NCBI RefSeq assembly: GCF_000336875.1
Contig: NZ_AOJK01000081.1
Span: 6,946-55,260 of the forward strand
Reading direction: 5' to 3'
DNA: 48,315 bases
Source of the DNA: Halorubrum californiense DSM 19288
Lineage (GTDB): Archaea > Halobacteriota > Halobacteria > Halobacteriales > Haloferacaceae
Shown here piece after piece: positions 1 through 48,315 of the stretch. The position numbers and the translations under genes are program-made. Every line of letters begins with the position of its first letter. The stretch's first letter is position 1. Below the pieces are notes generated by a model that was not told the origin of the DNA, searched no databases, and saw nothing but the letters and a program-made list of their open reading frames with translations.

Positions 1-930
1 ATCCCACACCACGAGGATTACCACCTCTGGATTCCGGCACACGCTAATCCCGACCAGCGAGAGTGGCTGGAAGCGGTATACGCTGACGACGCCGAAATGG
101 GTGAAAGTCGGCTGTTCGAGCGCGACGGGACATGGTATCTCCATGTCACCGTCACCCGCGACGTGGCAGACCAATTCGAGGCGTCCAACGACGAGCGGAC
201 ACCCATCGGCGTGGATATCGGAGAAGCGAGTCTCATCACGGTGTGTCACCGCGACGACTCCGGTTCTCCTGTTCGCCCCCGTCTGTGGGCCGACGAGGGC
301 AAAGCCGTTCGTCGACTCCGTAAAACCTACTTCACCGCCAAAAGACGGCTTCAGCAGCGCGGCAGTGAGCGCATCGCAGAGTCCTACGGCGAGCAACTGT
401 GGGACCGGATTGACGACGTGTTCCACCGTGTGACCCGCGAGGTTGTGGACTACGCCGAGTCCACCGAGAACCCAGTGCTGGTGCTGGAAGACTTGAGGGA
501 CATCCGCGAGAACATGGACTACGACACGTACATGAATCGGCGGTTACACGGTTGGGGATTTGCGAAACTCTCCGCACAGATTCGGTATAAAGCCGCCGAG
601 AAGGGGATTCCGGTCGCAACAGTGAATCCACGCCATACGTCGAAAGCGTGCCACGCGTGCGGTGAAGTTGGCTCCCGGCCACGACAGGCAACGTTCAGAT
701 GCTCGAACGACAACTGTTGGGTCAGTGAGTACCAAGCCGACGTGAACGGGGCGATAAATATTGGAGACCGCTACCGTAGTGGAGAGAGTCACCACCGAAA
801 CGACCGGGCTCCCCGGCAGAAGGCTGGTGCCGATGACTCGGCTACGGATGGGGCCTCTTTGACCGGGCCACAAGACAGCCACGCCGATGCTGAAACCCAG
901 CAGGTGACGCGTGGAACGAATGCGTCTTGA
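1..930 (+). CDS. tnpB: TnpB, IS200/IS605 (IS1341-type), 5' partial
   Basis: RNA-guided endonuclease/accessory protein of IS605-group elements. The frame is open from base 1, so the N-terminus lies outside the window; the first internal ATG is at 97. The RuvC-like acidic residues are all present: Asp in IGVDIGE (about residue 40 from the ATG at 97), Glu in VLVLEDL (131) and Asp in QADVNGA (215). A four-cysteine zinc finger lies between the last two (CHAC near 185-188, C202, C207). No TnpA is present nearby. The ORF is followed at once by a right-end hairpin (976-995), and the element's edge cuts into a PCNA-like gene on the other strand. Family assignment is firm. Activity is inferred from the intact catalytic residues. 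Confidence 0.93.
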   Translation: MPHHEDYHLWIPAHANPDQREWLEAVYADDAEMGESRLFERDGTWYLHVTVTRDVADQFEASNDERTPIGVDIGEASLITVCHRDDSGSPVRPRLWADEGKAVRRLRKTYFTAKRRLQQRGSERIAESYGEQLWDRIDDVFHRVTREVVDYAESTENPVLVLEDLRDIRENMDYDTYMNRRLHGWGFAKLSAQIRYKAAEKGIPVATVNPRHTSKACHACGEVGSRPRQATFRCSNDNCWVSEYQADVNGAINIGDRYRSGESHHRNDRAPRQKAGADDSATDGASLTGPQDSHADAETQQVTRGTNAS

Positions 931-975
931 AATCAACAGGTCGGTTTGCTCGGCCTGAAATCCCGTGGCGGGATT

Positions 976-1007
976 CCCGCGTCTTCAGGCGCGGGAGGAG
1001 GTCAAAC
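976..1007 (+). mobile_element. TnpB element right end (hairpin)
   Basis: Stem CCCGCG (976-981) and CGCGGG (990-995) around a short loop containing TTCAGG, followed by GAGGAGGTCAAAC. The same hairpin-plus-GGAGGNNGTCAA layout follows the TnpB gene ending at 11673. In IS605-group elements this end also forms the 3' part of the guide RNA, so bases after about 1007 would be read as the guide. The exact cleavage point is inferred. Confidence 0.7.
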
Positions 1008-1438
1008 GTCGTGGCGCCCTGTTGTGGATCTCCGACAGCTGGCAGCTCGGCGGCCGAGCGCGTGTCGGCCGCCTGGGAGTGTACGAACGAGGGGAGATCC
1101 AGCGTGAGCGTCGCCTCGTCGGGGTCGTACGCGAGCCGCGCGGGCTCGGCGGCGACGCGCTCGGCCGCAAGCACCTCACCGAGGGCGGCCGGGTCGATAC
1201 TGACGATGCCGGGAGCGGCGCTGTACCGCTCACAGAGCGTCTGGTGGACGGTCGCCTCGACGGCCGTTACCATGGGATCGTCGACGCTCGTGGCGACAAT
1301 CCCGTCGTCGGCAACCGTGAGATCGGTGGGGCCGTTGACGGCGGCCACGGGCGCGAGGAGTCGCCGGAGGTGGCGCTGTTCGACGGTCGCCTCGAGGCGC
1401 GGCGGGGTCGACGAGGTGGTGGGCAACCACGAGCGCAT
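1008..1438 (-). pseudogene. PCNA-like sliding clamp fragment, 3'-truncated by an IS
   Basis: The first ~140 codons look like domain I of an archaeal sliding clamp. They show an N-terminal LEATVEQRHLRRLLAPVAAV segment, then a DG..ATSVDDPMV segment matching the DGL...VDPxxVxMV pattern of archaeal PCNA, then an LGEVLA helix and the DEATLTLDL strand. Normal haloarchaeal PCNA is about 245 residues, so over 40% is missing. The reading frame runs across the right end of the upstream TnpB element and stops inside the IS at 842. Domain II, the interdomain linker and the C-terminus are gone. The start at 1438 is a guess. A plasmid-borne second clamp would fit the other replication genes here. The family call rests on pattern recognition only. 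Confidence 0.55.
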
Positions 1439-1501
1439 GCGATTGTGGGTGTCAGCGCATCAATAGGTACTTTTCGGTGTGCGGCGCGGCCGAGGCGGTC
1501 T

Positions 1502-1553
1502 CACAGAGGCACGAGGCGGAAGCCCACGACTTCAGTCGTGAGAGGAAGCCGAC
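1502..1553 (+). mobile_element. Solitary TnpB-type right end
   Basis: Contains CAGAGG-N-ACGAGGCGGAAG, then the hairpin CACGAC-TTCA-GTCGTG (1525-1540) and GAGGAAGCCGAC. No tnpB lies immediately upstream. It is close in sequence to the end at 2920-2946 and to the relics at 5765 and 5951, so it is best read as a remnant or PATE-like non-autonomous copy. Confidence 0.6.
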
Positions 1554-1644
1554 AAATCTCACACAATCCACGAACGATGGCTGCCTGACTCCCCGATGCC
1601 AATCCTAAATTATATAAATAGAAATACTATTATGTGAAATACGG

Positions 1645-2946
1645 ATGGGGGACGTTATTCGCACCGTCAAAGTCAAACTCGACGTTCCCACAGAGCGGTG
1701 CGACGACCTCCATCAGACGAAAGACCAGTTCCTCTACAGTGCGAACACTACCGCAGCGTGGGCGTGGAGGCACCCGAACGATTACTGTATCACCTCGAAA
1801 CAAAAAGCCGAGAATGCCCTCTACGCACAACTCCGCGACGAGACGGAGTTGACTGCGAATCTCGTTCAAAAGGGAATTCGGCGCGCTATCGAGGCCATCA
1901 AAAGCGGTGTGGCTCGCCTCGAAAAAGGCGAGAAGACGAGTCAACCCCAGTTCGACGCGTGGAGCGTCGTCTACGACAAACGCTCTGCGACGTTCCACCG
2001 CGACCACGTCTCGCTGTCGACCGTGAACGGGCGCGTCGAGTGCGAGTACGTGCTCCCCGACGATCCCGAAGGCACTCCGATCGGCGAGTACCTACTGAAC
2101 GAGGACTACGAATTCCGGATGTCCACGTTACAGTACGATCGCAGTACAGCATCGTTCTACCTCCACGCACGAATGCGCCGAACAACGGATGAGCAAGCCC
2201 AGTCCACGACTGATTCTTCCGACGCCAAGCACAGAACAGTCCTTGGAGTCGATTTGAACGTGGACGGGTCGATTGCGGTGACTTCGACGGGTGCGTTCAT
2301 CGGGAACGCCGACGAGATGAACCATCGACGCCGAGAGTTCGAGAAGACACGCGGCTCGATGCAACAGACGGGGACGCGGTCGGCACACCTATCGATTCAG
2401 TCGATGGACAACCGCGAACACCGCTGGGTACAGGACGAACTCCACCAAGTGTCGAACCGGATTCTCGACGAGGCTTGTGTCCACGGGTGTACGCACATCG
2501 CGTTCGAGAACCTGACCGACATCCGAGATCGGATGGCGGGTGCAAAGCGCTTCCACGCGTGGACGTTTCGCCAGCTGTTTGAGTACGTCGAATACAAAGC
2601 CGAGATGGTCGGGATCGAAGTCGAGCAGGTGAGTCCGGCGTACACGAGCCAGCGGTGTTCGAAGTGTGGATTTACCCACGAGACAAATCGGCGATCGAAA
2701 CACCAGTTCGCGTGTCAAAAGTGCGAGTACGAACTGAACGCAGACTATAACGCGAGCAAGAACATCGCTCGCAAACTGCTAAAACGTCTCCACTCGGGGC
2801 AGATGTCTTCGGGTGGAGGCGCACCCTGTCAGTGTGCGCTGAAGTCAGGGACGCTGAACCTGAACGGCGAGTTCAACGTCTCCGTCAAGTCGACGGTAGA
2901 AGGGGAGTCCACTGACAAGCCCACGACTTCAGTCGTGGGTCACTGA
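1645..2946 (+). CDS. tnpB: TnpB, IS1341-type
   Basis: 433-residue TnpB. RuvC-like residues are intact: D203 (VLGVDLNVDG), E288 (IAFENL) and D367 (LNADYNA). The zinc finger has C338, C341, C357 and C360. The ATG at 1645 is chosen because family members start with a short M-x-V-x-R-T-V segment and because an AT-rich stretch with a TATA-like element lies just upstream. It is closely related to the TnpB at 37531; they share the pre-start sequence TACGGATGG and the motifs [12 protein letters not shown] and SSGGGAP. The right-end hairpin (CCCACGAC-TTCA-GTCGTGGG, 2920-2939) lies inside the last codons, so coding sequence and probable guide-RNA scaffold overlap. No TnpA is present. Confidence 0.95.
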   Translation: MGDVIRTVKVKLDVPTERCDDLHQTKDQFLYSANTTAAWAWRHPNDYCITSKQKAENALYAQLRDETELTANLVQKGIRRAIEAIKSGVARLEKGEKTSQPQFDAWSVVYDKRSATFHRDHVSLSTVNGRVECEYVLPDDPEGTPIGEYLLNEDYEFRMSTLQYDRSTASFYLHARMRRTTDEQAQSTTDSSDAKHRTVLGVDLNVDGSIAVTSTGAFIGNADEMNHRRREFEKTRGSMQQTGTRSAHLSIQSMDNREHRWVQDELHQVSNRILDEACVHGCTHIAFENLTDIRDRMAGAKRFHAWTFRQLFEYVEYKAEMVGIEVEQVSPAYTSQRCSKCGFTHETNRRSKHQFACQKCEYELNADYNASKNIARKLLKRLHSGQMSSGGGAPCQCALKSGTLNLNGEFNVSVKSTVEGESTDKPTTSVVGH

Positions 2947-3032
2947 CGGCTCTCCCGAGCTCCTGCTGGACACCACCGAGACCGCAATAACGGTGGGAAG
3001 CCATTTACTGTCGCCGTGAGAACACGGGTCTG

Positions 3033-4961
3033 ATGCGGGTGTCGCGTCACGTCCGGATCGCGGTGGGACTCACCGTCTTCTTTCTCATCCGGCATACTCC
3101 GCCGGAACTCGCCGAGCTCGCGGCGCGCGTTTGGCTTCTCAGAACGGAACTTGCCGTTCTAGCACCCGCACTTTCCGGCAGTTGGGGGCCCCAAATTGTC
3201 GGGTCCGTCCGGCTTCTCACGCTCGGAGTGCTGTTTCTCACGGTCTGTGTTCCACTCATCCACGAGCTGTATCCGGCTGGGCTCCGCGTCCCGCTGACCG
3301 AACGAGACCTCTTTCGGCCGTTTCGACTGCTCGTCGCCACACACGTCGTTCTGGTCTACGCAACAGTCGGTGTGCTGGTGTGGCTCGCGACGGATACACC
3401 CCGCTGGCTCCTCGCCGGGGCGGCACCCCTCGGCATCCCGCCGGGAGGCTGGATTCAGCTCTGGGTGGTCGGCTACGGGACACTGATCTTGCCGCTTTCG
3501 CTCGGCGGCCTGCTCAGCCGCCTTGAAGACGGACTCACCGCGTGGCCCACCGCCGATGGTCCGGCGATGGGGCTCGTCCGGAACCTCCAGCCAGGTGCGA
3601 CCGGCCCGACCGAGTTCGACTCACCGGTGCTCGCGTGGTGGTTTGTCGGACTCGTTCACGCGCTGCCCGCCGTCGCGCTCGGAGTGGGGTTCGTCGTGAT
3701 AGAGACGCTCCCGCCCGTCGTCGAGGGGCTGCTCGCGGTCGGAATCGTTGTCGCCCTCGTCGGCTCCGGCGACCCCGCTCGGTTCGTTGCCGCATTCGAT
3801 CTCGAACACCGACTCGGCCGCACGCTGCGATTCATGACGGTCAACCTCCGCAGCGCGGTCTCGGCGGCGAGCATCTTCCTCGGTGTGACGCTCGTCGGCG
3901 TGCTTGTCCTGCGAGTCGGCCCGCTGGCGGCCGGCCACTGGACCGCTCCGCGCCCCCATCCGGGATGGTGGTCACGACTCGGCGTCCTTGCCGGTCTGAC
4001 GGTGTACGCTGTTGGGATGGCTGGCCACTGGCTCCGGCTCGCAGACCGGCTCCCGTGGTTCGTCACCGCGTGGACAGCCGCGAGCACCCGGTACGACGCG
4101 CGGGCGTTCCGCGCCCCGTCAGCGGACTGTCCGCCCCGCTTTCCGCTCGGGCCGCTCCTCCCCGCACTGTTCTTCGTTGGCGCCCTCCAGGCGATCGCAG
4201 CGCCCGGATCGCCGTCAGCGACGCTGTACGCAGTCGGGTGGCCGATCGGTGTCGGGGTCGGGATCTGGCAGCTCGTTCGACGGCCGCCGGTCTCGACTCC
4301 GGCCGCTCGGGACAATTGGGCGATTCCGGTCGCGCTCGCCGTCCAAGTCGTCTTACTTTTCTATCAGGTTTCGCTCCCGGTCTCCGTCGAAACAGGGGCG
4401 TTCTCGGTACCGACAGCGCCCGCGAGGCTCTCGGCGGCGCCGGATTTGCTCGTGTTGGGCGGCGTGGCCGTCGCCGCCATCGTCTGGTACTTCGTTCCGG
4501 AGCTCACGGAGTTCGCAACCGCTCGGGCCGGCGACCAGTCGGAGACAGCCGCGCAGTCGTCAGCCGACGCCGACCGCCTCCGACTGCTCCGGCTGTCGAC
4601 CACGCTCGGGTTCGGACTCTCGGTGTGGGCGACCGCAGTCATGGCCGTCTCATTCGGTATCACGATCGGGGTGTTTTTGCGCTATCTTCTCGGGGGGATG
4701 GGAACGATCACCGCCCTCCTCTGGTGGCTCGATCCCGACCAGTTCGAACGGCTCGACAGGCTCCCGCCCCGGACCGAGACATTGGCTGATCTCGGCGTCC
4801 TACTGTACTTCCTCGGCGTCACGCTCCTCAGTCGGGAGTCCCTGCTGATCCCCGAGTCCGTCTCGCTCGCGGGCGTCGGTGCGACGGTGCTGGGGATGGC
4901 ATTCGTCGTCGGTCGGTACTGCTATCACCGTGTGTGGGAGCGGTCACAGGCGGCTGAGTAG
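3033..4961 (+). CDS. Polytopic membrane protein, unknown function
   Basis: 642 residues with about a dozen hydrophobic segments spread over the whole length, for example near residues 60-80, 100-125, 150-165, 205-250, 275-300, 385-410, 435-450, 475-490 and 525-560, plus two near the C-terminus. A charged acidic loop (ARAGDQSETAAQSSADAD) sits before the last group. No transporter signature or cofactor motif was recognised. The ATG at 3033 opens directly into an arginine-containing leader and the first hydrophobic helix. It lies about 90 bases after a TnpB element and reads toward another membrane protein at 5086, but the 124-base gap does not demand one operon. Real by length and haloarchaeal coding bias; function unknown. 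Confidence 0.8.
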   Translation: MRVSRHVRIAVGLTVFFLIRHTPPELAELAARVWLLRTELAVLAPALSGSWGPQIVGSVRLLTLGVLFLTVCVPLIHELYPAGLRVPLTERDLFRPFRLLVATHVVLVYATVGVLVWLATDTPRWLLAGAAPLGIPPGGWIQLWVVGYGTLILPLSLGGLLSRLEDGLTAWPTADGPAMGLVRNLQPGATGPTEFDSPVLAWWFVGLVHALPAVALGVGFVVIETLPPVVEGLLAVGIVVALVGSGDPARFVAAFDLEHRLGRTLRFMTVNLRSAVSAASIFLGVTLVGVLVLRVGPLAAGHWTAPRPHPGWWSRLGVLAGLTVYAVGMAGHWLRLADRLPWFVTAWTAASTRYDARAFRAPSADCPPRFPLGPLLPALFFVGALQAIAAPGSPSATLYAVGWPIGVGVGIWQLVRRPPVSTPAARDNWAIPVALAVQVVLLFYQVSLPVSVETGAFSVPTAPARLSAAPDLLVLGGVAVAAIVWYFVPELTEFATARAGDQSETAAQSSADADRLRLLRLSTTLGFGLSVWATAVMAVSFGITIGVFLRYLLGGMGTITALLWWLDPDQFERLDRLPPRTETLADLGVLLYFLGVTLLSRESLLIPESVSLAGVGATVLGMAFVVGRYCYHRVWERSQAAE

Positions 4962-5085
4962 CGCTTGAACGGGCATACCGGTCGTGTCACGGCCGAAGAG
5001 ACGGGGAGCGTTGGAGACCGCCGCCAGCGCGGCGGGCGCGAGCGCCAACCGTCATCCCTTAGCGTCACGGAGACGGTGGACGGGT

Positions 5086-5658
5086 ATGGACCCGGTGACA
5101 CACGCCGCGGTCGCGTATCTGCTGTACGTCGCGTACGCGGCGGTGACCACACGCCGGCTCCCCGTTCGGTGGGCGCTCGTGCCGGTGGCGATCGGCAGCC
5201 AGTTTCCGGACCTGATCGACAAGCCGCTCGCGTTCTGGGGTGTGATCCCCTACGGCCGGTCGCTGGCCCACTCGGTGTTCTCGCTGGTCATCGTGTGCGG
5301 TGTCGTCTGGTGGGCGACGCGATCGCTTTCGGTCCGGTTTGACGACCGCGTCCCAGATTCGCTATGGCGGGTGACGCCCGCGGCGTTCACGATCGGGTAC
5401 GCGGCCCACCTGCTCGGCGATTCGTGGCAGAGCCTGCTGCGTGGCGACTTGTTTGCGGTGCGGTTTCTCGCGTACCCGTTGTTCGGCGTCCCGCGGAGTG
5501 CCAGCGATAGCATCTCGCCGTGGCTGCGCGTGGTTGAGCTCTATCGCGAGCCGGCCGCGGCGATGCATCTCGAGATCGTCGCGGCCGCGATCGTCATGTT
5601 CGTCGGCCTGCGGCTGTGGGCGGCACGGCGCGGGCGGTGGCCGAAAGCCGAGCGGTGA
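5086..5658 (+). CDS. YdjM/DUF457-like membrane metal-dependent hydrolase
   Basis: 190 residues, starting MDPVTHAAVAYLLY. The pattern fits the PF04307 (YdjM, 'metal-dependent hydrolase') family: an N-terminal TH motif at the start of helix 1, GSQFPDLIDKP after it, RSLAHS leading into a further helix, and AAHLLGDSWQ with His and Asp. These conserved His/Asp residues sit at membrane boundaries and could bind metal. A longer in-frame start exists at 4984, but its extra 34 residues are basic and low-complexity and are not family-like, so 5086 is preferred. The biological substrate of the family is not established. A more distant protein of the same layout is encoded at 36613. Confidence 0.8.
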   Translation: MDPVTHAAVAYLLYVAYAAVTTRRLPVRWALVPVAIGSQFPDLIDKPLAFWGVIPYGRSLAHSVFSLVIVCGVVWWATRSLSVRFDDRVPDSLWRVTPAAFTIGYAAHLLGDSWQSLLRGDLFAVRFLAYPLFGVPRSASDSISPWLRVVELYREPAAAMHLEIVAAAIVMFVGLRLWAARRGRWPKAER

Positions 5659-5764
5659 GAACGGTGAATTGACGCACTGAGCGCCTGTGCGAGGCGATGA
5701 ACGGGGCTGTCTCTCTCACGAACAGATTGGCTCGCCCATTGGCAAAGACGAGAGCTCGCGACGG

Positions 5765-5816
5765 GACCACAGAGGTACGAGGCGGAAGCCCATCACTGAC
5801 GCCGTGAGGTGCTGAC
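5765..5816 (+). mobile_element. Degenerate solitary TnpB-type right end
   Basis: Shows ACAGAGG-N-ACGAGGCGGAAGCCCA as at 1503, but the hairpin that should follow is mutated (CATCACTGACGCCGTGAGG) before GTGCTGAC. Likely a decaying relic. Confidence 0.45.
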
Positions 5817-5950
5817 GGTCGTGGCTGCGCGCACAGCGACCGGAGGGAGCGAGCACGGAGCGGAGGGTGGGGCGGTGGGGCGTGGCTGGATGGTGCGGAT
5901 ACCCCGATCGGCCAGCCGATCGCCGATCCCGACCCCGTCAACGCGGCGAT

Positions 5951-5999
5951 TACAGAGGGACGAGGCAAAAGCCCACGACTTCAGTCGTAGGTCACTGAC
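5951..5999 (+). mobile_element. Solitary TnpB-type right end
   Basis: TACAGAGGGACGAGGCAAAA followed by the stem ACGAC-TTCA-GTCGT (5975-5988) and AGGTCACTGAC, close to the right end at 2920-2946. There is no associated tnpB. It sits immediately beyond the stop of the OB-fold gene at 6027, which reads toward it. Confidence 0.55.
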
Positions 6000-6026
6000 A
6001 CGGCAAAAAAAGAGGGCCACGGTGGC

Positions 6027-6875
6027 CTACCCCTCCCACCATCGGTCGCGCTCGGGGAAATCGACCCGCGACCATCCGGTCAGCGCCACCGACACGCGGC
6101 CGTCGTACCAGCTCGTCGCGGCATCAACCAGTCGCACCCGTTCGCCCTCGTCGATACGTGGTTGGCCGGATTTGCGCCACACCGTCACCTTGATCCGTCC
6201 GGTGTCGTCTTCGAGCAGCCCGACTTGTTGGATGGCCGGATGCGCGGGCTCCCAGTCTTCAGCCCATTCCCCAGCAATGCTCACCGTGCCACGAGCGACC
6301 TCGCTGACCGCCTCAATCGGAATGATCGTTCCTGGTGCCTCCTGAATCTGCTCGGTCACCTGGATGACCGCCGTCACCAGCTCGTCGCCATTGGCCACGC
6401 GTGCTGCGAGCTGCCGGCTCACCGCCGCATCGGTCCAGCCTTTAGTGTTCGCCGCAATCCGCCGGGCTTCCTGATTCACCGCCGCCAACTCGTCTTGTGC
6501 CAGCGTCGCTCTGGGGTCTTCCTGTTCTGGGTCGGCCCACGGATCCACGCTCGCGCGCCGCTCGGCGAACTCGTCGCGCCGCTGGTGACTGCCCGCCGCG
6601 ATCACCTGTCGCGTCCGGGCTTCCCGATCGGAGGACTGTCTGCGATCCCACCGCTCTCGGGTACGGGCCTTCTCCGCTTCACGTGCGAGGGCTTTCTCCT
6701 CGGCGGCCAGTGACAGCCCGCTCATCCCCGCATCGGGATGGTTCGCATCCACCTTCGCCTGCGTTTGGAGGTCGACGTTGGGCCGCAACGGCTCAACGGC
6801 CGGCTCCGTCTCCGCTGGTTCGAGTCCCTGTTCAGCCACCGAAACCTCTTTTGTCGAAACGTTGTTACGAGACAT
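6027..6875 (-). CDS. RPA/SSB-like OB-fold protein
   Basis: 282 residues. The first ~110 are charged and probably helical or disordered, with many Arg/Glu, and contain no recognised domain. Residues about 190-280 read as a single-stranded-DNA-binding OB fold: VARGTVSIAGEWAEDWEP, then VGLLEDDTGRIKVTVWRKSG, EGERVRLVDAATSWYDGRVSVAL. The DDTG-IKVTVW and EGE-VRL spacing is typical of archaeal replication-factor-A OB folds. Likely role: coating ssDNA in plasmid replication or during transfer. It is monocistronic, with a hairpin-rich region upstream. The domain call is from pattern recognition; no zinc finger is present, unlike some haloarchaeal RPAs. Confidence 0.7.
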   Translation of the reverse strand: MSRNNVSTKEVSVAEQGLEPAETEPAVEPLRPNVDLQTQAKVDANHPDAGMSGLSLAAEEKALAREAEKARTRERWDRRQSSDREARTRQVIAAGSHQRRDEFAERRASVDPWADPEQEDPRATLAQDELAAVNQEARRIAANTKGWTDAAVSRQLAARVANGDELVTAVIQVTEQIQEAPGTIIPIEAVSEVARGTVSIAGEWAEDWEPAHPAIQQVGLLEDDTGRIKVTVWRKSGQPRIDEGERVRLVDAATSWYDGRVSVALTGWSRVDFPERDRWWEG

Positions 6876-7435
6876 TGGAACAACACGTTCCGAAGGCGCT
6901 CACGCGCTACACCCGCGATGTGCTCTCATCGCGGATTTTCGTCGACGCCCGACAGCACCAGCTGCGCGCTCTCGCTCGCGCCTTCGCGAGCGCCCACCGG
7001 GCGCGAGCGAGAGCGCGCCTACATGTGGTGACCCAGCCAGCCGCGCGCGGCGACCCGCCCGGAGCGAGCGGCCAGCGCATTCCCCGTTCGCCGCGACGCA
7101 ACCACGTCCGTCGCGGTCGGCTTCGCCGAGGTCCGCCGGACCCGAACGGGTGAAGCCCTGGCGTCGAGGGCACATTCATTTTAGCCCGGCAGTCCGCCCG
7201 CCACTGCAGGCAGACCGCCCGGAATGGTCGGTCGCGAGCGACGCGGAGGGCGGCAGCGGCGAGCGGGGCGAGCCGTGACGTACGCACCTGTTCAGCCGGC
7301 TACGTCGCTAAGCCAGCCATCTACCGCCCTGACAGACGCAGAAAGGGCGAGACCGTCTCGGCTGCCCCGACCCCACAACCACCACAGGAACGAGGCGCAC
7401 AGCGTGGGTCGCGGGCGTCAAGCGGCCGAAGGCGT
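6876..7435. other. Non-coding, hairpin-rich intergenic region
   Basis: 560 bases with no convincing gene. It holds an 8-bp stem CCGCGATG/CATCGCGG (6913-6934) followed by ATTTT, and a much stronger 19-bp perfect inverted repeat (6964-7018). The rest is GC-rich sequence with CGAGCG-type repetition and an AGGAACGAGGCGCA segment near 7390 that faintly recalls the solitary IS ends. Both flanking genes lie on the minus strand, so this is the leader of the OB-fold gene plus the downstream region of the 7436 gene. Confidence 0.6.
6964..7018. repeat. Perfect 19-bp inverted repeat
   Basis: Left arm 6964-6982 starts GCGCGCTCTCGC and is exactly complementary to the right arm 7000-7018, with a 17-base spacer. 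It lies about 90-140 bases upstream of the OB-fold gene start. It could be a strong transcription terminator for the 7436-8437 operon, an IS relic or a structured replication site. There is no T-run, so a simple terminator is not certain. Confidence 0.7.
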
Positions 7436-7621
7436 TCAAATCGCTACTTCTGGGGTTCCGTCTGGAATCGCTGAGAACGTGCGTTGTGACAGTCCCAACT
7501 GGACGCTATCGAGTGCCGCCACGTCGTGGTCGATAGTAGCAGTTTGGAACGGGACACCGTCGACGAGGATGTGATAGTACGCGGCCGCGATTTCCTGCGA
7601 AAGCGCGGCCTCGTCGGTCAT
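7436..7621 (-). CDS. Small protein, third gene of a nucleotidyltransferase operon
   Basis: 61 residues, not recognised. Its ATG overlaps the stop of the preceding gene (ATGA, 7618-7621), the typical sign of translational coupling. The sequence is acidic and contains a mainly beta-like second half (DGVPFQTATIDHDVAALDSVQLG). It probably works with its two upstream partners. No membrane segment or metal motif is visible. Confidence 0.55.
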   Translation of the reverse strand: MTDEAALSQEIAAAYYHILVDGVPFQTATIDHDVAALDSVQLGLSQRTFSAIPDGTPEVAI

Positions 7622-7848
7622 CGGTCGCGCAGGCGATCGCGAGCGGCCGCGAACCGAACGGGATCGGTGTCGCCAGCCGCAGCCATCTCGTTAGCGGACT
7701 GGAGCTGCGAGTCGATGAGCCGATTCTGCTGGCGTGACCACTCACCATCGTCGTGCGTCCGAACATACTCGGCCCACTGTTTGATCATCGCACGCCGTTG
7801 CTCGCTATTCCGGCGCTGATCGTCTTCAAACGCTTTTGAGTTCAGCAT
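7618..7848 (-). CDS. Small charged helical protein, second gene of the operon
   Basis: 76 residues from the ATG at 7848 (MLNSKAFEDDQRR). An in-frame start at 7878 would overlap the previous gene by 53 bases, so the shorter one with a 23-base overlap is preferred. It is rich in Asp, Glu, Arg and Gln and predicted mostly helical, with one Trp pair (KQWAEYV, EWSRQQ). Position after a nucleotidyltransferase and overlap on both sides suggest a partner or antitoxin-like role, but the family is not recognised. Confidence 0.55.
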   Translation of the reverse strand: MLNSKAFEDDQRRNSEQRRAMIKQWAEYVRTHDDGEWSRQQNRLIDSQLQSANEMAAAGDTDPVRFAAARDRLRDR

Positions 7849-8437
7849 AGTAGTTCTCCACTCCAAGCTCGTTGACATACGTTTCGAGTTGCTCCGTGTT
7901 AAATCGTTCCTCGAACGTCAGGTAGAGGTGAAGTGCATCCTCGAAATCCTTCCCGCTGAGACTGTCTGTAGCTTGTGCAAGCCGAAGTTTGTACGCGATT
8001 TGGAGTTCAAGCGGGCTGATCTCGATCTGTCCCTCATCGAATGTTACCGTAAGGGGGTTCGAGAGGGCCTCACGCTCAACATCGTTTGAAACAAACCATG
8101 TCTCGAAGTTCGGATACATTTCCCCCTCTTCGGCAATTCGGATCCGGCTACCCTCGCTCAACATCGAATACATCTCATCAAGCGGCATCGCCATCCCCCA
8201 GTACCCTCGCTCTTTGAGTTCCGTGACAAACTGCTCAATCTCCACTTCGGACAGCGACTCCAGAATGACGTCGATATCTTCTGTCGATCGAGATCGCCCA
8301 GTGAGGATCGCGACGTATCCACTAACGATGACGTAGCTAACATCGCAGGCATCGAGGATCTGCGTGAACTCGAGTACATCTTTATCGAGTTCTGATAGCT
8401 CCCGTGAAACCGTGAGAGTGTCGTCACTGAGTTCCAT
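7826..8437 (-). CDS. Nucleotidyltransferase-fold protein (MNT/AbiEii-like)
   Basis: 203 residues. The N-terminal half has the minimal-nucleotidyltransferase pattern: VSYVIVSGYVAILTGRSRST, then EDIDVILE, where the D-x-D after a G-[YG] loop would bind metal. The first glycine pair is SGY rather than the usual GG or GS. The rest is helical, with a middle segment (FVSNDVEREALSNPLTV) and ISPLELQIAYKLRLA, both seen in haloarchaeal nucleotidyltransferase-like proteins of toxin or defence loci. It heads a three-gene overlapping operon with 7618 and 7436. Inferred role: toxin-antitoxin or defence. Nucleotide transfer itself is unproven. Confidence 0.7.
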   Translation of the reverse strand: MELSDDTLTVSRELSELDKDVLEFTQILDACDVSYVIVSGYVAILTGRSRSTEDIDVILESLSEVEIEQFVTELKERGYWGMAMPLDEMYSMLSEGSRIRIAEEGEMYPNFETWFVSNDVEREALSNPLTVTFDEGQIEISPLELQIAYKLRLAQATDSLSGKDFEDALHLYLTFEERFNTEQLETYVNELGVENYYAELKSV

Positions 8438-8506
8438 CAGTTTCCTCTATGGAACACGGATAAACTACGCGCTGCGTCACGTGTCTTCGATCGCCTGTTT
8501 CACTGC

Positions 8507-9097
8507 TCATTTGTTGACTTCTTCTTCGGTATCATGACGTACGTTCTCATCGATCTGGTGATGCTCGTGGACGACGGGCCGGAGCGCCTGGAGAATCATC
8601 TCGGCGGCCAGCGGAGAGATGTCCAGGTCGTCGGCCATTAGCCGATGGGTCACTTCGCCGCGTTCGCGGGCAACCACGTAGATGAGCGCGGTCGCGAGGC
8701 CGGCGACACCGTGGCGATCGATGTAGGTATCGATGTCGGCGTCCGTCTTGCGCCGCCCAACGGCGTCGATGAGGGCCGGCGTGATCGTGTACTCACCGTC
8801 GCCGGCGCCCGTCGTCACTGTCAGGTCAATTTCGCGAGCGGCGTACCGGCGGGGCTGCTCGTCGTCGGTGACGACGACGACGCCGGCGTCAACGAGCCGG
8901 TTCACGTAGCTGTAGGCGGTCCCCTGTGCGAGCTCGAGGTCCTCAACCACGTTCTGGACGGTCGCCTCCTCTTCACGGGCGAGATAGGCGTACAGCTGGG
9001 CGAGCTTCGGCTCTTCCAGCAGGCCAGCGACCGAGAGAAAGTCTTGGACAATCTCGCCGTCGGTGTGGGGTGAGGTCCGTGACACAAATTCCCTCAA
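8507..9097 (-). CDS. Winged-helix transcriptional regulator
   Basis: 196 residues (TTG start at 9097; GTG at 9085 is an alternative). A winged helix-turn-helix spans about residues 25-90: EPKLAQLYAYLAREEEATVQ, VEDLELAQGTAYSYVNRLVD, AGVVVVTDDEQPRRYAA. The second half (ITPALIDAVGRRKTDADIDT and onward) is a helical domain common in haloarchaeal regulators of this shape (DUF7437-like, from memory). A TATA-like ACTATAATT lies immediately upstream, overlapping an imperfect palindrome TTTACAGTGAAACAGTAAA (about 9104-9123) that could be its own operator. This favours a nearly leaderless transcript and the GTG start. Confidence 0.75.
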   Translation of the reverse strand: MREFVSRTSPHTDGEIVQDFLSVAGLLEEPKLAQLYAYLAREEEATVQNVVEDLELAQGTAYSYVNRLVDAGVVVVTDDEQPRRYAAREIDLTVTTGAGDGEYTITPALIDAVGRRKTDADIDTYIDRHGVAGLATALIYVVARERGEVTHRLMADDLDISPLAAEMILQALRPVVHEHHQIDENVRHDTEEEVNK

Positions 9098-9275
9098 TTA
9101 TAGTTTACAGTGAAACAGTAAAGAGTGTTTGGGCCACGCTGTCGACGTCACGACGAGATGCGCTTCAGGCGCCCATCCCCAACACGTCGCGAACGCCGGG
9201 CTACAGCGCTCGCACAACCGTCAAGGCATCTGGTTTCACTGTGTTACCGTGTAACACTATCGAGGCAGGACTTGG

Positions 9276-9848
9276 TTACTCCTGAAAGTGGGTGGCAGCA
9301 TCCTGAAGCGCTCCCTCGAACTGCCACGCGGCCTCGCTGAACGCCCCATCAGTCTGATCGTCCCACCGCGGGAAGCCACACTGCTCGCTGACGGCGACCT
9401 CCCACGTCGGCGGCTCGACCTGCCCGAGCTCGTATTCGGGGATCGCAACGACATACAGATACTCCTCGTCACCATGGATCCCAACACGTGGATCCTCGAT
9501 CCCGTGGCCGAGCAGAAACAGCGGCTGGGAGAGATGCTGCATCCGACTGGGCTGGCACACATCCGCTGGTGAGTGCGCATCAAGCCGCTGATCGGCCGCC
9601 CGATCGGGATCGAGATACAGCGGCAGCGACGCCAGCTTCTCAAGGAAGACGTACTGGGCGGCCGCGTACGACGGCCCACGGACACTGTGGGTCGCCTCCA
9701 ACAGCCGTTTCAATTCACGCAAGCGGGTGAGCACGCCACGTGGATACCCGTCGGAGTGAGTGTACACCTGTGCGACTGGGTCGGTCGGATCGGCCGTCTG
9801 GCCCTGCGCAAGGGTGCGGACGAACCGGAGTTGGCATCGAGTCGACAT
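9276..9848 (-). CDS. Hypothetical haloarchaeal plasmid protein
   Basis: 190 residues from the ATG at 9848 (MSTRCQLRFVRTL). The open frame continues upstream to 9953, but those codons overlap a small zinc-finger gene's 3' region and are cysteine/arginine-rich, unlike the body. The protein has SYAAAQYVFLEKLASLPLYL and an acidic C-terminus rich in Trp (EVAVSEQCGF, EAAWQFEGALQDAA). No domain is recognised. It lies 64 bases downstream of the zinc-finger ORF on the same strand, so they may be co-transcribed. Confidence 0.65.
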   Translation of the reverse strand: MSTRCQLRFVRTLAQGQTADPTDPVAQVYTHSDGYPRGVLTRLRELKRLLEATHSVRGPSYAAAQYVFLEKLASLPLYLDPDRAADQRLDAHSPADVCQPSRMQHLSQPLFLLGHGIEDPRVGIHGDEEYLYVVAIPEYELGQVEPPTWEVAVSEQCGFPRWDDQTDGAFSEAAWQFEGALQDAATHFQE

Positions 9849-9912
9849 CGAATCACGCCGGCAATTGGTGCGCCGGCACCCATCCCGGCGCCAACAACAC
9901 CACAATACGGTG

Positions 9913-10041
9913 TTACCGGCCATCCGGGTCAGGTGGCGCGACACGATGCCCACAGGGGCGACAGATCGCGGTGTCCGGACCGTGGATGACTACCACCGAG
10001 ACAGTCACACCACAACGCGGACAGCGGTCGTACGTCGCCAT
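9913..10041 (-). CDS. 42-residue zinc-finger protein
   Basis: A very short ORF beginning MATYDRCPRCGVTV and ending GHRVAPPDPDGR. It has two paired-cysteine knuckles, CPRCG near residue 7 and CRPCGH near residue 27, the layout of haloarchaeal one-domain zinc-finger micro-proteins. The stop (TAA) precedes the hypothetical gene starting at 9848 by 64 bases. Coding is supported by the intact CxxC pairs and haloarchaeal codon choice, not by length. Function unknown, possibly DNA or protein binding. Confidence 0.6.
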   Translation of the reverse strand: MATYDRCPRCGVTVSVVVIHGPDTAICRPCGHRVAPPDPDGR

Positions 10042-10126
10042 CAGCGGCCCTTCCGGCGAAGCCGACGCACGTGGAGACACACGCGACGCCGGCGGCTGAG
10101 TGGGCTGACAATAGCGAGCGGAAGCT

Positions 10127-10142
10127 CACCCCATTAGGGGTG
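10127..10142. repeat. Hairpin CACCCC-ATTA-GGGGTG
   Basis: Perfect 6-bp stem with ATTA loop, preceded by GCGAGCGGAAGCT and followed by GGTCCAAGCGACAG. The layout resembles ends of IS605-group elements and probably is an older IS end. It lies between the zinc-finger gene and the ribbon-helix-helix-like gene. Confidence 0.5.
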
Positions 10143-10177
10143 GGTCCAAGCGACAGCAAAACCGTACAATCCACGCG

Positions 10178-10321
10178 CTACGGCTCGTCTGGATGTTTCA
10201 CCACTTCCAGCCCAGCTTCGATTATCTCTTGATATGCTTCTGTAAGGTCTATATCCTGCTGTTCAGCGTAGTCTTTCACCCGTCCGTTCAGTGTGTGAGA
10301 AACGTCGATGTTCGGTCGCAT
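10178..10321 (-). CDS. Small ribbon-helix-helix-like protein divergent from tnpB
   Basis: 47 residues: [20 protein letters not shown] then a helical segment ([19 protein letters not shown]). One short strand followed by two helices fits the CopG/Arc/RHH fold used by small regulators. Its ATG is 38 bases from the tnpB start on the other strand, so they share a divergent promoter (AT-rich TTTAGCCATAAAACTATTAA). Inferred role: control of the neighbouring tnpB. The pairing could be a stable part of this IS type. Confidence 0.6.
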
Positions 10322-10359
10322 TGTCTATGTCCAAAAGACATTTAGCCATAAAACTATTA

Positions 10360-11673
10360 ATGTCTGCTGTCGTGAGGCGAACCAACACGCTCACCGTGCG
10401 GCCGCTCTCCGACGCCGACGAGCGGCTACTGCGGGACCTGTTGGACGCCTCTGCGAGCCTGTGGAACGAACTCAACTACGAGCGCCGCCAGCAGTTCTTC
10501 GACGGCGAGAGCGTCTGGGACACCGCCGACTACCGCAAACAGTACGTCGGCGTCCTCGGCTCTGCTACTGCCCAGCAAGTGATACGGAAGAACAAATCCG
10601 CATGGCAGTCGTTCTTCGCAGCCCGCGAAAACGGCGAGAACACCGCCCCGCCGGGCTACTGGGGCAACGAGGATAATGGGCGCGAGCTACGCATGTTCAT
10701 CCGCAACGACCAGTACACGCTGGAAACCGGTGAGCGGTCACGGGTCGAAATCCCCGTCGGCCAAGACCTGAAAGACGAGTACGGCCTTGGCAACCACGAC
10801 CGCCTGCGGCTGGAGGGGTGCGGTGCTCCCAAATGGGGCGGCAAACAGGGGCGCTTGGAGATACAGTACGACGAGGTAGACGACACGTTCAGGGCCTTTC
10901 AGCCTGTCACTGTACCCGATTCTCGACAGGATTCACCACTGGCTTCCGAAGAAGCCGCGCTGGACGTGGGCGCGAACAATCTCGTCGCCTGTACCACCAC
11001 AACCGGCCAGCGGTACCTCTACGAAGGCCGGGAAATGTTCAACCGCTTCCGCGAGACGACCGACAAAATTGCTTGTTTACAGTCCAAACTCCGTGAGAGA
11101 CGAGACAGCAGTCAGCGGATACGGCGGCTGTATCGCAAACGGACGCGACGGCGCGACCACGCACAAGAGACACTATCTCGGGATCTGATGGAACGGCTCT
11201 ACGCCGACGGTGTCGATACGGTATATGTGGGCGATCTCACTGACGTTCTGGAAGCTCACTGGTGTGCCGAGGTGAACGCCAAGACCCACCAGTTTTGGGC
11301 GTTCCGGGCGTTCATCAACCGCCTCTCGTACACTGCCGAGGAATACGGGATCACCGTCAAGGTAGAGTCAGAAGCTGATACAACCCGAACGTGCCCGGCG
11401 TGTGGCGAGCAAGACGACACCCACCGGGACGGCGACGTGTTTCGGTGTCCGTGTGGTCACGAAGCTCACGCCGACCTGTGCGCGTCTCGCACGTTCCTCA
11501 AACAGCAGGCTGGCAAAATCGAAGCAGGGTCGATGGCTCGGCCCGTGCGTCTCAAGTGGGACGACCACAACTGGTCGGAGCTACCACACTCTCCCGAGAA
11601 GGAAAGTCCCAACGAGGAGCGCACAAACCGGAGTACCGGCGACGGGAAACTTGCCTCTGTGGGTACGGCATAG
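10360..11673 (+). CDS. tnpB: TnpB, divergent subfamily with Glu-to-Gly active-site change
   Basis: 437 residues from the ATG at 10360; longer in-frame starts at 10291 and 10327 would overlap the promoter. The first acidic residue is present (D202, ALDVGANN) and so is the third (D372, HADLCAS). The motif holding the catalytic Glu in other TnpBs (V-x-E-[DN]-L) reads YVGDLTDVL, with Gly at about 291. The zinc finger is C345, C348, C363, C365 with a shortened second knuckle (CPCGH). It is divergent from a small RHH-like gene and followed by a right-end hairpin. Whether it still cuts DNA is open: the adjacent Asp might substitute, or the protein may only bind. Confidence 0.92.
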
Positions 11674-11692
11674 CCAACATCCCAACAGAGGA

Positions 11693-11726
11693 ATCCCACG
11701 GCTTCAGCCGTGGGAGGAAGTCAAAG
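11693..11726 (+). mobile_element. TnpB element right end (hairpin)
   Basis: Stem CCCACGGC (11695-11702), TTCA loop, GCCGTGGG (11707-11714), then AGGAAGTCAAAGG. Canonical right end for the preceding tnpB. The guide segment of its RNA would begin near 11726, pointing into the intergenic DNA before the ATPase gene. Confidence 0.75.
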
Positions 11727-11791
11727 GACGACTATCGATCGACGGGGGACGAAAAGTGGTCATGGCTCGCACCCGTCGGAAGCCACACAGC

Positions 11792-13471
11792 TCATCCAAG
11801 CGACACGCCGCGTTCCTGAAACACGGTCTCGAACCCCCGGTCGGCGATCGCCGTCACGAGCCCGGTGTATGCCGCCTGGACGGTCGGGTCTTCGACGAGC
11901 TCGCGGAACCGGCTCTCAAAACGGCGCCCGTGGGCCGTCCGGCGTTTGTCGGACCGATCGTGGGCCGCCTCGTGACAGAGCACGAGAAAGAGATCGTGGG
12001 TCCACGCCAGCCGGTTGGAACTCGTCACGGCCGAGTCGGTCACCACGATCCGGCTGTGGCCGTCCGTCCACGCGTTCGGCGTCGCTTCACCCCACTCAAT
12101 GGTCCGATCAACACCGATGGCGTCGGCGAGCGCCCGCGCAAACAGGAGGTATCGCCCCTGTCGCGTCGACAGTGCGGTATCAGGGAGGCGAGTGTACCCC
12201 TGCCAGACGCCTGCCTCCTTGGCACGCGTTGTGACATCGAAGCAGCTCGGGAGTGACACGGCAGCGTCATCGCCACGACCGGCACTCACGAGCTGGGCGG
12301 TCGCCGAATCGCTGGTGTCGAGAATGATCGCCCCACGCTCGACCAGGGCGTCTGCCCCGTGGTCGGCCCCGTCCTGCCATGCGATCTGGGGTGCCGCCTG
12401 AATCCGGGCGAGACTCACCGGTGTCTCAGTGACGAGCTCGAAGAGCTTCCGGTCACGCCACCGGTCGCGGCAGTCGGCGTCGCTGGTGAGCAGTTCGGTC
12501 ATCATCGCTCGCGTCTGATCGGTGAGCGCGTCGTCGCGCAGCTGATCGTACAGCGTGACGCGCGCCGCATCGAGCGTGTCTTGAATCCGGGCCCACCGTT
12601 CACACCCCGACTGAACGGCTGTCCGCGCGAAGTTCAGCGTGAGGTTTCCTTTCGAGACGACGACCCCGCCCACGCCGGCGTCGTGATCGGTGGTGACGTA
12701 CAGCCCGTTGCTGTAAATAGCGAGTTCCGGCGTCGGCGTCTGTTCGAGCGCGAGGTACGCATCTGGCGTCTCACGGGTGACCGTCACCCGACTCTCGTCA
12801 ACCGCATCGAACGGATGGCCACGATCGACGGGCTCGCCGTTGACGAGCACTGCCACGCCCGTCCGGAAAGTGAGATACGCGAACCGCGTCCGGAGCCGCT
12901 CAACGATGCGGGGCCACTGATAGCTCTCCGGATTAGGGACCTCGCTCGTGTAGTGGTTGATGGTTACGCAGACGCCGTCGACCGCGTGGTCCGTCTCAAC
13001 GACAACTCCCTCCCGGCCGCTCGCACGGGCAAAGGGGCCAGTCTCGCGTTCGTTCTGGTAGTCGAAACACAGCGCGTGGTGGCCGCTCCAGATGCGGACC
13101 GCACCTTTTGCGATGATCGCGCCCGTGCCGATCCCCCACTCGCCGAGGGTGGCGTCGTCATCGCGGGATTTCGTGCCGGCGCCCAACACGGAGAGATCCC
13201 GCATCCCCGTCTGGCTGCCGAGATCCACGCCGGCGCCGTCATCACAGACGACCGTCTGCTCTGGTGTGACGCTCACGAGCACGCGGGACGCCCCGGGGCT
13301 GTCGACGCCGTTTTGGACGGCTTCACGGATCGCGTCTGGGAGGTCCGCCATCTGGTCTTCGATCAGGTACTGCGCGACCTGATCGGTCGTGGTCATCTCA
13401 ACCGTCTCGGTACAACTGTCGTCGGTCCCGGAATGGTCCGGGGGAGTGGCCTGCTCGGACATGGTGGCCAC
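11792..13471 (-). CDS. GHKL ATPase fused to a C-terminal zincin-like domain
   Basis: 559 residues (ATG at 13471; MSEQ at 13462 equally possible). The N-terminal third is a GHKL (Hsp90/gyrase/histidine-kinase) ATP-binding domain. It has the N-box E50-x3-N54-x2-D57 (REAVQNGVD), the G1 box DDGAG (78-81) and the G2 box LGEWGIGTG (109-117). The middle (about 180-330) resembles the transducer-type fold that follows such ATPases. The end carries HEAAH (500-504) and then HGRRF, the zinc-protease pattern HExxH...HGxxF seen in SprT/DUF45-like zincins. No histidine-kinase H-box, receiver or topoisomerase Tyr was seen. Its first ~28 codons and leader are duplicated at 14269. Suggested role: ATP-gated, DNA- or protein-dependent protease on a mobile element. 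Confidence 0.75.
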   Translation of the reverse strand: MATMSEQATPPDHSGTDDSCTETVEMTTTDQVAQYLIEDQMADLPDAIREAVQNGVDSPGASRVLVSVTPEQTVVCDDGAGVDLGSQTGMRDLSVLGAGTKSRDDDATLGEWGIGTGAIIAKGAVRIWSGHHALCFDYQNERETGPFARASGREGVVVETDHAVDGVCVTINHYTSEVPNPESYQWPRIVERLRTRFAYLTFRTGVAVLVNGEPVDRGHPFDAVDESRVTVTRETPDAYLALEQTPTPELAIYSNGLYVTTDHDAGVGGVVVSKGNLTLNFARTAVQSGCERWARIQDTLDAARVTLYDQLRDDALTDQTRAMMTELLTSDADCRDRWRDRKLFELVTETPVSLARIQAAPQIAWQDGADHGADALVERGAIILDTSDSATAQLVSAGRGDDAAVSLPSCFDVTTRAKEAGVWQGYTRLPDTALSTRQGRYLLFARALADAIGVDRTIEWGEATPNAWTDGHSRIVVTDSAVTSSNRLAWTHDLFLVLCHEAAHDRSDKRRTAHGRRFESRFRELVEDPTVQAAYTGLVTAIADRGFETVFQERGVSLG

Positions 13472-13495
13472 CCCCTCGGGGCACCAGATAAACTG
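13393..13495. repeat. 103-bp direct repeat, copy 1 (start of the GHKL gene)
   Basis: Covers the leader and first ~26 codons of the GHKL gene. It matches 14269-14371 at a constant offset of 876 bases, with only a handful of differences, mostly around 13424-13440. The two copies flank the DUF433-DUF5615 gene pair. Confidence 0.9.
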
Positions 13496-13530
13496 AGGCG
13501 AGGTATCTACCGGATCAGGGGCGTGGTCGG

Positions 13531-13872
13531 TCAGACCCAGTGATCCACATAGACGACACCTGAAATTTCTTCCTGCGGATACTGCTTCGACATCCGATGT
13601 ATCGCAGCGGCAATTGTTCGTGCTGAGATAGTCACATCGCTCACGTACAGGGCCGCACAGTACGCTGTCGGATCAAGTTCGAGCACAAAATCGTCATCAT
13701 ACGTGAGAATAAGCCGGTCGTCCGATTTTGAGTACTGACCCAGTTCTCGGTCAGACGAGCCCTTCCCAAACGCAGTGAGATCATTGACGTGTTCGACATC
13801 GTGACCGTAGTTCCGGAGCTTGTGGATGATCCGGTACTCGACGTTCTCATCAACCAAGAGCCGGTAGCTCAT
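13531..13872 (-). CDS. DUF5615 PIN-like toxin
   Basis: 113 residues: MSYRLLVDENV opens with the D-E-N of DUF5615 PIN-like proteins, followed by the GHDVEHV segment and RLILTYDDDFV, where the paired Asp residues complete the acidic site. These proteins are putative RNases paired with DUF433 antitoxins. The ATG at 13872 overlaps the antitoxin stop (13869-13872). The pair lies between two copies of a 103-bp repeat. Toxicity is inferred from family knowledge. Confidence 0.82.
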   Translation of the reverse strand: MSYRLLVDENVEYRIIHKLRNYGHDVEHVNDLTAFGKGSSDRELGQYSKSDDRLILTYDDDFVLELDPTAYCAALYVSDVTISARTIAAAIHRMSKQYPQEEISGVVYVDHWV

Positions 13873-14156
13873 TCGTGTGGTGTGATAGAAGATTGCTGTG
13901 CCGCCTCCGTCGCAGCACGGGCATGACGGGTTTCAATTTGCTCCATCGCTTCGGGATTGCGATGGTAGTACGCGAGCGCTTCGTACACTTCGCCAACATC
14001 GAGTCCATATCGATCGGCGATATGGTCTGGGCGGTTCCCAGCCTCTTCGACGAGCGCATGGAGCTGTCGAACCGTTATGCGACTCTCCGCAACGTGGGGC
14101 TCGTTATGAATGGTCGACTCGTCTGCGGAGACGATTCGGTACTTCGTCACTGCCAT
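13869..14156 (-). CDS. DUF433 antitoxin
   Basis: 95 residues from the ATG at 14156 (MAVTKYRIVSADESTIHNEP). An upstream in-frame start at 14228 adds residues that do not match the family. The helix-turn-helix-like core ITVRQLHALVEEAGNRPDHI followed by ADRYGLDVGEVYEALAYYHR is the DUF433 signature. The stop overlaps the DUF5615 toxin start, so the two are translationally coupled. Expected role: neutralising the toxin and repressing the shared promoter. Confidence 0.85.
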   Translation of the reverse strand: MAVTKYRIVSADESTIHNEPHVAESRITVRQLHALVEEAGNRPDHIADRYGLDVGEVYEALAYYHRNPEAMEQIETRHARAATEAAQQSSITPHE

Positions 14157-14268
14157 AGGCTGTGGTACGTGTGCCGATGACAAAAAGCCGAGCCTAATCG
14201 GTCCAGCATGGATTTCAAATAGTGGCACTCACTCAGCCGTGAATGGGTGAACATCCACTCACTACGGA

Positions 14269-14371
14269 TCATCTCAACCGTCTCGGTACAACTGTCGTCA
14301 GTCCCGGCTGAATCCGGGGGAGTGGCCTGCTCGGACATGGTGGCCACCCCCTCGGGGCACCAGACAAACTG
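14269..14371. repeat. 103-bp direct repeat, copy 2 (truncated GHKL gene start)
   Basis: On the minus strand this reads the same MATMSEQATPP...TETVEM beginning as the GHKL gene, then diverges at codon 27 and runs into unrelated sequence (open to 14147). It is a non-functional duplicate of the gene start. Confidence 0.9.
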
Positions 14372-14445
14372 CGAATCGGACGGGACGGGACTGAGGCCAC
14401 GGAGCGGCGACGAAAGCACCTCGGGAGAAACCTTGATGCCGACTC

Positions 14446-14460
14446 GTATACGACGTATAC
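14446..14460. promoter_or_regulatory. vapBC operator/TATA element, GTATAC-GAC-GTATAC
   Basis: Two GTATAC half-sites separated by GAC, ending two bases before the antitoxin ATG. The element is palindromic overall and placed where an autoregulating VapB-VapC complex would block transcription. Regulation is inferred from position and symmetry. Confidence 0.7.
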
Positions 14461-14462
14461 AC

Positions 14463-14711
14463 ATGAGTACAAAGAGTGTCCGACTCGATGAAGATGTCTA
14501 CGAGCGGATTAAAAGCAAGAAGCGTCCCGATGAGACGTTTTCAGAAGCTATTGACCGGCTCACCGGCGGTGCGTCGCTGCTTGATCTCGTCGGGCTTCTC
14601 TCGGATGAGGAAGCGGCGGCATTCCGCGAAGCGATCGACGAAACCGATGAGGACGCGATCAACGAGATTGATACCGTAATCGACCAGTTTGAGGGCGGTC
14701 GTGATTCTTGA
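14463..14711 (+). CDS. vapB: VapB-type antitoxin
   Basis: 82 residues starting MSTKSVRLDEDVYERIKSKK. The strand-helix-helix beginning is typical of haloarchaeal VapB antitoxins (UPF0330/DUF7557-like): SVRLDEDVYERIK, then PDETFSEAIDRLTGG. The acidic C-terminus (DEEAAAFREAIDETDED) would wrap the toxin. The start is fixed by the operator that ends two bases upstream. It overlaps the vapC start. Confidence 0.88.
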   Translation: MSTKSVRLDEDVYERIKSKKRPDETFSEAIDRLTGGASLLDLVGLLSDEEAAAFREAIDETDEDAINEIDTVIDQFEGGRDS

Positions 14712-15093
14712 TTCCTCGTTTCTGATCGATCTGATGAACGGCAACGAGGGTGCGATACGGGTCGCAACCGATCTTGAGTCCTCAGCCGACCCCCAGCGCG
14801 TTCCCGCACAAGTCGTCTATGAACTGTACGTCGGGGTGGGGTATACCGAGCAGACCCACGATGAGGGCGGAAAGATTCAATCCGTGCTCAACTCTCGGCC
14901 GATCGTTCCGCTGACCGGTGAAATCGCGCGCCACGCCGGCCGTATCGATGGGCAACTCCGTCGTGACGGTGAACGGGGAGGGCAGGGTGACATTAAGATC
15001 GCGGCGACTGCGCTTCGGTACGATGAGCCGGTCGTCACAGGGAATCCCAAAGACTTCGATCGAATCCCTGAGCTGATCGTTCGAGACTACTGA
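14701..15093 (+). CDS. vapC: VapC PIN-domain toxin
   Basis: About 130 residues. The GTG at 14701 (VILDSSFLIDLM) is preferred because PIN domains start right before the first catalytic Asp; a TTG at 14689 is also in frame. The PIN acids are visible: LDSSFLIDLM, VYELYVG and GDIKIAATAL, followed by VVTGNPKDFDRI. Predicted Mg-dependent RNase; VapC enzymes of this type cut tRNA or rRNA. It overlaps the antitoxin gene by 11 bases, so production is coupled. Confidence 0.88.
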   Translation: MILDSSFLIDLMNGNEGAIRVATDLESSADPQRVPAQVVYELYVGVGYTEQTHDEGGKIQSVLNSRPIVPLTGEIARHAGRIDGQLRRDGERGGQGDIKIAATALRYDEPVVTGNPKDFDRIPELIVRDY

Positions 15094-15362
15094 AAACACC
15101 GAGACCGCCGCACAAGATGAGGAATCGGCGCTCGACCAGTACTCACACGCGCCACGACACCGACGGCAGCAACAAGACCAGCTCCGGCAACGAGGGGATC
15201 GTTGTTGGTCAGCGAAATTCTCTCGATCGTCGCTCGACGCAGGTGAGACTGTTGTGGGTGGGAGAGACATACTGTCCAGTTGGGGGACCGGCCGACACCC
15301 TCTCGGTCCTGAAAGACGGAGATCCCCGCCCGCCGTTGGAGATGAACCCTGAAGCAGCGTGT
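15094..15362. other. Intergenic region without a supported gene
   Basis: 269 bases between vapC and the convergent metallopeptidase. One plus-strand frame reads as plausible haloarchaeal protein (AQDEESALDQYSHAPRHRR) but has no start codon and stops before 15360. Possibly the tail of a lost gene. No repeats or hairpins stood out. Confidence 0.4.
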
Positions 15363-16283
15363 TCATCCAATGTCGACTGCGTCAATCAGTCTGGTACTCA
15401 CCTCGCGAATACGTTCACACCGAGTGAGGAGTTGCTCGCTGTCATCGTCGCTCCATGCTGCGAGATACCGCGCCGAGCCATCCATCTCGAGCCCGAACTG
15501 CTGCCCGACGACGTACGCGACCGCCTCAGCTTCGCGTTCACGCGCCTCTTTTCCGACCGTATCAGCTGGGTCATGAAGGAGTGCGTGGGCGTACTCGTGA
15601 CAGAGCGTCCCCGCGACCGCCGCCGTGTCGTCGCTGCGCACCTGAACGTGCGGGTCGCCGTCGACGTGGCGACACACGCCTGCGGCGTCACCGTGGGGCC
15701 ACGCCTCACTGTCGACGATCTCAACCGAGACGCCGAGGTCTGTAGCCGCCTCCACTAACGCGGTCACCAGTCCGTCCGCGTCGCCTTCGCTGGCCGTTTC
15801 AAGCTGAGGTAGCGGTTCCCCCTCTGTTTGGGAGACGTCGAACACGGGGACGGGTTTGAACCCGACAACGCCGTCGGCCCACTCGTCGGGTGGGGTGTCG
15901 TCGTACTCGCAGTCGTTCTGCTCGTGGTAGGTGGGCCCGTCACCACACTCAGGACACCGACTGGTGATGATCGGCGCCCAAATCCAGATCGCAGATTCAC
16001 CCTCGATCACGTGCCGATCAAAGTCGTCTTGCCACGTCCGGTAGCCTGCCACCTTCGTCGCCTCCGGACACTGGAGGGTGATCAAGAAGGTGTTTCGATG
16101 CGAGTAGTCGTGGAACCGAGACTGGACATCAAGCCACTGTTGGAACTGCTCGCTGGCGCGTGCCGCATCAACGGCGTCGCAAAGCTCGGCAAGCCACTGG
16201 TCGATCGCCTGGTGCATCTGGTCGGCGCGGGCGTCACCGTCTCCGAAGGTGACCGGCCCGCTCGCGGCGTGGGATTCAGTCAT
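15363..16283 (-). CDS. ArdC-N / ImmA-IrrE-like zinc metallopeptidase
   Basis: 306 residues from the ATG at 16283 (MTESHAASG); the upstream extension to 16376 is not family-like. The N-terminal ~100 residues match the ArdC ssDNA-binding domain pattern (FHDYSHRNTFLITLQCPEAT, VAGYRTWQDDF, IEGESAIWIWAP). A small zinc-ribbon insertion follows (CPECG, residues about 110-125). The C-terminal half is a zincin with HEYAH (229-233) and a downstream Glu-rich helix (EREAEAVAYVVGQQFGLE) supplying the third ligand. In bacteria ArdC proteins protect incoming plasmid DNA in the recipient. Its place next to the transfer genes supports an anti-defence or establishment role. Confidence 0.8.
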   Translation of the reverse strand: MTESHAASGPVTFGDGDARADQMHQAIDQWLAELCDAVDAARASEQFQQWLDVQSRFHDYSHRNTFLITLQCPEATKVAGYRTWQDDFDRHVIEGESAIWIWAPIITSRCPECGDGPTYHEQNDCEYDDTPPDEWADGVVGFKPVPVFDVSQTEGEPLPQLETASEGDADGLVTALVEAATDLGVSVEIVDSEAWPHGDAAGVCRHVDGDPHVQVRSDDTAAVAGTLCHEYAHALLHDPADTVGKEAREREAEAVAYVVGQQFGLEMDGSARYLAAWSDDDSEQLLTRCERIREVSTRLIDAVDIG

Positions 16284-16459
16284 GCTCCCACCCATCGGGA
16301 GCACAACAATCCCGGCAGCCCACCCCACCGGAGCGCCCCGGTGACTCGCTCGGCACGCGACCCGGAATCGGTCCACTCACTGGACACCACCCGGGCTGTT
16401 TCGTTCACTAGACTCACGGCGGAACATTCATATTGGTTCATGTCAACATTCCACATGTT

Positions 16460-19400
16460 ATGGGGCGCGCTGCCGACTCCCCCGCTGATGACCGCACAGA
16501 CCACACGCACCTCCAGATCCAACCGACTGAGACCGAGCTGTCAGCCGCCGCGGTCGAGCAGGGGTTTCGTCGGCTCCACGGGCTCGAGACGGAGTCGAAC
16601 GGCTGGACCGACCGCCTCCGCGGGCCGACCCCGCCAACCCTTGAGTTTCGGCTCCACCGGCCGGCCGGCGCCGACGCAGCCCTCAGTCTCTATGCGGGGA
16701 TCACTGACGCCCCCACAGCAACACTCCGGGCGGGGTTACGCGCCGCCTGTCCCAACGAGTACGAACTCACGCCGGCGACACCACCCTCGATCCCCACAAC
16801 GGAGTCGACAGAGTCGGCACCCGACAGCGAAGAGTCGACGGCGTCAGTCGACGAAGAGCCCCTACGTGCCGTCGAGTGGGTGGGTGATGCCGACCGGCGC
16901 GACGACTGGCAGACCCGGCTCACGCCGTTCGAAACGTTCACTGACGACGACAGCCGGCTGCCGCTGGCGGCCGTCGTGGAGACGCTCGCGGAGACGGACG
17001 CGGCAGTCACCTACCAGGTGGTCTGTCAGCCGTTTCGCGACTACCGCGGCGACGTACGATACCGAAAACGCCAGCTTGAGGCCGGCCGCGACACGCCAGC
17101 GAGCCGGTTCGTCACGGATCTGATCGGGCCTATCACCGATCCGGACGAGACGGCCACCACGAGCGGAGACGGTGATAGCGACCGGCTGACAGCACTCGAC
17201 GCCGTCGACCCCCGGCACGCGTTCGTCGTCAACGCCCGCTGTCTGATTCGGGGGCGTGATGCCACGGCAGTCGCCGAGCAACTGGCCGGCACACTGGGCG
17301 CGACCTCCGGGCCCTACTATCGGGTCGACGCCACCCAGGCCGACGACCCGACGCGGGTCGCGGCCGCCATCCGCGACCGCACGGTCCACCAGCCGGCGTA
17401 CGACACGCTCACAACCAAGCTCCCGTGGACGGCCAATCGGAGCCGCGGGATCGTCGCGGACGCGGCCAGCGCTCCCGGCTTCGCGCTCGTCGATGGCGCC
17501 ACGCTCACCGCCGCGGGGAGCCGAGCAGTCGCGCCAACCGACCCGGATCGCACCGTTGTGGAACCGCCACCCGTCAGCCAACTCAAGCGTTATCACACGG
17601 CCGGGCTCACGCTGGGGCATCCCCGCGATCAGGACGGCACGGCTGCGAACGATCCTGTCGCGGTGCCGCCGGCGCTCCAGTCGCTTCACGTGGCGTGGTT
17701 CGGCAAGACCGGCTCGGGCAAATCGACGAGTCTCCTCACGGGGATGCTCGACAATCACGCCGCCACGGACGGCGCCGAGGTCCTCATCACACCGAAAGGC
17801 GGTGATATGGCTGCGGCGTATCTGCGCGCCCACTACGCGCGGTACGACACGCTTGAAGACGTCTACTACTTTGACTGTACCGAAACGCTGCCCGCGCTGT
17901 CGGTTTTCGATATTCGGCCACAACTGGCGGCGGGGATCGACCGGGCGACCGCCGTGGCGAATCTCACCGACCACTACATCGAAATTCTCGAAGGCGTGAT
18001 GGGCCCCGAGCAGTTCCACCAGGCGGTGCGGTCGCCCGACATCATCCGCCAGCTGGTGAAGGCCCTCTTTGATCCGGTCCACGGGAGCGACGCCTTCCCC
18101 CACCGGGATCTCCAGCGGGCGGCCGCCCGCTTTCATGAGACGGGTGAGCCGCCGGCCGTCACCGACGACGAGCTCCAGGCGATGCTGTACAACGTTGCCG
18201 CCAACAGCCAGCAGACGTTTGATGAGCTCCTTCAGGGTGTCCACAACCGGATCGAAAAAATCCCGCTCGATGACCGACTCGGCCAGCTGTTCAATCATGT
18301 GCCCGGCGACGGCGACCCACACCTCGACTGCCGCGAGGTGATCGACGAGGACGCCGTCGTCATCATCGACACCGGCGGGCTCCGTGACGCCAGCCAGCAG
18401 GCGCTCACGCGGACGGTGCTCTCGAAGCTGTGGACCGCCCTCCAACGACGCGCCCAGACGACCGCGGCCGATGCCCGCCCGCTCGTCAACCTGTATCTCG
18501 AGGAGGCCGCCCAGCTGGTCACCTCGGGGATTATCGACGATCTCCTCGCACAGTCACGCTCGTTCGGCTGTAGCGTCACGCTCGCCACCCAGTTCCCCGG
18601 CCAGCTCCGGGTGCGCGACGAGGCCGCCTACGTCGAGTTGCTCAACAATGTCTCGACGATCGTGACCGGGAGCGTCCCCGTCGATGATGCCCTGACCAAG
18701 CGACTCGCCACTGCTGATCAGGAGCCCGCCGCGGTCGCCAACCGACTGCGCGCGCTCAGCCGCGGTGAGTGGCTGGTACGGCTGCCCGCGCCGTTTAATG
18801 AGCCACCACCACCGCCGTTTCTGGCCGAAAGCGCGCCGCTGCCGCCCGGCCACCCGGACCGGGATGAGTTTCGCCCCGCCCGGGAGACGGCGGTCGCCGC
18901 CCGCATTGATCAGTGTCGCGACCAGACCCGACTCACGGCCGGCCTGGATATCCGGACACCGCAGCCGACCACCGGCGACGATGCCGACGAAGCAACAGCC
19001 CCAGCCGAGGCGGCCGCCGCACGCGTGGATTCGGCGTTGCCGTACACCACGCGACTGCCCGACCCGGTTGGCTACGATGATGAGCGGCACGCACTACAGT
19101 GTCTGCGCTGTGACAGTCGGTATGACCCTTCGCCAGAGGGGCTCCGCGCAGCGGTGGCGTGTTGTCACGACCCCAGCGAGGTCGACCGCGACGACTACCC
19201 CATCTGTGAGCTGTCGCTCAAGCTCACCTACACCGAACGCCAGGAGAGCCCGATTCGTGATGCGGGCCTGCGCTTCCTCCAGGCGGTGTACTCAGCCCAT
19301 CAGGGCCAGTATGACCCTAAAATCGAGTATGACATCACCCGCGACAGCATGCGGCGGCTCCAAGAGTACGTCGACATCGATGACGCCGAACTCGACGAGC

Positions 19401-19987
19401 TGCGCGAGGCGGGGCTGCTCAGCCGCGACTGTCGGTACCCACACATCTTGTACACGGTGACCCCGGACGGCCGTGACGCCATCGGCGTGCGACATCGTGA
19501 GGGGGTCGCCCACGGTGCGGGCGCCGGCGACCTCAGCGAGTCAAGTCTCCACGTGGCGATGGTGGAAGCGGGCACAGCGCTGCTTGAGACCGAGTATGTC
19601 GCCGACCCGGACTCACCGGCCGTCAGTGTCGAACAGTACTACGAGGTCCCCGAGGGCCGGCTTGACGCGGCCGCCGTCGACGAGACAGGCGCGGTGGTCG
19701 CGGGGCTCGAAGCCGAGCGGATGAACAACGACCTCGCACAGGCGGTGCCCGACGACTACGACAAACTCGCGGCCCAGGAGCCGGCGGCCGCCATCTGGGT
19801 CGTCAAAAACCGGGAGGCCGCCCACGAGATTCTCACGGCGTTGAACACGCCACCGGACGGCCAACCACGCGTCGAGAAGACGTACGGCGCCAAGACAGCA
19901 CCCGTGTCGTTCACCATCGCCCAGCCTGGGCTCACAGCTGTGAAAACGTTTCAGTCAGTCCGTGACGCGTACGACAGCCGCGGCTAA
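16460..19987 (+). CDS. HerA/TraD-like conjugative ATPase with C-terminal nuclease-like domain
   Basis: 1175 residues from the ATG at 16460; an in-frame TTG lies at 16433. N-terminal ~400 residues: acidic domain of unknown fold. Walker A is FGKTGSGKS (about 414-422). A Walker-B-like strand VVIIDTGG is near 632 and LYLEEAAQL near 677, followed by SVTLATQFPGQL, the sensor segment of HerA/VirD4/TraG ATPases. After 880 come a zinc-ribbon-like CLRCDSRY...CCH, a winged-helix stretch (YDITRDSMRRLQEYV, TVTPDGRDAI) and a last domain with GRLDAAAVDETG and VAGLEAERMNND. The Asp, then Glu-x-Glu pattern suggests a PD-(D/E)XK nuclease. Likely the coupling protein or DNA pump of conjugation. A TATA-like TTCATATT lies about 30 bases upstream. 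Confidence 0.82.
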   Translation: MGRAADSPADDRTDHTHLQIQPTETELSAAAVEQGFRRLHGLETESNGWTDRLRGPTPPTLEFRLHRPAGADAALSLYAGITDAPTATLRAGLRAACPNEYELTPATPPSIPTTESTESAPDSEESTASVDEEPLRAVEWVGDADRRDDWQTRLTPFETFTDDDSRLPLAAVVETLAETDAAVTYQVVCQPFRDYRGDVRYRKRQLEAGRDTPASRFVTDLIGPITDPDETATTSGDGDSDRLTALDAVDPRHAFVVNARCLIRGRDATAVAEQLAGTLGATSGPYYRVDATQADDPTRVAAAIRDRTVHQPAYDTLTTKLPWTANRSRGIVADAASAPGFALVDGATLTAAGSRAVAPTDPDRTVVEPPPVSQLKRYHTAGLTLGHPRDQDGTAANDPVAVPPALQSLHVAWFGKTGSGKSTSLLTGMLDNHAATDGAEVLITPKGGDMAAAYLRAHYARYDTLEDVYYFDCTETLPALSVFDIRPQLAAGIDRATAVANLTDHYIEILEGVMGPEQFHQAVRSPDIIRQLVKALFDPVHGSDAFPHRDLQRAAARFHETGEPPAVTDDELQAMLYNVAANSQQTFDELLQGVHNRIEKIPLDDRLGQLFNHVPGDGDPHLDCREVIDEDAVVIIDTGGLRDASQQALTRTVLSKLWTALQRRAQTTAADARPLVNLYLEEAAQLVTSGIIDDLLAQSRSFGCSVTLATQFPGQLRVRDEAAYVELLNNVSTIVTGSVPVDDALTKRLATADQEPAAVANRLRALSRGEWLVRLPAPFNEPPPPPFLAESAPLPPGHPDRDEFRPARETAVAARIDQCRDQTRLTAGLDIRTPQPTTGDDADEATAPAEAAAARVDSALPYTTRLPDPVGYDDERHALQCLRCDSRYDPSPEGLRAAVACCHDPSEVDRDDYPICELSLKLTYTERQESPIRDAGLRFLQAVYSAHQGQYDPKIEYDITRDSMRRLQEYVDIDDAELDELREAGLLSRDCRYPHILYTVTPDGRDAIGVRHREGVAHGAGAGDLSESSLHVAMVEAGTALLETEYVADPDSPAVSVEQYYEVPEGRLDAAAVDETGAVVAGLEAERMNNDLAQAVPDDYDKLAAQEPAAAIWVVKNREAAHEILTALNTPPDGQPRVEKTYGAKTAPVSFTIAQPGLTAVKTFQSVRDAYDSRG

Positions 19988-20187
19988 TTGGTGTCGAACG
20001 ACAGGCAGAGGGCTGAAAGGCTCGGTGAAGCGGGCATCGCGAATCGACGGCGGCAGTCGGGAGCGCGCGGCTGGCCGTCGAGATCAGAGACCTCGTCGTA
20101 CGCATGGTCAGAGCCGATGAGCGCACCGCATGGATCTGGCAGGCATCGGAGCGCTCGTGACAGTAGCTGGTGAGACACGAGACACAC
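19984..20187 (-). CDS. Small cysteine-containing ORF, doubtful
   Basis: 67 codons from a GTG immediately after the primase stop, in the same frame (VCLVSHQLLSRALRCLPDPC). The acidic middle (GSDHAYDEVSDLDGQPRAPD) looks like real haloarchaeal protein. However, the first third reads better in another frame, where it gives CVSCLTSYCHERSDAC, a cysteine-rich knuckle. This could be a zinc-finger micro-protein broken by one indel near 20130, or chance. Confidence 0.3.
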   Translation of the reverse strand: MCLVSHQLLSRALRCLPDPCGALIGSDHAYDEVSDLDGQPRAPDCRRRFAMPASPSLSALCLSFDTN

Positions 20188-20193
20188 CGAGGT

Positions 20194-21468
20194 TCACTCA
20201 CTGGAGAACGGCCACCAGCCGCTCGAGGACTCCTCGTCGGCGGGCTCGAGCTGTCGGCGGCGCTGGCGTTCCGTCTCGAGTGCTGTCCGAAGCCGCTCGT
20301 TTTCTTCAAGCAGCGCTTCAACGCGGTCGGTGAGCTCGGCGATCCGCTCACGACGGGCGTGGGCGCGGTCCGGGTGGGTCGGCGGTAACTCGGTGAGGTC
20401 CTCGCTCGGTGGTAACACATCGACCCCAGCGACAGCCGACTCATCGGGAGGCGTCGCGTCAGTCGGCGTCGTGGCCGCAGTGTCGAGGCGAGCCGACTCG
20501 TCGGCTGTACTGGACTGATCGTCGACCGAATCAGTCGCCTCTGGCGGTGAGTACGTGTCGTTAGTCGCCCGAACTGCCCGCTCGATCGTCTTTTCGCCGT
20601 AGGTGCTGCCGTCGGCGTAGTGGACGGCATCCCACTTCTCACGAAATAGGTCGGAGCGGCGAAACAGCCGGTCAACACGCGTGGGGTCGCCACCGGTCCA
20701 AAAGGCGAGCAGCCGACACAGCGCCAGGTCCGCCTCGGAGTGGCTTTCGTACCCGCTTGTTGAGCCGCCCCACAGCCGGCTGAACTTTGCGCCGTTGGCC
20801 GCGTTCTGCGCCCGCTCGAGGAGTTCGTCATCGGCGATGGGTACGGGCGCCTCTGTCGGCGCTGACTCGGTAGCGTCCGACGGCGCGGCCGACCCGGTCG
20901 TCGGTGTGTCGCCAGGGTCAGGGTCTGCGTCTGGGCTGAGTTGCTCGTCGGCGAGCGTGGCGAGCGCGTCTGTCCGGGCCATGGCGGTGTCGGGCGTGTC
21001 CGGAACGTGGTCGCCGGTCACCGTAAAAAACCGCGACCGGTCGTACACCTCGAGGTCGCCCGCGCGGTTGCGCCCGTCCGGGAGTTCGCCGGTCACGATC
21101 ACGTGATACCCCGTCCCCGAGGGGCTGACTTCGGTGTACGAATCGAGCGTGTCGAGGATATCGGCGGCCCACGCGGCCGGCGTCTCGGCGGCCGGATCGC
21201 GACAGTCATCGAGATCGATCCCCACGAGCGGGTCATCGGCGGTAAACACGAACCCCAGCCCGTCGACGGCCGTGGTCGTGACTGCTGCTCGAGCCGTCGC
21301 AAACGAGGTCCACGTCTCGGGCGTGGTTGTCGACGCAAACTGGGTTTCCCCCGGGATGATCGGTACTTTGGTTGGCTTGCCGTCGCGGTCGTGGGTGCGC
21401 CAACACACCCATTGGTCACGGTCGACGAGCGCCGCGGGGAGGGCCTCGGCTGGCGGCGGCGATGCCAT
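20194..21468 (-). CDS. PrimPol/NrS-1-like primase
   Basis: 424 residues from the ATG at 21468; a GTG at 21498 adds ten. The N-terminal ~180 residues fit the archaeo-eukaryotic primase (PrimPol) fold of mobile elements: the WVCWRTHDRDGKPTKVPIIP opening, the catalytic GIDLDDC (Asp at about 85 and 87), and SPSGTGYHVIVTG with the nucleotide-binding His (~122). A linker follows, then a helical segment (EADLALCRLLAFWTGGDPTR, LFRRSDLFREKW) typical of the helicase-binding domain of NrS-1-like polymerases. The C-terminus is a coiled coil (ELTDRVEALLEENERLRTAL) ending in GWWPFSSE. No helicase domain is fused. It probably primes plasmid replication or lagging-strand synthesis after transfer. It converges on the TraD-like gene. 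Confidence 0.8.
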   Translation of the reverse strand: MASPPPAEALPAALVDRDQWVCWRTHDRDGKPTKVPIIPGETQFASTTTPETWTSFATARAAVTTTAVDGLGFVFTADDPLVGIDLDDCRDPAAETPAAWAADILDTLDSYTEVSPSGTGYHVIVTGELPDGRNRAGDLEVYDRSRFFTVTGDHVPDTPDTAMARTDALATLADEQLSPDADPDPGDTPTTGSAAPSDATESAPTEAPVPIADDELLERAQNAANGAKFSRLWGGSTSGYESHSEADLALCRLLAFWTGGDPTRVDRLFRRSDLFREKWDAVHYADGSTYGEKTIERAVRATNDTYSPPEATDSVDDQSSTADESARLDTAATTPTDATPPDESAVAGVDVLPPSEDLTELPPTHPDRAHARRERIAELTDRVEALLEENERLRTALETERQRRRQLEPADEESSSGWWPFSSE

Positions 21469-21498
21469 CAGTTCGTGAGTACTGATCACAGTGCGCAC

Positions 21499-22268
21499 GC
21501 AAAATAGCTATCGCCGACACCCGCCCTGGAGCGTGGCGGGGTCCAGAGGAACGAGGTGTGAGATCCCCGTAGTGGACCCGACAGGTGGCCTGCCACCCCG
21601 GCTCGGATCGATGACCGAACGCAGCGAGATTTTCCCCGCGAAATCGGCGCAAACCCGCGAATACCGGACAATTACAGGGATCGATCCCCGCCGCAGTCCC
21701 ACCGCGTTCAACGCCTGTGACTGGGCGACGCGACTCACTGCGTGCCCCCCAGTGACGAGGGCGACGCTCTCACCGCGCCGACAAGCGACACGCCAGTCGA
21801 AAATCGCCAGCCAGCACGGGGGCCAGCCGTCACCACCCGGGGAGCAACATGTGCGCCCTCCGTGGGCTGAGTCAGCAACACCTCAGACTGCTGAGAGACG
21901 AGATCGGCCAGAACACCCCCGGTGTGTCCGGGGTGTTCCGGGAGTCCAGTCGAGACACATCAGCGAGCAAACAGCGGTAGCCGCCCGCTTGGCGGTGCCA
22001 CGCTCATCGCGACGCTGTCACAGAGCCGGCGGCTCTCGCGCTGTACTGGTGAGTTTCATCCGGCGTGGCGCATCCCACTCAGTGTGTCGCGGGTCGCGTT
22101 CGAGGTGAAACGGTGGCGTGACACGCGTTTCCACACGGGAGTACTGCGGCGGGCAAACGACTGTAACAGTTGGGGTCGGTGGTCGGCACGATTATGGCTC
22201 CACGACGAAACCGCGAGCGGGTTTCACACCGAGTGGACGCCACCACACTGCGTGTCGCTGCGGCTGTC
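21499..22268. other. Non-coding region with hairpins
   Basis: About 770 bases with no persuasive gene. A CAGAGGAACGAGGTGTGAGA stretch near 21550 again recalls the solitary IS ends. A short hairpin GGTGGC-CT-GCCACC lies near 21584. A 9-bp stem GAACACCCC/GGGGTGTTC spans 21911-21938. Open frames here have no haloarchaeal amino-acid bias. It separates the primase promoter from the conjugation operon and could hold a transfer origin, but no oriT was recognised. Confidence 0.5.
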
Positions 22269-22309
22269 TTAACCAACAGATCATCCACAAGTAGGCGTCT
22301 GTTGGTTAA
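22269..22309. repeat. TTAACCAAC inverted repeat, site A
   Basis: Perfect 12-bp arms TTAACCAACAGA (22269-22280) and TCTGTTGGTTAA (22298-22309) with a 17-base spacer. It lies about 120 bases before the first gene of the conjugation operon and 50 bases before its AT-rich promoter region. It is one of three sites with the same outer arms in this window (see 38964 and 43968). Confidence 0.85.
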
Positions 22310-22430
22310 TCAACGGGCTTGCGTTCTGATCTAATTACCCCGCCACAACGTAGCACAAAATTTATGATAGCGTATGTGGATGTTTATCGTGTTGTGTGAT
22401 ACCACGACTCACAATAAGCACCACTTCCCA

Positions 22431-22832
22431 ATGTCTACAACTGCTCCTCCACCATCGGCCGTCCGTGTCACAGTTCGCGCGGTGTGTCGCCGCGTCCTCC
22501 TGAGCGGGCTGGTGCTCGCGGTCATTGCCGTCGAGCCCGTCGCAGCCCAAGAGTCCGCCGTGTGTGAGGCCGACCGGCTCCCGGAGATGATCTCGGGATT
22601 CTTCCAGCTCACCACCGCGATCGGGCTGATGGGGTTGGTCGTGGTGTGGCAGGCGGACTCACTCGTCGAGCTGTTTACGCTCCGGCCGGAACAGCGCGAG
22701 GGGCTCAAACGCCACAAGCGGACCGCGCTCCGGTCGACAGTGATCCTGGTCGTGTTGGGCCCGTTGTACACCGTCGCGGGCAGCGTGATGAACCTCCCGC
22801 TGGCCGACTGTGTGGACCTCGTCCCGTGGTGA
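22431..22832 (+). CDS. Small membrane protein opening the conjugation operon
   Basis: 133 residues (MSTTAPPPSAVRV). A hydrophobic leader (VLLSGLVLAVIAVEPVAAQE) resembles a signal peptide with an AxA-type end. Two further membrane segments follow (SGFFQLTTAIGLMGLVVVWQ and ALRSTVILVVLGPLYTVAGS), with one Cys before and one after them. Size, signal peptide and two helices match VirB2/TrbC-type pilins or a small channel subunit, but sequence identity to a family was not recognised. The following gene starts six bases after its stop. A TATA-like AAATTTATGATA lies about 60-70 bases upstream. Confidence 0.72.
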   Translation: MSTTAPPPSAVRVTVRAVCRRVLLSGLVLAVIAVEPVAAQESAVCEADRLPEMISGFFQLTTAIGLMGLVVVWQADSLVELFTLRPEQREGLKRHKRTALRSTVILVVLGPLYTVAGSVMNLPLADCVDLVPW

Positions 22833-22838
22833 GTCCGG

Positions 22839-24497
22839 ATGCGGGCAGTCGACGCCGCCCCCACGGCCCTGTGTGTGAGCCTGCTCATCGGCGTCGCCTT
22901 GGTGGCGGCCGGCCAGGCGGCGGCCCAGCCACCACCTCCACCAGCCAACGAGACGCGGACCGTCGACGCCCGCGACCCCGACCCGTGTCTCACACCCAGC
23001 CAGTATAACGCCACGTACGGCCACACACCCAGTCCCACCCAACAGCTCGCCACGTGTACCGACCTCACCTATGACGCGCCGCCAGCGCACGCGGCCACAC
23101 AAACTGACGCCGCCTTCGCGGCGCTGACGCCTGGCAACGCCACCACCGTTGTGGCGCCGCCGGGCGCAAATCTGACGACACAGGGGCTCGTTGGGGACGC
23201 CCATGTCACGCTGTTCGGGGTCCACCCGGCGACACGTGTCGCAGTAACACCGACGGAGCGCCGGCCGTACATCGCGCCACGCGGGACGGTCCGCGCGCTC
23301 GTCGATTACCGGGTGCGAGCGCCGAGCGGCAACCGGTCGGTCGTGAGCCACAGCGTCGAAGCGGTGCGCGTGTCGATCGGCGACGAGCAGGTTGGGAACG
23401 CGGCAGGCACACAGACACCCGTTATCGAGTACACCACGACCCAGAACCGCCAGCAGCCGCTGACGGTCACCGCAGAGATCACGGTCGGCGTCGCGCCGAA
23501 CGGCACGACTGAGACTGTGACCACCCAGACGGTCACTGTCACCGACACGCGGTCGGTGTGGATCTACCGGCTTCAGCCTGATGCGTCCACCGCGACGTTT
23601 CCAGACGGCGACACCGGTCTCGCCGTGTATCAAGGCGCACCGTGGCACGGCGTGACACTCACACGGAGCGAGCGCCAGCGCGTGCGCGGCGTGTGGCGCT
23701 ACTACACCGCGCGGGCGACGGGATGGGACCGACTCCGTGTCCATCGGGCAGTAACGACGAGGACGCGAACGCCACCCGCCCCACCGCTGCGCGTGGTTGC
23801 GTTCCCGGCGCGGATCGGCCCGCGGGCGGTGCCGGTGGGTGACGGCCCCCCCCTGACGGCCGTGTGGGGCGTCTCGCGGCCGTCGCCCGCGACACAGCTT
23901 GGACCCAACGTCTCCGTCGGCGTCGTCACTGACAGCTACACGCGGACGTACGGGCTTGCGCTCCGGAACGCGACACTCACGCCGGCCAGCGTGCGGGTTC
24001 ACGGGGTCGTCCGTGGGGTGTCGACGCCGCTGTCGTCGCTCACCCGGACTGACCGCCCGATTCGCCGGCCCACTCTCTCGGTGCGGACGGTGTCGACGGT
24101 CACGTCGCAGGCGACGATCCGGATTGCGCTTCATGACCCGGTGACGGGCGACCCAATCGATCTCGACGGTGACGGGCCCCCCTCGCCGATCGGCGATGAC
24201 GGGCCGGCCGGCACCCTCCGCGTGAACGGTGAGCCGGTCGCGCTCAACTACTCTGGGGTGGCGACGGTCACCGTCGCGGAGCCGGGACTGTACACCGTCC
24301 GCTTTGAGCCGGCGTCGTGGCGCACCACCACGCCAGCGTACGTGGCCGCAACGGAGAGCGTGCGCTGGCACCCGCTCGGCACTGTTGGCGGTTGGCTCCA
24401 GCTACTCGAGACCGTCATCTGGGGCGGGCTCCCCCTCATCATCGCGTGGGTTGCCGGCCGCCAGCTCGGCCAGTTCGTCTCTCCACCAGACCCATGA
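22839..24497 (+). CDS. Secreted, C-terminally anchored protein of the conjugation operon
   Basis: 552 residues. The N-terminal signal peptide (LCVSLLIGVALVAAGQAAAQ) is followed by a long Thr- and Val-rich, beta-strand-like extracellular region with several N-glycosylation sequons (NAT, NRS, NGT, NVS) and an Asp-rich DLDGDGPP that could bind calcium. A single membrane helix near the C-terminus (VIWGGLPLIIAWVAGRQLGQ) anchors it. It probably sits outside the cell as an adhesin, mating-contact or channel-stabilising component. The stop overlaps the next start (ATGA, 24494-24497). Confidence 0.75.
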   Translation: MRAVDAAPTALCVSLLIGVALVAAGQAAAQPPPPPANETRTVDARDPDPCLTPSQYNATYGHTPSPTQQLATCTDLTYDAPPAHAATQTDAAFAALTPGNATTVVAPPGANLTTQGLVGDAHVTLFGVHPATRVAVTPTERRPYIAPRGTVRALVDYRVRAPSGNRSVVSHSVEAVRVSIGDEQVGNAAGTQTPVIEYTTTQNRQQPLTVTAEITVGVAPNGTTETVTTQTVTVTDTRSVWIYRLQPDASTATFPDGDTGLAVYQGAPWHGVTLTRSERQRVRGVWRYYTARATGWDRLRVHRAVTTRTRTPPAPPLRVVAFPARIGPRAVPVGDGPPLTAVWGVSRPSPATQLGPNVSVGVVTDSYTRTYGLALRNATLTPASVRVHGVVRGVSTPLSSLTRTDRPIRRPTLSVRTVSTVTSQATIRIALHDPVTGDPIDLDGDGPPSPIGDDGPAGTLRVNGEPVALNYSGVATVTVAEPGLYTVRFEPASWRTTTPAYVAATESVRWHPLGTVGGWLQLLETVIWGGLPLIIAWVAGRQLGQFVSPPDP

Positions 24498-25309
24498 CAC
24501 ACACGTACCCCTCCATAACGAGACGTAGCGTGCTCACAACCGTTGCTGCCGGGAGTCTGACCGTCGCCGGCTGTTCCGAGAGCCGTGCGCCAGCCACGAC
24601 GGGCGCGGGTGCTATCACGGAGGTCCGTGTTGACGACACCACGCTCGTCGTCGAGTACGACGCCGACACGAGCGCGACCGGCCTCGCCGTGATTGCGCCC
24701 TCCGGTGAGGCGTTTGCCGAGCGTGAGCTCACACCCGGCGCAAGCCAGGAGAGCATTCCCATTGGGACGACGTACCCACCGGGCACCTACACCGTCCAAC
24801 TCGTCGATGCGGACAGTGTTGTGGCTGCGGTTGAGCGGTCGCTTCGACCCGAGGTCGTGATTCGGGAGCTGAAGCTTGCTCGGAACCACCCAGAGGAGAT
24901 GTACGAAGGCGCGACGAATCAGGTCGTTCGGACCGAGACCATGCTTCACGTAGAGAATCAGGGAAGTGGACCAGAGAAGCTGGTACAACTCCGATTTGAT
25001 GGATACGTCCCACGGCCGACGCCAGAGCAGTCGGACGATAGTGGAATTGTTGTTGTTGACGACCAGCCGGAATTCCATACCGAGCCGGTCATCGACCCCG
25101 GTACTTCTGTGGAGTTGTACTCACGGGAATTTCCGTTCTCATCCAGCAGTCAGGAAGCGAGTTGTGAACCAAATGGGAGTGATGGGCAGTTTACCGTAAC
25201 TCTCGTTGGGTCCGTCAGTGGAGACAGTACTCAACAAACGTACGAAGTCACATACGAAGGGGAGGACCTGCTCACCTGTGATATCTCGATTCAGGAGGGT
25301 GAGTTATGA
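24494..25309 (+). CDS. Tat-exported lipoprotein of the conjugation operon
   Basis: 271 residues from the ATG at 24494. The N-terminus TRRSVLTTVAAGSLTVAGC is a twin-arginine signal with a lipobox (VAGC), the usual haloarchaeal export route for lipoproteins. The mature part is acidic, beta-rich and of unknown family, with Ig-like strand patterns (TTLVVEYDADTSATG, GTYTVQLVDADSV). It overlaps both neighbours by four bases (ATGA). The last third, from about 24890 on, is visibly lower in GC than the neighbours and continues so into the next gene. Role inferred: surface component of the mating apparatus. Confidence 0.78.
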   Translation: MTHTYPSITRRSVLTTVAAGSLTVAGCSESRAPATTGAGAITEVRVDDTTLVVEYDADTSATGLAVIAPSGEAFAERELTPGASQESIPIGTTYPPGTYTVQLVDADSVVAAVERSLRPEVVIRELKLARNHPEEMYEGATNQVVRTETMLHVENQGSGPEKLVQLRFDGYVPRPTPEQSDDSGIVVVDDQPEFHTEPVIDPGTSVELYSREFPFSSSSQEASCEPNGSDGQFTVTLVGSVSGDSTQQTYEVTYEGEDLLTCDISIQEGEL

Positions 25310-26409
25310 GTGGGGTCTCACTCACAGACGTTGGATTTCAGTGGTTCCTAGATGCTGTTGAACAGATCATCGAGTGGTTTGATGATGGCGTCAAAAACGG
25401 ATACCGCGATCTGACGGAAGCACTCTTCGGAACCCCAGTTCCGGAGGCGTCCAATGGCATCCCACTGGGGGAGCCGAATAACGAACCGTGGGTCCAACTT
25501 TACGATTCACTGGTCGCCGGAGAGGTAGCACTCATCGCTTTCTTGATTCTCATCGTATGTGTTCAGGGCAGACATATAGTTCGTATCTTCAATTTCGCAG
25601 ACCCAATACGGGATAGGAGAGTGCGCAGGTCGGCGTGGACTGGCGTGATCCTGATCGCGACTTGGTACTGGGTTGCTGTGACCTCCTTATTCCTCATCGA
25701 TGGCTTTGCCATCGCACTTGTTCCCCCGGTGAGGTCAGTCGTGGATCCCTTGGTTGATTTCCTCGATGTTACTCTCTCAAACCCCACCTTGGGATTGATT
25801 CTTGCATTCGTCGGCGCGCTCGCCATGTGGATACTCCAAGCCCTACTGTACCTCCGTGAACTCCTGTTGTACGTCTTCGTGTACGCGATGCCGATCGCGA
25901 TCGCGGTCGCATACGGTGGGATCCCCGTGTTGTCGGATATCGCCGCCCGCGTGGCAGTCAAGTTCATTCCCCTGGCGGTGATGCCGCTCCCAGTCGCGCT
26001 GCTGTTCCGCGGGTACGACCTCCTCATCGGCGGCGACGCGGCGACACTCGCACCCGAGAGCCCGTTCTTCGGCTATCTGATCGCGGTGTCGCTGCCGGTG
26101 GTGAGCGTGTGGATCATCTGGCGGCTGTTCGCGTACGCGACCCCACGGCTGGTGCGTACCGTGGGCCGGGTGACCGGGCTGACCGTCACCGCGGGCGCGG
26201 TTGTCGGCGCCACCGCAGTTGCGGGCCCATGGGCGGGCGCCACCGCGGCGCGATGGGGGCCGAAAGCCGCGGCCGGGCAGGCGGCCGCCCAACAGCTCGG
26301 CGGCGAGCGTGACCAGGGTGAGACGACGACAGCATCGGCACCAGCCGTGCGAAGCACCGAGACGGGCGCGCCCAGCTACCGGCGCACCGAAAACGAACCC
26401 CGCCCATGA
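25306..26409 (+). CDS. VirB6/TrbL-like polytopic membrane protein
   Basis: 367 residues. After an amphipathic start come at least six membrane segments: EVALIAFLILIVCV, GVILIATWYWVAVTSLFLI, LGLILAFVGALAMWILQALL with LLLYVFVYAMPIAIAVAYGG, FIPLAVMPLPVALLF, LIAVSLPVVSVWIIW and LTVTAGAVVGATAVAG. The tail is soluble and low-complexity. The layout and its place directly before VirB3/VirB4-like genes fit the VirB6/TrbL inner channel protein of type IV secretion. The first half has lower GC than the second, starting abruptly near 25860, which suggests a recombination joint. Start and stop overlap the neighbours by four bases. Confidence 0.75.
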   Translation: MSGVSLTDVGFQWFLDAVEQIIEWFDDGVKNGYRDLTEALFGTPVPEASNGIPLGEPNNEPWVQLYDSLVAGEVALIAFLILIVCVQGRHIVRIFNFADPIRDRRVRRSAWTGVILIATWYWVAVTSLFLIDGFAIALVPPVRSVVDPLVDFLDVTLSNPTLGLILAFVGALAMWILQALLYLRELLLYVFVYAMPIAIAVAYGGIPVLSDIAARVAVKFIPLAVMPLPVALLFRGYDLLIGGDAATLAPESPFFGYLIAVSLPVVSVWIIWRLFAYATPRLVRTVGRVTGLTVTAGAVVGATAVAGPWAGATAARWGPKAAAGQAAAQQLGGERDQGETTTASAPAVRSTETGAPSYRRTENEPRP

Positions 26410-27494
26410 GTGACCAATCTGACTCGCCGGCGAGCCGGCGCGTGATGGACACGCTCGGAACGGGCCGCCAACTGCCAATCGTCGGGATCGACGAGCGGGA
26501 TCTGTACGTGCTCGTCGGCTTCCCCATTGCGGGGTTAGTGGGTGGCGCGGCAGTCGGCGCGGACGCCCTCGTGTTGCCGCTCGTGTGTGTTGGGCTCGCA
26601 GTTGGCGTCGCCGTCGTGTACGCCGCGCCGCGACAGCTCCCCGCCAGCACGTGGCTTGCCGACCTCGCGCGGTTTTACCTGCGTCGGCCACGGGTGACGC
26701 TCCACGCGGCAGTGGCTGACGAGGCGACGGCCGGTGGTAGTGAGGGTGTCCCGCGGCCGTTCGCCGTCGACGAACACACCCAAGCGCTGACGGGGATCAA
26801 GCGAGCGTGGCCCGGCCACGGCGCAATCGAGCAGGCGGACGGGACGATGGCGACGTACGTTGAGGTTACGCCGGGCAACATGGACTTCGCGATGGCCGAC
26901 GACTGGGCTGCGCGCCAAGCGGTGGGCGAGGCGTTCGCCGACCAAGAGCTCACCTTCCAGCTGACGCTGTACACGACGACCGAGCCGTATCCGGCTGCGA
27001 CCCTCGTCGACCAGCTTGAGGCACGACTGGCCGACCCGGACGTGAGCGCAAACGAGTCGCTCCGCAGGCTCATCGCCGCCTACCGCGAGCAGCGACCCGC
27101 GGATCTCGCGGACACCCACCGAGTGCGCTACTTCCTCGGTGTTCAGGTCGCGCCGTACGACGTCTACGAGCGCCACCCAGACGAACGCACGCCGGCGGAG
27201 CGACTCACGACGCTCCCCGTCGTGGGCGTGTTGGTGACGCCGTTCGTCACGCGGCGAGAGCGCCTTACGGAGGCCGAGCTACGGGGCGCCCAACTCGAGA
27301 CGCTTCGCGAGCGGGTGCGGACCATCGAGACCGAGTTCATCGGCAAGACCAGTGACGCCGCTGGGCGGCGGCTCTCGACGGCAGAGCTGTTAGGATTGGC
27401 CACGCAGTTTTGGACCGGAAGCGACAGTGAGACGCCGCCGGTTGCCACACACGCGGGGGTCGATCACGAAACACGAGGGGATCGCAATGGGTGA
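26406..27494 (+). CDS. VirB3/VirB4-N-like membrane protein
   Basis: 362 residues. Two closely spaced membrane helices near the N-terminus (LYVLVGFPIAGLVGGAAVG and LVLPLVCVGLAVGVAVVYAA) are followed by a soluble domain. This matches a VirB3/PrgI-like unit fused to the non-ATPase N-terminal domain of VirB4-type proteins (ALTGIKRAWPGHGAIEQADG, YVEVTPGNMDFAMADDWAAR). There is no Walker motif. It would form the membrane base on which the following VirB4 ATPase docks. Its stop overlaps the ATPase start by eight bases. Confidence 0.72.
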   Translation: MSDQSDSPASRRVMDTLGTGRQLPIVGIDERDLYVLVGFPIAGLVGGAAVGADALVLPLVCVGLAVGVAVVYAAPRQLPASTWLADLARFYLRRPRVTLHAAVADEATAGGSEGVPRPFAVDEHTQALTGIKRAWPGHGAIEQADGTMATYVEVTPGNMDFAMADDWAARQAVGEAFADQELTFQLTLYTTTEPYPAATLVDQLEARLADPDVSANESLRRLIAAYREQRPADLADTHRVRYFLGVQVAPYDVYERHPDERTPAERLTTLPVVGVLVTPFVTRRERLTEAELRGAQLETLRERVRTIETEFIGKTSDAAGRRLSTAELLGLATQFWTGSDSETPPVATHAGVDHETRGDRNG

Positions 27495-29508
27495 CGTGGT
27501 GGTCGTGGTGGCCGGGCTCGACTCGCTGTCAGCCTCGACGCTCGTCTTGGGGGCGACGCTCAGCGGTGGGCTCCTCGTCGTCGGAATCTTAGTGGGGGTG
27601 TGGGTACAGGCGCGGCAGCCAACCCACGATCCCGAGGTGGATCTGTCGGCGTTCATCGAGCCGCCGGATTCGCCGCCGGCGGCAGATCCCGCTGTTGCGT
27701 CAGCTAGCCAGCGGGATCAAGACGCCGTCGCGCCCGCAGCCGTCGAGTGGGAGAGTCGGTGTGCGCGTGTCGGCGACGAGTGGACGACCACCCTGTACAT
27801 CGCCGACTGGCCGGATTATCCCAGCGACGGCTATCTCAGCGAGCTGTTCACGCTGACAGATGTCCGGTTTCACGTCACTGCGCAGGTCAGCCCGCGGGAT
27901 CAGGAGCGGGCACTCGATCAGCTTCAGGCGGCCGCAGACGATCTCAAGGTTGACGCCGATCTGGAGTCAAGCGTTCGCAGCACGTATCTCCACGACCGCG
28001 CGACTGAGGCAGCGGGAACCTACCGCGCCGTTGAGGACGGAACGCGCGTGTTCTCGCAGGCGGTGTTCGTGACCGTGCGGGCGGCCGACCGGGAGGACCT
28101 GCGGGCGGCCGTGCGCCGGGTGAAACGCACACTCCGTGAACAGCCCGCCCAGCTTGCGCCGAAGACGGCGATCTGTGCCCAACAGCGAGCGCTGCGGAGC
28201 GCGGCGCCGTTCGGTGGGGCGCCACTGGATCGCCGCACAACGGCGTTAAGCGGCGCCGTGGGCGCGCTGTTGGCGTCGCCGCACCGGCCCACCCTGTTAG
28301 AGGCAGACGGCGTCGAACTCGGCGTCCAACGGCATACGGACACGCCCGTCGTCGTCGATCCCTTTGCCCGGGAGAACGGGTACGCGACCTTTACGGTCGG
28401 TGACCCGGGCTCGGGCAAGAGCTTCAGCGCGAAACAGCGATTCATCCGGTCGGTGGCCCACCACGAGGACCGCATTGGGGTGATCTTAGAGCCGCTCAAC
28501 GACTGGGCGGGCGTCGCCGAGGCGCTGGACGCTCAGCGGATCACGGTGGGTGGCACGCTCGGGATCAACCCGCTCGAGATCACGCCGCCCTCCGAGCAGG
28601 CGCGGCACCGGCAGGGGGCTGACGCCAGCCCGTTCACCGAAAAGAAAGAGCGCGCGATCAGTTTCCTCGCGAACTTCTTTGCGCACCGCGGGATCACGCT
28701 TGGCGATCGGCGGACGACGCTGGAGCTGGCGATTGAGACCGCGTATCGAAACGCCGGGATCACCGAAGACGTGACCACCCACGACCGGGCAAGCCCCACG
28801 CTGCGTGACGTGATTGATGTCCTCGAAGGGATTGTCGCTGACCCGACAGCCCACACGCTCCGGACGGACGCCGAAGCCGAGAAACTCAACGCCGATGCGA
28901 CGTGGCTCATCGACCAGCTACGGCCCTTCGCCCCGGACGGCCAGTTCGCCCACCTGGGCCGGGCCAGCGAGATCGATTTCGGCAGCACCGATCTGGTGTA
29001 TCTGGATCTGGCCCAACAGGAGGGCCGGGTCGGCGGGCGGACGAGTCTCGTGATGCAGTTGCTCATCTCGTCGGTGTACGAGCGCGCTAAAGAGACGGAC
29101 AAGGAGGTGGTCTTCGTGATCGATGAGGCTAGGTATGTGTTGCGTGACGCCGAGAATCTCGCCTTCCTTGAGACGATCTTTCGGCACCACCGCCACCATG
29201 ATCTGTCGATTCAGCTGGTCACACAGACGGTCGATGAGTTCTTCGAGCGATCCGAAGCGGAGATGATCCTCGATCAGTGTGCGATCAAGCAGTTCCACCG
29301 GCTGGACGGGATGGATGACCACTGGGCGACGGAGTTCGGGTTAAACGACGCCCAAAAGCGATTCGTCCAAGAGGCGGTGCCCGGTAACGAGGAGTTGGGG
29401 TACGCCGAGGCGCTTGTGGGGGTCGACGGTGAGTGGCGCGGGATCGAGATCCGAGCGCTTCCCGCCGAGACGGCGGTGATCGAGGGGACTGGTGAGGGCG
29501 ATCTGTAG
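27487..29508 (+). CDS. virB4: VirB4-family conjugative ATPase
   Basis: 673 residues from the ATG at 27487, which overlaps the upstream stop; the longer frame from 27427 lies inside the previous gene. One N-terminal membrane helix (ASTLVLGATLSGGLLVVGIL), then the VirB4 middle domain, Walker A GDPGSGKS (about 305-312), Walker B VVFVIDEARY (Asp 546, Glu 547) and the sensor VTQTVDEFF. HRLDGMDDHWATEF and FVQEAVPG are typical of the VirB4 C-terminus. It powers pilus or channel assembly and substrate transfer at the membrane. It is the last gene of the operon that starts at 22431; the following gene is on the opposite strand. Confidence 0.92.
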   Translation: MGDVVVVVAGLDSLSASTLVLGATLSGGLLVVGILVGVWVQARQPTHDPEVDLSAFIEPPDSPPAADPAVASASQRDQDAVAPAAVEWESRCARVGDEWTTTLYIADWPDYPSDGYLSELFTLTDVRFHVTAQVSPRDQERALDQLQAAADDLKVDADLESSVRSTYLHDRATEAAGTYRAVEDGTRVFSQAVFVTVRAADREDLRAAVRRVKRTLREQPAQLAPKTAICAQQRALRSAAPFGGAPLDRRTTALSGAVGALLASPHRPTLLEADGVELGVQRHTDTPVVVDPFARENGYATFTVGDPGSGKSFSAKQRFIRSVAHHEDRIGVILEPLNDWAGVAEALDAQRITVGGTLGINPLEITPPSEQARHRQGADASPFTEKKERAISFLANFFAHRGITLGDRRTTLELAIETAYRNAGITEDVTTHDRASPTLRDVIDVLEGIVADPTAHTLRTDAEAEKLNADATWLIDQLRPFAPDGQFAHLGRASEIDFGSTDLVYLDLAQQEGRVGGRTSLVMQLLISSVYERAKETDKEVVFVIDEARYVLRDAENLAFLETIFRHHRHHDLSIQLVTQTVDEFFERSEAEMILDQCAIKQFHRLDGMDDHWATEFGLNDAQKRFVQEAVPGNEELGYAEALVGVDGEWRGIEIRALPAETAVIEGTGEGDL

Positions 29509-29543
29509 ATGGCCTCGCGTGGCTGGTGAGTCGGCAGAGACGA

Positions 29544-30926
29544 TTAGTGAACAGCGTCAAACAGATCTGTGAGTTCGTCCAGCCCATAGAGAGTCGTATC
29601 AGAACGGTCGTCAGTGGCCCTACGCAGCTCATCGGTGAACCCAGACCGAGAAAAAAGCGCATATCGCACGTCCCGATCAGCTCCTTGCCAGCGGACCTCC
29701 GGCTCCAGCGCGGTGAGATCATCAAATACCGTGCGGCCAACGGGTGTTGCGGTCCACTTACACTCACCGAGGAGCAGCGTGTTCGTATCCCGGTTGATTC
29801 CGACAATATCGATCTCATCACCACCGTACCACCAGCGACCGACCCGCGAGCAGGAGACAGGGAACGCACTCGTACGAACCGCCTGTTGACACACCGTCTC
29901 GAAGGTTCGACTCGTGTGTGTGGAGAGTGTCTCGGCGATCGTCGCTCGAACCGGCGCTGTCTGCCCCTGTTCGAGCGTGCCCCGATTTGGTGCCACGTAC
30001 CGAAACCAAAACCGAAGGAAGTCGTCTGTGAGCCGATAGAGTCCGCGACCATCTGGGTCTGTGACTGAATGCTCTCGTTCAAGAATCGCTAACTGGGTGA
30101 GATTCTGTAGATACCGAGAGAGGCTGCTGGCATCGCGTCCGATTTCGTTGGCGATCTCAGTGACACGGGTCGCTCCATCGGCGATCGCTTCTAAGATGGC
30201 TAGATACGTGGCGGGCTCCCGAAGCTCCTGCCGTAACAGAAACTCCGGCTCCTCGTAGAGAAACGCACCCTTCGAGAGGATCGCCTGCTCGATGTTCGCA
30301 AAGAGAGCTTGTTCCGGATCGAACTGTTCGAGATACGCGGGAACGCCTCCCAGAACGCTGTACAGCCGGATTTGTGTCTCCAGATCAGTGTTCGGAAAAA
30401 ACGGACGGACATCCGCGAACGACAGCGGTGCGAGTTTCCATTGTCCCGTCCGCCGACCGTACAGGGGGCTCTCGTAGCTCAACACACCATCTTCCATCAT
30501 CGAAATCGATGACCCCAACAGGACAAGCGAGATATTCGTCCCATCCAAGACATCGTCAACGATGGTCTGAAATACCGATGGGATCGTCTCATCTTCAGCC
30601 ACGAGATACGAAAACTCGTCGAGTGCTACCACGCATGGACCGTCAATACGAGCGGTGAGATACCGAAACGCCTCCACGAAGTCATCGACATCAGGAGTGA
30701 TGTCATCGAACGCGTCAGCACACTGTGCCGCAAACCGTCGGGCATTGTGCTGTGTCCCCCGCTCGTCACAGAGATAATAGATTGACGTGAGCTCTAGTTC
30801 TTCAAGCGCGGTCGTTACGAGCGTCGTTTTACCGACACGTCGTCTCCCGTAGACGACGAGTAGCTGTCGCTCCTCTCGAGAGAGGTGTGAGGTGAGCCAC
30901 TTGCGTTCTGCCGTCCGGTTTATCAT
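29544..30926 (-). CDS. Archaeal AAA+/STAND-like ATPase with DUF234 domain
   Basis: 460 residues from the ATG at 30926 (MINRTAERKWL); ATG at 30941 adds five. Walker A YGRRRVGKTT (26-35) and Walker B VVALDEFSYL (Asp 103, Glu 104) belong to the archaeal ATPase (PF01637) family, with the arginine-containing LVLLGSSISMME after it. A winged helix follows (VTEIANEIGRDASSLSRYLQ). The C-terminal DUF234 has the PD-(D/E)XK-like pattern DEIDIVGIN...LLLGECKW. Functions in this family are poorly known; some members are linked to mobile elements or defence. It is divergent from the regulator at 31009 across a small palindrome. A second member lies at 47119. Confidence 0.88.
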   Translation of the reverse strand: MINRTAERKWLTSHLSREERQLLVVYGRRRVGKTTLVTTALEELELTSIYYLCDERGTQHNARRFAAQCADAFDDITPDVDDFVEAFRYLTARIDGPCVVALDEFSYLVAEDETIPSVFQTIVDDVLDGTNISLVLLGSSISMMEDGVLSYESPLYGRRTGQWKLAPLSFADVRPFFPNTDLETQIRLYSVLGGVPAYLEQFDPEQALFANIEQAILSKGAFLYEEPEFLLRQELREPATYLAILEAIADGATRVTEIANEIGRDASSLSRYLQNLTQLAILEREHSVTDPDGRGLYRLTDDFLRFWFRYVAPNRGTLEQGQTAPVRATIAETLSTHTSRTFETVCQQAVRTSAFPVSCSRVGRWWYGGDEIDIVGINRDTNTLLLGECKWTATPVGRTVFDDLTALEPEVRWQGADRDVRYALFSRSGFTDELRRATDDRSDTTLYGLDELTDLFDAVH

Positions 30927-30940
30927 TATGTGTACGATCA

Positions 30941-30959
30941 TATTATCGCGTTCATAATA
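30941..30959. promoter_or_regulatory. Divergent promoter palindrome TATTAT-N7-ATAATA
   Basis: AT-rich inverted repeat between the DUF234 ATPase and the DUF7342-like regulator. It combines a TATA-like element with possible operator symmetry. It is the only strongly AT-rich stretch in the gap. Confidence 0.5.
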
Positions 30960-31008
30960 ACTGTTCGGTTGGTTGCGACCGCGGCGATGGTGGAAATGGT
31001 GGTTCCTT

Positions 31009-31464
31009 GTGGCTGCGTTTATCGAGTACGAACGGGTCGATACGATCGCAGAGCGCGCAGCGTGCTCGGTGGACGGTGCCCGCAACGCACTCACGCAACT
31101 GACTGAGATGGGCATCGCGACACGGCGTGGGAACCGCCCGGTGGAGTTCCGACGGAACGACTCGTACTTCCGGTGGAAGCGGATCGAAACCCTTGCGGAT
31201 GACCACTCACGTTCTGAACTCCGAGAGCGACTCAGCGAACTGATCGACGAAGACGCCGAGTTCCAAGACCGGTTTGCGGTACCGGATCCAAACGCAGTTC
31301 CGTCTACACGACTCGCTGACAGCGATCACACAGCAGTCCACGAGTCGCTTGAGTCACTGTCGCGCTGGCGGACGGTTCGGTACGATATCGAACTCCTCCA
31401 AGACGCCATCACGCGAGTTGAGCGTCACCAGCATGGCGACGATCAGGCCGGACTCTCCGCGTGA
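31009..31464 (+). CDS. DUF7342-like winged-helix regulator, probably N-terminally truncated
   Basis: About 151 residues from a GTG at 31009; the frame opens at a TTG at 30973 with a tryptophan-rich stretch that looks non-coding. A winged helix is seen (VDTIAERAACSVDGARNALT, QLTEMGIATRRGNRPVEFRR), then YFRWKRIETLADDHSRSEL and a helical C-terminus with SLSRWRTVRYDIELLQDAI. This matches a haloarchaeal HTH family (DUF7342) whose members usually carry extra residues before the helix-turn-helix. The missing beginning and the lack of an ATG suggest a clipped 5' end. It may regulate the divergent ATPase. Confidence 0.65.
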   Translation: MAAFIEYERVDTIAERAACSVDGARNALTQLTEMGIATRRGNRPVEFRRNDSYFRWKRIETLADDHSRSELRERLSELIDEDAEFQDRFAVPDPNAVPSTRLADSDHTAVHESLESLSRWRTVRYDIELLQDAITRVERHQHGDDQAGLSA

Positions 31465-31597
31465 GCAGCACTCAATGAGACCAATCGCGGAAGCACTCGA
31501 TCGCCGCCATGGGCGTCCCCTCAAACTGCTACGTAGCTTGCTGAACAGGTTGGCGTAGATAGCAACTGAGAGTGCCAGAGTGGCAGCGGGAATGATG

Positions 31598-31996
31598 TTA
31601 CCGTCGAGTAATCGCGACCAGCTGTCCATCAGTGAACGTTGCTTCGAGACTACTGTAGTCGCCGTCGATGGTTCGGTGAAATTCGAATGTGCCATGGTAC
31701 TCCATATTCACCCACTCCTGATCGACCTTGGTAATTGCCCCGCGCAGGCCGTCGATCTCGTGTTCGAAGCCGCCGATCTCGTCGTTGTATCCCGGACGGT
31801 CTTCCTCGGGAACGCGCTCATACGCAGCCGCTTCTTTCAACAGACGCGCTCCTGACGTGACCTTGTAGGTGTCCATCATCGGCGGGTGACGGGCGATCGA
31901 TTTTGTCTGCCACGTGATGTCGAACGGGTCGGCACCGATAGCAGGAAACTCGATATCAAGACCATCCTCGAACGTGAGTCTATCAAACGGTCCCAT
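31598..31996 (-). CDS. Hypothetical haloarchaeal protein
   Basis: 132 residues, acidic: MGPFDRLTFEDGLDIEFPAI, then RHPPMMDTYKVTSGARLLKE, YNDEIGGFEHEIDGLRGAIT and a beta-rich end (GTFEFHRTIDGDYSSLEATF). No metal, nucleotide or membrane motif. The amino-acid composition and clean ATG support coding. It stands alone between intergenic stretches of 130 and 215 bases. No family recognised. Confidence 0.65.
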   Translation of the reverse strand: MGPFDRLTFEDGLDIEFPAIGADPFDITWQTKSIARHPPMMDTYKVTSGARLLKEAAAYERVPEEDRPGYNDEIGGFEHEIDGLRGAITKVDQEWVNMEYHGTFEFHRTIDGDYSSLEATFTDGQLVAITRR

Positions 31997-32212
31997 GGGT
32001 GGTCAGTCAATTCGGAGGGAATGGTGTATTCATTGGTTCTCGCCACTGTTCGCGACGTTTTGGCTACTATGATGTGGTCGCTACGATCTCGTAAAAGTAG
32101 GGGTCGCTTGGACAGTGATCACACAGTCGTGTCCGGTGGTGCTCGCCCGAGAAGTGCTACGGAGAATCGAGGAGAGAACCTCGACTCTCGGTAAAGCGTG
32201 AGGGGAGTCTGC

Positions 32213-32285
32213 TCAGACGCCGCGGTCCCGGAACGTCCAGCCGTTCGGCAGGTTAGCGTCGAAGCCGGCCTCTTCGACGTCGTCA
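32213..32285 (-). pseudogene. C-terminal remnant of a paralogue of the 45978 gene
   Basis: The last ~22 codons, EEAGFDANLPNGWTFRDRGV and stop, match the end of the zinc-finger protein encoded at 45978-46973 (EAAGFDADLPNDWAFRDLGV) almost residue by residue. Nothing upstream of the remnant belongs to that gene; the sequence switches to the 3' end of the 32283 gene. It is a fossil left by recombination or duplication. Confidence 0.75.
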
Positions 32286-33098
32286 GAGTCGCTGCGCGAC
32301 AACCGATCCGACTGCGGATCGCAGCGTCTCTACGTCGATGCCACTCTGGTCAAGACGGACGTACTCCTCTCGGACGATCATCTCGAAGACACGTGTCTGT
32401 ACTTCGCCAGTCGTGACTGTGTTTCCTGCCGCTTCAACAGCTTCGACGGCTCGGTTGACCCGGGTGTCGGTCACGAGTTCGCTGGCAACCGCTGGTGGCT
32501 CATCGTGAGCGAGTTGGTCAGTCGGTTGTTCACCAACAGTGGGCTCGGTCAAGAGTGCGTTCCCACCACTGCGGTTCTCAATCCGAACCCCTGCGGCGGG
32601 GCCATCATACCACGCAGAGTCTGGCATCTCGAACTGTTCGGGAGAAAAATCACGGACGTTCACCTCTTTCTGAAACGTGTTCACTGGCGTGAGATTGAGG
32701 CGCGCAAACACCTTGTCGGCCCTGTCGCTGGGGACAAATTGCTCGTTGGATTCGCTCCAGATGGCAAGGCCAAGAAACGACGGCAGTCGCTCCCAGTCGT
32801 ACTCAACACCCACGTGACACGGCGCAACACCGAAGAAGACGTACGCTGACGGGTTCTCAACAGCGCTGTGGAACGCATCGCGGTCGAACTCGTCTCGAAT
32901 GTGTCGAACAGCATGCTCATATTCCGGTGGGATGTCATCGAAGACCCGCTCTCGGTCTCCGAAGATCAACAGCCCAGATGACTCCATTGTGAACCGCACC
33001 CGCGGCCCGACAACGTGCTCACGGAGCCAGAGGTGTCCGCGCGACAGCAACCCTTCGGGGGCGTCTTCGAGCTGCGGTGGTGAGGGGTGCGATTTCAT
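32283..33098 (-). CDS. Possible RNA-ligase-fold protein, function unknown
   Basis: 271 residues. The middle section has the spacing of a nucleotidyltransferase of the RNA/DNA ligase superfamily: FTMESSGLLIFGDRERVFDD (like motif I, E-K-x-D-G...FG-R), NPSAYVFFGVAPCHVGVEYD (like motif III) and AAGVRIENRSGGNALL (like motif IV, EGVVxR). The motif I lysine that carries AMP in true ligases is not visible; Ser or Met occupies its place. The last ~100 residues are helical (NRAVEAVEAAGNTVTTGEVQ, MIVREEYVRL). Either an inactive or variant ligase or a look-alike. It sits alone between relics, upstream of a TnpB element. Confidence 0.6.
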   Translation of the reverse strand: MKSHPSPPQLEDAPEGLLSRGHLWLREHVVGPRVRFTMESSGLLIFGDRERVFDDIPPEYEHAVRHIRDEFDRDAFHSAVENPSAYVFFGVAPCHVGVEYDWERLPSFLGLAIWSESNEQFVPSDRADKVFARLNLTPVNTFQKEVNVRDFSPEQFEMPDSAWYDGPAAGVRIENRSGGNALLTEPTVGEQPTDQLAHDEPPAVASELVTDTRVNRAVEAVEAAGNTVTTGEVQTRVFEMIVREEYVRLDQSGIDVETLRSAVGSVVAQRL

Positions 33099-33171
33099 GA
33101 AGCGATGTCAGTTCTTCTCACCGCGAGATTAATATAGGCCCTTGCTGTCCTCCCGCGACCGCAGCGCCACT

Positions 33172-33238
33172 CAAGTTGACATCCTCCTCCGCCTGAAGGC
33201 GGAGGAATCCCACGGCACCGCACCGCTGAGTTGGGATA
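33172..33238 (-). mobile_element. TnpB element right end (minus-strand element)
   Basis: TTGACATCCT followed by the stem CCTCCGCC-TGAA-GGCGGAGG (33186-33205) and AATCCCACGG. This is the mirror image of the right ends at 976 and 11693 and belongs to the minus-strand tnpB that stops at 33239. Confidence 0.7.
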
Positions 33239-34513
33239 TTACGGTTCGCGGTTCACGACCTGTTCTCGCGGGGCGAAACTACCCTCGCTGCGGTCGAACA
33301 GGTGAACCGCTGGCTGTGCCAACCAGCCGTTATCCCTATCACCGCCATCCGTGGCGAGACTCGGGAGTACCTTTTGTCGAATGTTCTCCGCACCGTTCAC
33401 GTCCGCGTTCGCAACCGTCTCGCACTCCTCGCACACGTACAACCCACGTTCGACACGTTGGTTGTCGTCTGTGTGGCCGCACGCCGAACAGGACTTCGAC
33501 GTAGCCCGTTCCGACACCAACTCCATGTCGATGCCTTCGGCTTCTGCCTTGTAGTCAAGCAGCGTCGTGAAGCGGTCGAACGCCCACCCGTGTAAGTCGA
33601 GATTGCCGTGGTCGCCCCAGTTGCGTGGTTCGCCGTTCTTGTCGTCTTCTCGGATGCCACCGAGGTCGCCAACGACAAGCGTCCCAACACCTCGTTCGAT
33701 ACACTCCTCGACAATCGCTTTCGAGAGTGCGTGCAAGAAGTGTGCCCGACGACCAGTCCGCGTCCGGTCAAGACGGGCGGCCTCACGAGACGAGGGATCG
33801 TCGCACTTGGCTTTCTTTTTCGTGAAGTAGTATTCGTCCTCTTTGAGTGCGCCACCGGGATACAACACCGACTCATCGCCGAACGAGACGGCAGCGAAAT
33901 TACAAATCCCGAGGTCAACACCGCCCACCTCGTCGCCCGGTGGGTCCGGGTCGATGACGGTGCGACAGACGAATTGAAGACGCCACTCGTCGCGCTTGTA
34001 GATCGCGCGAACCTGTTGAATGTCCCACTCGGTCAGGTCAACGTCCGGGCGAGTCTGGTACTCACACAGGATGAAGTCTGAACGGTGTTCTTTGAGGTTG
34101 CGGCCTTTCGAGAGGCGAACACGGGTGAACCGTTCGTCGTGCTTGAAGCCAGCCGCTTTGAACGACACGGTTGAACGCGGGTGGGAGTCTCCATTTTTGC
34201 GGTAGCCGGGCGGTCGGGCACGGTTATCGCCGTTCCGACGCTTGCCGAACCAGCCGTTGAACGCTTCAGCGAGTTCTTCGAGAACGCGCTGACTGGATTG
34301 AGAATGCAAGTCCGTGTAGCGTTCGTGACTTTTGAGTTCGGCTTTGAGTTCCCCATCATCGGGGATCTCGCCCGTTTCGTCCCACTGTTCTTGTGCGTAG
34401 TAGCGACCGACGTTCCAGAGTTTTGAGGCGGCCCATCCGAGTTGGTCGAGGTCGTCACGAACCTGCCGCTGGTTCGTGATGGTGGCCTCGAAGGTTCGGA
34501 CGGTTCGACTCAT
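33239..34513 (-). CDS. tnpB: TnpB, subfamily with Gly at the catalytic Glu position
   Basis: 424 residues, ATG at 34513. First Asp at 200 (GGVDLGICN), third Asp at 371 (ANADVNGAENI), zinc finger C342, C345, C361, C364 (CSACG, CEECE). The second motif reads LVVGDLGGI (Gly 282) where active TnpBs have Glu, the same change as in the TnpB at 10360. Nevertheless the gene is full length, with conserved RTFEATI start and DYKAEAEGI...SERATSKSCSACG segments, so it is maintained as a protein. Right end at its 3' side (33186-33205). No TnpA. Confidence 0.93.
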   Translation of the reverse strand: MSRTVRTFEATITNQRQVRDDLDQLGWAASKLWNVGRYYAQEQWDETGEIPDDGELKAELKSHERYTDLHSQSSQRVLEELAEAFNGWFGKRRNGDNRARPPGYRKNGDSHPRSTVSFKAAGFKHDERFTRVRLSKGRNLKEHRSDFILCEYQTRPDVDLTEWDIQQVRAIYKRDEWRLQFVCRTVIDPDPPGDEVGGVDLGICNFAAVSFGDESVLYPGGALKEDEYYFTKKKAKCDDPSSREAARLDRTRTGRRAHFLHALSKAIVEECIERGVGTLVVGDLGGIREDDKNGEPRNWGDHGNLDLHGWAFDRFTTLLDYKAEAEGIDMELVSERATSKSCSACGHTDDNQRVERGLYVCEECETVANADVNGAENIRQKVLPSLATDGGDRDNGWLAQPAVHLFDRSEGSFAPREQVVNREP

Positions 34514-34617
34514 TTATGGCTTCATAACTGGTTATGGATGGCATTTTGTTAATAGTGTCGGTTGGCCTGGAATATCCGGCCTTGCTATCGACGGTTGATT
34601 GCGGAGGCGTTGTCGGA

Positions 34618-34652
34618 TTCATCCTGCGCCTAAAGGCGCAGGTATTCTCCTT
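34618..34652. mobile_element. Solitary IS end, hairpin CCTGCGCC-TAAA-GGCGCAGG
   Basis: Perfect 8-bp stem at 34623-34642 within TTCATCCTGCG...GGTATTCTCC, upstream of the minus-strand tnpB. It has the layout of a right end of a related but different element, without its tnpB. Confidence 0.55.
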
Positions 34653-34866
34653 GATTTCGTATAAGATCTCTAACCTCGAGAGCCGACCTCGCTGAGACGG
34701 ACTGTCGCAAGTTCTCTGCGCAACTGCGACGGGCCGGTTTTACACACCCTGTCAGGCGGCTCACCGCGAGTGGCTCCGGTGAGGAGCTCGCGGCGGCGTG
34801 AAGCGTTCGTGTTCAATTCCTCACATCCACCCACTAACCTTCGATCGCGTCGCGACGCGACACACC

Positions 34867-34887
34867 CACCCCACCGGTTCCGCTGTT
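34867..34887 (-). promoter_or_regulatory. Origin recognition box-like repeat, copy e
   Basis: On the minus strand reads AACAGCGGAA-CCGG-TGGGGTG. It lies just beyond the 3' end of the orc1/cdc6 gene, so origin elements flank the initiator gene on both sides. Confidence 0.8.
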
Positions 34888-34934
34888 AGTACGGGGCGGA
34901 CGCCGCTATTTCAGTCCCACGGAAGAGTCCCCAC

Positions 34935-36119
34935 TCACGCCGACTCCAACAACGTCGACAACCCGCTCCGAACCGCCGACACGGACTGTTCGAGTTGATG
35001 TTCGTTGTACTTGCCCCCGTCTTTCCCTCGATTATGCTCTGTCACACCAGTGATCCCCAACTGTGCCAACTCCCCCAGATAGTCACGGACAGACCGCTCC
35101 GAGACCGGGCTCACCCCTTCCGAGTGCGCGACGGACCGGTACGTCTCGACGACTTCACGCGTCCGAACCGGCGTGTCGCCGCGCTCGTGGAGCCGTGTCA
35201 GTGCGTACAACACGAGCTTGCCGTGCTGCGAGTAATTCTGTATCCCCTCGACAACCTGGTCTGTTTGAACGCGCTCGCGGGCTTCCTGGACGTGCGACTC
35301 GGTCACGACATCGGACCCGCTCTCGCGGGCGACATCACCCGCCTCCAAGAGGAGATCCAAGGCCTTCCGTGCGTCACCGGAGTCTTTCGCTCCATAGGCG
35401 GCACACATCGCGATCACCCCGTCTTCGAGAACGGTATCTTGGAAGGCGACCCGTTCGCGCTGTTCGAGAACGAGTCGGAGCTCGTCGGCATCGTACGCGC
35501 TGAAGGACACCTCCTTTTCACACAGCGACGATTGGACCTTCGAAGAGAGTTGCGTCCGGAAGTCCAAGTCGTTCGAGATCCCGATAACGCCGAGCTTCGC
35601 CTCGCTAATGTCGCCGTTTGAGCGCGCACGGGAGAGCTTGTAGAGTAGGGAATCGTCGCCGATGTGATCGACTTCGTCGAGCACGATGAGTACCGTCCCG
35701 CCATACGCATCGAGTTCGTCGAAGAGGAACTCGTACACGCTCGCTTGCGGGTATCCCGTATTGGATATCTGCCGGCCCGGTTCACGGAGTTCGTTAACCA
35801 ACTTTACAGCGACCTGGTAGGACGTGTTCAGCCCGTCGCAGTTGACCTCGATCGTCGTGAGCTCGAGCTCCGGTACGTCGGTCGCGTCTCGCTCGAGCGT
35901 GCGGAGCAGATAGCGCGTGGCCGCGGTCTTACCCACGCCGCTTTTTCCGTAGAGAAAGACGTTCGAGGGGGTCTCGTTGTTGATGACCGGCTGGAGGGCG
36001 GCGTGGTAGCGGGTGAGTTCTTTGTCGCGCCCGACGAGGCTGTCCGGCGTCCACTCTTCGAGAAGTGCCTCCCGATTCTCGAAGATGGCATCGTTTGGCG
36101 TGAACGAGAAATCGCCCAT
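34935..36119 (-). CDS. orc: Orc1/Cdc6 replication initiator
   Basis: 394 residues, ATG at 36119. AAA+ core: LVGRDKELTRYHAAL, Walker A YGKSGVGKTA (57-66), Walker B VLIVLDEVDH (Asp 148, Glu 149), sensor-1 region LGVIGISNDLDF, and the ISM/sensor-2 area VSFSAYDADELRLVLEQR. A C-terminal winged helix starts near 300 (HGKLVLYALTRL, RSVRDYLGELAQLGITGV). This is full length for a haloarchaeal Orc. It binds origin repeats and loads the MCM helicase. Five identical-core repeats surround the gene, four in its upstream region, so this is an autonomous replicon. A TATA-like GATATAAAAC lies about 20 bases before the ATG. Confidence 0.95.
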   Translation of the reverse strand: MGDFSFTPNDAIFENREALLEEWTPDSLVGRDKELTRYHAALQPVINNETPSNVFLYGKSGVGKTAATRYLLRTLERDATDVPELELTTIEVNCDGLNTSYQVAVKLVNELREPGRQISNTGYPQASVYEFLFDELDAYGGTVLIVLDEVDHIGDDSLLYKLSRARSNGDISEAKLGVIGISNDLDFRTQLSSKVQSSLCEKEVSFSAYDADELRLVLEQRERVAFQDTVLEDGVIAMCAAYGAKDSGDARKALDLLLEAGDVARESGSDVVTESHVQEARERVQTDQVVEGIQNYSQHGKLVLYALTRLHERGDTPVRTREVVETYRSVAHSEGVSPVSERSVRDYLGELAQLGITGVTEHNRGKDGGKYNEHQLEQSVSAVRSGLSTLLESA

Positions 36120-36197
36120 ACTGACAGCCTACCCTACTCGGATATAAAACCATTACTTCTGTTGTTTCCGGTGTTACGTGCTGTTTATATACTATCG

Positions 36198-36218
36198 AAC
36201 ACCACCGCTTCCGCTGTT
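36198..36218 (-). promoter_or_regulatory. Origin recognition box-like repeat, copy d
   Basis: On the minus strand AACAGCGGAA-GCGG-TGGTGTT, slightly degenerate at the end. It faces copies a-c across about 80 bases. AT-rich DNA (TTTATATACTAT, 36184-36195) beside it could be the unwinding element. Confidence 0.8.
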
Positions 36219-36297
36219 TATGTTGCGATATCTTGGACGACTCCGTAGCCTCACTTCGCTCACCAGCAGTCTGCCGACAGGCTTGGTGTCTCGTACT

Positions 36298-36318
36298 AAC
36301 AGCGGAACCGATGGGGTG
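36298..36318 (+). promoter_or_regulatory. Origin recognition box-like repeat, copy a
   Basis: AACAGCGGAA-CCGA-TGGGGTG. First of three direct copies spaced about 50-60 bases apart upstream of the initiator gene. Confidence 0.85.
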
Positions 36319-36347
36319 AGCGAGTTCACCCCCGAAAGACAACTGCT

Positions 36348-36368
36348 AACAGCGGAAGTAGTGGGGTG
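36348..36368 (+). promoter_or_regulatory. Origin recognition box-like repeat, copy b
   Basis: AACAGCGGAA-GTAG-TGGGGTG, preceded by CT as in copy a. Fifty bases after copy a. Confidence 0.85.
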
Positions 36369-36406
36369 GGGGTCCTCTCGGATTGCGGAGCCCCATCGTC
36401 TGGGTC

Positions 36407-36427
36407 AACAGCGGAAGCAGTGGGGTA
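36407..36427 (+). promoter_or_regulatory. Origin recognition box-like repeat, copy c
   Basis: AACAGCGGAA-GCAG-TGGGGTA, 59 bases after copy b. The outermost copy on this side. Confidence 0.85.
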
Positions 36428-36455
36428 GGAGGGTCTTTACAGGGGAACACCGAGA

Positions 36456-36490
36456 ACGCCCACGGCTTCAGCCGCGGGAAGAATCTGACT
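36456..36490 (+). mobile_element. Solitary TnpB-type right end beside the origin
   Basis: AACGCCCACGGC-TTCA-GCCGCGGGAAGAATCTGAC: one mismatch in the stem compared with the intact end at 11695. It lies between the last origin repeat and the next gene. Confidence 0.55.
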
Positions 36491-36612
36491 CGGACGTCTC
36501 GGAGTCGAGCGGCGTGCGGGTGAGTCTGACGGTCTCGTCGTCTTCCTCCGCCGAGAGTACGCGCTCGCCACGCGTGGTCCCCACCCAGAAAGCTTTCACA
36601 GGACCACGCGAG

Positions 36613-37422
36613 ATGCCACCTGTGTCGCTGGCCATCACTCACTTCGCGGTCGGAGGCATCTGTACGGCCCTTGTCGCGCTGTATTTCTTCCCGCCGACAC
36701 GATACGCACGCACACTTGTCCTCCTTGGCGGCGGCTGGGGCATGCTGCCGGATGTCCACTGGGTGGCGCCGCTGTACGCCACCGAACTCAAAGCCCTCCA
36801 TGCCTCCGTGTTCACGAACATTTTTTGGTTTCACCAGACGCTCGATGTCGTTGATCCCACAGACTCGTACACGGTGGCGGCGCTCGCGCTCGGCGCGTTC
36901 ATTCTTGTCGTGAGCCTTGGTGACTACTGGACGTACCGGATTGCTGAACGCACCACGAACCCAACTGATCCGGGCCCTCTCAGAGTCGTCCGCTCGCTTG
37001 ACACGCTTGTTGGGACTGCTGGCGTGCTCGGGCTCACGTGCGGGGTCGGGATCCTCGCTGTCGGGGGCCTCCACGCTGGTATCGACGAATTCCGAGGATT
37101 GTATCTTGGCGTGGGAACAGCCCTCGCGAGTACCGGGGGATTCGTCCTCGGCGGCCAACTCACCCTCGCGCCGTGGGTGACCGGGCGTTTCTCAGCGACG
37201 GCGACGCGTGTGCTTGCTGGTACCGGGAGTCTCGTGCTCGTGGTCGGTGGCGGGACACTTGCCGCCAACCCCCTTCGATACGGCGTGACGGCACACTCAG
37301 TCGTTGTGGGCGCTGTTGGCGCGCTACTGCTCGTGTTGGCCGTTGCGTGTGCGCAACTCCGGCCTCAGCATAATACAAGGTGGAGCCTCCGACCTCAAGG
37401 AGCGAGCGGAGCGAGCGAGTAG
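36613..37422 (+). CDS. Membrane protein of YdjM/DUF457-like layout
   Basis: 269 residues from the ATG at 36613 (MPPVSLAITHFAVGG); the open frame upstream to 36178 covers the origin and is not protein-like. An N-terminal ITHFAVGGICTALVALYFF helix, LGGGWGMLPDVHWVAP and FWFHQTLDVVDPTDS carry His/Asp residues in the same order as YdjM-like metal-dependent hydrolases, as in the gene at 5086 but more distant. Four or five further membrane helices follow (VAALALGAFILVVSLGDY, LVGTAGVLGLTCGVGILAV, VLAGTGSLVLVVGGGTLAA, SVVVGAVGALLLVLAVACA). The extreme C-terminus overlaps a hairpin and may be an accidental extension. Confidence 0.75.
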   Translation: MPPVSLAITHFAVGGICTALVALYFFPPTRYARTLVLLGGGWGMLPDVHWVAPLYATELKALHASVFTNIFWFHQTLDVVDPTDSYTVAALALGAFILVVSLGDYWTYRIAERTTNPTDPGPLRVVRSLDTLVGTAGVLGLTCGVGILAVGGLHAGIDEFRGLYLGVGTALASTGGFVLGGQLTLAPWVTGRFSATATRVLAGTGSLVLVVGGGTLAANPLRYGVTAHSVVVGAVGALLLVLAVACAQLRPQHNTRWSLRPQGASGASE

Positions 37423-37429
37423 GTCGGAG
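37387..37429 (+). terminator. Hairpin at the end of the membrane-protein gene
   Basis: Stem CTCCGACCT (37387-37395) and AGGTCGGAG (37421-37429) around a purine-rich loop, ending just past the stop codon. No T-run. It could also be an IS scar; calling it a terminator is tentative. Confidence 0.4.
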
Positions 37430-37530
37430 AGGAAACCGACCCGGCACGACCCCAGCCACGTTCGATTGTCGGTCCACTCCTCATAGAATCGTTACAAATT
37501 TAAAAACGAGAGTATACATCTGAAGTACGG

Positions 37531-38793
37531 ATGGAGGTCCGCCGCACCGTCCCTGTCAAGCTCAATGTGGCCGACAGCGACGCCGACCTCCTCGATGAAA
37601 CTATCTCCGAGTTCCTGTGGGCTGCCAACTACGTCGTCGACCACGCCTGGCAAGGCGAGTATAAAACGACGAGCAAAGCCCAACTCCAACGGGAAACCTA
37701 CGACGACGTGCGGGCTGAGACACGGTTACAAGCGAATCTCGTCCAGAACGCCCGCAACAAGGCCGCCGACGCCGTCCAAAGCGTCGTCGCCCGCTGGAAA
37801 CAAGGCGACTACGCAGGGAAACCGCACTTCACCGCTCCCACACTCGTCTACGACAAGCGGTGTGCGACGTTCAACGACGACCATGCGACGCTCTCAACCG
37901 TCGAAGGCCGCATCACGGCCGAGTACGTCCTTCCAGACGAGAGCCGCGAGACGCCCCACTCGGAGTATCTGTTCAACGACGACTACGACGTAACGGGCGC
38001 AGAACTCCACTACCGCGACGGCGAGTTCTACCTTCATGTCCGCACAAAGGCGGATGTGGAGTCCGAGACTGCCGACGATGGCAACGACGAGCACAGCACA
38101 GTCCTCGGCGTTGACCTCGGCATCGAAAACGTCGCCGTCACATCAACAGGCACGTTCTGGAGCGGCGCAGAGCTAAACCACTGGCACCGCGAGTTCGAAA
38201 AGCGACGCGGGTCACTCCACCAGCGTGGAACTCGGGCCGCCCACGAAACCATCCAATCGGTCGGACGCACCGAGACAGGTCGGTACGACCACTTTTTACA
38301 CACAGTCTCGAAAGAACTCGTCGCAGAAGCCGTCGAATACGACTGTGACGTGATCGCGTTCGAGAACTTGACTGGAATTCGTGAGCGGATGCCGAACGTC
38401 AAGAAGTTCCACGCGTGGGCCTTCCGACGCCTGTTCGAGTACGTCGAGTACAAAGCCGAGATAGTCGGCATCTCGGTCGAGCAGGTGAGTCCTGCCTACA
38501 CCTCCCAGCGATGTTCGAAGTGCGGGACGACACTCCGAGAGAACCGTGAGACGCAAGCACGGTTCTGTTGCCAGAAGTGCGGTTACGAAGTGAACGCCGA
38601 TTACAACGCAGCGAAGAATATCGGTCTGAAGTATCTCCGCTCGACGCAAACGTCGTCGGGCGGAGGCGCACCCGTAAACGTGCGCTTGAATCGCGGGACG
38701 TTGAATGTGAACGGCGATTACGAGCCTGCCAGCGATGGCCAGAACAGGAGTCCACGCGAAAGCCCCATCACCAGAACCTTCGGTTCTGGTTAG
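37531..38793 (+). CDS. tnpB: TnpB, IS1341-type
   Basis: 420 residues. RuvC-like residues are all present: D195 ([10 protein letters not shown]), E278 (IAFENL), D357 (VNADYNA). Zinc finger C328, C331, C347, C350. It is the same subfamily as the TnpB at 1645, sharing YVVDHAW/FLWAANY-type starts, [12 protein letters not shown] and SSGGGAP. The promoter region has AAATTTAAAAACGAGAGTATACA. The gene ends inside a hairpin (38770-38790) and a second hairpin follows at once, the probable right end and guide-RNA scaffold. It is predicted catalytically competent. No TnpA. Confidence 0.95.
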
Positions 38794-38816
38794 CAGTCAG
38801 AAGCTCCGCTTCTGAC
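38770..38816 (+). mobile_element. Twin hairpins at the TnpB right end
   Basis: Two consecutive perfect 9-bp stems: ACCAGAACC-TTC-GGTTCTGGT (38770-38790) and GTCAGAAGC-TCC-GCTTCTGAC (38796-38816). The first contains the last tnpB codons. A double hairpin differs from the single TTCA hairpin of the other elements here. Confidence 0.75.
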
Positions 38817-38963
38817 GACCCCCTCAACGAAGCGAACGGCAACGCCGTGAGCGAGTAGGGTGGGGTAGTTTACAGCTAGCCAGTCACCAGCCGATCCCTC
38901 TCAGCTCTGGTCGTCTCCTCGTGCGTATGTGGCCGACAGCACGTGATGGAATCTGGGGTAGTT
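38817..38963. other. Intergenic DNA after the TnpB right end
   Basis: Continues the IS end (CGAAGCGAACGGCAACGCCG, then GAGCGAGTAGGGTGGGGTAG) and then unique sequence. No gene seen. The GGGTGGGGTAG piece resembles the tail of the origin repeats but lacks the AACAGCGGAA core. Confidence 0.4.
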
Positions 38964-39006
38964 CTTAACCAACGCTAGCAAGCTACAACGGCGGTTGTTG
39001 GTTAAG
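38964..39006. repeat. TTAACCAAC inverted repeat, site B
   Basis: Arms CTTAACCAAC (38964-38973) and GTTGGTTAAG (38997-39006), spacer 23 bases. It lies about 190 bases before the large 39198 gene. Same outer arms as sites at 22269 and 43968. Confidence 0.85.
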
Positions 39007-39197
39007 ACCTCGTCTAGCGATCCACATCGACCCGTGTTTTCCGATGGCAGCAGAGATGAGACAAGCCCTTCCGCTCGACGAGTGCGAAAAAATCACGATC
39101 TTGTTGCGTTCTATGGAGTGTCTCTTGGTGGCACATTCTTCCGACAGGTTGAGCCGCGGCCTCCGCTCTTCGACCCTTCAGCAGGATTTTATGAGAA

Positions 39198-39560
39198 GTG
39201 ACACAGACACTACAACATAACCGATACCCACAGATGCTCCCACCGCTCACGACAGCAACAGATGGCCCGTTCGCGTGGGGATACGATCGGACACTACCGC
39301 TGCCAACGCATGATGACGCTGTCGCGACCTACTATCCACAGACGGATCTCCTCTACCTCAAAGCGCCAAACGCCGATGTCGACGAGTGGGCGTTCGCAGA
39401 GCCGAACGAGTGGAGTCTCGACGCCATCGCCGACGCGACTGATTCTGCCGAGACAACCCCGGAAGATCTGACCCTTGCTGACGTGTTCGCGGCGCTGGAC
39501 CACGAGCTAGACACAACGGTTGCACACGAGATCGGCCACGCAACACTGAGCAAGCGAACG
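39198..39560 (+). pseudogene. N-terminal part of the frameshifted large protein
   Basis: Reads MTQTLQHNRYPQMLPPLTTA (an internal Met at 39234 is an alternative start), then an acidic segment (DVDEWAFAEPNEWSLDAIAD, EDLTLADVFAALDHELDTTV) up to AHEIGHAT near 39545. Past that point this frame loses haloarchaeal character (arginine/serine/proline-rich) although it stays open to 40232. Meanwhile the frame of the following large ORF is protein-like from about 39542. The two halves almost certainly were one gene with an indel or frameshift near 39540-39560. Confidence 0.7.
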
Positions 39561-39658
39561 CCACAGCAGAACCCCTCGCTCATACTGACGCTGGCACAGA
39601 ACGGCATGTTCGGACGGGCAGTCTCGAAACCCATTATGAGCGCGATGAACTCCGCCGG

Positions 39659-42600
39659 TTGGGACTCACTTTCGCTGCCGGCGAGGCCGGGATTGCGCAC
39701 ACGCAGAATGTGGCTGCCCCGATACACGAAGCAATGGCGTCGATCACCCAGGCGTGTCTGGCCGACGGGTCGACAGCTGAGAACCTTCGCTCGCGACTCG
39801 ACAGGCTCGCGACTGGACTCGGGGGGCCTGCTGGCTGGACGCTTGCGCATCCCGGATACGACCCCTTCGCGCGCGAGGCTGACACTGATGAGAGTTGGTC
39901 GCAGTACCTCCGCTCGTACGAACTCTCGGTGCTCGCCGCCGTCCAGCCGCTTTTTACCGCGTTCACAGACGAGGTGGTGTACGCGCTGCTCACGGCCGCC
40001 GCGACGGCGTCGATCCGTGCGCCGATGGGTGAGAGTGACCGACTCGTTGACGACCAGCAGTTCACCGTTCCGACGGTCGTGTTTGTTGACGCCATCGCTC
40101 AGCTCACGACCGGGACGCGGCTCTACCAAGATCTGTTTGACGCTGGCCTGTCGCTTCCACACCTCGCCAGTGTGTTCGAGGAATCTGTCGGAACAGGTGG
40201 GGCTGGCGTTGATCAGGCCGGTGAGACGCTAGCAGACGCGTATTCCGCGACAATGGCGAACACTGACGTTTCTCACGCAGACGAGATACTAACCCACACG
40301 ACAGCCACCTATCGCCGGTCGAGTGTACCGTCATTTATTCTCGTTGAGGAACCGGCCACGGAGACAGTCCGCCTCCACGCGCTTACCGAGGGGTTACCGC
40401 TGTCGCATCTGGCCATGACGCTGCTCCGTGTCACGTACCTCCAGAGCCTCTACGTCGGCCGCCCCCGGTTTCAAGACGAGACGTACTCGTCGTTGCTCCG
40501 CGCGTTGATCGCCAACGCTCCGGGGCTCCCAGATGAGCCTGTGGCGTATCTGCGACGTCTGACCTACCTTACTACGCGCACCGCTGACCAGCTCTCACGT
40601 GAGACGTTTCCGCAGAACGTCCGCGCACAGTACGCGACACGAAATTCGAGCGCAACGAGGTGGCTGAGGCTCCGTAGCGAACTCGAAACGGATCGCTCGG
40701 TCGACACAGACGCCACAACACTCACCTACGAGAGCGGCATGCCGCTCACATATTTCCTCCCAGCAGCGGCGGCTACCTACTTCGAGGATCGATTACTCGC
40801 GGAGGCTATCGAGACGTACACCGCATACGCGAGATACGCGCTCACACACGAGACGAGCGAGACCTTTGGAGCGCTCATCCACATTTTCTCACAGTTCGAG
40901 GCGACCACGCCGGCGACACCGAGGCTGGGTCCGCTCTATAGGGCGATGGCCGCGTGGGCAAGCGATCAGGCAGATCCCGATGGAGCGACTGCTCGCGTCT
41001 TCGGCACCGCACTCGCGCGCCTGTTTGTCTTCCCGAGCACGGAGTCGACAGCGTGGAGTCGTCGGCTCTACGCTGAGTACCGCGAGCGTGCGACCAACGC
41101 GGACGACGACTCACCGCTTCGGCCACTTATCGCGACTGGCCTCGCCCGGATTGTCCGGGCTGACACCCAGACGAGCGAGGCATCGATCGACGACGCCATC
41201 GGCTCATTTCTCAGGCTGATCGTCACAGCTGAAACCGACCTCTCACAGAGCATCGCGTCGATCGGTCTCGGCGTCGCGGACGCGGTCGAGATCGTGTGTG
41301 ACCGCAATCCGGAGGCACCGAACACACGCCGGAAACAGCTCCAGGCCCTCCGAGACGGACTCTTAGAGACTGCCAAGCAATCCGACTTAGGCCTTCCTGC
41401 CTCCGTCTGGGTGAATATCGCCGCCGTGAGCGCCGCGTCGGTCGCACAGCGGGGAATGCCGCCTGCGTTCGCTGACGAATACACGACTTTCAGACGGCTG
41501 GCCGTGGCCATTATCGAAAATACCTCTACTGAGTGGGGGGCGTTTTACGAGCAGTTTACTTCAACGCTTGTTCGCGATTGTGCGCCCTCAACAGTTACTG
41601 CGTGGGCCGAAGTTGAACTCTCTATCCTCACAACGAGCCAGACTGACGTCGGCACCCCGTCGGCAGTGACGCAGCCGAGTCGACTGGCTCGTTTCGTGAG
41701 TCACCTACTCCAATCGCTAGCCACAGCGCATGCGTACGAAACCGCCGCGAGCGTTGCCGACCAGCTCCGCGACCGAGCGATCTCTCACCTGTCGTGGGGA
41801 GAGTTGACACCGATCCTCCAGCGGCCACTCAAGACGCGGGTTAGCCAAGAAACGCTTGCGGACGACCCCGACGGCTGGCGACAATTCACACGAGAGGCGT
41901 TCACCGGCGATGCGTCGCTGACGCAGTCGCGACGTGTGTTCATCTCCGTCTACGGAAGTCTGCTCGCGTGGCTCATCGAAACCGGGCATACGGGGCCCAA
42001 TGGAGGCACCATCGTTGACGATATGCGAGAGGTGGTCAACACGACTACGCTTCCGGCAGAGGCCCTGATGGGTGCCTTCGGGTTTGCGACCGCGGTTGTG
42101 GCTCGTGACGGTGACCGGGCCGACTCAGCGACCGTGACGTGGGTGAGTTGGCTCCAGCAAACGGTCGGCGATATCGCTGCGACACGTGCTAACACAGCCG
42201 CTCTGATCCATGAATACGGACTACAGCTTATTACTCATCATGCGCTGTTCGATGAGCCGTCTGCGGCGACGGCGTCGCTCACGGACCTCCTGGCTGTCTT
42301 TTCCACAGAGTACGGGACAGCGACCACCACTCGGCTTCCCGCCCTGCTCGGGGCTGGAATGGTCGACATTGGCCGCTACGCCGTCCAGTTCGACGAGGGT
42401 GACCTCAGCGAGTGGATGGACTGTGTCTACGACACAGCGGAACAGCACGCGCGTGCCGCCCCCGACCAGGGACCGTTCCTTGCGAGTACGCTCACTGCGT
42501 TTGTCCAGCAGATGCTTCAGCGACGGCGCCAGACTTCTGGTGCCCTTGTTGACGCACTCACCTTAGCCACGGCGTATGCCAACCAGACGGCCTCTCGATC

Positions 42601-42862
42601 CCAGCTTGATGACCTCCCAGCGGCCCTCTGGGTGTACACTACCGCGCAGGTTGATCGCGACTACGACGGCATCGAACGCACCCGCCTCCTTCGGACGCTC
42701 CGACACACAGCCCCTGCCCACGTCGACTCTCACTCGTGGAATGCGTTCGCGGCGAAGATCGAGCGATACGAGTCCAGAGCCGTGGGTGACACCACCGGTG
42801 CCATTGAAATGCTTGGTCCTGTCATTGATGAGACGGAGACAACTCGACTACCAACCTCGTAA
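39659..42862 (+). CDS. Very large acidic helical protein, unknown (main part after frameshift)
   Basis: 1067 residues from a TTG at 39659. The same frame is coding-like back to about 39542 (EQANATAEPLAHTDAGTERH, YERDELRRLGLTFAAGEAGI), where no start codon exists, so the real N-terminus lies in the other frame at 39198. The sequence is almost entirely helical, acidic, and rich in Ala/Thr/Leu, with recurring 30-40-residue helix pairs (for example DEPVAYLRRLTYLTTRTADQ, YALTHETSETFGALIHIFSQ), suggestive of a solenoid scaffold. No catalytic, membrane or nucleotide motif was found. Four bases after its stop the 42866 gene begins, so the two are probably co-translated. It could be a structural or partition-related plasmid protein; no family recognised. 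Confidence 0.75.
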   Translation: MGLTFAAGEAGIAHTQNVAAPIHEAMASITQACLADGSTAENLRSRLDRLATGLGGPAGWTLAHPGYDPFAREADTDESWSQYLRSYELSVLAAVQPLFTAFTDEVVYALLTAAATASIRAPMGESDRLVDDQQFTVPTVVFVDAIAQLTTGTRLYQDLFDAGLSLPHLASVFEESVGTGGAGVDQAGETLADAYSATMANTDVSHADEILTHTTATYRRSSVPSFILVEEPATETVRLHALTEGLPLSHLAMTLLRVTYLQSLYVGRPRFQDETYSSLLRALIANAPGLPDEPVAYLRRLTYLTTRTADQLSRETFPQNVRAQYATRNSSATRWLRLRSELETDRSVDTDATTLTYESGMPLTYFLPAAAATYFEDRLLAEAIETYTAYARYALTHETSETFGALIHIFSQFEATTPATPRLGPLYRAMAAWASDQADPDGATARVFGTALARLFVFPSTESTAWSRRLYAEYRERATNADDDSPLRPLIATGLARIVRADTQTSEASIDDAIGSFLRLIVTAETDLSQSIASIGLGVADAVEIVCDRNPEAPNTRRKQLQALRDGLLETAKQSDLGLPASVWVNIAAVSAASVAQRGMPPAFADEYTTFRRLAVAIIENTSTEWGAFYEQFTSTLVRDCAPSTVTAWAEVELSILTTSQTDVGTPSAVTQPSRLARFVSHLLQSLATAHAYETAASVADQLRDRAISHLSWGELTPILQRPLKTRVSQETLADDPDGWRQFTREAFTGDASLTQSRRVFISVYGSLLAWLIETGHTGPNGGTIVDDMREVVNTTTLPAEALMGAFGFATAVVARDGDRADSATVTWVSWLQQTVGDIAATRANTAALIHEYGLQLITHHALFDEPSAATASLTDLLAVFSTEYGTATTTRLPALLGAGMVDIGRYAVQFDEGDLSEWMDCVYDTAEQHARAAPDQGPFLASTLTAFVQQMLQRRRQTSGALVDALTLATAYANQTASRSQLDDLPAALWVYTTAQVDRDYDGIERTRLLRTLRHTAPAHVDSHSWNAFAAKIERYESRAVGDTTGAIEMLGPVIDETETTRLPTS

Positions 42863-42865
42863 CCG

Positions 42866-43492
42866 ATGAGTGACAGAGACCCACCACCGGACATGTCCCC
42901 GGAAGAACGGTACCTTGTTGCCCAGCTGGCCGAATACCTCGCCAAACACACTGATCTCCCGCCGGCACAGTGCCACGTAACGGCGGCGGAGCTTCTCTCG
43001 GAGGCGGTCGATCTGCGTCCAGACCCCGGGGCGCTCGGTGGGGGCTACGACCTGATCCACGAGTCCGACGGGGATGTCGTCTCGCGAAAGCCGTCGAACG
43101 TCGACGTGCGTGTCGACTTTGAGACCGGCCTCCTCGTTCTCAGCGAACTCGGCACCGTTGCGTCGGGCGACCCGGCCGCGATCGGAAGCGCTCTCGCAGG
43201 CCTGAGCGCGCTCGTTGTTACCGACGGAACGATCACGCTTTCCGAGGAGAGCGCGTGCGTGTACGCCATCGCAGCCGACCGCTGGGAGCTGGGAACCGAG
43301 TTCTCACAGGCGGCGCTTATCGAGACCGTGATCGACGAGACCACCGAGCTGGACGATACCGAGTCACTCTCGCGGACGGCAATTACTGACGCACTCGACG
43401 AGCTCGAGACGGTCGGGTGTCTCAGTCGCTTTTCCGATGGCGACCAGACACGTGTTGTGCTCGAAGAGCGGTGTATCGAGTACTGGGACTAG
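42866..43492 (+). CDS. Partner of the large protein, winged-helix-like C-terminus
   Basis: 208 residues, starting three bases after the upstream stop. The N-terminal half is acidic (YLVAQLAEYLAKHTDLPPAQ, VDVRVDFETGLLVLSELGTV). The C-terminal ~70 residues resemble a winged helix (DTESLSRTAITDALDELETV, GCLSRFSDGDQTRVVLEERC). No known family. Co-expression with the large 39659 protein is likely. Possibly a DNA-contacting or adaptor component. Confidence 0.7.
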   Translation: MSDRDPPPDMSPEERYLVAQLAEYLAKHTDLPPAQCHVTAAELLSEAVDLRPDPGALGGGYDLIHESDGDVVSRKPSNVDVRVDFETGLLVLSELGTVASGDPAAIGSALAGLSALVVTDGTITLSEESACVYAIAADRWELGTEFSQAALIETVIDETTELDDTESLSRTAITDALDELETVGCLSRFSDGDQTRVVLEERCIEYWD

Positions 43493-43615
43493 CGGTTACA
43501 CCCGACTGGAACTAGCTGGTATGGCCAACTTGGCCTGCGCTATGAACCGTGTGCTGGTGGCCTGCCCCCACGCTGCCGAGCGAAATTTTTTGGGAGCGTC
43601 GTCAGAAGAGCTAGT

Positions 43616-43813
43616 ATGGCTCGGCTGGGGACACACTCAACAAGCGCTGACCGGCAGTTCGCGTTCGCGTGGGTGGGGATGGGCATCATCATGTCGGTGG
43701 CTGTTGCGACAATTAATTTTCTCCCGCTTCCCCTCGAGGCGGTTTACGTATTTGCCGCTGGTGTCATGCTCCGCGAGGCACTCGGCTTGGCGTATTGGCT
43801 TGTCCAGCAGTGA
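43616..43813 (+). CDS. Small two-helix membrane protein
   Basis: 65 residues. Two membrane segments: AFAWVGMGIIMSVAVATINF and LEAVYVFAAGVMLREALGLA, the second with a charged RE pair. A T-rich AAATTTTTTGGG lies about 30 bases upstream and could serve as the TATA region, giving it its own transcript. No family recognised. The coordinates rest on the clean ATG and membrane pattern. Confidence 0.6.
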   Translation: MARLGTHSTSADRQFAFAWVGMGIIMSVAVATINFLPLPLEAVYVFAAGVMLREALGLAYWLVQQ

Positions 43814-43967
43814 TCGGTCGGAGCTAGGAACGACGTATTGCTTGTCCAGCGCTCACACCGATTCTTCAGTCGGAGTGAGCACCTCTTGAACTGTTTGTTA
43901 CAGTTTCTCCTTGTAGAATGGTTTCGTAAGCCACGCAGCAGGATCAGCACGTTCCGGAAGTAAGTAC

Positions 43968-44007
43968 TTAACCAACAAAATGGTGTTCCGTGTAGTCTGT
44001 TGGTTAA
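43968..44007. repeat. TTAACCAAC inverted repeat, site C
   Basis: Arms TTAACCAACA (43968-43977) and TGTTGGTTAA (43998-44007), spacer 20 bases. It lies between convergent genes, ending four bases before the stop of the nucleotidyltransferase. Here it cannot be a promoter for either neighbour. Confidence 0.85.
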
Positions 44008-44011
44008 TCCC

Positions 44012-44698
44012 TCACAGTTGATCTCGCTGCTTGGACAGAAAGGAAACGAGATCGTCAACCGCATCCACTGGCAGCTCTTCTTGTCGAAAGACACCTTTGA
44101 ACGAGTCTTTGAACCCATCCTGTTGGAGTTGATCCAGCACCATCTCGATCTGTCGCTTGAGCTTCTCGGGGTCGCCGCGATGGACGTGTCGTTCAATACG
44201 GCTGAAGTCCGCACGCAAGCTGATCACGACGAGGTCACGGGTATCGGCTTTTCGCCCGCTGTGGAGTTTCATCGCGAACAGTAGTGCAGGCTCTGGGATT
44301 CGCCCGTCGAGGTCTTCGGCGACATCAATTGATTCAATCGTACTGTGTTCGTGAAGATAGCGGTATGACCACTCTGCGTCCGTCTGTCGACACCCCATCG
44401 CATCTACGAGTGCCTCGAACTTGACGGCGTTCGCTCCGACCTCCTTTGTGTACTGAATCATTCGCCCGTTGTACTCGTTCGAGACATCCTGCTCGAACTG
44501 TTTCTCGTATCCGAGGTCATGAAGAAGTGTATCGTAGTCGTCGAGTACAGTGTCCGGGATTACGGTATCGATATCGGTCGTGAACCGTGTTTGGAACGCG
44601 GACACTGCCCAACCGCCAACGAGAACGTACGGCAGATCGGCGTCCTGTACCGCGCGGTGGGTGTCGATAAGTTCGGATTGACGCTCGGGGAGACTCAT
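44012..44698 (-). CDS. AbiEii-like nucleotidyltransferase
   Basis: 228 residues from the ATG at 44698 (MSLPERQSELIDTH). The fold signature is clear: LPYVLVGGWAVSAFQTRFTT followed by DIDTVIPD, with the GG of helix N and the D-x-D metal pair, then ANAVKFEALVDAMG and ALLFAMKLHSGRKADTRDLV, as in AbiEii/GrbNT proteins. Family members act as toxins by nucleotide transfer to tRNA acceptor ends or as defence nucleotidyltransferases. It starts one base after the stop of the HTH protein at 44700, so the two form an operon. Confidence 0.8.
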   Translation of the reverse strand: MSLPERQSELIDTHRAVQDADLPYVLVGGWAVSAFQTRFTTDIDTVIPDTVLDDYDTLLHDLGYEKQFEQDVSNEYNGRMIQYTKEVGANAVKFEALVDAMGCRQTDAEWSYRYLHEHSTIESIDVAEDLDGRIPEPALLFAMKLHSGRKADTRDLVVISLRADFSRIERHVHRGDPEKLKRQIEMVLDQLQQDGFKDSFKGVFRQEELPVDAVDDLVSFLSKQRDQL

Positions 44699-44699
44699 T

Positions 44700-45389
44700 C
44701 TATCGCCTCTGTTCGTTCGCGCTCGTCGCACTGTGGTGCGCCGCGTCGATGTCCCTGTCGTACTCGTCGGCGATGATCTCCAAGGCGGGCTCGTACGCTG
44801 GCCGATTCTCCATCATCTGGTTGATGGCGTCGTCCAACGGGATGACGGGGTTGCCGTCGACCCACTCGGCGTCGATATCGCCGGTCTTGGGGAACAACAC
44901 GTAGTGGACGTTCCCATCGACGTCGCTGGCGTCCGGGCGCTCGTTGATCGTCGTATCGACGCCCCACTGTTGGAAGAACGCAATCCACCGTTCGACATCA
45001 CGGTCGTGTACGTCGATGAACACCGGATAGTCGTCGTGACTCCGCGCGATCTGGAAGCCGCCGTGCGTCCAGACATACGCCGCGTCAATTTCCGTGTACA
45101 CAAACTCCATCCCAGCGAAGTGGGGGATGATGTACGCGTCCTCTTGTGAGATAGTGTCGCGGCTGTACAACGCAGCCATCATCTCGGCGTACTGCTGGCG
45201 CATCTCGTGGTCGACGATCTGAATTCTATTATCTGTTTTAGCGATAATATCTGCGTTATTCAACCGCTCAATCCAGTCGTACACCCATGAGTACGAAATG
45301 TCAATCTTGCTCGCGATGCGATTGATAGAATCGCCACGTTGAGCTGCTAAAACAATCTTCGCAGCTGTGGGGTCCATTAATTCGATCAT
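44700..45389 (-). CDS. HTH protein paired with the nucleotidyltransferase (AbiEi-like role)
   Basis: 229 residues, ATG at 45389 (or 45377, MDPTAAK). The N-terminal helix-turn-helix is DSINRIASKIDISYSWVYDW plus IERLNNADII. The remaining ~150 residues form an alpha/beta domain (AYVWTHGGFQIARSHDDYPV, HDRDVERWIAFFQQWG). HTH-plus-larger-domain next to an AbiEii-like gene is the layout of type IV AbiE antitoxins, though the sequence is not a clear AbiEi. It probably represses its own operon and neutralises the partner. Confidence 0.7.
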   Translation of the reverse strand: MIELMDPTAAKIVLAAQRGDSINRIASKIDISYSWVYDWIERLNNADIIAKTDNRIQIVDHEMRQQYAEMMAALYSRDTISQEDAYIIPHFAGMEFVYTEIDAAYVWTHGGFQIARSHDDYPVFIDVHDRDVERWIAFFQQWGVDTTINERPDASDVDGNVHYVLFPKTGDIDAEWVDGNPVIPLDDAINQMMENRPAYEPALEIIADEYDRDIDAAHHSATSANEQRR

Positions 45390-45467
45390 TGGTATCTGGT
45401 CGCTTCTCCGTCTGGCCGGGCTCGTTCGTAGTTATCTCTATAGCGATATCAATGTATAGGACTTCCG

Positions 45468-45481
45468 CCTAGCCGGCTAGG
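45468..45481. repeat. 14-bp perfect palindrome CCTAGCCGGCTAGG
   Basis: Lies about 80 bases upstream of the HTH gene start at 45389 and 20 bases from an IS-end-like hairpin (45502-45520). Could be an IS tip structure or a regulator site. Confidence 0.5.
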
Positions 45482-45493
45482 TGTGGGAGCTAC

Positions 45494-45536
45494 CTACTCG
45501 ACCGCGTCACGGTTACGCGGAGGAGGATGTCAAGCT
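45494..45536 (+). mobile_element. IS right-end relic truncating a MazF gene
   Basis: Hairpin CCGCGT-N7-ACGCGG (45502-45520), then AGGAGGATGTCAAGC, matching the hairpin-GGAGGNNGTCAA layout of the TnpB ends. It abuts the 3' broken end of the mazF-like fragment at 45530. Confidence 0.55.
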
Positions 45537-45672
45537 GAATCGTGATCGAGGGCAGTATCCGAAGCCAGTACTTCCACCTCAAACGGGTACGTGTCTCCAG
45601 ACGTGTACTGCGTTGGGATTCGGTTCAACGATGACAATATCGCCGCGGCGTACCTGTACAGTTGCCTCCAGA
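45530..45672 (-). pseudogene. Decayed MazF/PemK-like toxin
   Basis: Two pieces in different frames. After the AbrB stop, one frame reads EATVQVRRGDIVIVEPNPN, the start of a PemK/MazF RNase (the conserved VRRGDIVIV...NP). About 20 codons later another frame reads TSGDTYPFEVEVLASDTALD, a later MazF segment. The middle, with the PCLVV strand, and the end are missing, and the gene stops at an IS-end relic. It has clearly lost function and was the toxin partner of the 45675 antitoxin. Confidence 0.7.
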
Positions 45673-45674
45673 AT

Positions 45675-45905
45675 TCACTCGCTCCAGCCAGGTGCGTCAC
45701 CGAGATGCCCGGTTGCTTCTGCGGATGCTTCTTCCAGTTCTTTAGCCAACTCACGAGACCGCTCGGCTCTCTTTCGATATTCTTCAGCAAGCCGTTCTTC
45801 ATCTGTCGGCGGTTTGTGTATGATCTCGTCATTCACTTCGACGAATTCAATTTCGTCACCGCCTTTGATGCTACGACGCTCTCGCAGTGCCTTTGGAATT
45901 GTCAC
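45675..45905 (-). CDS. AbrB/SpoVT-type antitoxin, possibly frameshifted at its start
   Basis: 76 residues from a GTG at 45905 (VTIPKALRERRSIKGGDEIE). The true family start is upstream: the same frame reads KKYEHKRKIGDRGQVTIPKA, the normal first swapped-hairpin strand, but has only a stop and no start codon. An ATG at 45951 lies one frame away and would join perfectly if the six-A run (45943-45948) had five. So the gene is either slippage-dependent or freshly broken. The C-terminus is helical and Glu-rich (EERLAEEYRKRAERSRELAK). Its toxin gene downstream is already decayed. Confidence 0.72.
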   Translation of the reverse strand: MTIPKALRERRSIKGGDEIEFVEVNDEIIHKPPTDEERLAEEYRKRAERSRELAKELEEASAEATGHLGDAPGWSE

Positions 45906-45977
45906 CTGCCCCCGATCTCCGATTTTCCGTTTGTGTTCATACTTTTTTCATACTGCTGTAGATGTCTGTAGGTCCGC

Positions 45978-46973
45978 TCAAACGCCGAGATCCCGGAACG
46001 CCCAGTCGTTCGGCAGGTCGGCGTCGAAGCCGGCCGCTTCGACGAGGTCGCGGATGCGCTGTTCGACCGTGTCGTCTAACTCGAACGTGTCGTCGAACTC
46101 CTCGTACCAGTCGTAGTACCGCGGCATCCCCGGCCAGTGGTCGTCCGTCTTCAGCCCGTAGGCGCAATCGAGAAGGTAGCGACGATACGGCATATCGTCA
46201 CGGGCGGGACGCGAGAACGTCCCGTCGATCGACTCGTCTCTCACCAACGTTTCGAGCAGATCGACCGCCGCGTACTGGTCAGCGTAGAACGCGTGTTCGA
46301 GCGTCGGAGTAACCGAGAAGATATCTTCCGAGACACGGGCGTGGAGACGGTCGGCCACCGAGTGGTCAGGATGCCCGATTCCCCACCCGTACGCGTGGAC
46401 TTCCTCCTGTGTGGTATCGGCTGTATCGCCGGCAGTGACTGCGACGGTATCGAGGTATTCGAGCGCCGCAACTGGAATCGCCTCCACACTCTCGGTCAAC
46501 CGCGTGCGGATCAGATTCCGTCCGACAGCATTCGCGATCGTGGGTGTCACGAGCGGCAGCTCGTCGTCCGCGGTCGGGTCGTACGCATCCATGACCTCCT
46601 TGAGGAAACTCCACCCGGTTGCTCGCGCCGCTTCGTCCAGGGCGTCACTGACCCGCTCGTGATATCGCCAGAACACGTCCCGGTATGTCTCGCCGCCGTC
46701 GTCTTCCTCGAGCGCAGCCGAGAGCGCCGACTCGAACTCGGCGAGTGTCCCATGGGGGGCGGCTCTGTCACCGTCCGAGAACCGGTCGAGTAGGGTATCG
46801 AGCTCGGCGACGGATGCGTTTCGTTCGTCGGCCGGCGACGAACCTGCGGATTGAGACTGCTCGAGATCAGCCGAGCCAACGGGTGTCTCTGGCTGAACAT
46901 CCTCACAGTCGTGGAGACGGAGACGGGTGAGTGTCTCGAACGACGCTCCGCAATCGTCGCACTCGTGGGTCAT
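45978..46973 (-). CDS. Zinc-finger-headed hypothetical protein
   Basis: 331 residues from the ATG at 46973 (MTHECDDCGASFETLTRLRL). A single C2H2/C2HC-like finger (CDDCGASF...LRLHDC) opens the protein, then an acidic linker, then about 250 helical residues (FWRYHERVSDALDEAARATG, LVTPTIANAVGRNLIRTRLT, YYDWYEEFDDTFELDD). No catalytic motif. It is divergent from the ATPase at 47119 across a tandem palindromic operator. A fossil of the C-terminal end of a paralogue lies at 32213. The family appears haloarchaea-specific and uncharacterised. Confidence 0.75.
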   Translation of the reverse strand: MTHECDDCGASFETLTRLRLHDCEDVQPETPVGSADLEQSQSAGSSPADERNASVAELDTLLDRFSDGDRAAPHGTLAEFESALSAALEEDDGGETYRDVFWRYHERVSDALDEAARATGWSFLKEVMDAYDPTADDELPLVTPTIANAVGRNLIRTRLTESVEAIPVAALEYLDTVAVTAGDTADTTQEEVHAYGWGIGHPDHSVADRLHARVSEDIFSVTPTLEHAFYADQYAAVDLLETLVRDESIDGTFSRPARDDMPYRRYLLDCAYGLKTDDHWPGMPRYYDWYEEFDDTFELDDTVEQRIRDLVEAAGFDADLPNDWAFRDLGV

Positions 46974-47040
46974 AGCCCTCCTACAGGGATGTAGGCAAAA
47001 TGCGTTCTTCTTCGAAGCAGTATTCCAAATGTTAGTAATC

Positions 47041-47070
47041 ATACTATTATAGTATAGACTATTGTAGTCT
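47041..47070. promoter_or_regulatory. Tandem 15-bp palindromes in a divergent promoter
   Basis: ATACTA-TTA-TAGTAT (47041-47055) directly abuts AGACTA-TTG-TAGTCT (47056-47070): two palindromes with the same ACTA/TAGT core and three-base centres. An outer GTTAG (about 47032) and CTAAC (about 47077) add a wider symmetry. It lies between the 46973 and 47119 starts, so one dimeric repressor pair could govern both. Confidence 0.75.
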
Positions 47071-47118
47071 GATTTCTAACTTCGGGGGATATATGTACCT
47101 CACACAACGAGTGAAGGT

Positions 47119-48315
47119 ATGGACCAGTTCGTCAACCGTATCGAGGAACTCGATCGGCTACAGACTCTCTATGAGAGTGACGCTGCGGAACTCGCGATCG
47201 TATATGGGCGTCGTCAGATCGGCAAGAGCGAACTCGTCCGCCGATCGATCGCCGACCGCGACGATGCCGTCTACTATCAAGCAGTCCAAGGAACAGCGAC
47301 CACACAGCTCCGGCGATTCGTCGAGGCCGCGGCGACGACCTATCCGGATATCACGGCCGTCAAAGAGGAGTGGGAACCGCTCTTAACGTACCTCTCCGAT
47401 AGGGACGCTATCATCGTCATCGACGAATTTCCGTACCTTATCGAATCGAACGAGGGGCTCCCGTCGATCGTTCAGCACCTGTGGGATACCGCCGTCGACG
47501 AGAGCCAGGCAACCCTCGTACTAACGGGCTCTGCAATCGGCATGATCCATACCCACGTCCTCGATGGCGGTGCACCACTCTATGGCCGGGTCTCCCAGAC
47601 ACCGAATGGCCGCCTCGAACTCACCCAGCTGCCGTTTCGCGCTATCCAAGAGTTCGTGCCGACCTACACTCCCGAAGAACGGGTGTTCGTCTATGGCGTC
47701 TTCGGCGGCACACCCCGATATCTTAGTCCGCTCGATCCGTCACAGAGCTTTGGAGAAAACGTCACACGGCTGCTGTGCGATCCGGATGGCCCACTCCACG
47801 ACGAGCCCGAAACCGTCCTCCAGATGGAACTCACCGAGGTGAACACGTATTTTTCGATTCTGGAGTCGATGGCCAGCGGGAACCGCAGTCGAAACGAGAT
47901 CGCACAGGGGGCTGGCATCGAGAGCACCAACACGTCGTACTACTTTGACCGGCTGGAAACGCTCCAGATCATCGAGAAACACCATCCGGCGCTTGCTGAT
48001 CCGGCGCGCAGCAAGCGGACACGATACCGGATTCGAGATCCCGTCTTCCGGTTTTACTTCCGGTATCTCTACGGCCGTGGAGGCCAGTACGAACTCTACG
48101 GCGAGAGCGCCTACGGGGATCTCATTGAACCGGAACTGCCCGACTTTGTCAGCGAAACGTTCGAATTGCTCTGTCACCAGGCGGTGCCAGCGCTCTATCC
48201 GGACGTCCAGCTTACACAGGTGCCAAGCCAGTGGTGGTACAAACACCGCGAGATAGATGTCGTCGCACCAACCGACGAGTCAACGCTGATCGCTGGCGAA
48301 GCGAAATTCACCACC
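47119..48315 (+). CDS. DUF234-type archaeal ATPase, 3' partial
   Basis: 399 codons, open to the window end. Starts MDQFVNRIEELDRL, the typical F-x-N-R-x-x-E-L opening of archaeal ATPases (PF01637). Walker A YGRRQIGKSE (29-38), Walker B IIVIDEFPYL (Asp 102, Glu 103), TLVLTGSAIGMI after it, a winged helix (RSRNEIAQGAGIESTNTSYY), RYRIRDPVFRFYFRYLY, and the start of DUF234 with REIDVVAPTDE and GEAKF, the nuclease-like D...ExK. It is a paralogue of the 29544 gene but clearly divergent. Only the last part is missing. Confidence 0.88.
   Translation, partial: MDQFVNRIEELDRLQTLYESDAAELAIVYGRRQIGKSELVRRSIADRDDAVYYQAVQGTATTQLRRFVEAAATTYPDITAVKEEWEPLLTYLSDRDAIIVIDEFPYLIESNEGLPSIVQHLWDTAVDESQATLVLTGSAIGMIHTHVLDGGAPLYGRVSQTPNGRLELTQLPFRAIQEFVPTYTPEERVFVYGVFGGTPRYLSPLDPSQSFGENVTRLLCDPDGPLHDEPETVLQMELTEVNTYFSILESMASGNRSRNEIAQGAGIESTNTSYYFDRLETLQIIEKHHPALADPARSKRTRYRIRDPVFRFYFRYLYGRGGQYELYGESAYGDLIEPELPDFVSETFELLCHQAVPALYPDVQLTQVPSQWWYKHREIDVVAPTDESTLIAGEAKFTT

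Follow-up and report, generated by a model that had tools for sequence, protein, structure and literature searches.

The fusion gene and its haloarchaeal setting

The window, by which we mean the whole 48,315-nucleotide stretch of Halorubrum californiense DSM 19288 DNA under analysis, carries a minus-strand gene (11792-13471) whose product joins a GHKL ATPase to a zincin. The gene encodes 559 aa when read from the GTG at 13471, from which all residues are numbered here, and 556 aa when read from an in-frame ATG at 13462. Because homologues use the latter position, it is likely to be the true start. Pfam is nearly blind to both halves of the window protein, given that its HATPase_c_3 match reaches 16 bits (cut-off 25) and its C-terminal SprT-like match reaches 12.4 bits (gathering threshold 25.6). 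Therefore, the architecture was evaluated through homologues and structure prediction, and we now regard it as near certain.

Upstream of the fusion gene and on the same strand is an ArdC-like gene (15363-16376), whose product has a weak ArdcN match and an M78/IrrE-like zincin with the motif HEYAH. A DUF5615 toxin-like and DUF433 antitoxin-like pair (13531-14228, minus strand) lies between the two genes as cargo, and the window also carries a VapB/PIN pair. Transfer functions are represented by a TraG/VirD4/HerA-like ATPase of the element (16433-19987, plus strand; a protein-domain match), a TrbL/VirB6-like gene (25306-26409), and a VirB4-like gene (27427-29508). Thus, the ArdC-like zincin, toxin-antitoxin pairs, and transfer genes named as neighbors in an earlier, sequence-only reading of this DNA were all found. 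A 103-bp direct repeat (93%; 13393-13495 and 14269-14371) duplicates the start of the fusion gene together with its upstream region and brackets the DUF5615/DUF433 pair, suggesting that this pair arrived through recombination at the duplicated start. Two other genes in the window are also of interest. The protein encoded at 20197-21498 (minus strand) includes an NrS-1 polymerase HBD domain (E 4e-29) and is probably the primase-polymerase-type replication protein of the element. A 225-aa protein with no Pfam match is encoded at 9279-9953 (minus strand), and 15 of the 36 haloarchaeal loci compared have its gene conserved close to the fusion gene.

In 29 of these 36 loci, an ArdC-like gene precedes the fusion gene in the same orientation. 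The two may be adjacent (71 bp apart or overlapping) or separated by up to 5.9 kb, with toxin-antitoxin pairs and similar cargo filling the gap. A matching ArdC subclade (72-100% identity) is present in all six fusion-bearing genomes of the genus and in 7 of 35 genomes overall (p 4e-6). In one genome (G024) that carries this subclade, no fusion gene was found on a contig that stops 4.6 kb downstream. Co-divergence of the two genes is weak within Natrialbaceae alone (r 0.46, 88/2000), and in the window each of the two genes is closest to a different relative, indicating that the pair recombines.

The Hsp90-like ATPase half

The fusion protein carries the N-box, G1, and G2 elements of the Bergerat fold that define GHKL proteins. 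These are the N-box E50xxxN54xxD57, with the catalytic Glu and Mg-binding Asn (13301-13324), the G1 box DDGAG (D77-G81, in the arrangement D77-x-G79-x-G81; 13229-13243), and the G2 box GEWGIGTG (residues 110-117, G110...G115-x-G117; 13121-13144), all encoded on the minus strand. Among 21 aligned family members, E50, N54, D57, D77, G79, G81, G110, and G115 are invariant, and G117 is present in 20. Consequently, the assertion from sequence alone that all residues of these boxes are present holds, and each was found where it had been placed. HATPase_c_3 also scores above the Pfam cut-off in bacterial members of the family.

An AF2 model of the full protein, with 29 family sequences as input, has a pLDDT of 81.7. 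Its best matches among solved structures are Hsp90 proteins (12-15% sequence identity), with TRAP1 foremost (Z 20.1 over residues 24-411, 354 residues, rmsd 5.4). Furthermore, the segment GVVVSKGNLTLNFARTAVQ of the fusion protein (residues 269-287; 12611-12667, minus strand) aligns with GLIDSSDLPLNVSREILQ of HtpG, which is the Hsp90 middle-domain signature, such that NFAR of the fusion corresponds to NVSR. N280 and R283 in this segment are invariant in the 21-member alignment, and we take R283 to occupy the position of the catalytic Arg of Hsp90. Both the N-terminal and middle domains of Hsp90, with the catalytic-Arg signature, are thus represented, and the ATPase part as modeled is structurally closest to this two-domain unit. 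The Hsp90 C-terminal dimerization domain is absent, and in its place the last 149 residues are predicted to fold as a zincin. When the N-terminal domain was used in a sequence search of the PDB, the strongest matches were PMS1, PMS2, and MutL. No MutL-family model matched at its cut-off, and NCBIfam mutl matches in relatives cover about 50 residues with scores far below the cut-off.

The zincin half

The C-terminal 149 residues (11795-12241, minus strand) were modeled separately by AF2 with a pLDDT of 87.3 and a pTM of 0.83. This domain includes a WTDG motif (12059-12070), which is a hallmark of the family upstream of the active site, followed by HEAAH (residues 500-504; 11960-11974), with predicted zinc ligands H500 and H504 and catalytic Glu E501, and by HGRRF (residues 514-518; 11918-11932), in which H514 is the presumed third ligand. 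T469 and D470 of the WTDG motif, the three HEAAH residues, H514, and F518 are invariant in the 21-member alignment. HExxH together with a third-ligand candidate and a modeled zincin fold places the domain, by sequence and prediction, in the zincin superfamily (clan MA).

The top PDB match of the zincin model is yeast Wss1, with a Z score of 7.6 (100 residues, 3.4 A) that is moderate, lies below the level that would dismiss a chance arrangement, and reflects a likeness that other zincins, ERAP1 among them, show as well. Schizosaccharomyces pombe Wss1 (Z 6.8) comes next, followed by aminopeptidase-type gluzincins, selecase, and the SprT domain of SPRTN (Z 5.1). Because nearly all of the well-ranked structural matches are zincins, the fold itself is well supported, whereas a specific kinship to Wss1 and SPRTN is suggestive only. 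Pfam gives weak matches to SprT-like, WLM, and YgjP; the SprT-like and WLM gathering thresholds are missed by the window domain, and the best family member reaches an E value of 0.0037. Searching PDB sequences with a profile of the zincin returned no real match. In a test of direct homology with the ArdC-like zincin of the window, hhalign aligned only 17 columns, so the two are not closely related.

The sequence-only reading had described HEAAH...HGRRF as a SprT/DUF45-like zinc-protease motif and had named beforehand the lack of a zincin fold around residues 490-530 as a possible refutation. The motif is present, and structure prediction supports the fold in that region. Its expectation that HEAAH would be conserved in homologues is likewise borne out: beyond its invariance in the 21-member alignment, the HExxH-H-F pattern is kept in 26 of 29 aligned members of a wider set.

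A broad and coherent family

Three full copies of the fusion gene reside in the source genome of 3.68 Mb (100, 86, and 84% identity). Close relatives add four further full copies (75-77%) plus broken ones, and the nearest named matches (about 76%) are from Halorubrum. More distant relatives reside on plasmid records of Natrialbaceae (55-58%) and Halobaculum (32%), and bacterial relatives (24-29%) are found on plasmid records of Variovorax, Bosea, Methylibium, Deinococcus, Rhizobium, Xanthomonas, and Pseudomonas. Further members emerged from scans that covered 84,980 genomes and 2.9 million viral contigs, namely in Burkholderiaceae, Pseudomonas, Paenibacillus, and Anaerolineae and on phage contigs. 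Each relative whose C terminus was examined has HExxH and then H-x-x-x-F within about 10 residues, and nearly all have a [WF]T[DN]G-like motif upstream. An Acinetobacter copy, on a contig filed as phage, carries HEYAHLLDDEEGHNFEF, which is of the same motif class. A bacterial query identified 201 plasmid records with a relative, of which 91 are conjugative and 41 mobilizable (132/201), and 89 are in Acinetobacter. Among phage records searched by tblastn, the window protein had no match, and a Bosea query matched only Acinetobacter "phage" contigs.

Distances calculated separately for the ATPase and zincin halves are strongly correlated (Mantel r 0.96, 0/2000 permutations; 0.95 without haloarchaea), which argues that the two halves have been inherited together. 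Each catalytic half also exhibits a dN/dS of 0.13 among Halorubrum copies, indicative of purifying selection. Judging from these comparisons, the fusion is an old family whose two motif sets are common to haloarchaeal plasmids, Pseudomonas, Xanthomonas, Acinetobacter, Burkholderia, Bosea, Deinococcus, and phage contigs. Therefore, what had been viewed as an unusual combination of domains is a real architecture, though not a one-off.

Three of the 29 aligned members have lost HExxH. Members of this kind (L050/L111, L112, and L059) retain the N-box, which suggests that they are pseudoprotease derivatives and that their ATPase has a role without proteolysis. L112 still retains WTDG. The gene is also repeatedly disrupted in nature, as a split copy, as a C-terminal remnant, or with an IS5-family transposase beneath a broken match (G023:C1:813237-816386, G008:C1:1046760-1047503, and the NC_019967 copy), which marks it as accessory. 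Many loci from the genome scan (among L060-L108) were left out as Hsp90 or other GHKL proteins matched through the ATPase part only. Two proteins, from a Woesearchaeota genome (L095, 596 aa) and a viral contig (L114, 506 aa), were kept out of the family. Their C-terminal motifs, HELSH...HNxxFY or HEASH...HNxxF, apparently belong to a GHKL-zincin arrangement that is either separate or very distantly related.

Bacterial plasmid and phage settings

On Pseudomonas syringae and Pseudomonas savastanoi plasmids, the fusion gene lies within the virB-virD4 operon, between virB11 and the coupling-protein gene virD4, and is followed by genes for TrbM, topoisomerase IA, and SSB. In Xanthomonas and Pseudomonas aeruginosa, it directly follows the topoisomerase III gene, with a plasmid DnaG primase gene close by, and in Pseudomonas putida the next gene encodes SSB. 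The P. putida copy shares its stretch with ArdR, DNA methyltransferase, and Abi genes. Phage contig L113 has terminase and NAD-ligase genes nearby, and L112 has a ligase gene as well. The theme shared by these settings is DNA handling by mobile elements. No annotated ArdC neighbor accompanies the bacterial copies in the loci examined. In an Acinetobacter contig filed as phage (L130), a separate gene that is annotated as encoding a YfgC-type peptidase and has HEIAH (5042-5836) directly precedes the fusion gene.

Possible functions of the fusion protein

Our best explanation, which we hold tentatively and with somewhat less than even confidence, is that the fusion protein is a mobile-element accessory that serves as an ATP-gated protease for proteins bound to element DNA during transfer or establishment. 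We infer both its mechanism and its substrate as follows. The protein would form an Hsp90-type clamp, made of the GHKL domain and a middle domain with the catalytic Arg, in which a Wss1/SprT-like protease replaces the usual C-terminal dimerization domain. ATP binding would close the N-terminal dimer around a client and bring the zincin onto it, such that closure controls protease access. The clients might be proteins bound or covalently attached to element DNA during transfer, establishment, or replication, including relaxase or topoisomerase adducts, SSB, and host DNA-binding or restriction proteins. In haloarchaea, the fusion protein perhaps acts at a step that the ArdC-like protein encoded upstream also serves. 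The structural match to Wss1 and SPRTN, along with the transfer, topoisomerase, SSB, primase, and ligase neighbors, is what points toward removal of protein from DNA, which also was one of three roles suggested from the sequence alone and is the one that fits best. Counting against this explanation, the structural likeness to crosslink proteases is moderate, some members keep the ATPase without HExxH, no DNA-binding domain was identified in the fusion protein, and the link with transfer genes might reflect nothing more than location on plasmids. In addition, R388 ArdC with the protease mutation E229A continues to promote conjugation (PMC7213743), so that a neighboring zincin need not work by proteolysis.

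A second suggested role, in anti-defence, is possible by way of ArdC. The fusion might be an anti-restriction or anti-defence entry factor, itself an ArdC-type partner, that counters the host defence proteins met by incoming DNA through chaperone-like remodeling and cleavage. The synteny of the ArdC-like gene in haloarchaea and the P. putida copy near ArdR, methyltransferase, and Abi genes are consistent with this idea, as is the finding that ArdC of R388 is required in the recipient against HsdRMS (PMC7213743). However, about 20 related genomes have ArdC-like genes without the fusion, and the bacterial loci examined are without an annotated ArdC neighbor, and so we consider this role unlikely.

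To a similarly low degree, we can envision a regulated chaperone-protease that acts on an element regulator or transfer protein without contacting DNA, for example as a quality check on the transfer machinery or on toxin-antitoxin proteins. The Hsp90-like N-terminal and middle architecture would suit such a function, as would the gene position between virB11 and virD4. Yet topoisomerase, SSB, primase, and ligase neighbors recur across unrelated elements, and no transfer operon surrounds the phage copies examined.

The third role proposed from sequence, that of a defence effector, is the most doubtful of those suggested and is unsupported by PADLOC, which yields no significant full-length match and only weak generic GHKL matches. 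By analogy with phage rIIA, a GHKL sensor could be coupled to a toxic protease output in defence or superinfection exclusion. The fusion model does have BFVD fold matches to RIIA-like proteins, at low TM-scores, and rIIA proteins combine a GHKL domain with a variable C-terminal domain in counter-defence (PMC7824862). Nevertheless, the hhalign profile comparison with T4 rIIA is weak (probability 9.5% on 116 columns), and the gene sits beside transfer genes rather than in a recognizable defence island. Finally, an ordinary ATPase with a vestigial zincin, as the loss of HExxH in three members might suggest, is very improbable given retention of HExxH-H-F in the other 26 and a dN/dS that is equally low in the zincin and the ATPase.

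AAA+ motors generally drive the ATP-dependent proteases that have been well characterized. A Wss1/SPRTN-like zincin joined directly to an Hsp90-type ATPase would couple ATP to proteolysis differently, and ATP gating, if real, would define a new class of ATP-dependent protease. It is more speculative still, and on balance we lean against it, that conjugative plasmids, haloarchaeal elements, and phages carry such a class, powered by a GHKL/Hsp90 clamp rather than AAA+, as a means of freeing DNA from proteins while it is transferred or replicated. Well-studied Pseudomonas plasmids carry copies within their transfer operons, and many plasmids of Acinetobacter and Xanthomonas have one too, so what clears relaxase, topoisomerase, or host proteins from conjugating DNA can be put to a direct test. 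At present, the database label "ATP-binding protein" conceals the family.

Comparison with known systems

No model of the full-length protein exists in NCBIfam, PHROGs, PADLOC, or Pfam. No description of a GHKL-zincin or GHKL-metalloprotease fusion was found in the literature searched, which covered few subscription journals, and a survey of MORC and MutL proteins does not mention a peptidase or protease. The closest description encountered is of rIIA proteins, in which a GHKL domain is followed by a C terminus that varies (PMC7824862). Thus, the parts are known, and their combination and its breadth appear to be undescribed.

Several known systems resemble the fusion in part. MutL and MORC GHKL ATPases are alike in the N-terminal domain (PMS1/PMS2/MutL), whereas the fusion has no MutL C-terminal domain. 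T4 rIIA-like proteins also are element-encoded and have an N-terminal GHKL ATPase with an SRE-type middle-domain signature, although T4 rIIA lacks HExxH and its profile similarity is weak. ArdC of R388 is likewise a mobile-element zincin, but its ssDNA-binding ArdcN domain has no match in the fusion protein by domain search. Wss1 and SPRTN, which are SprT-WLM proteases for DNA-protein crosslinks, share HExxH, a third His in H-x-x-x-F, and a small zincin fold. In contrast to these proteases, the fusion has an ATPase in the same chain and no visible SUMO or ubiquitin parts, and it falls below the Pfam SprT cut-off. Hsp90 proteins such as HtpG and TRAP1 share the Bergerat ATP fold, the middle-domain NxxR, and the top whole-model matches over residues 24-411, and where they carry a C-terminal dimerization domain the fusion carries its zincin.

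Follow-up and report, generated by a model that had tools for sequence, protein, structure and literature searches.

Origins of Haloarcula hispanica depend on their own adjacent Cdc6, and this dependence includes oriP-cdc6K, which was found experimentally to be essential for its plasmid pHH400 (Wu et al. 2014, PMC3936714). At another origin of this organism, oriC2-cdc6E, the ORBs downstream of the gene have been shown to titrate the initiator. That the sequence of an ORB goes with the family of its Orc had been described before by Wu et al. (2012, PMC3528665), who printed TAACAGCGGAAACAGTGGGGTGGGGGGGT as a haloarchaeal ORB of origin II, found at Hla_3512 on the megaplasmid of H. lacusprofundi and at HQ2959A in H. 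walsbyi. The same authors were surprised by the presence of two ORB types at one orc gene, Hla_3512, and took the adjacent intact Orc as the cognate protein. Among the predicted origins of haloarchaea there are some that have good ORBs and yet are dormant or inactive (PMC3528665, PMC4595724).

The window analysed here is a stretch of 48,315 nucleotides from Halorubrum californiense DSM 19288 that carries an orc1/cdc6 gene surrounded by five ORBs. The locus belongs to a known class of origins, of which it is an ordinary and well-preserved example, and it is highly probable that it forms a self-contained Orc1/Cdc6 origin cassette, of a type carried by haloarchaeal plasmids and integrated elements, that works by the mechanism proposed below. 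As an origin, the cassette adds one more well-delimited Orc/ORB pair; what lifts an otherwise ordinary locus is a conserved array of 9-bp repeats at the promoter of orc. This array, which the initial annotation of the window had missed, is a feature both general and open to test.

The orc gene and its boxes

The orc1/cdc6 gene (34935..36119, minus strand) is an intact reading frame for a protein of 394 aa with an AAA+ ATPase domain, a lid, and a C-terminal winged helix. The protein matches the Pfam families Cdc6_lid, Cdc6_C, and AAA_22/AAA_16 as well as the NCBIfam model TIGR02928 (E 6e-130, above the cut-off), and has homologues in the PDB (2qby_A, E 2e-62; 2v1u_A, E 1e-59), so that its relationship to Orc-DNA complexes of solved structure is clear. 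With AAA+, lid, and winged helix in a single chain of more than 300 aa, it can be assigned from its sequence to the Orc1/Cdc6 initiator family. The nearest named relatives of the gene are those of Halorubrum ezzemoulense DSM 17463 (Orc 99% identical), H. lipolyticum, and H. coriense, and also that of Halonotius pteroides; no relative of this Orc was found in viral contigs.

A search for the pattern AACAGCGGAA-N4-TGGGGTG on both strands of the 48-kb window, with up to three mismatches allowed, returned five matches with zero to two mismatches and no others, and dinucleotide shuffles of the window gave a mean of 0.13 matches and a maximum of one. The five boxes lie at the positions and on the strands where the initial annotation had placed them. 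ORBs a (36298..36318, no mismatch), b (36348..36368, no mismatch), and c (36407..36427, one mismatch) form a direct set on the plus strand, ORB d (36198..36218, minus strand, two mismatches) is inverted relative to these and stands 79 bp before the orc start, and ORB e (34867..34887, minus strand, no mismatch) lies past the 3′-end of the gene. The G-string TGGGG is present in boxes a, b, c, and e, and reads TGGTG in box d, whose 3′-end is degenerate (TGGTGTT). Wu et al. (2012) used as a criterion that inverted ORBs occupy the intergenic DNA right beside orc, and such an arrangement is provided here by box d against boxes a to c.

At up to two mismatches, the 3.68-Mb draft genome holds one further box only, C5:5091 (L104:5091-5111, G000:C5), which lies near a contig end; the reversed control pattern gave zero matches in the same genome at this threshold, and tblastn found no Orc on the 5.6-kb contig C5. 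A single further site leaves no regulon, which argues against the suggestion that the repeats are sites of a transcription regulator and that this Orc is mainly a regulator and not an initiator. Non-initiator Orc1-2 regulators are described in Saccharolobus (PMC9738581), the conserved DNA includes the promoter of orc, and some solitary boxes are found with no orc gene close by, all of which would fit such a function, but several inverted boxes with G-strings beside an orc gene are the hallmark of tested origins. A mainly regulatory role is therefore very improbable.

The annotated layout of three direct boxes, one box facing them, and one past the 3′-end of an intact orc gene holds for the window and is essentially kept in orthologues from Halorubrum and Halonotius (Orc 86-99% identical). 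What recurs is a set of boxes directed away from the gene, an inverted box some 79 bp upstream of the start codon, the gene, and a box 33-50 bp past the stop (ORB e, present there in 10 of 10 aligned orthologues), with the variations that the inverted box is not recognisable at L024 and that L106 has an extra one. In an alignment of 11 loci, identity to the window is 0.80-0.91 for the boxes (0.905 for a and b, 0.814 for c) and 0.22-0.52 for the spacers. ORB d occupies the same position in nearly all orthologues and lacks the full TGGGGTG end in every orthologue examined. This constant damaged end, together with the conserved element TATATAAA (36184..36192, minus strand, 0.856 conserved) that follows just 3′ of box d in most orthologues, suggests a distinct role for box d. 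Among the orthologue boxes, the first base of N4 is C or G in 58 of 59 and the second is C or T in all 59. The annotated pattern captures all five boxes of the window, but N4 is not free in this family and box d does without the full TGGGGTG.

The DNA between box d and the gene (36120..36197) is AT-rich, as had been pointed out for the DNA adjoining this box, with 59% AT versus 38% for the window, and is 59-72% AT in 11 orthologues. It contains the orc promoter and is a candidate unwinding region. The criteria of Wu et al. (2012) also call for an AT-rich unwinding element with ORBs on either side. The stretch is flanked by box d and, across the gene, by box e, and does not lie between inverted boxes; the segment between the inverted boxes d and a (36219-36297) is 46% AT. 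This location outside the inverted pair counts against the explanation favoured here, in which the AT-rich stretch would be unwound. GC skew has no clear switch at the locus and is uninformative.

Orc clades and box variants

The exact motif occurs in 86 of 392 haloarchaeal genomes surveyed, and the reversed control gave none among the matches listed. When 30 exact matches from other genomes were sampled as 3-kb loci, a relative of this Orc was found within about 1.5 kb in 26. Wide occurrence of the repeat away from orc genes, which had been named in advance as evidence to the contrary, is thus mostly not seen in the sample, though lone copies exist.

Box sequence varies with the Orc. Relatives that are about 68-100% identical to the window Orc have boxes reading AACAGCGGAA followed by C/G and then C/T; relatives at 57-64% identity (Halorussus, Haladaptatus) have boxes with A at the first N; those at 54-56% identity (the pHH400 counterpart, pNG700, Halobaculum) have boxes with GGAC; and a paralogue in the same genome (L002, 45% identical) has the box GCTYCGGAAACRGTGGWG. 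A tree of 145 Orc proteins places each of the four box classes in a clade of its own. The number of changes is three, which is the minimum and was reached in 0 of 200 shuffles; near-copies inflate the clustering, but the picture is a clean one. Four ORB variants, each on one Orc clade, support well the earlier suggestion that this Orc has its own specificity, and family-specific recognition of its box is well supported at the level of sequence comparison. Such recognition is not new, and neither is the box type: the core that had been regarded as a departure from the known ORB belongs to the same ORB that was printed in 2012 (PMC3528665). The graded series GGAA-SY, GGAA-A, GGAC, and GCTYCGGAA, with one Orc clade each, is material for the question of how initiators tell origins apart.

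A comparison of winged helices, which the initial annotation had proposed, did reveal a few class-fixed residues (295-297, 320, 340, and 347), but clade history alone could explain these. A generic ORB search with a loose GGAA-TGG pattern gave mostly noise, so class motifs were used instead. Single perfect boxes with no Orc nearby are found at C5:5091, L026:1589, and L031:5647 and at loci L042, L045, L046, and L048; the L031 box is intergenic in a 37.6-kb viral contig, and L032, with a single match, is apparently not a haloarchaeal virus. Such solitary boxes may be remnants or sites that titrate Orc, or else origins that are borrowed.

Half-box repeats at the orc promoter

The DNA that separates box d from the orc start contains a 33-bp promoter element, AACACCGGAAACAACAGAAGTAATGGTTTTATA (36143..36175, minus strand), which is 0.861 conserved in 10 orthologues, equal to the boxes. 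It holds two 9-bp half-box units on the minus strand, CACCGGAAA (36165-36173) and CAACAGAAG (36156-36164), which run into the orc TATA box TTTTATA (36143-36149, minus strand). The units of the window are degenerate, and stronger ones are found in relatives, with CAGCGGAAG CAGCGGAAC CAAAGGTTAAG at Haloarcula-type loci, CAGCGGACA CTCCGGACA CTGCGGACA GGGGTGGTTTTATA on pNG700, and GCTTCGGAC GCTTCGGAA GCTACGGAA ACGGTGGTTTTAT at L002. In several families the array unit equals the family's own ORB core.

The array was surveyed in 41 Orc families (65% clusters) by self-match at each lag in the interval -95..-18. Self-match at lag 9 is 0.311 (z 7.1), and lags 7, 8, 10, and 11 are at background. At a threshold of 11 of 18, which unlike the lag profile was picked after the data had first been seen, 17 of 41 families pass at lag 9, two at lag 8, and none at lags 7, 10, and 11; segments further upstream or downstream yield 2-5 families, and control promoters of other genes (n=10) are too few for a strong control. 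The lag-9 signal recurs across a set of eight families outside the discovery set (z 4.3, 4/8). In the discovery set, array units match the ORB cores of their own family over those of others (trace 27 versus 4.5, P 5e-5); this own-core match was not significant in a four-family validation (P 0.16).

Half-box copies on orc's own promoter suggest that the initiator controls its own supply. Half-sites of the initiator at its promoter are what an operator calls for, though the units in the window are degenerate, and by this comparison Orc may regulate its own gene. It is also conceivable that a tandem array of cognate half-ORBs, spaced 9 bp apart and leading into the orc TATA box, is a general type of operator by which many Orc initiators of haloarchaea govern their own expression, a generalisation that is offered tentatively and that we lean slightly against. 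If the arrays are operators, they would reveal how an archaeon that has ten initiators or more can keep the supply for each origin separate. No published description of the promoter array was found in the literature covered, which was mostly without subscription journals and supplements, and its novelty is provisional.

The 9-bp repeats might instead belong to the unwinding or loading machinery, as a track along which Orc assembles into the AT-rich DNA in the manner of DnaA-trios. Their strict 9-bp period and their location within the AT-rich stretch adjoining ORB d would suit such a track. On the other hand, the repeats abut the orc TATA box (GG-TTTTATA) in family after family, including families with a differing ORB arrangement, and in bacteria sites placed in this way often serve the autoregulation of an initiator, and an assembly track is accordingly considered distinctly doubtful. 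The operator reading is followed below.

Genomic setting of the cassette

DNA homology to genome G024 (90% over 1,588 bp) covers positions 34850-36435 of the window, that is, box e to box c. At other Halorubrum loci the homology stops near these positions or short of them, and in the flanks nothing but scattered IS-like pieces is related. Since only the box-to-box block is common to these genomes, in surroundings that are otherwise unrelated, the block is best regarded as a mobile or portable origin cassette and not as part of a conserved plasmid backbone. The cassette is also present on plasmids of Haloarcula, Natronococcus, and Natrinema, and two relatives, G024 (contig of 2.94 Mb, also with the oriC1-type orc) and G045, have near-identical cassettes on contigs the size of a chromosome.

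The window itself lies on a contig of 58,524 bp (C81), the ends of which are IS-like inverted copies, 97% identical over 303 bp; a direct overlap of the ends was looked for, and only these inverted copies were found. With such ends, and with near-identical cassettes on chromosome-sized contigs, "complete replicon" was too strong a term for the locus. The statement that the layout defines the origin of the element reaches from anatomy to function. Contig ends of this kind and the cassettes on chromosome-sized contigs lend some substance to the idea that the cassette is intact and rarely fires, its DNA being integrated in, or carried by, a replicon that is served by another origin: the contig ends give no evidence of a circle, G024 has its oriC1-type orc, and Haloferax mediterranei is known to have dormant origins (PMC4595724). 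However, purifying selection clearly acts on the boxes, on the Orc frame, and on the promoter element, and an origin silent for long would no longer be subject to it; moreover, conjugation-like genes, which a mobile element would be expected to have, are present on the contig. Dormancy is on balance unlikely, while deserving appreciable weight, and an active cassette is the preferred reading.

The conjugation-like genes (16433-19987, 25306-26409, and 27427-29508) have matches that are weakly TrwB-like, strongly TrbL/VirB6-like (E 4e-143), and to a VirB4-like ATPase, and suggest a conjugative plasmid or integrative element. The 48 kb also contain five TnpB/OrfB (IS605-type) genes (97-930, 1645-2946, 10291-11673, 33239-34513, and 37531-38793), two of which stand either side of the origin cassette, and a 1067-aa reading frame (39659-42862) with zero Pfam or NCBIfam matches.

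Proposed mechanism

The anatomy of the cassette, its conservation, and the match between Orc clade and box variant point to a mechanism in which ORBs a to d would be bound by Orc, with the winged helix on the CAGCGGAA core and the AAA+ insertion on the G-string. Orc would open the AT-rich stretch beside box d (36120-36197) and would then load the MCM helicase, steps that are predicted from homology to Orc-ORB complexes and tested haloarchaeal origins. Surplus Orc may be bound by box e past the 3′-end, a possible titrating site by analogy, and Orc on the half-box repeats would keep TBP/TFB off the orc TATA box, so that the supply of initiator would be self-limited. A cassette of this kind would be expected to have origin activity and to replicate autonomously. 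Points that weigh against the explanation, besides the location of the AT-rich stretch, are the dormant or inactive cases among predicted origins with good ORBs, the single box downstream of orc, the degeneracy of the half-box units in the window, the own-core match that was not significant in the validation set, and the lack of a clear skew switch.

Comparison with known systems

Genome G016, which looks like H. lacusprofundi, has nine boxes of the window type at L101:2962-4480 (G016:C3, about 253.0-254.5 kb), after a 281-aa reading frame that retains, of the Pfam domains of an Orc of the window family, the Cdc6 lid and the winged helix alone. This frame is 58% identical to residues 131-391 of the window Orc, and the intact Orc adjoining it is only 32% identical. 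With an N-terminally truncated Orc relic beside nine boxes, the second ORB type at Hla_3512 may be the remnant of a broken cassette of the window family and not a second site of one Orc. The ORB of Wu et al. (2012) has the core, G-string, and spacing of the window boxes and differs in its N4, which is ACAG, whereas N4 in the window family starts with C or G.

Haloarchaeal oriC1 likewise combines an Orc with inverted ORBs bearing G-strings, but the oriC1-type locus of the same genome (L006) has CACCTGAAACAGAGGGGT boxes and a longer Orc. The oriC2-cdc6E origin of H. hispanica, with its ORB-rich oriC2D, resembles the window in having ORBs both upstream and downstream of the gene, with 11 downstream ORBs versus one here. 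Box e is thus like the titrating ORBs of cdc6E in position and unlike them in number, and one downstream box on its own makes a weak titrator. The possibility that the window Orc belongs to the oriC2-cdc6E family was rejected, as the probable H. lacusprofundi counterpart, which we take to be such from its locus numbering, shares only 41% identity with it and lacks boxes of the window type.

Initiator sites over the initiator's own promoter are also found in bacteria, in the half-iteron operators of plasmid Rep proteins and the DnaA boxes of the dnaA promoter. These share with the window element their placement over the promoter of an initiator gene, and the proteins and DNA sequences are unrelated. 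Autoregulation of dnaA is cited in the study of oriP-cdc6K (PMC3936714). That plasmid origin resembles the window locus in that ORBs specific to its Orc stand to either side of the gene and that the promoter has a 9-bp array, and differs from it in an Orc that is 54% identical and in boxes that carry GGAC, not GGAA.
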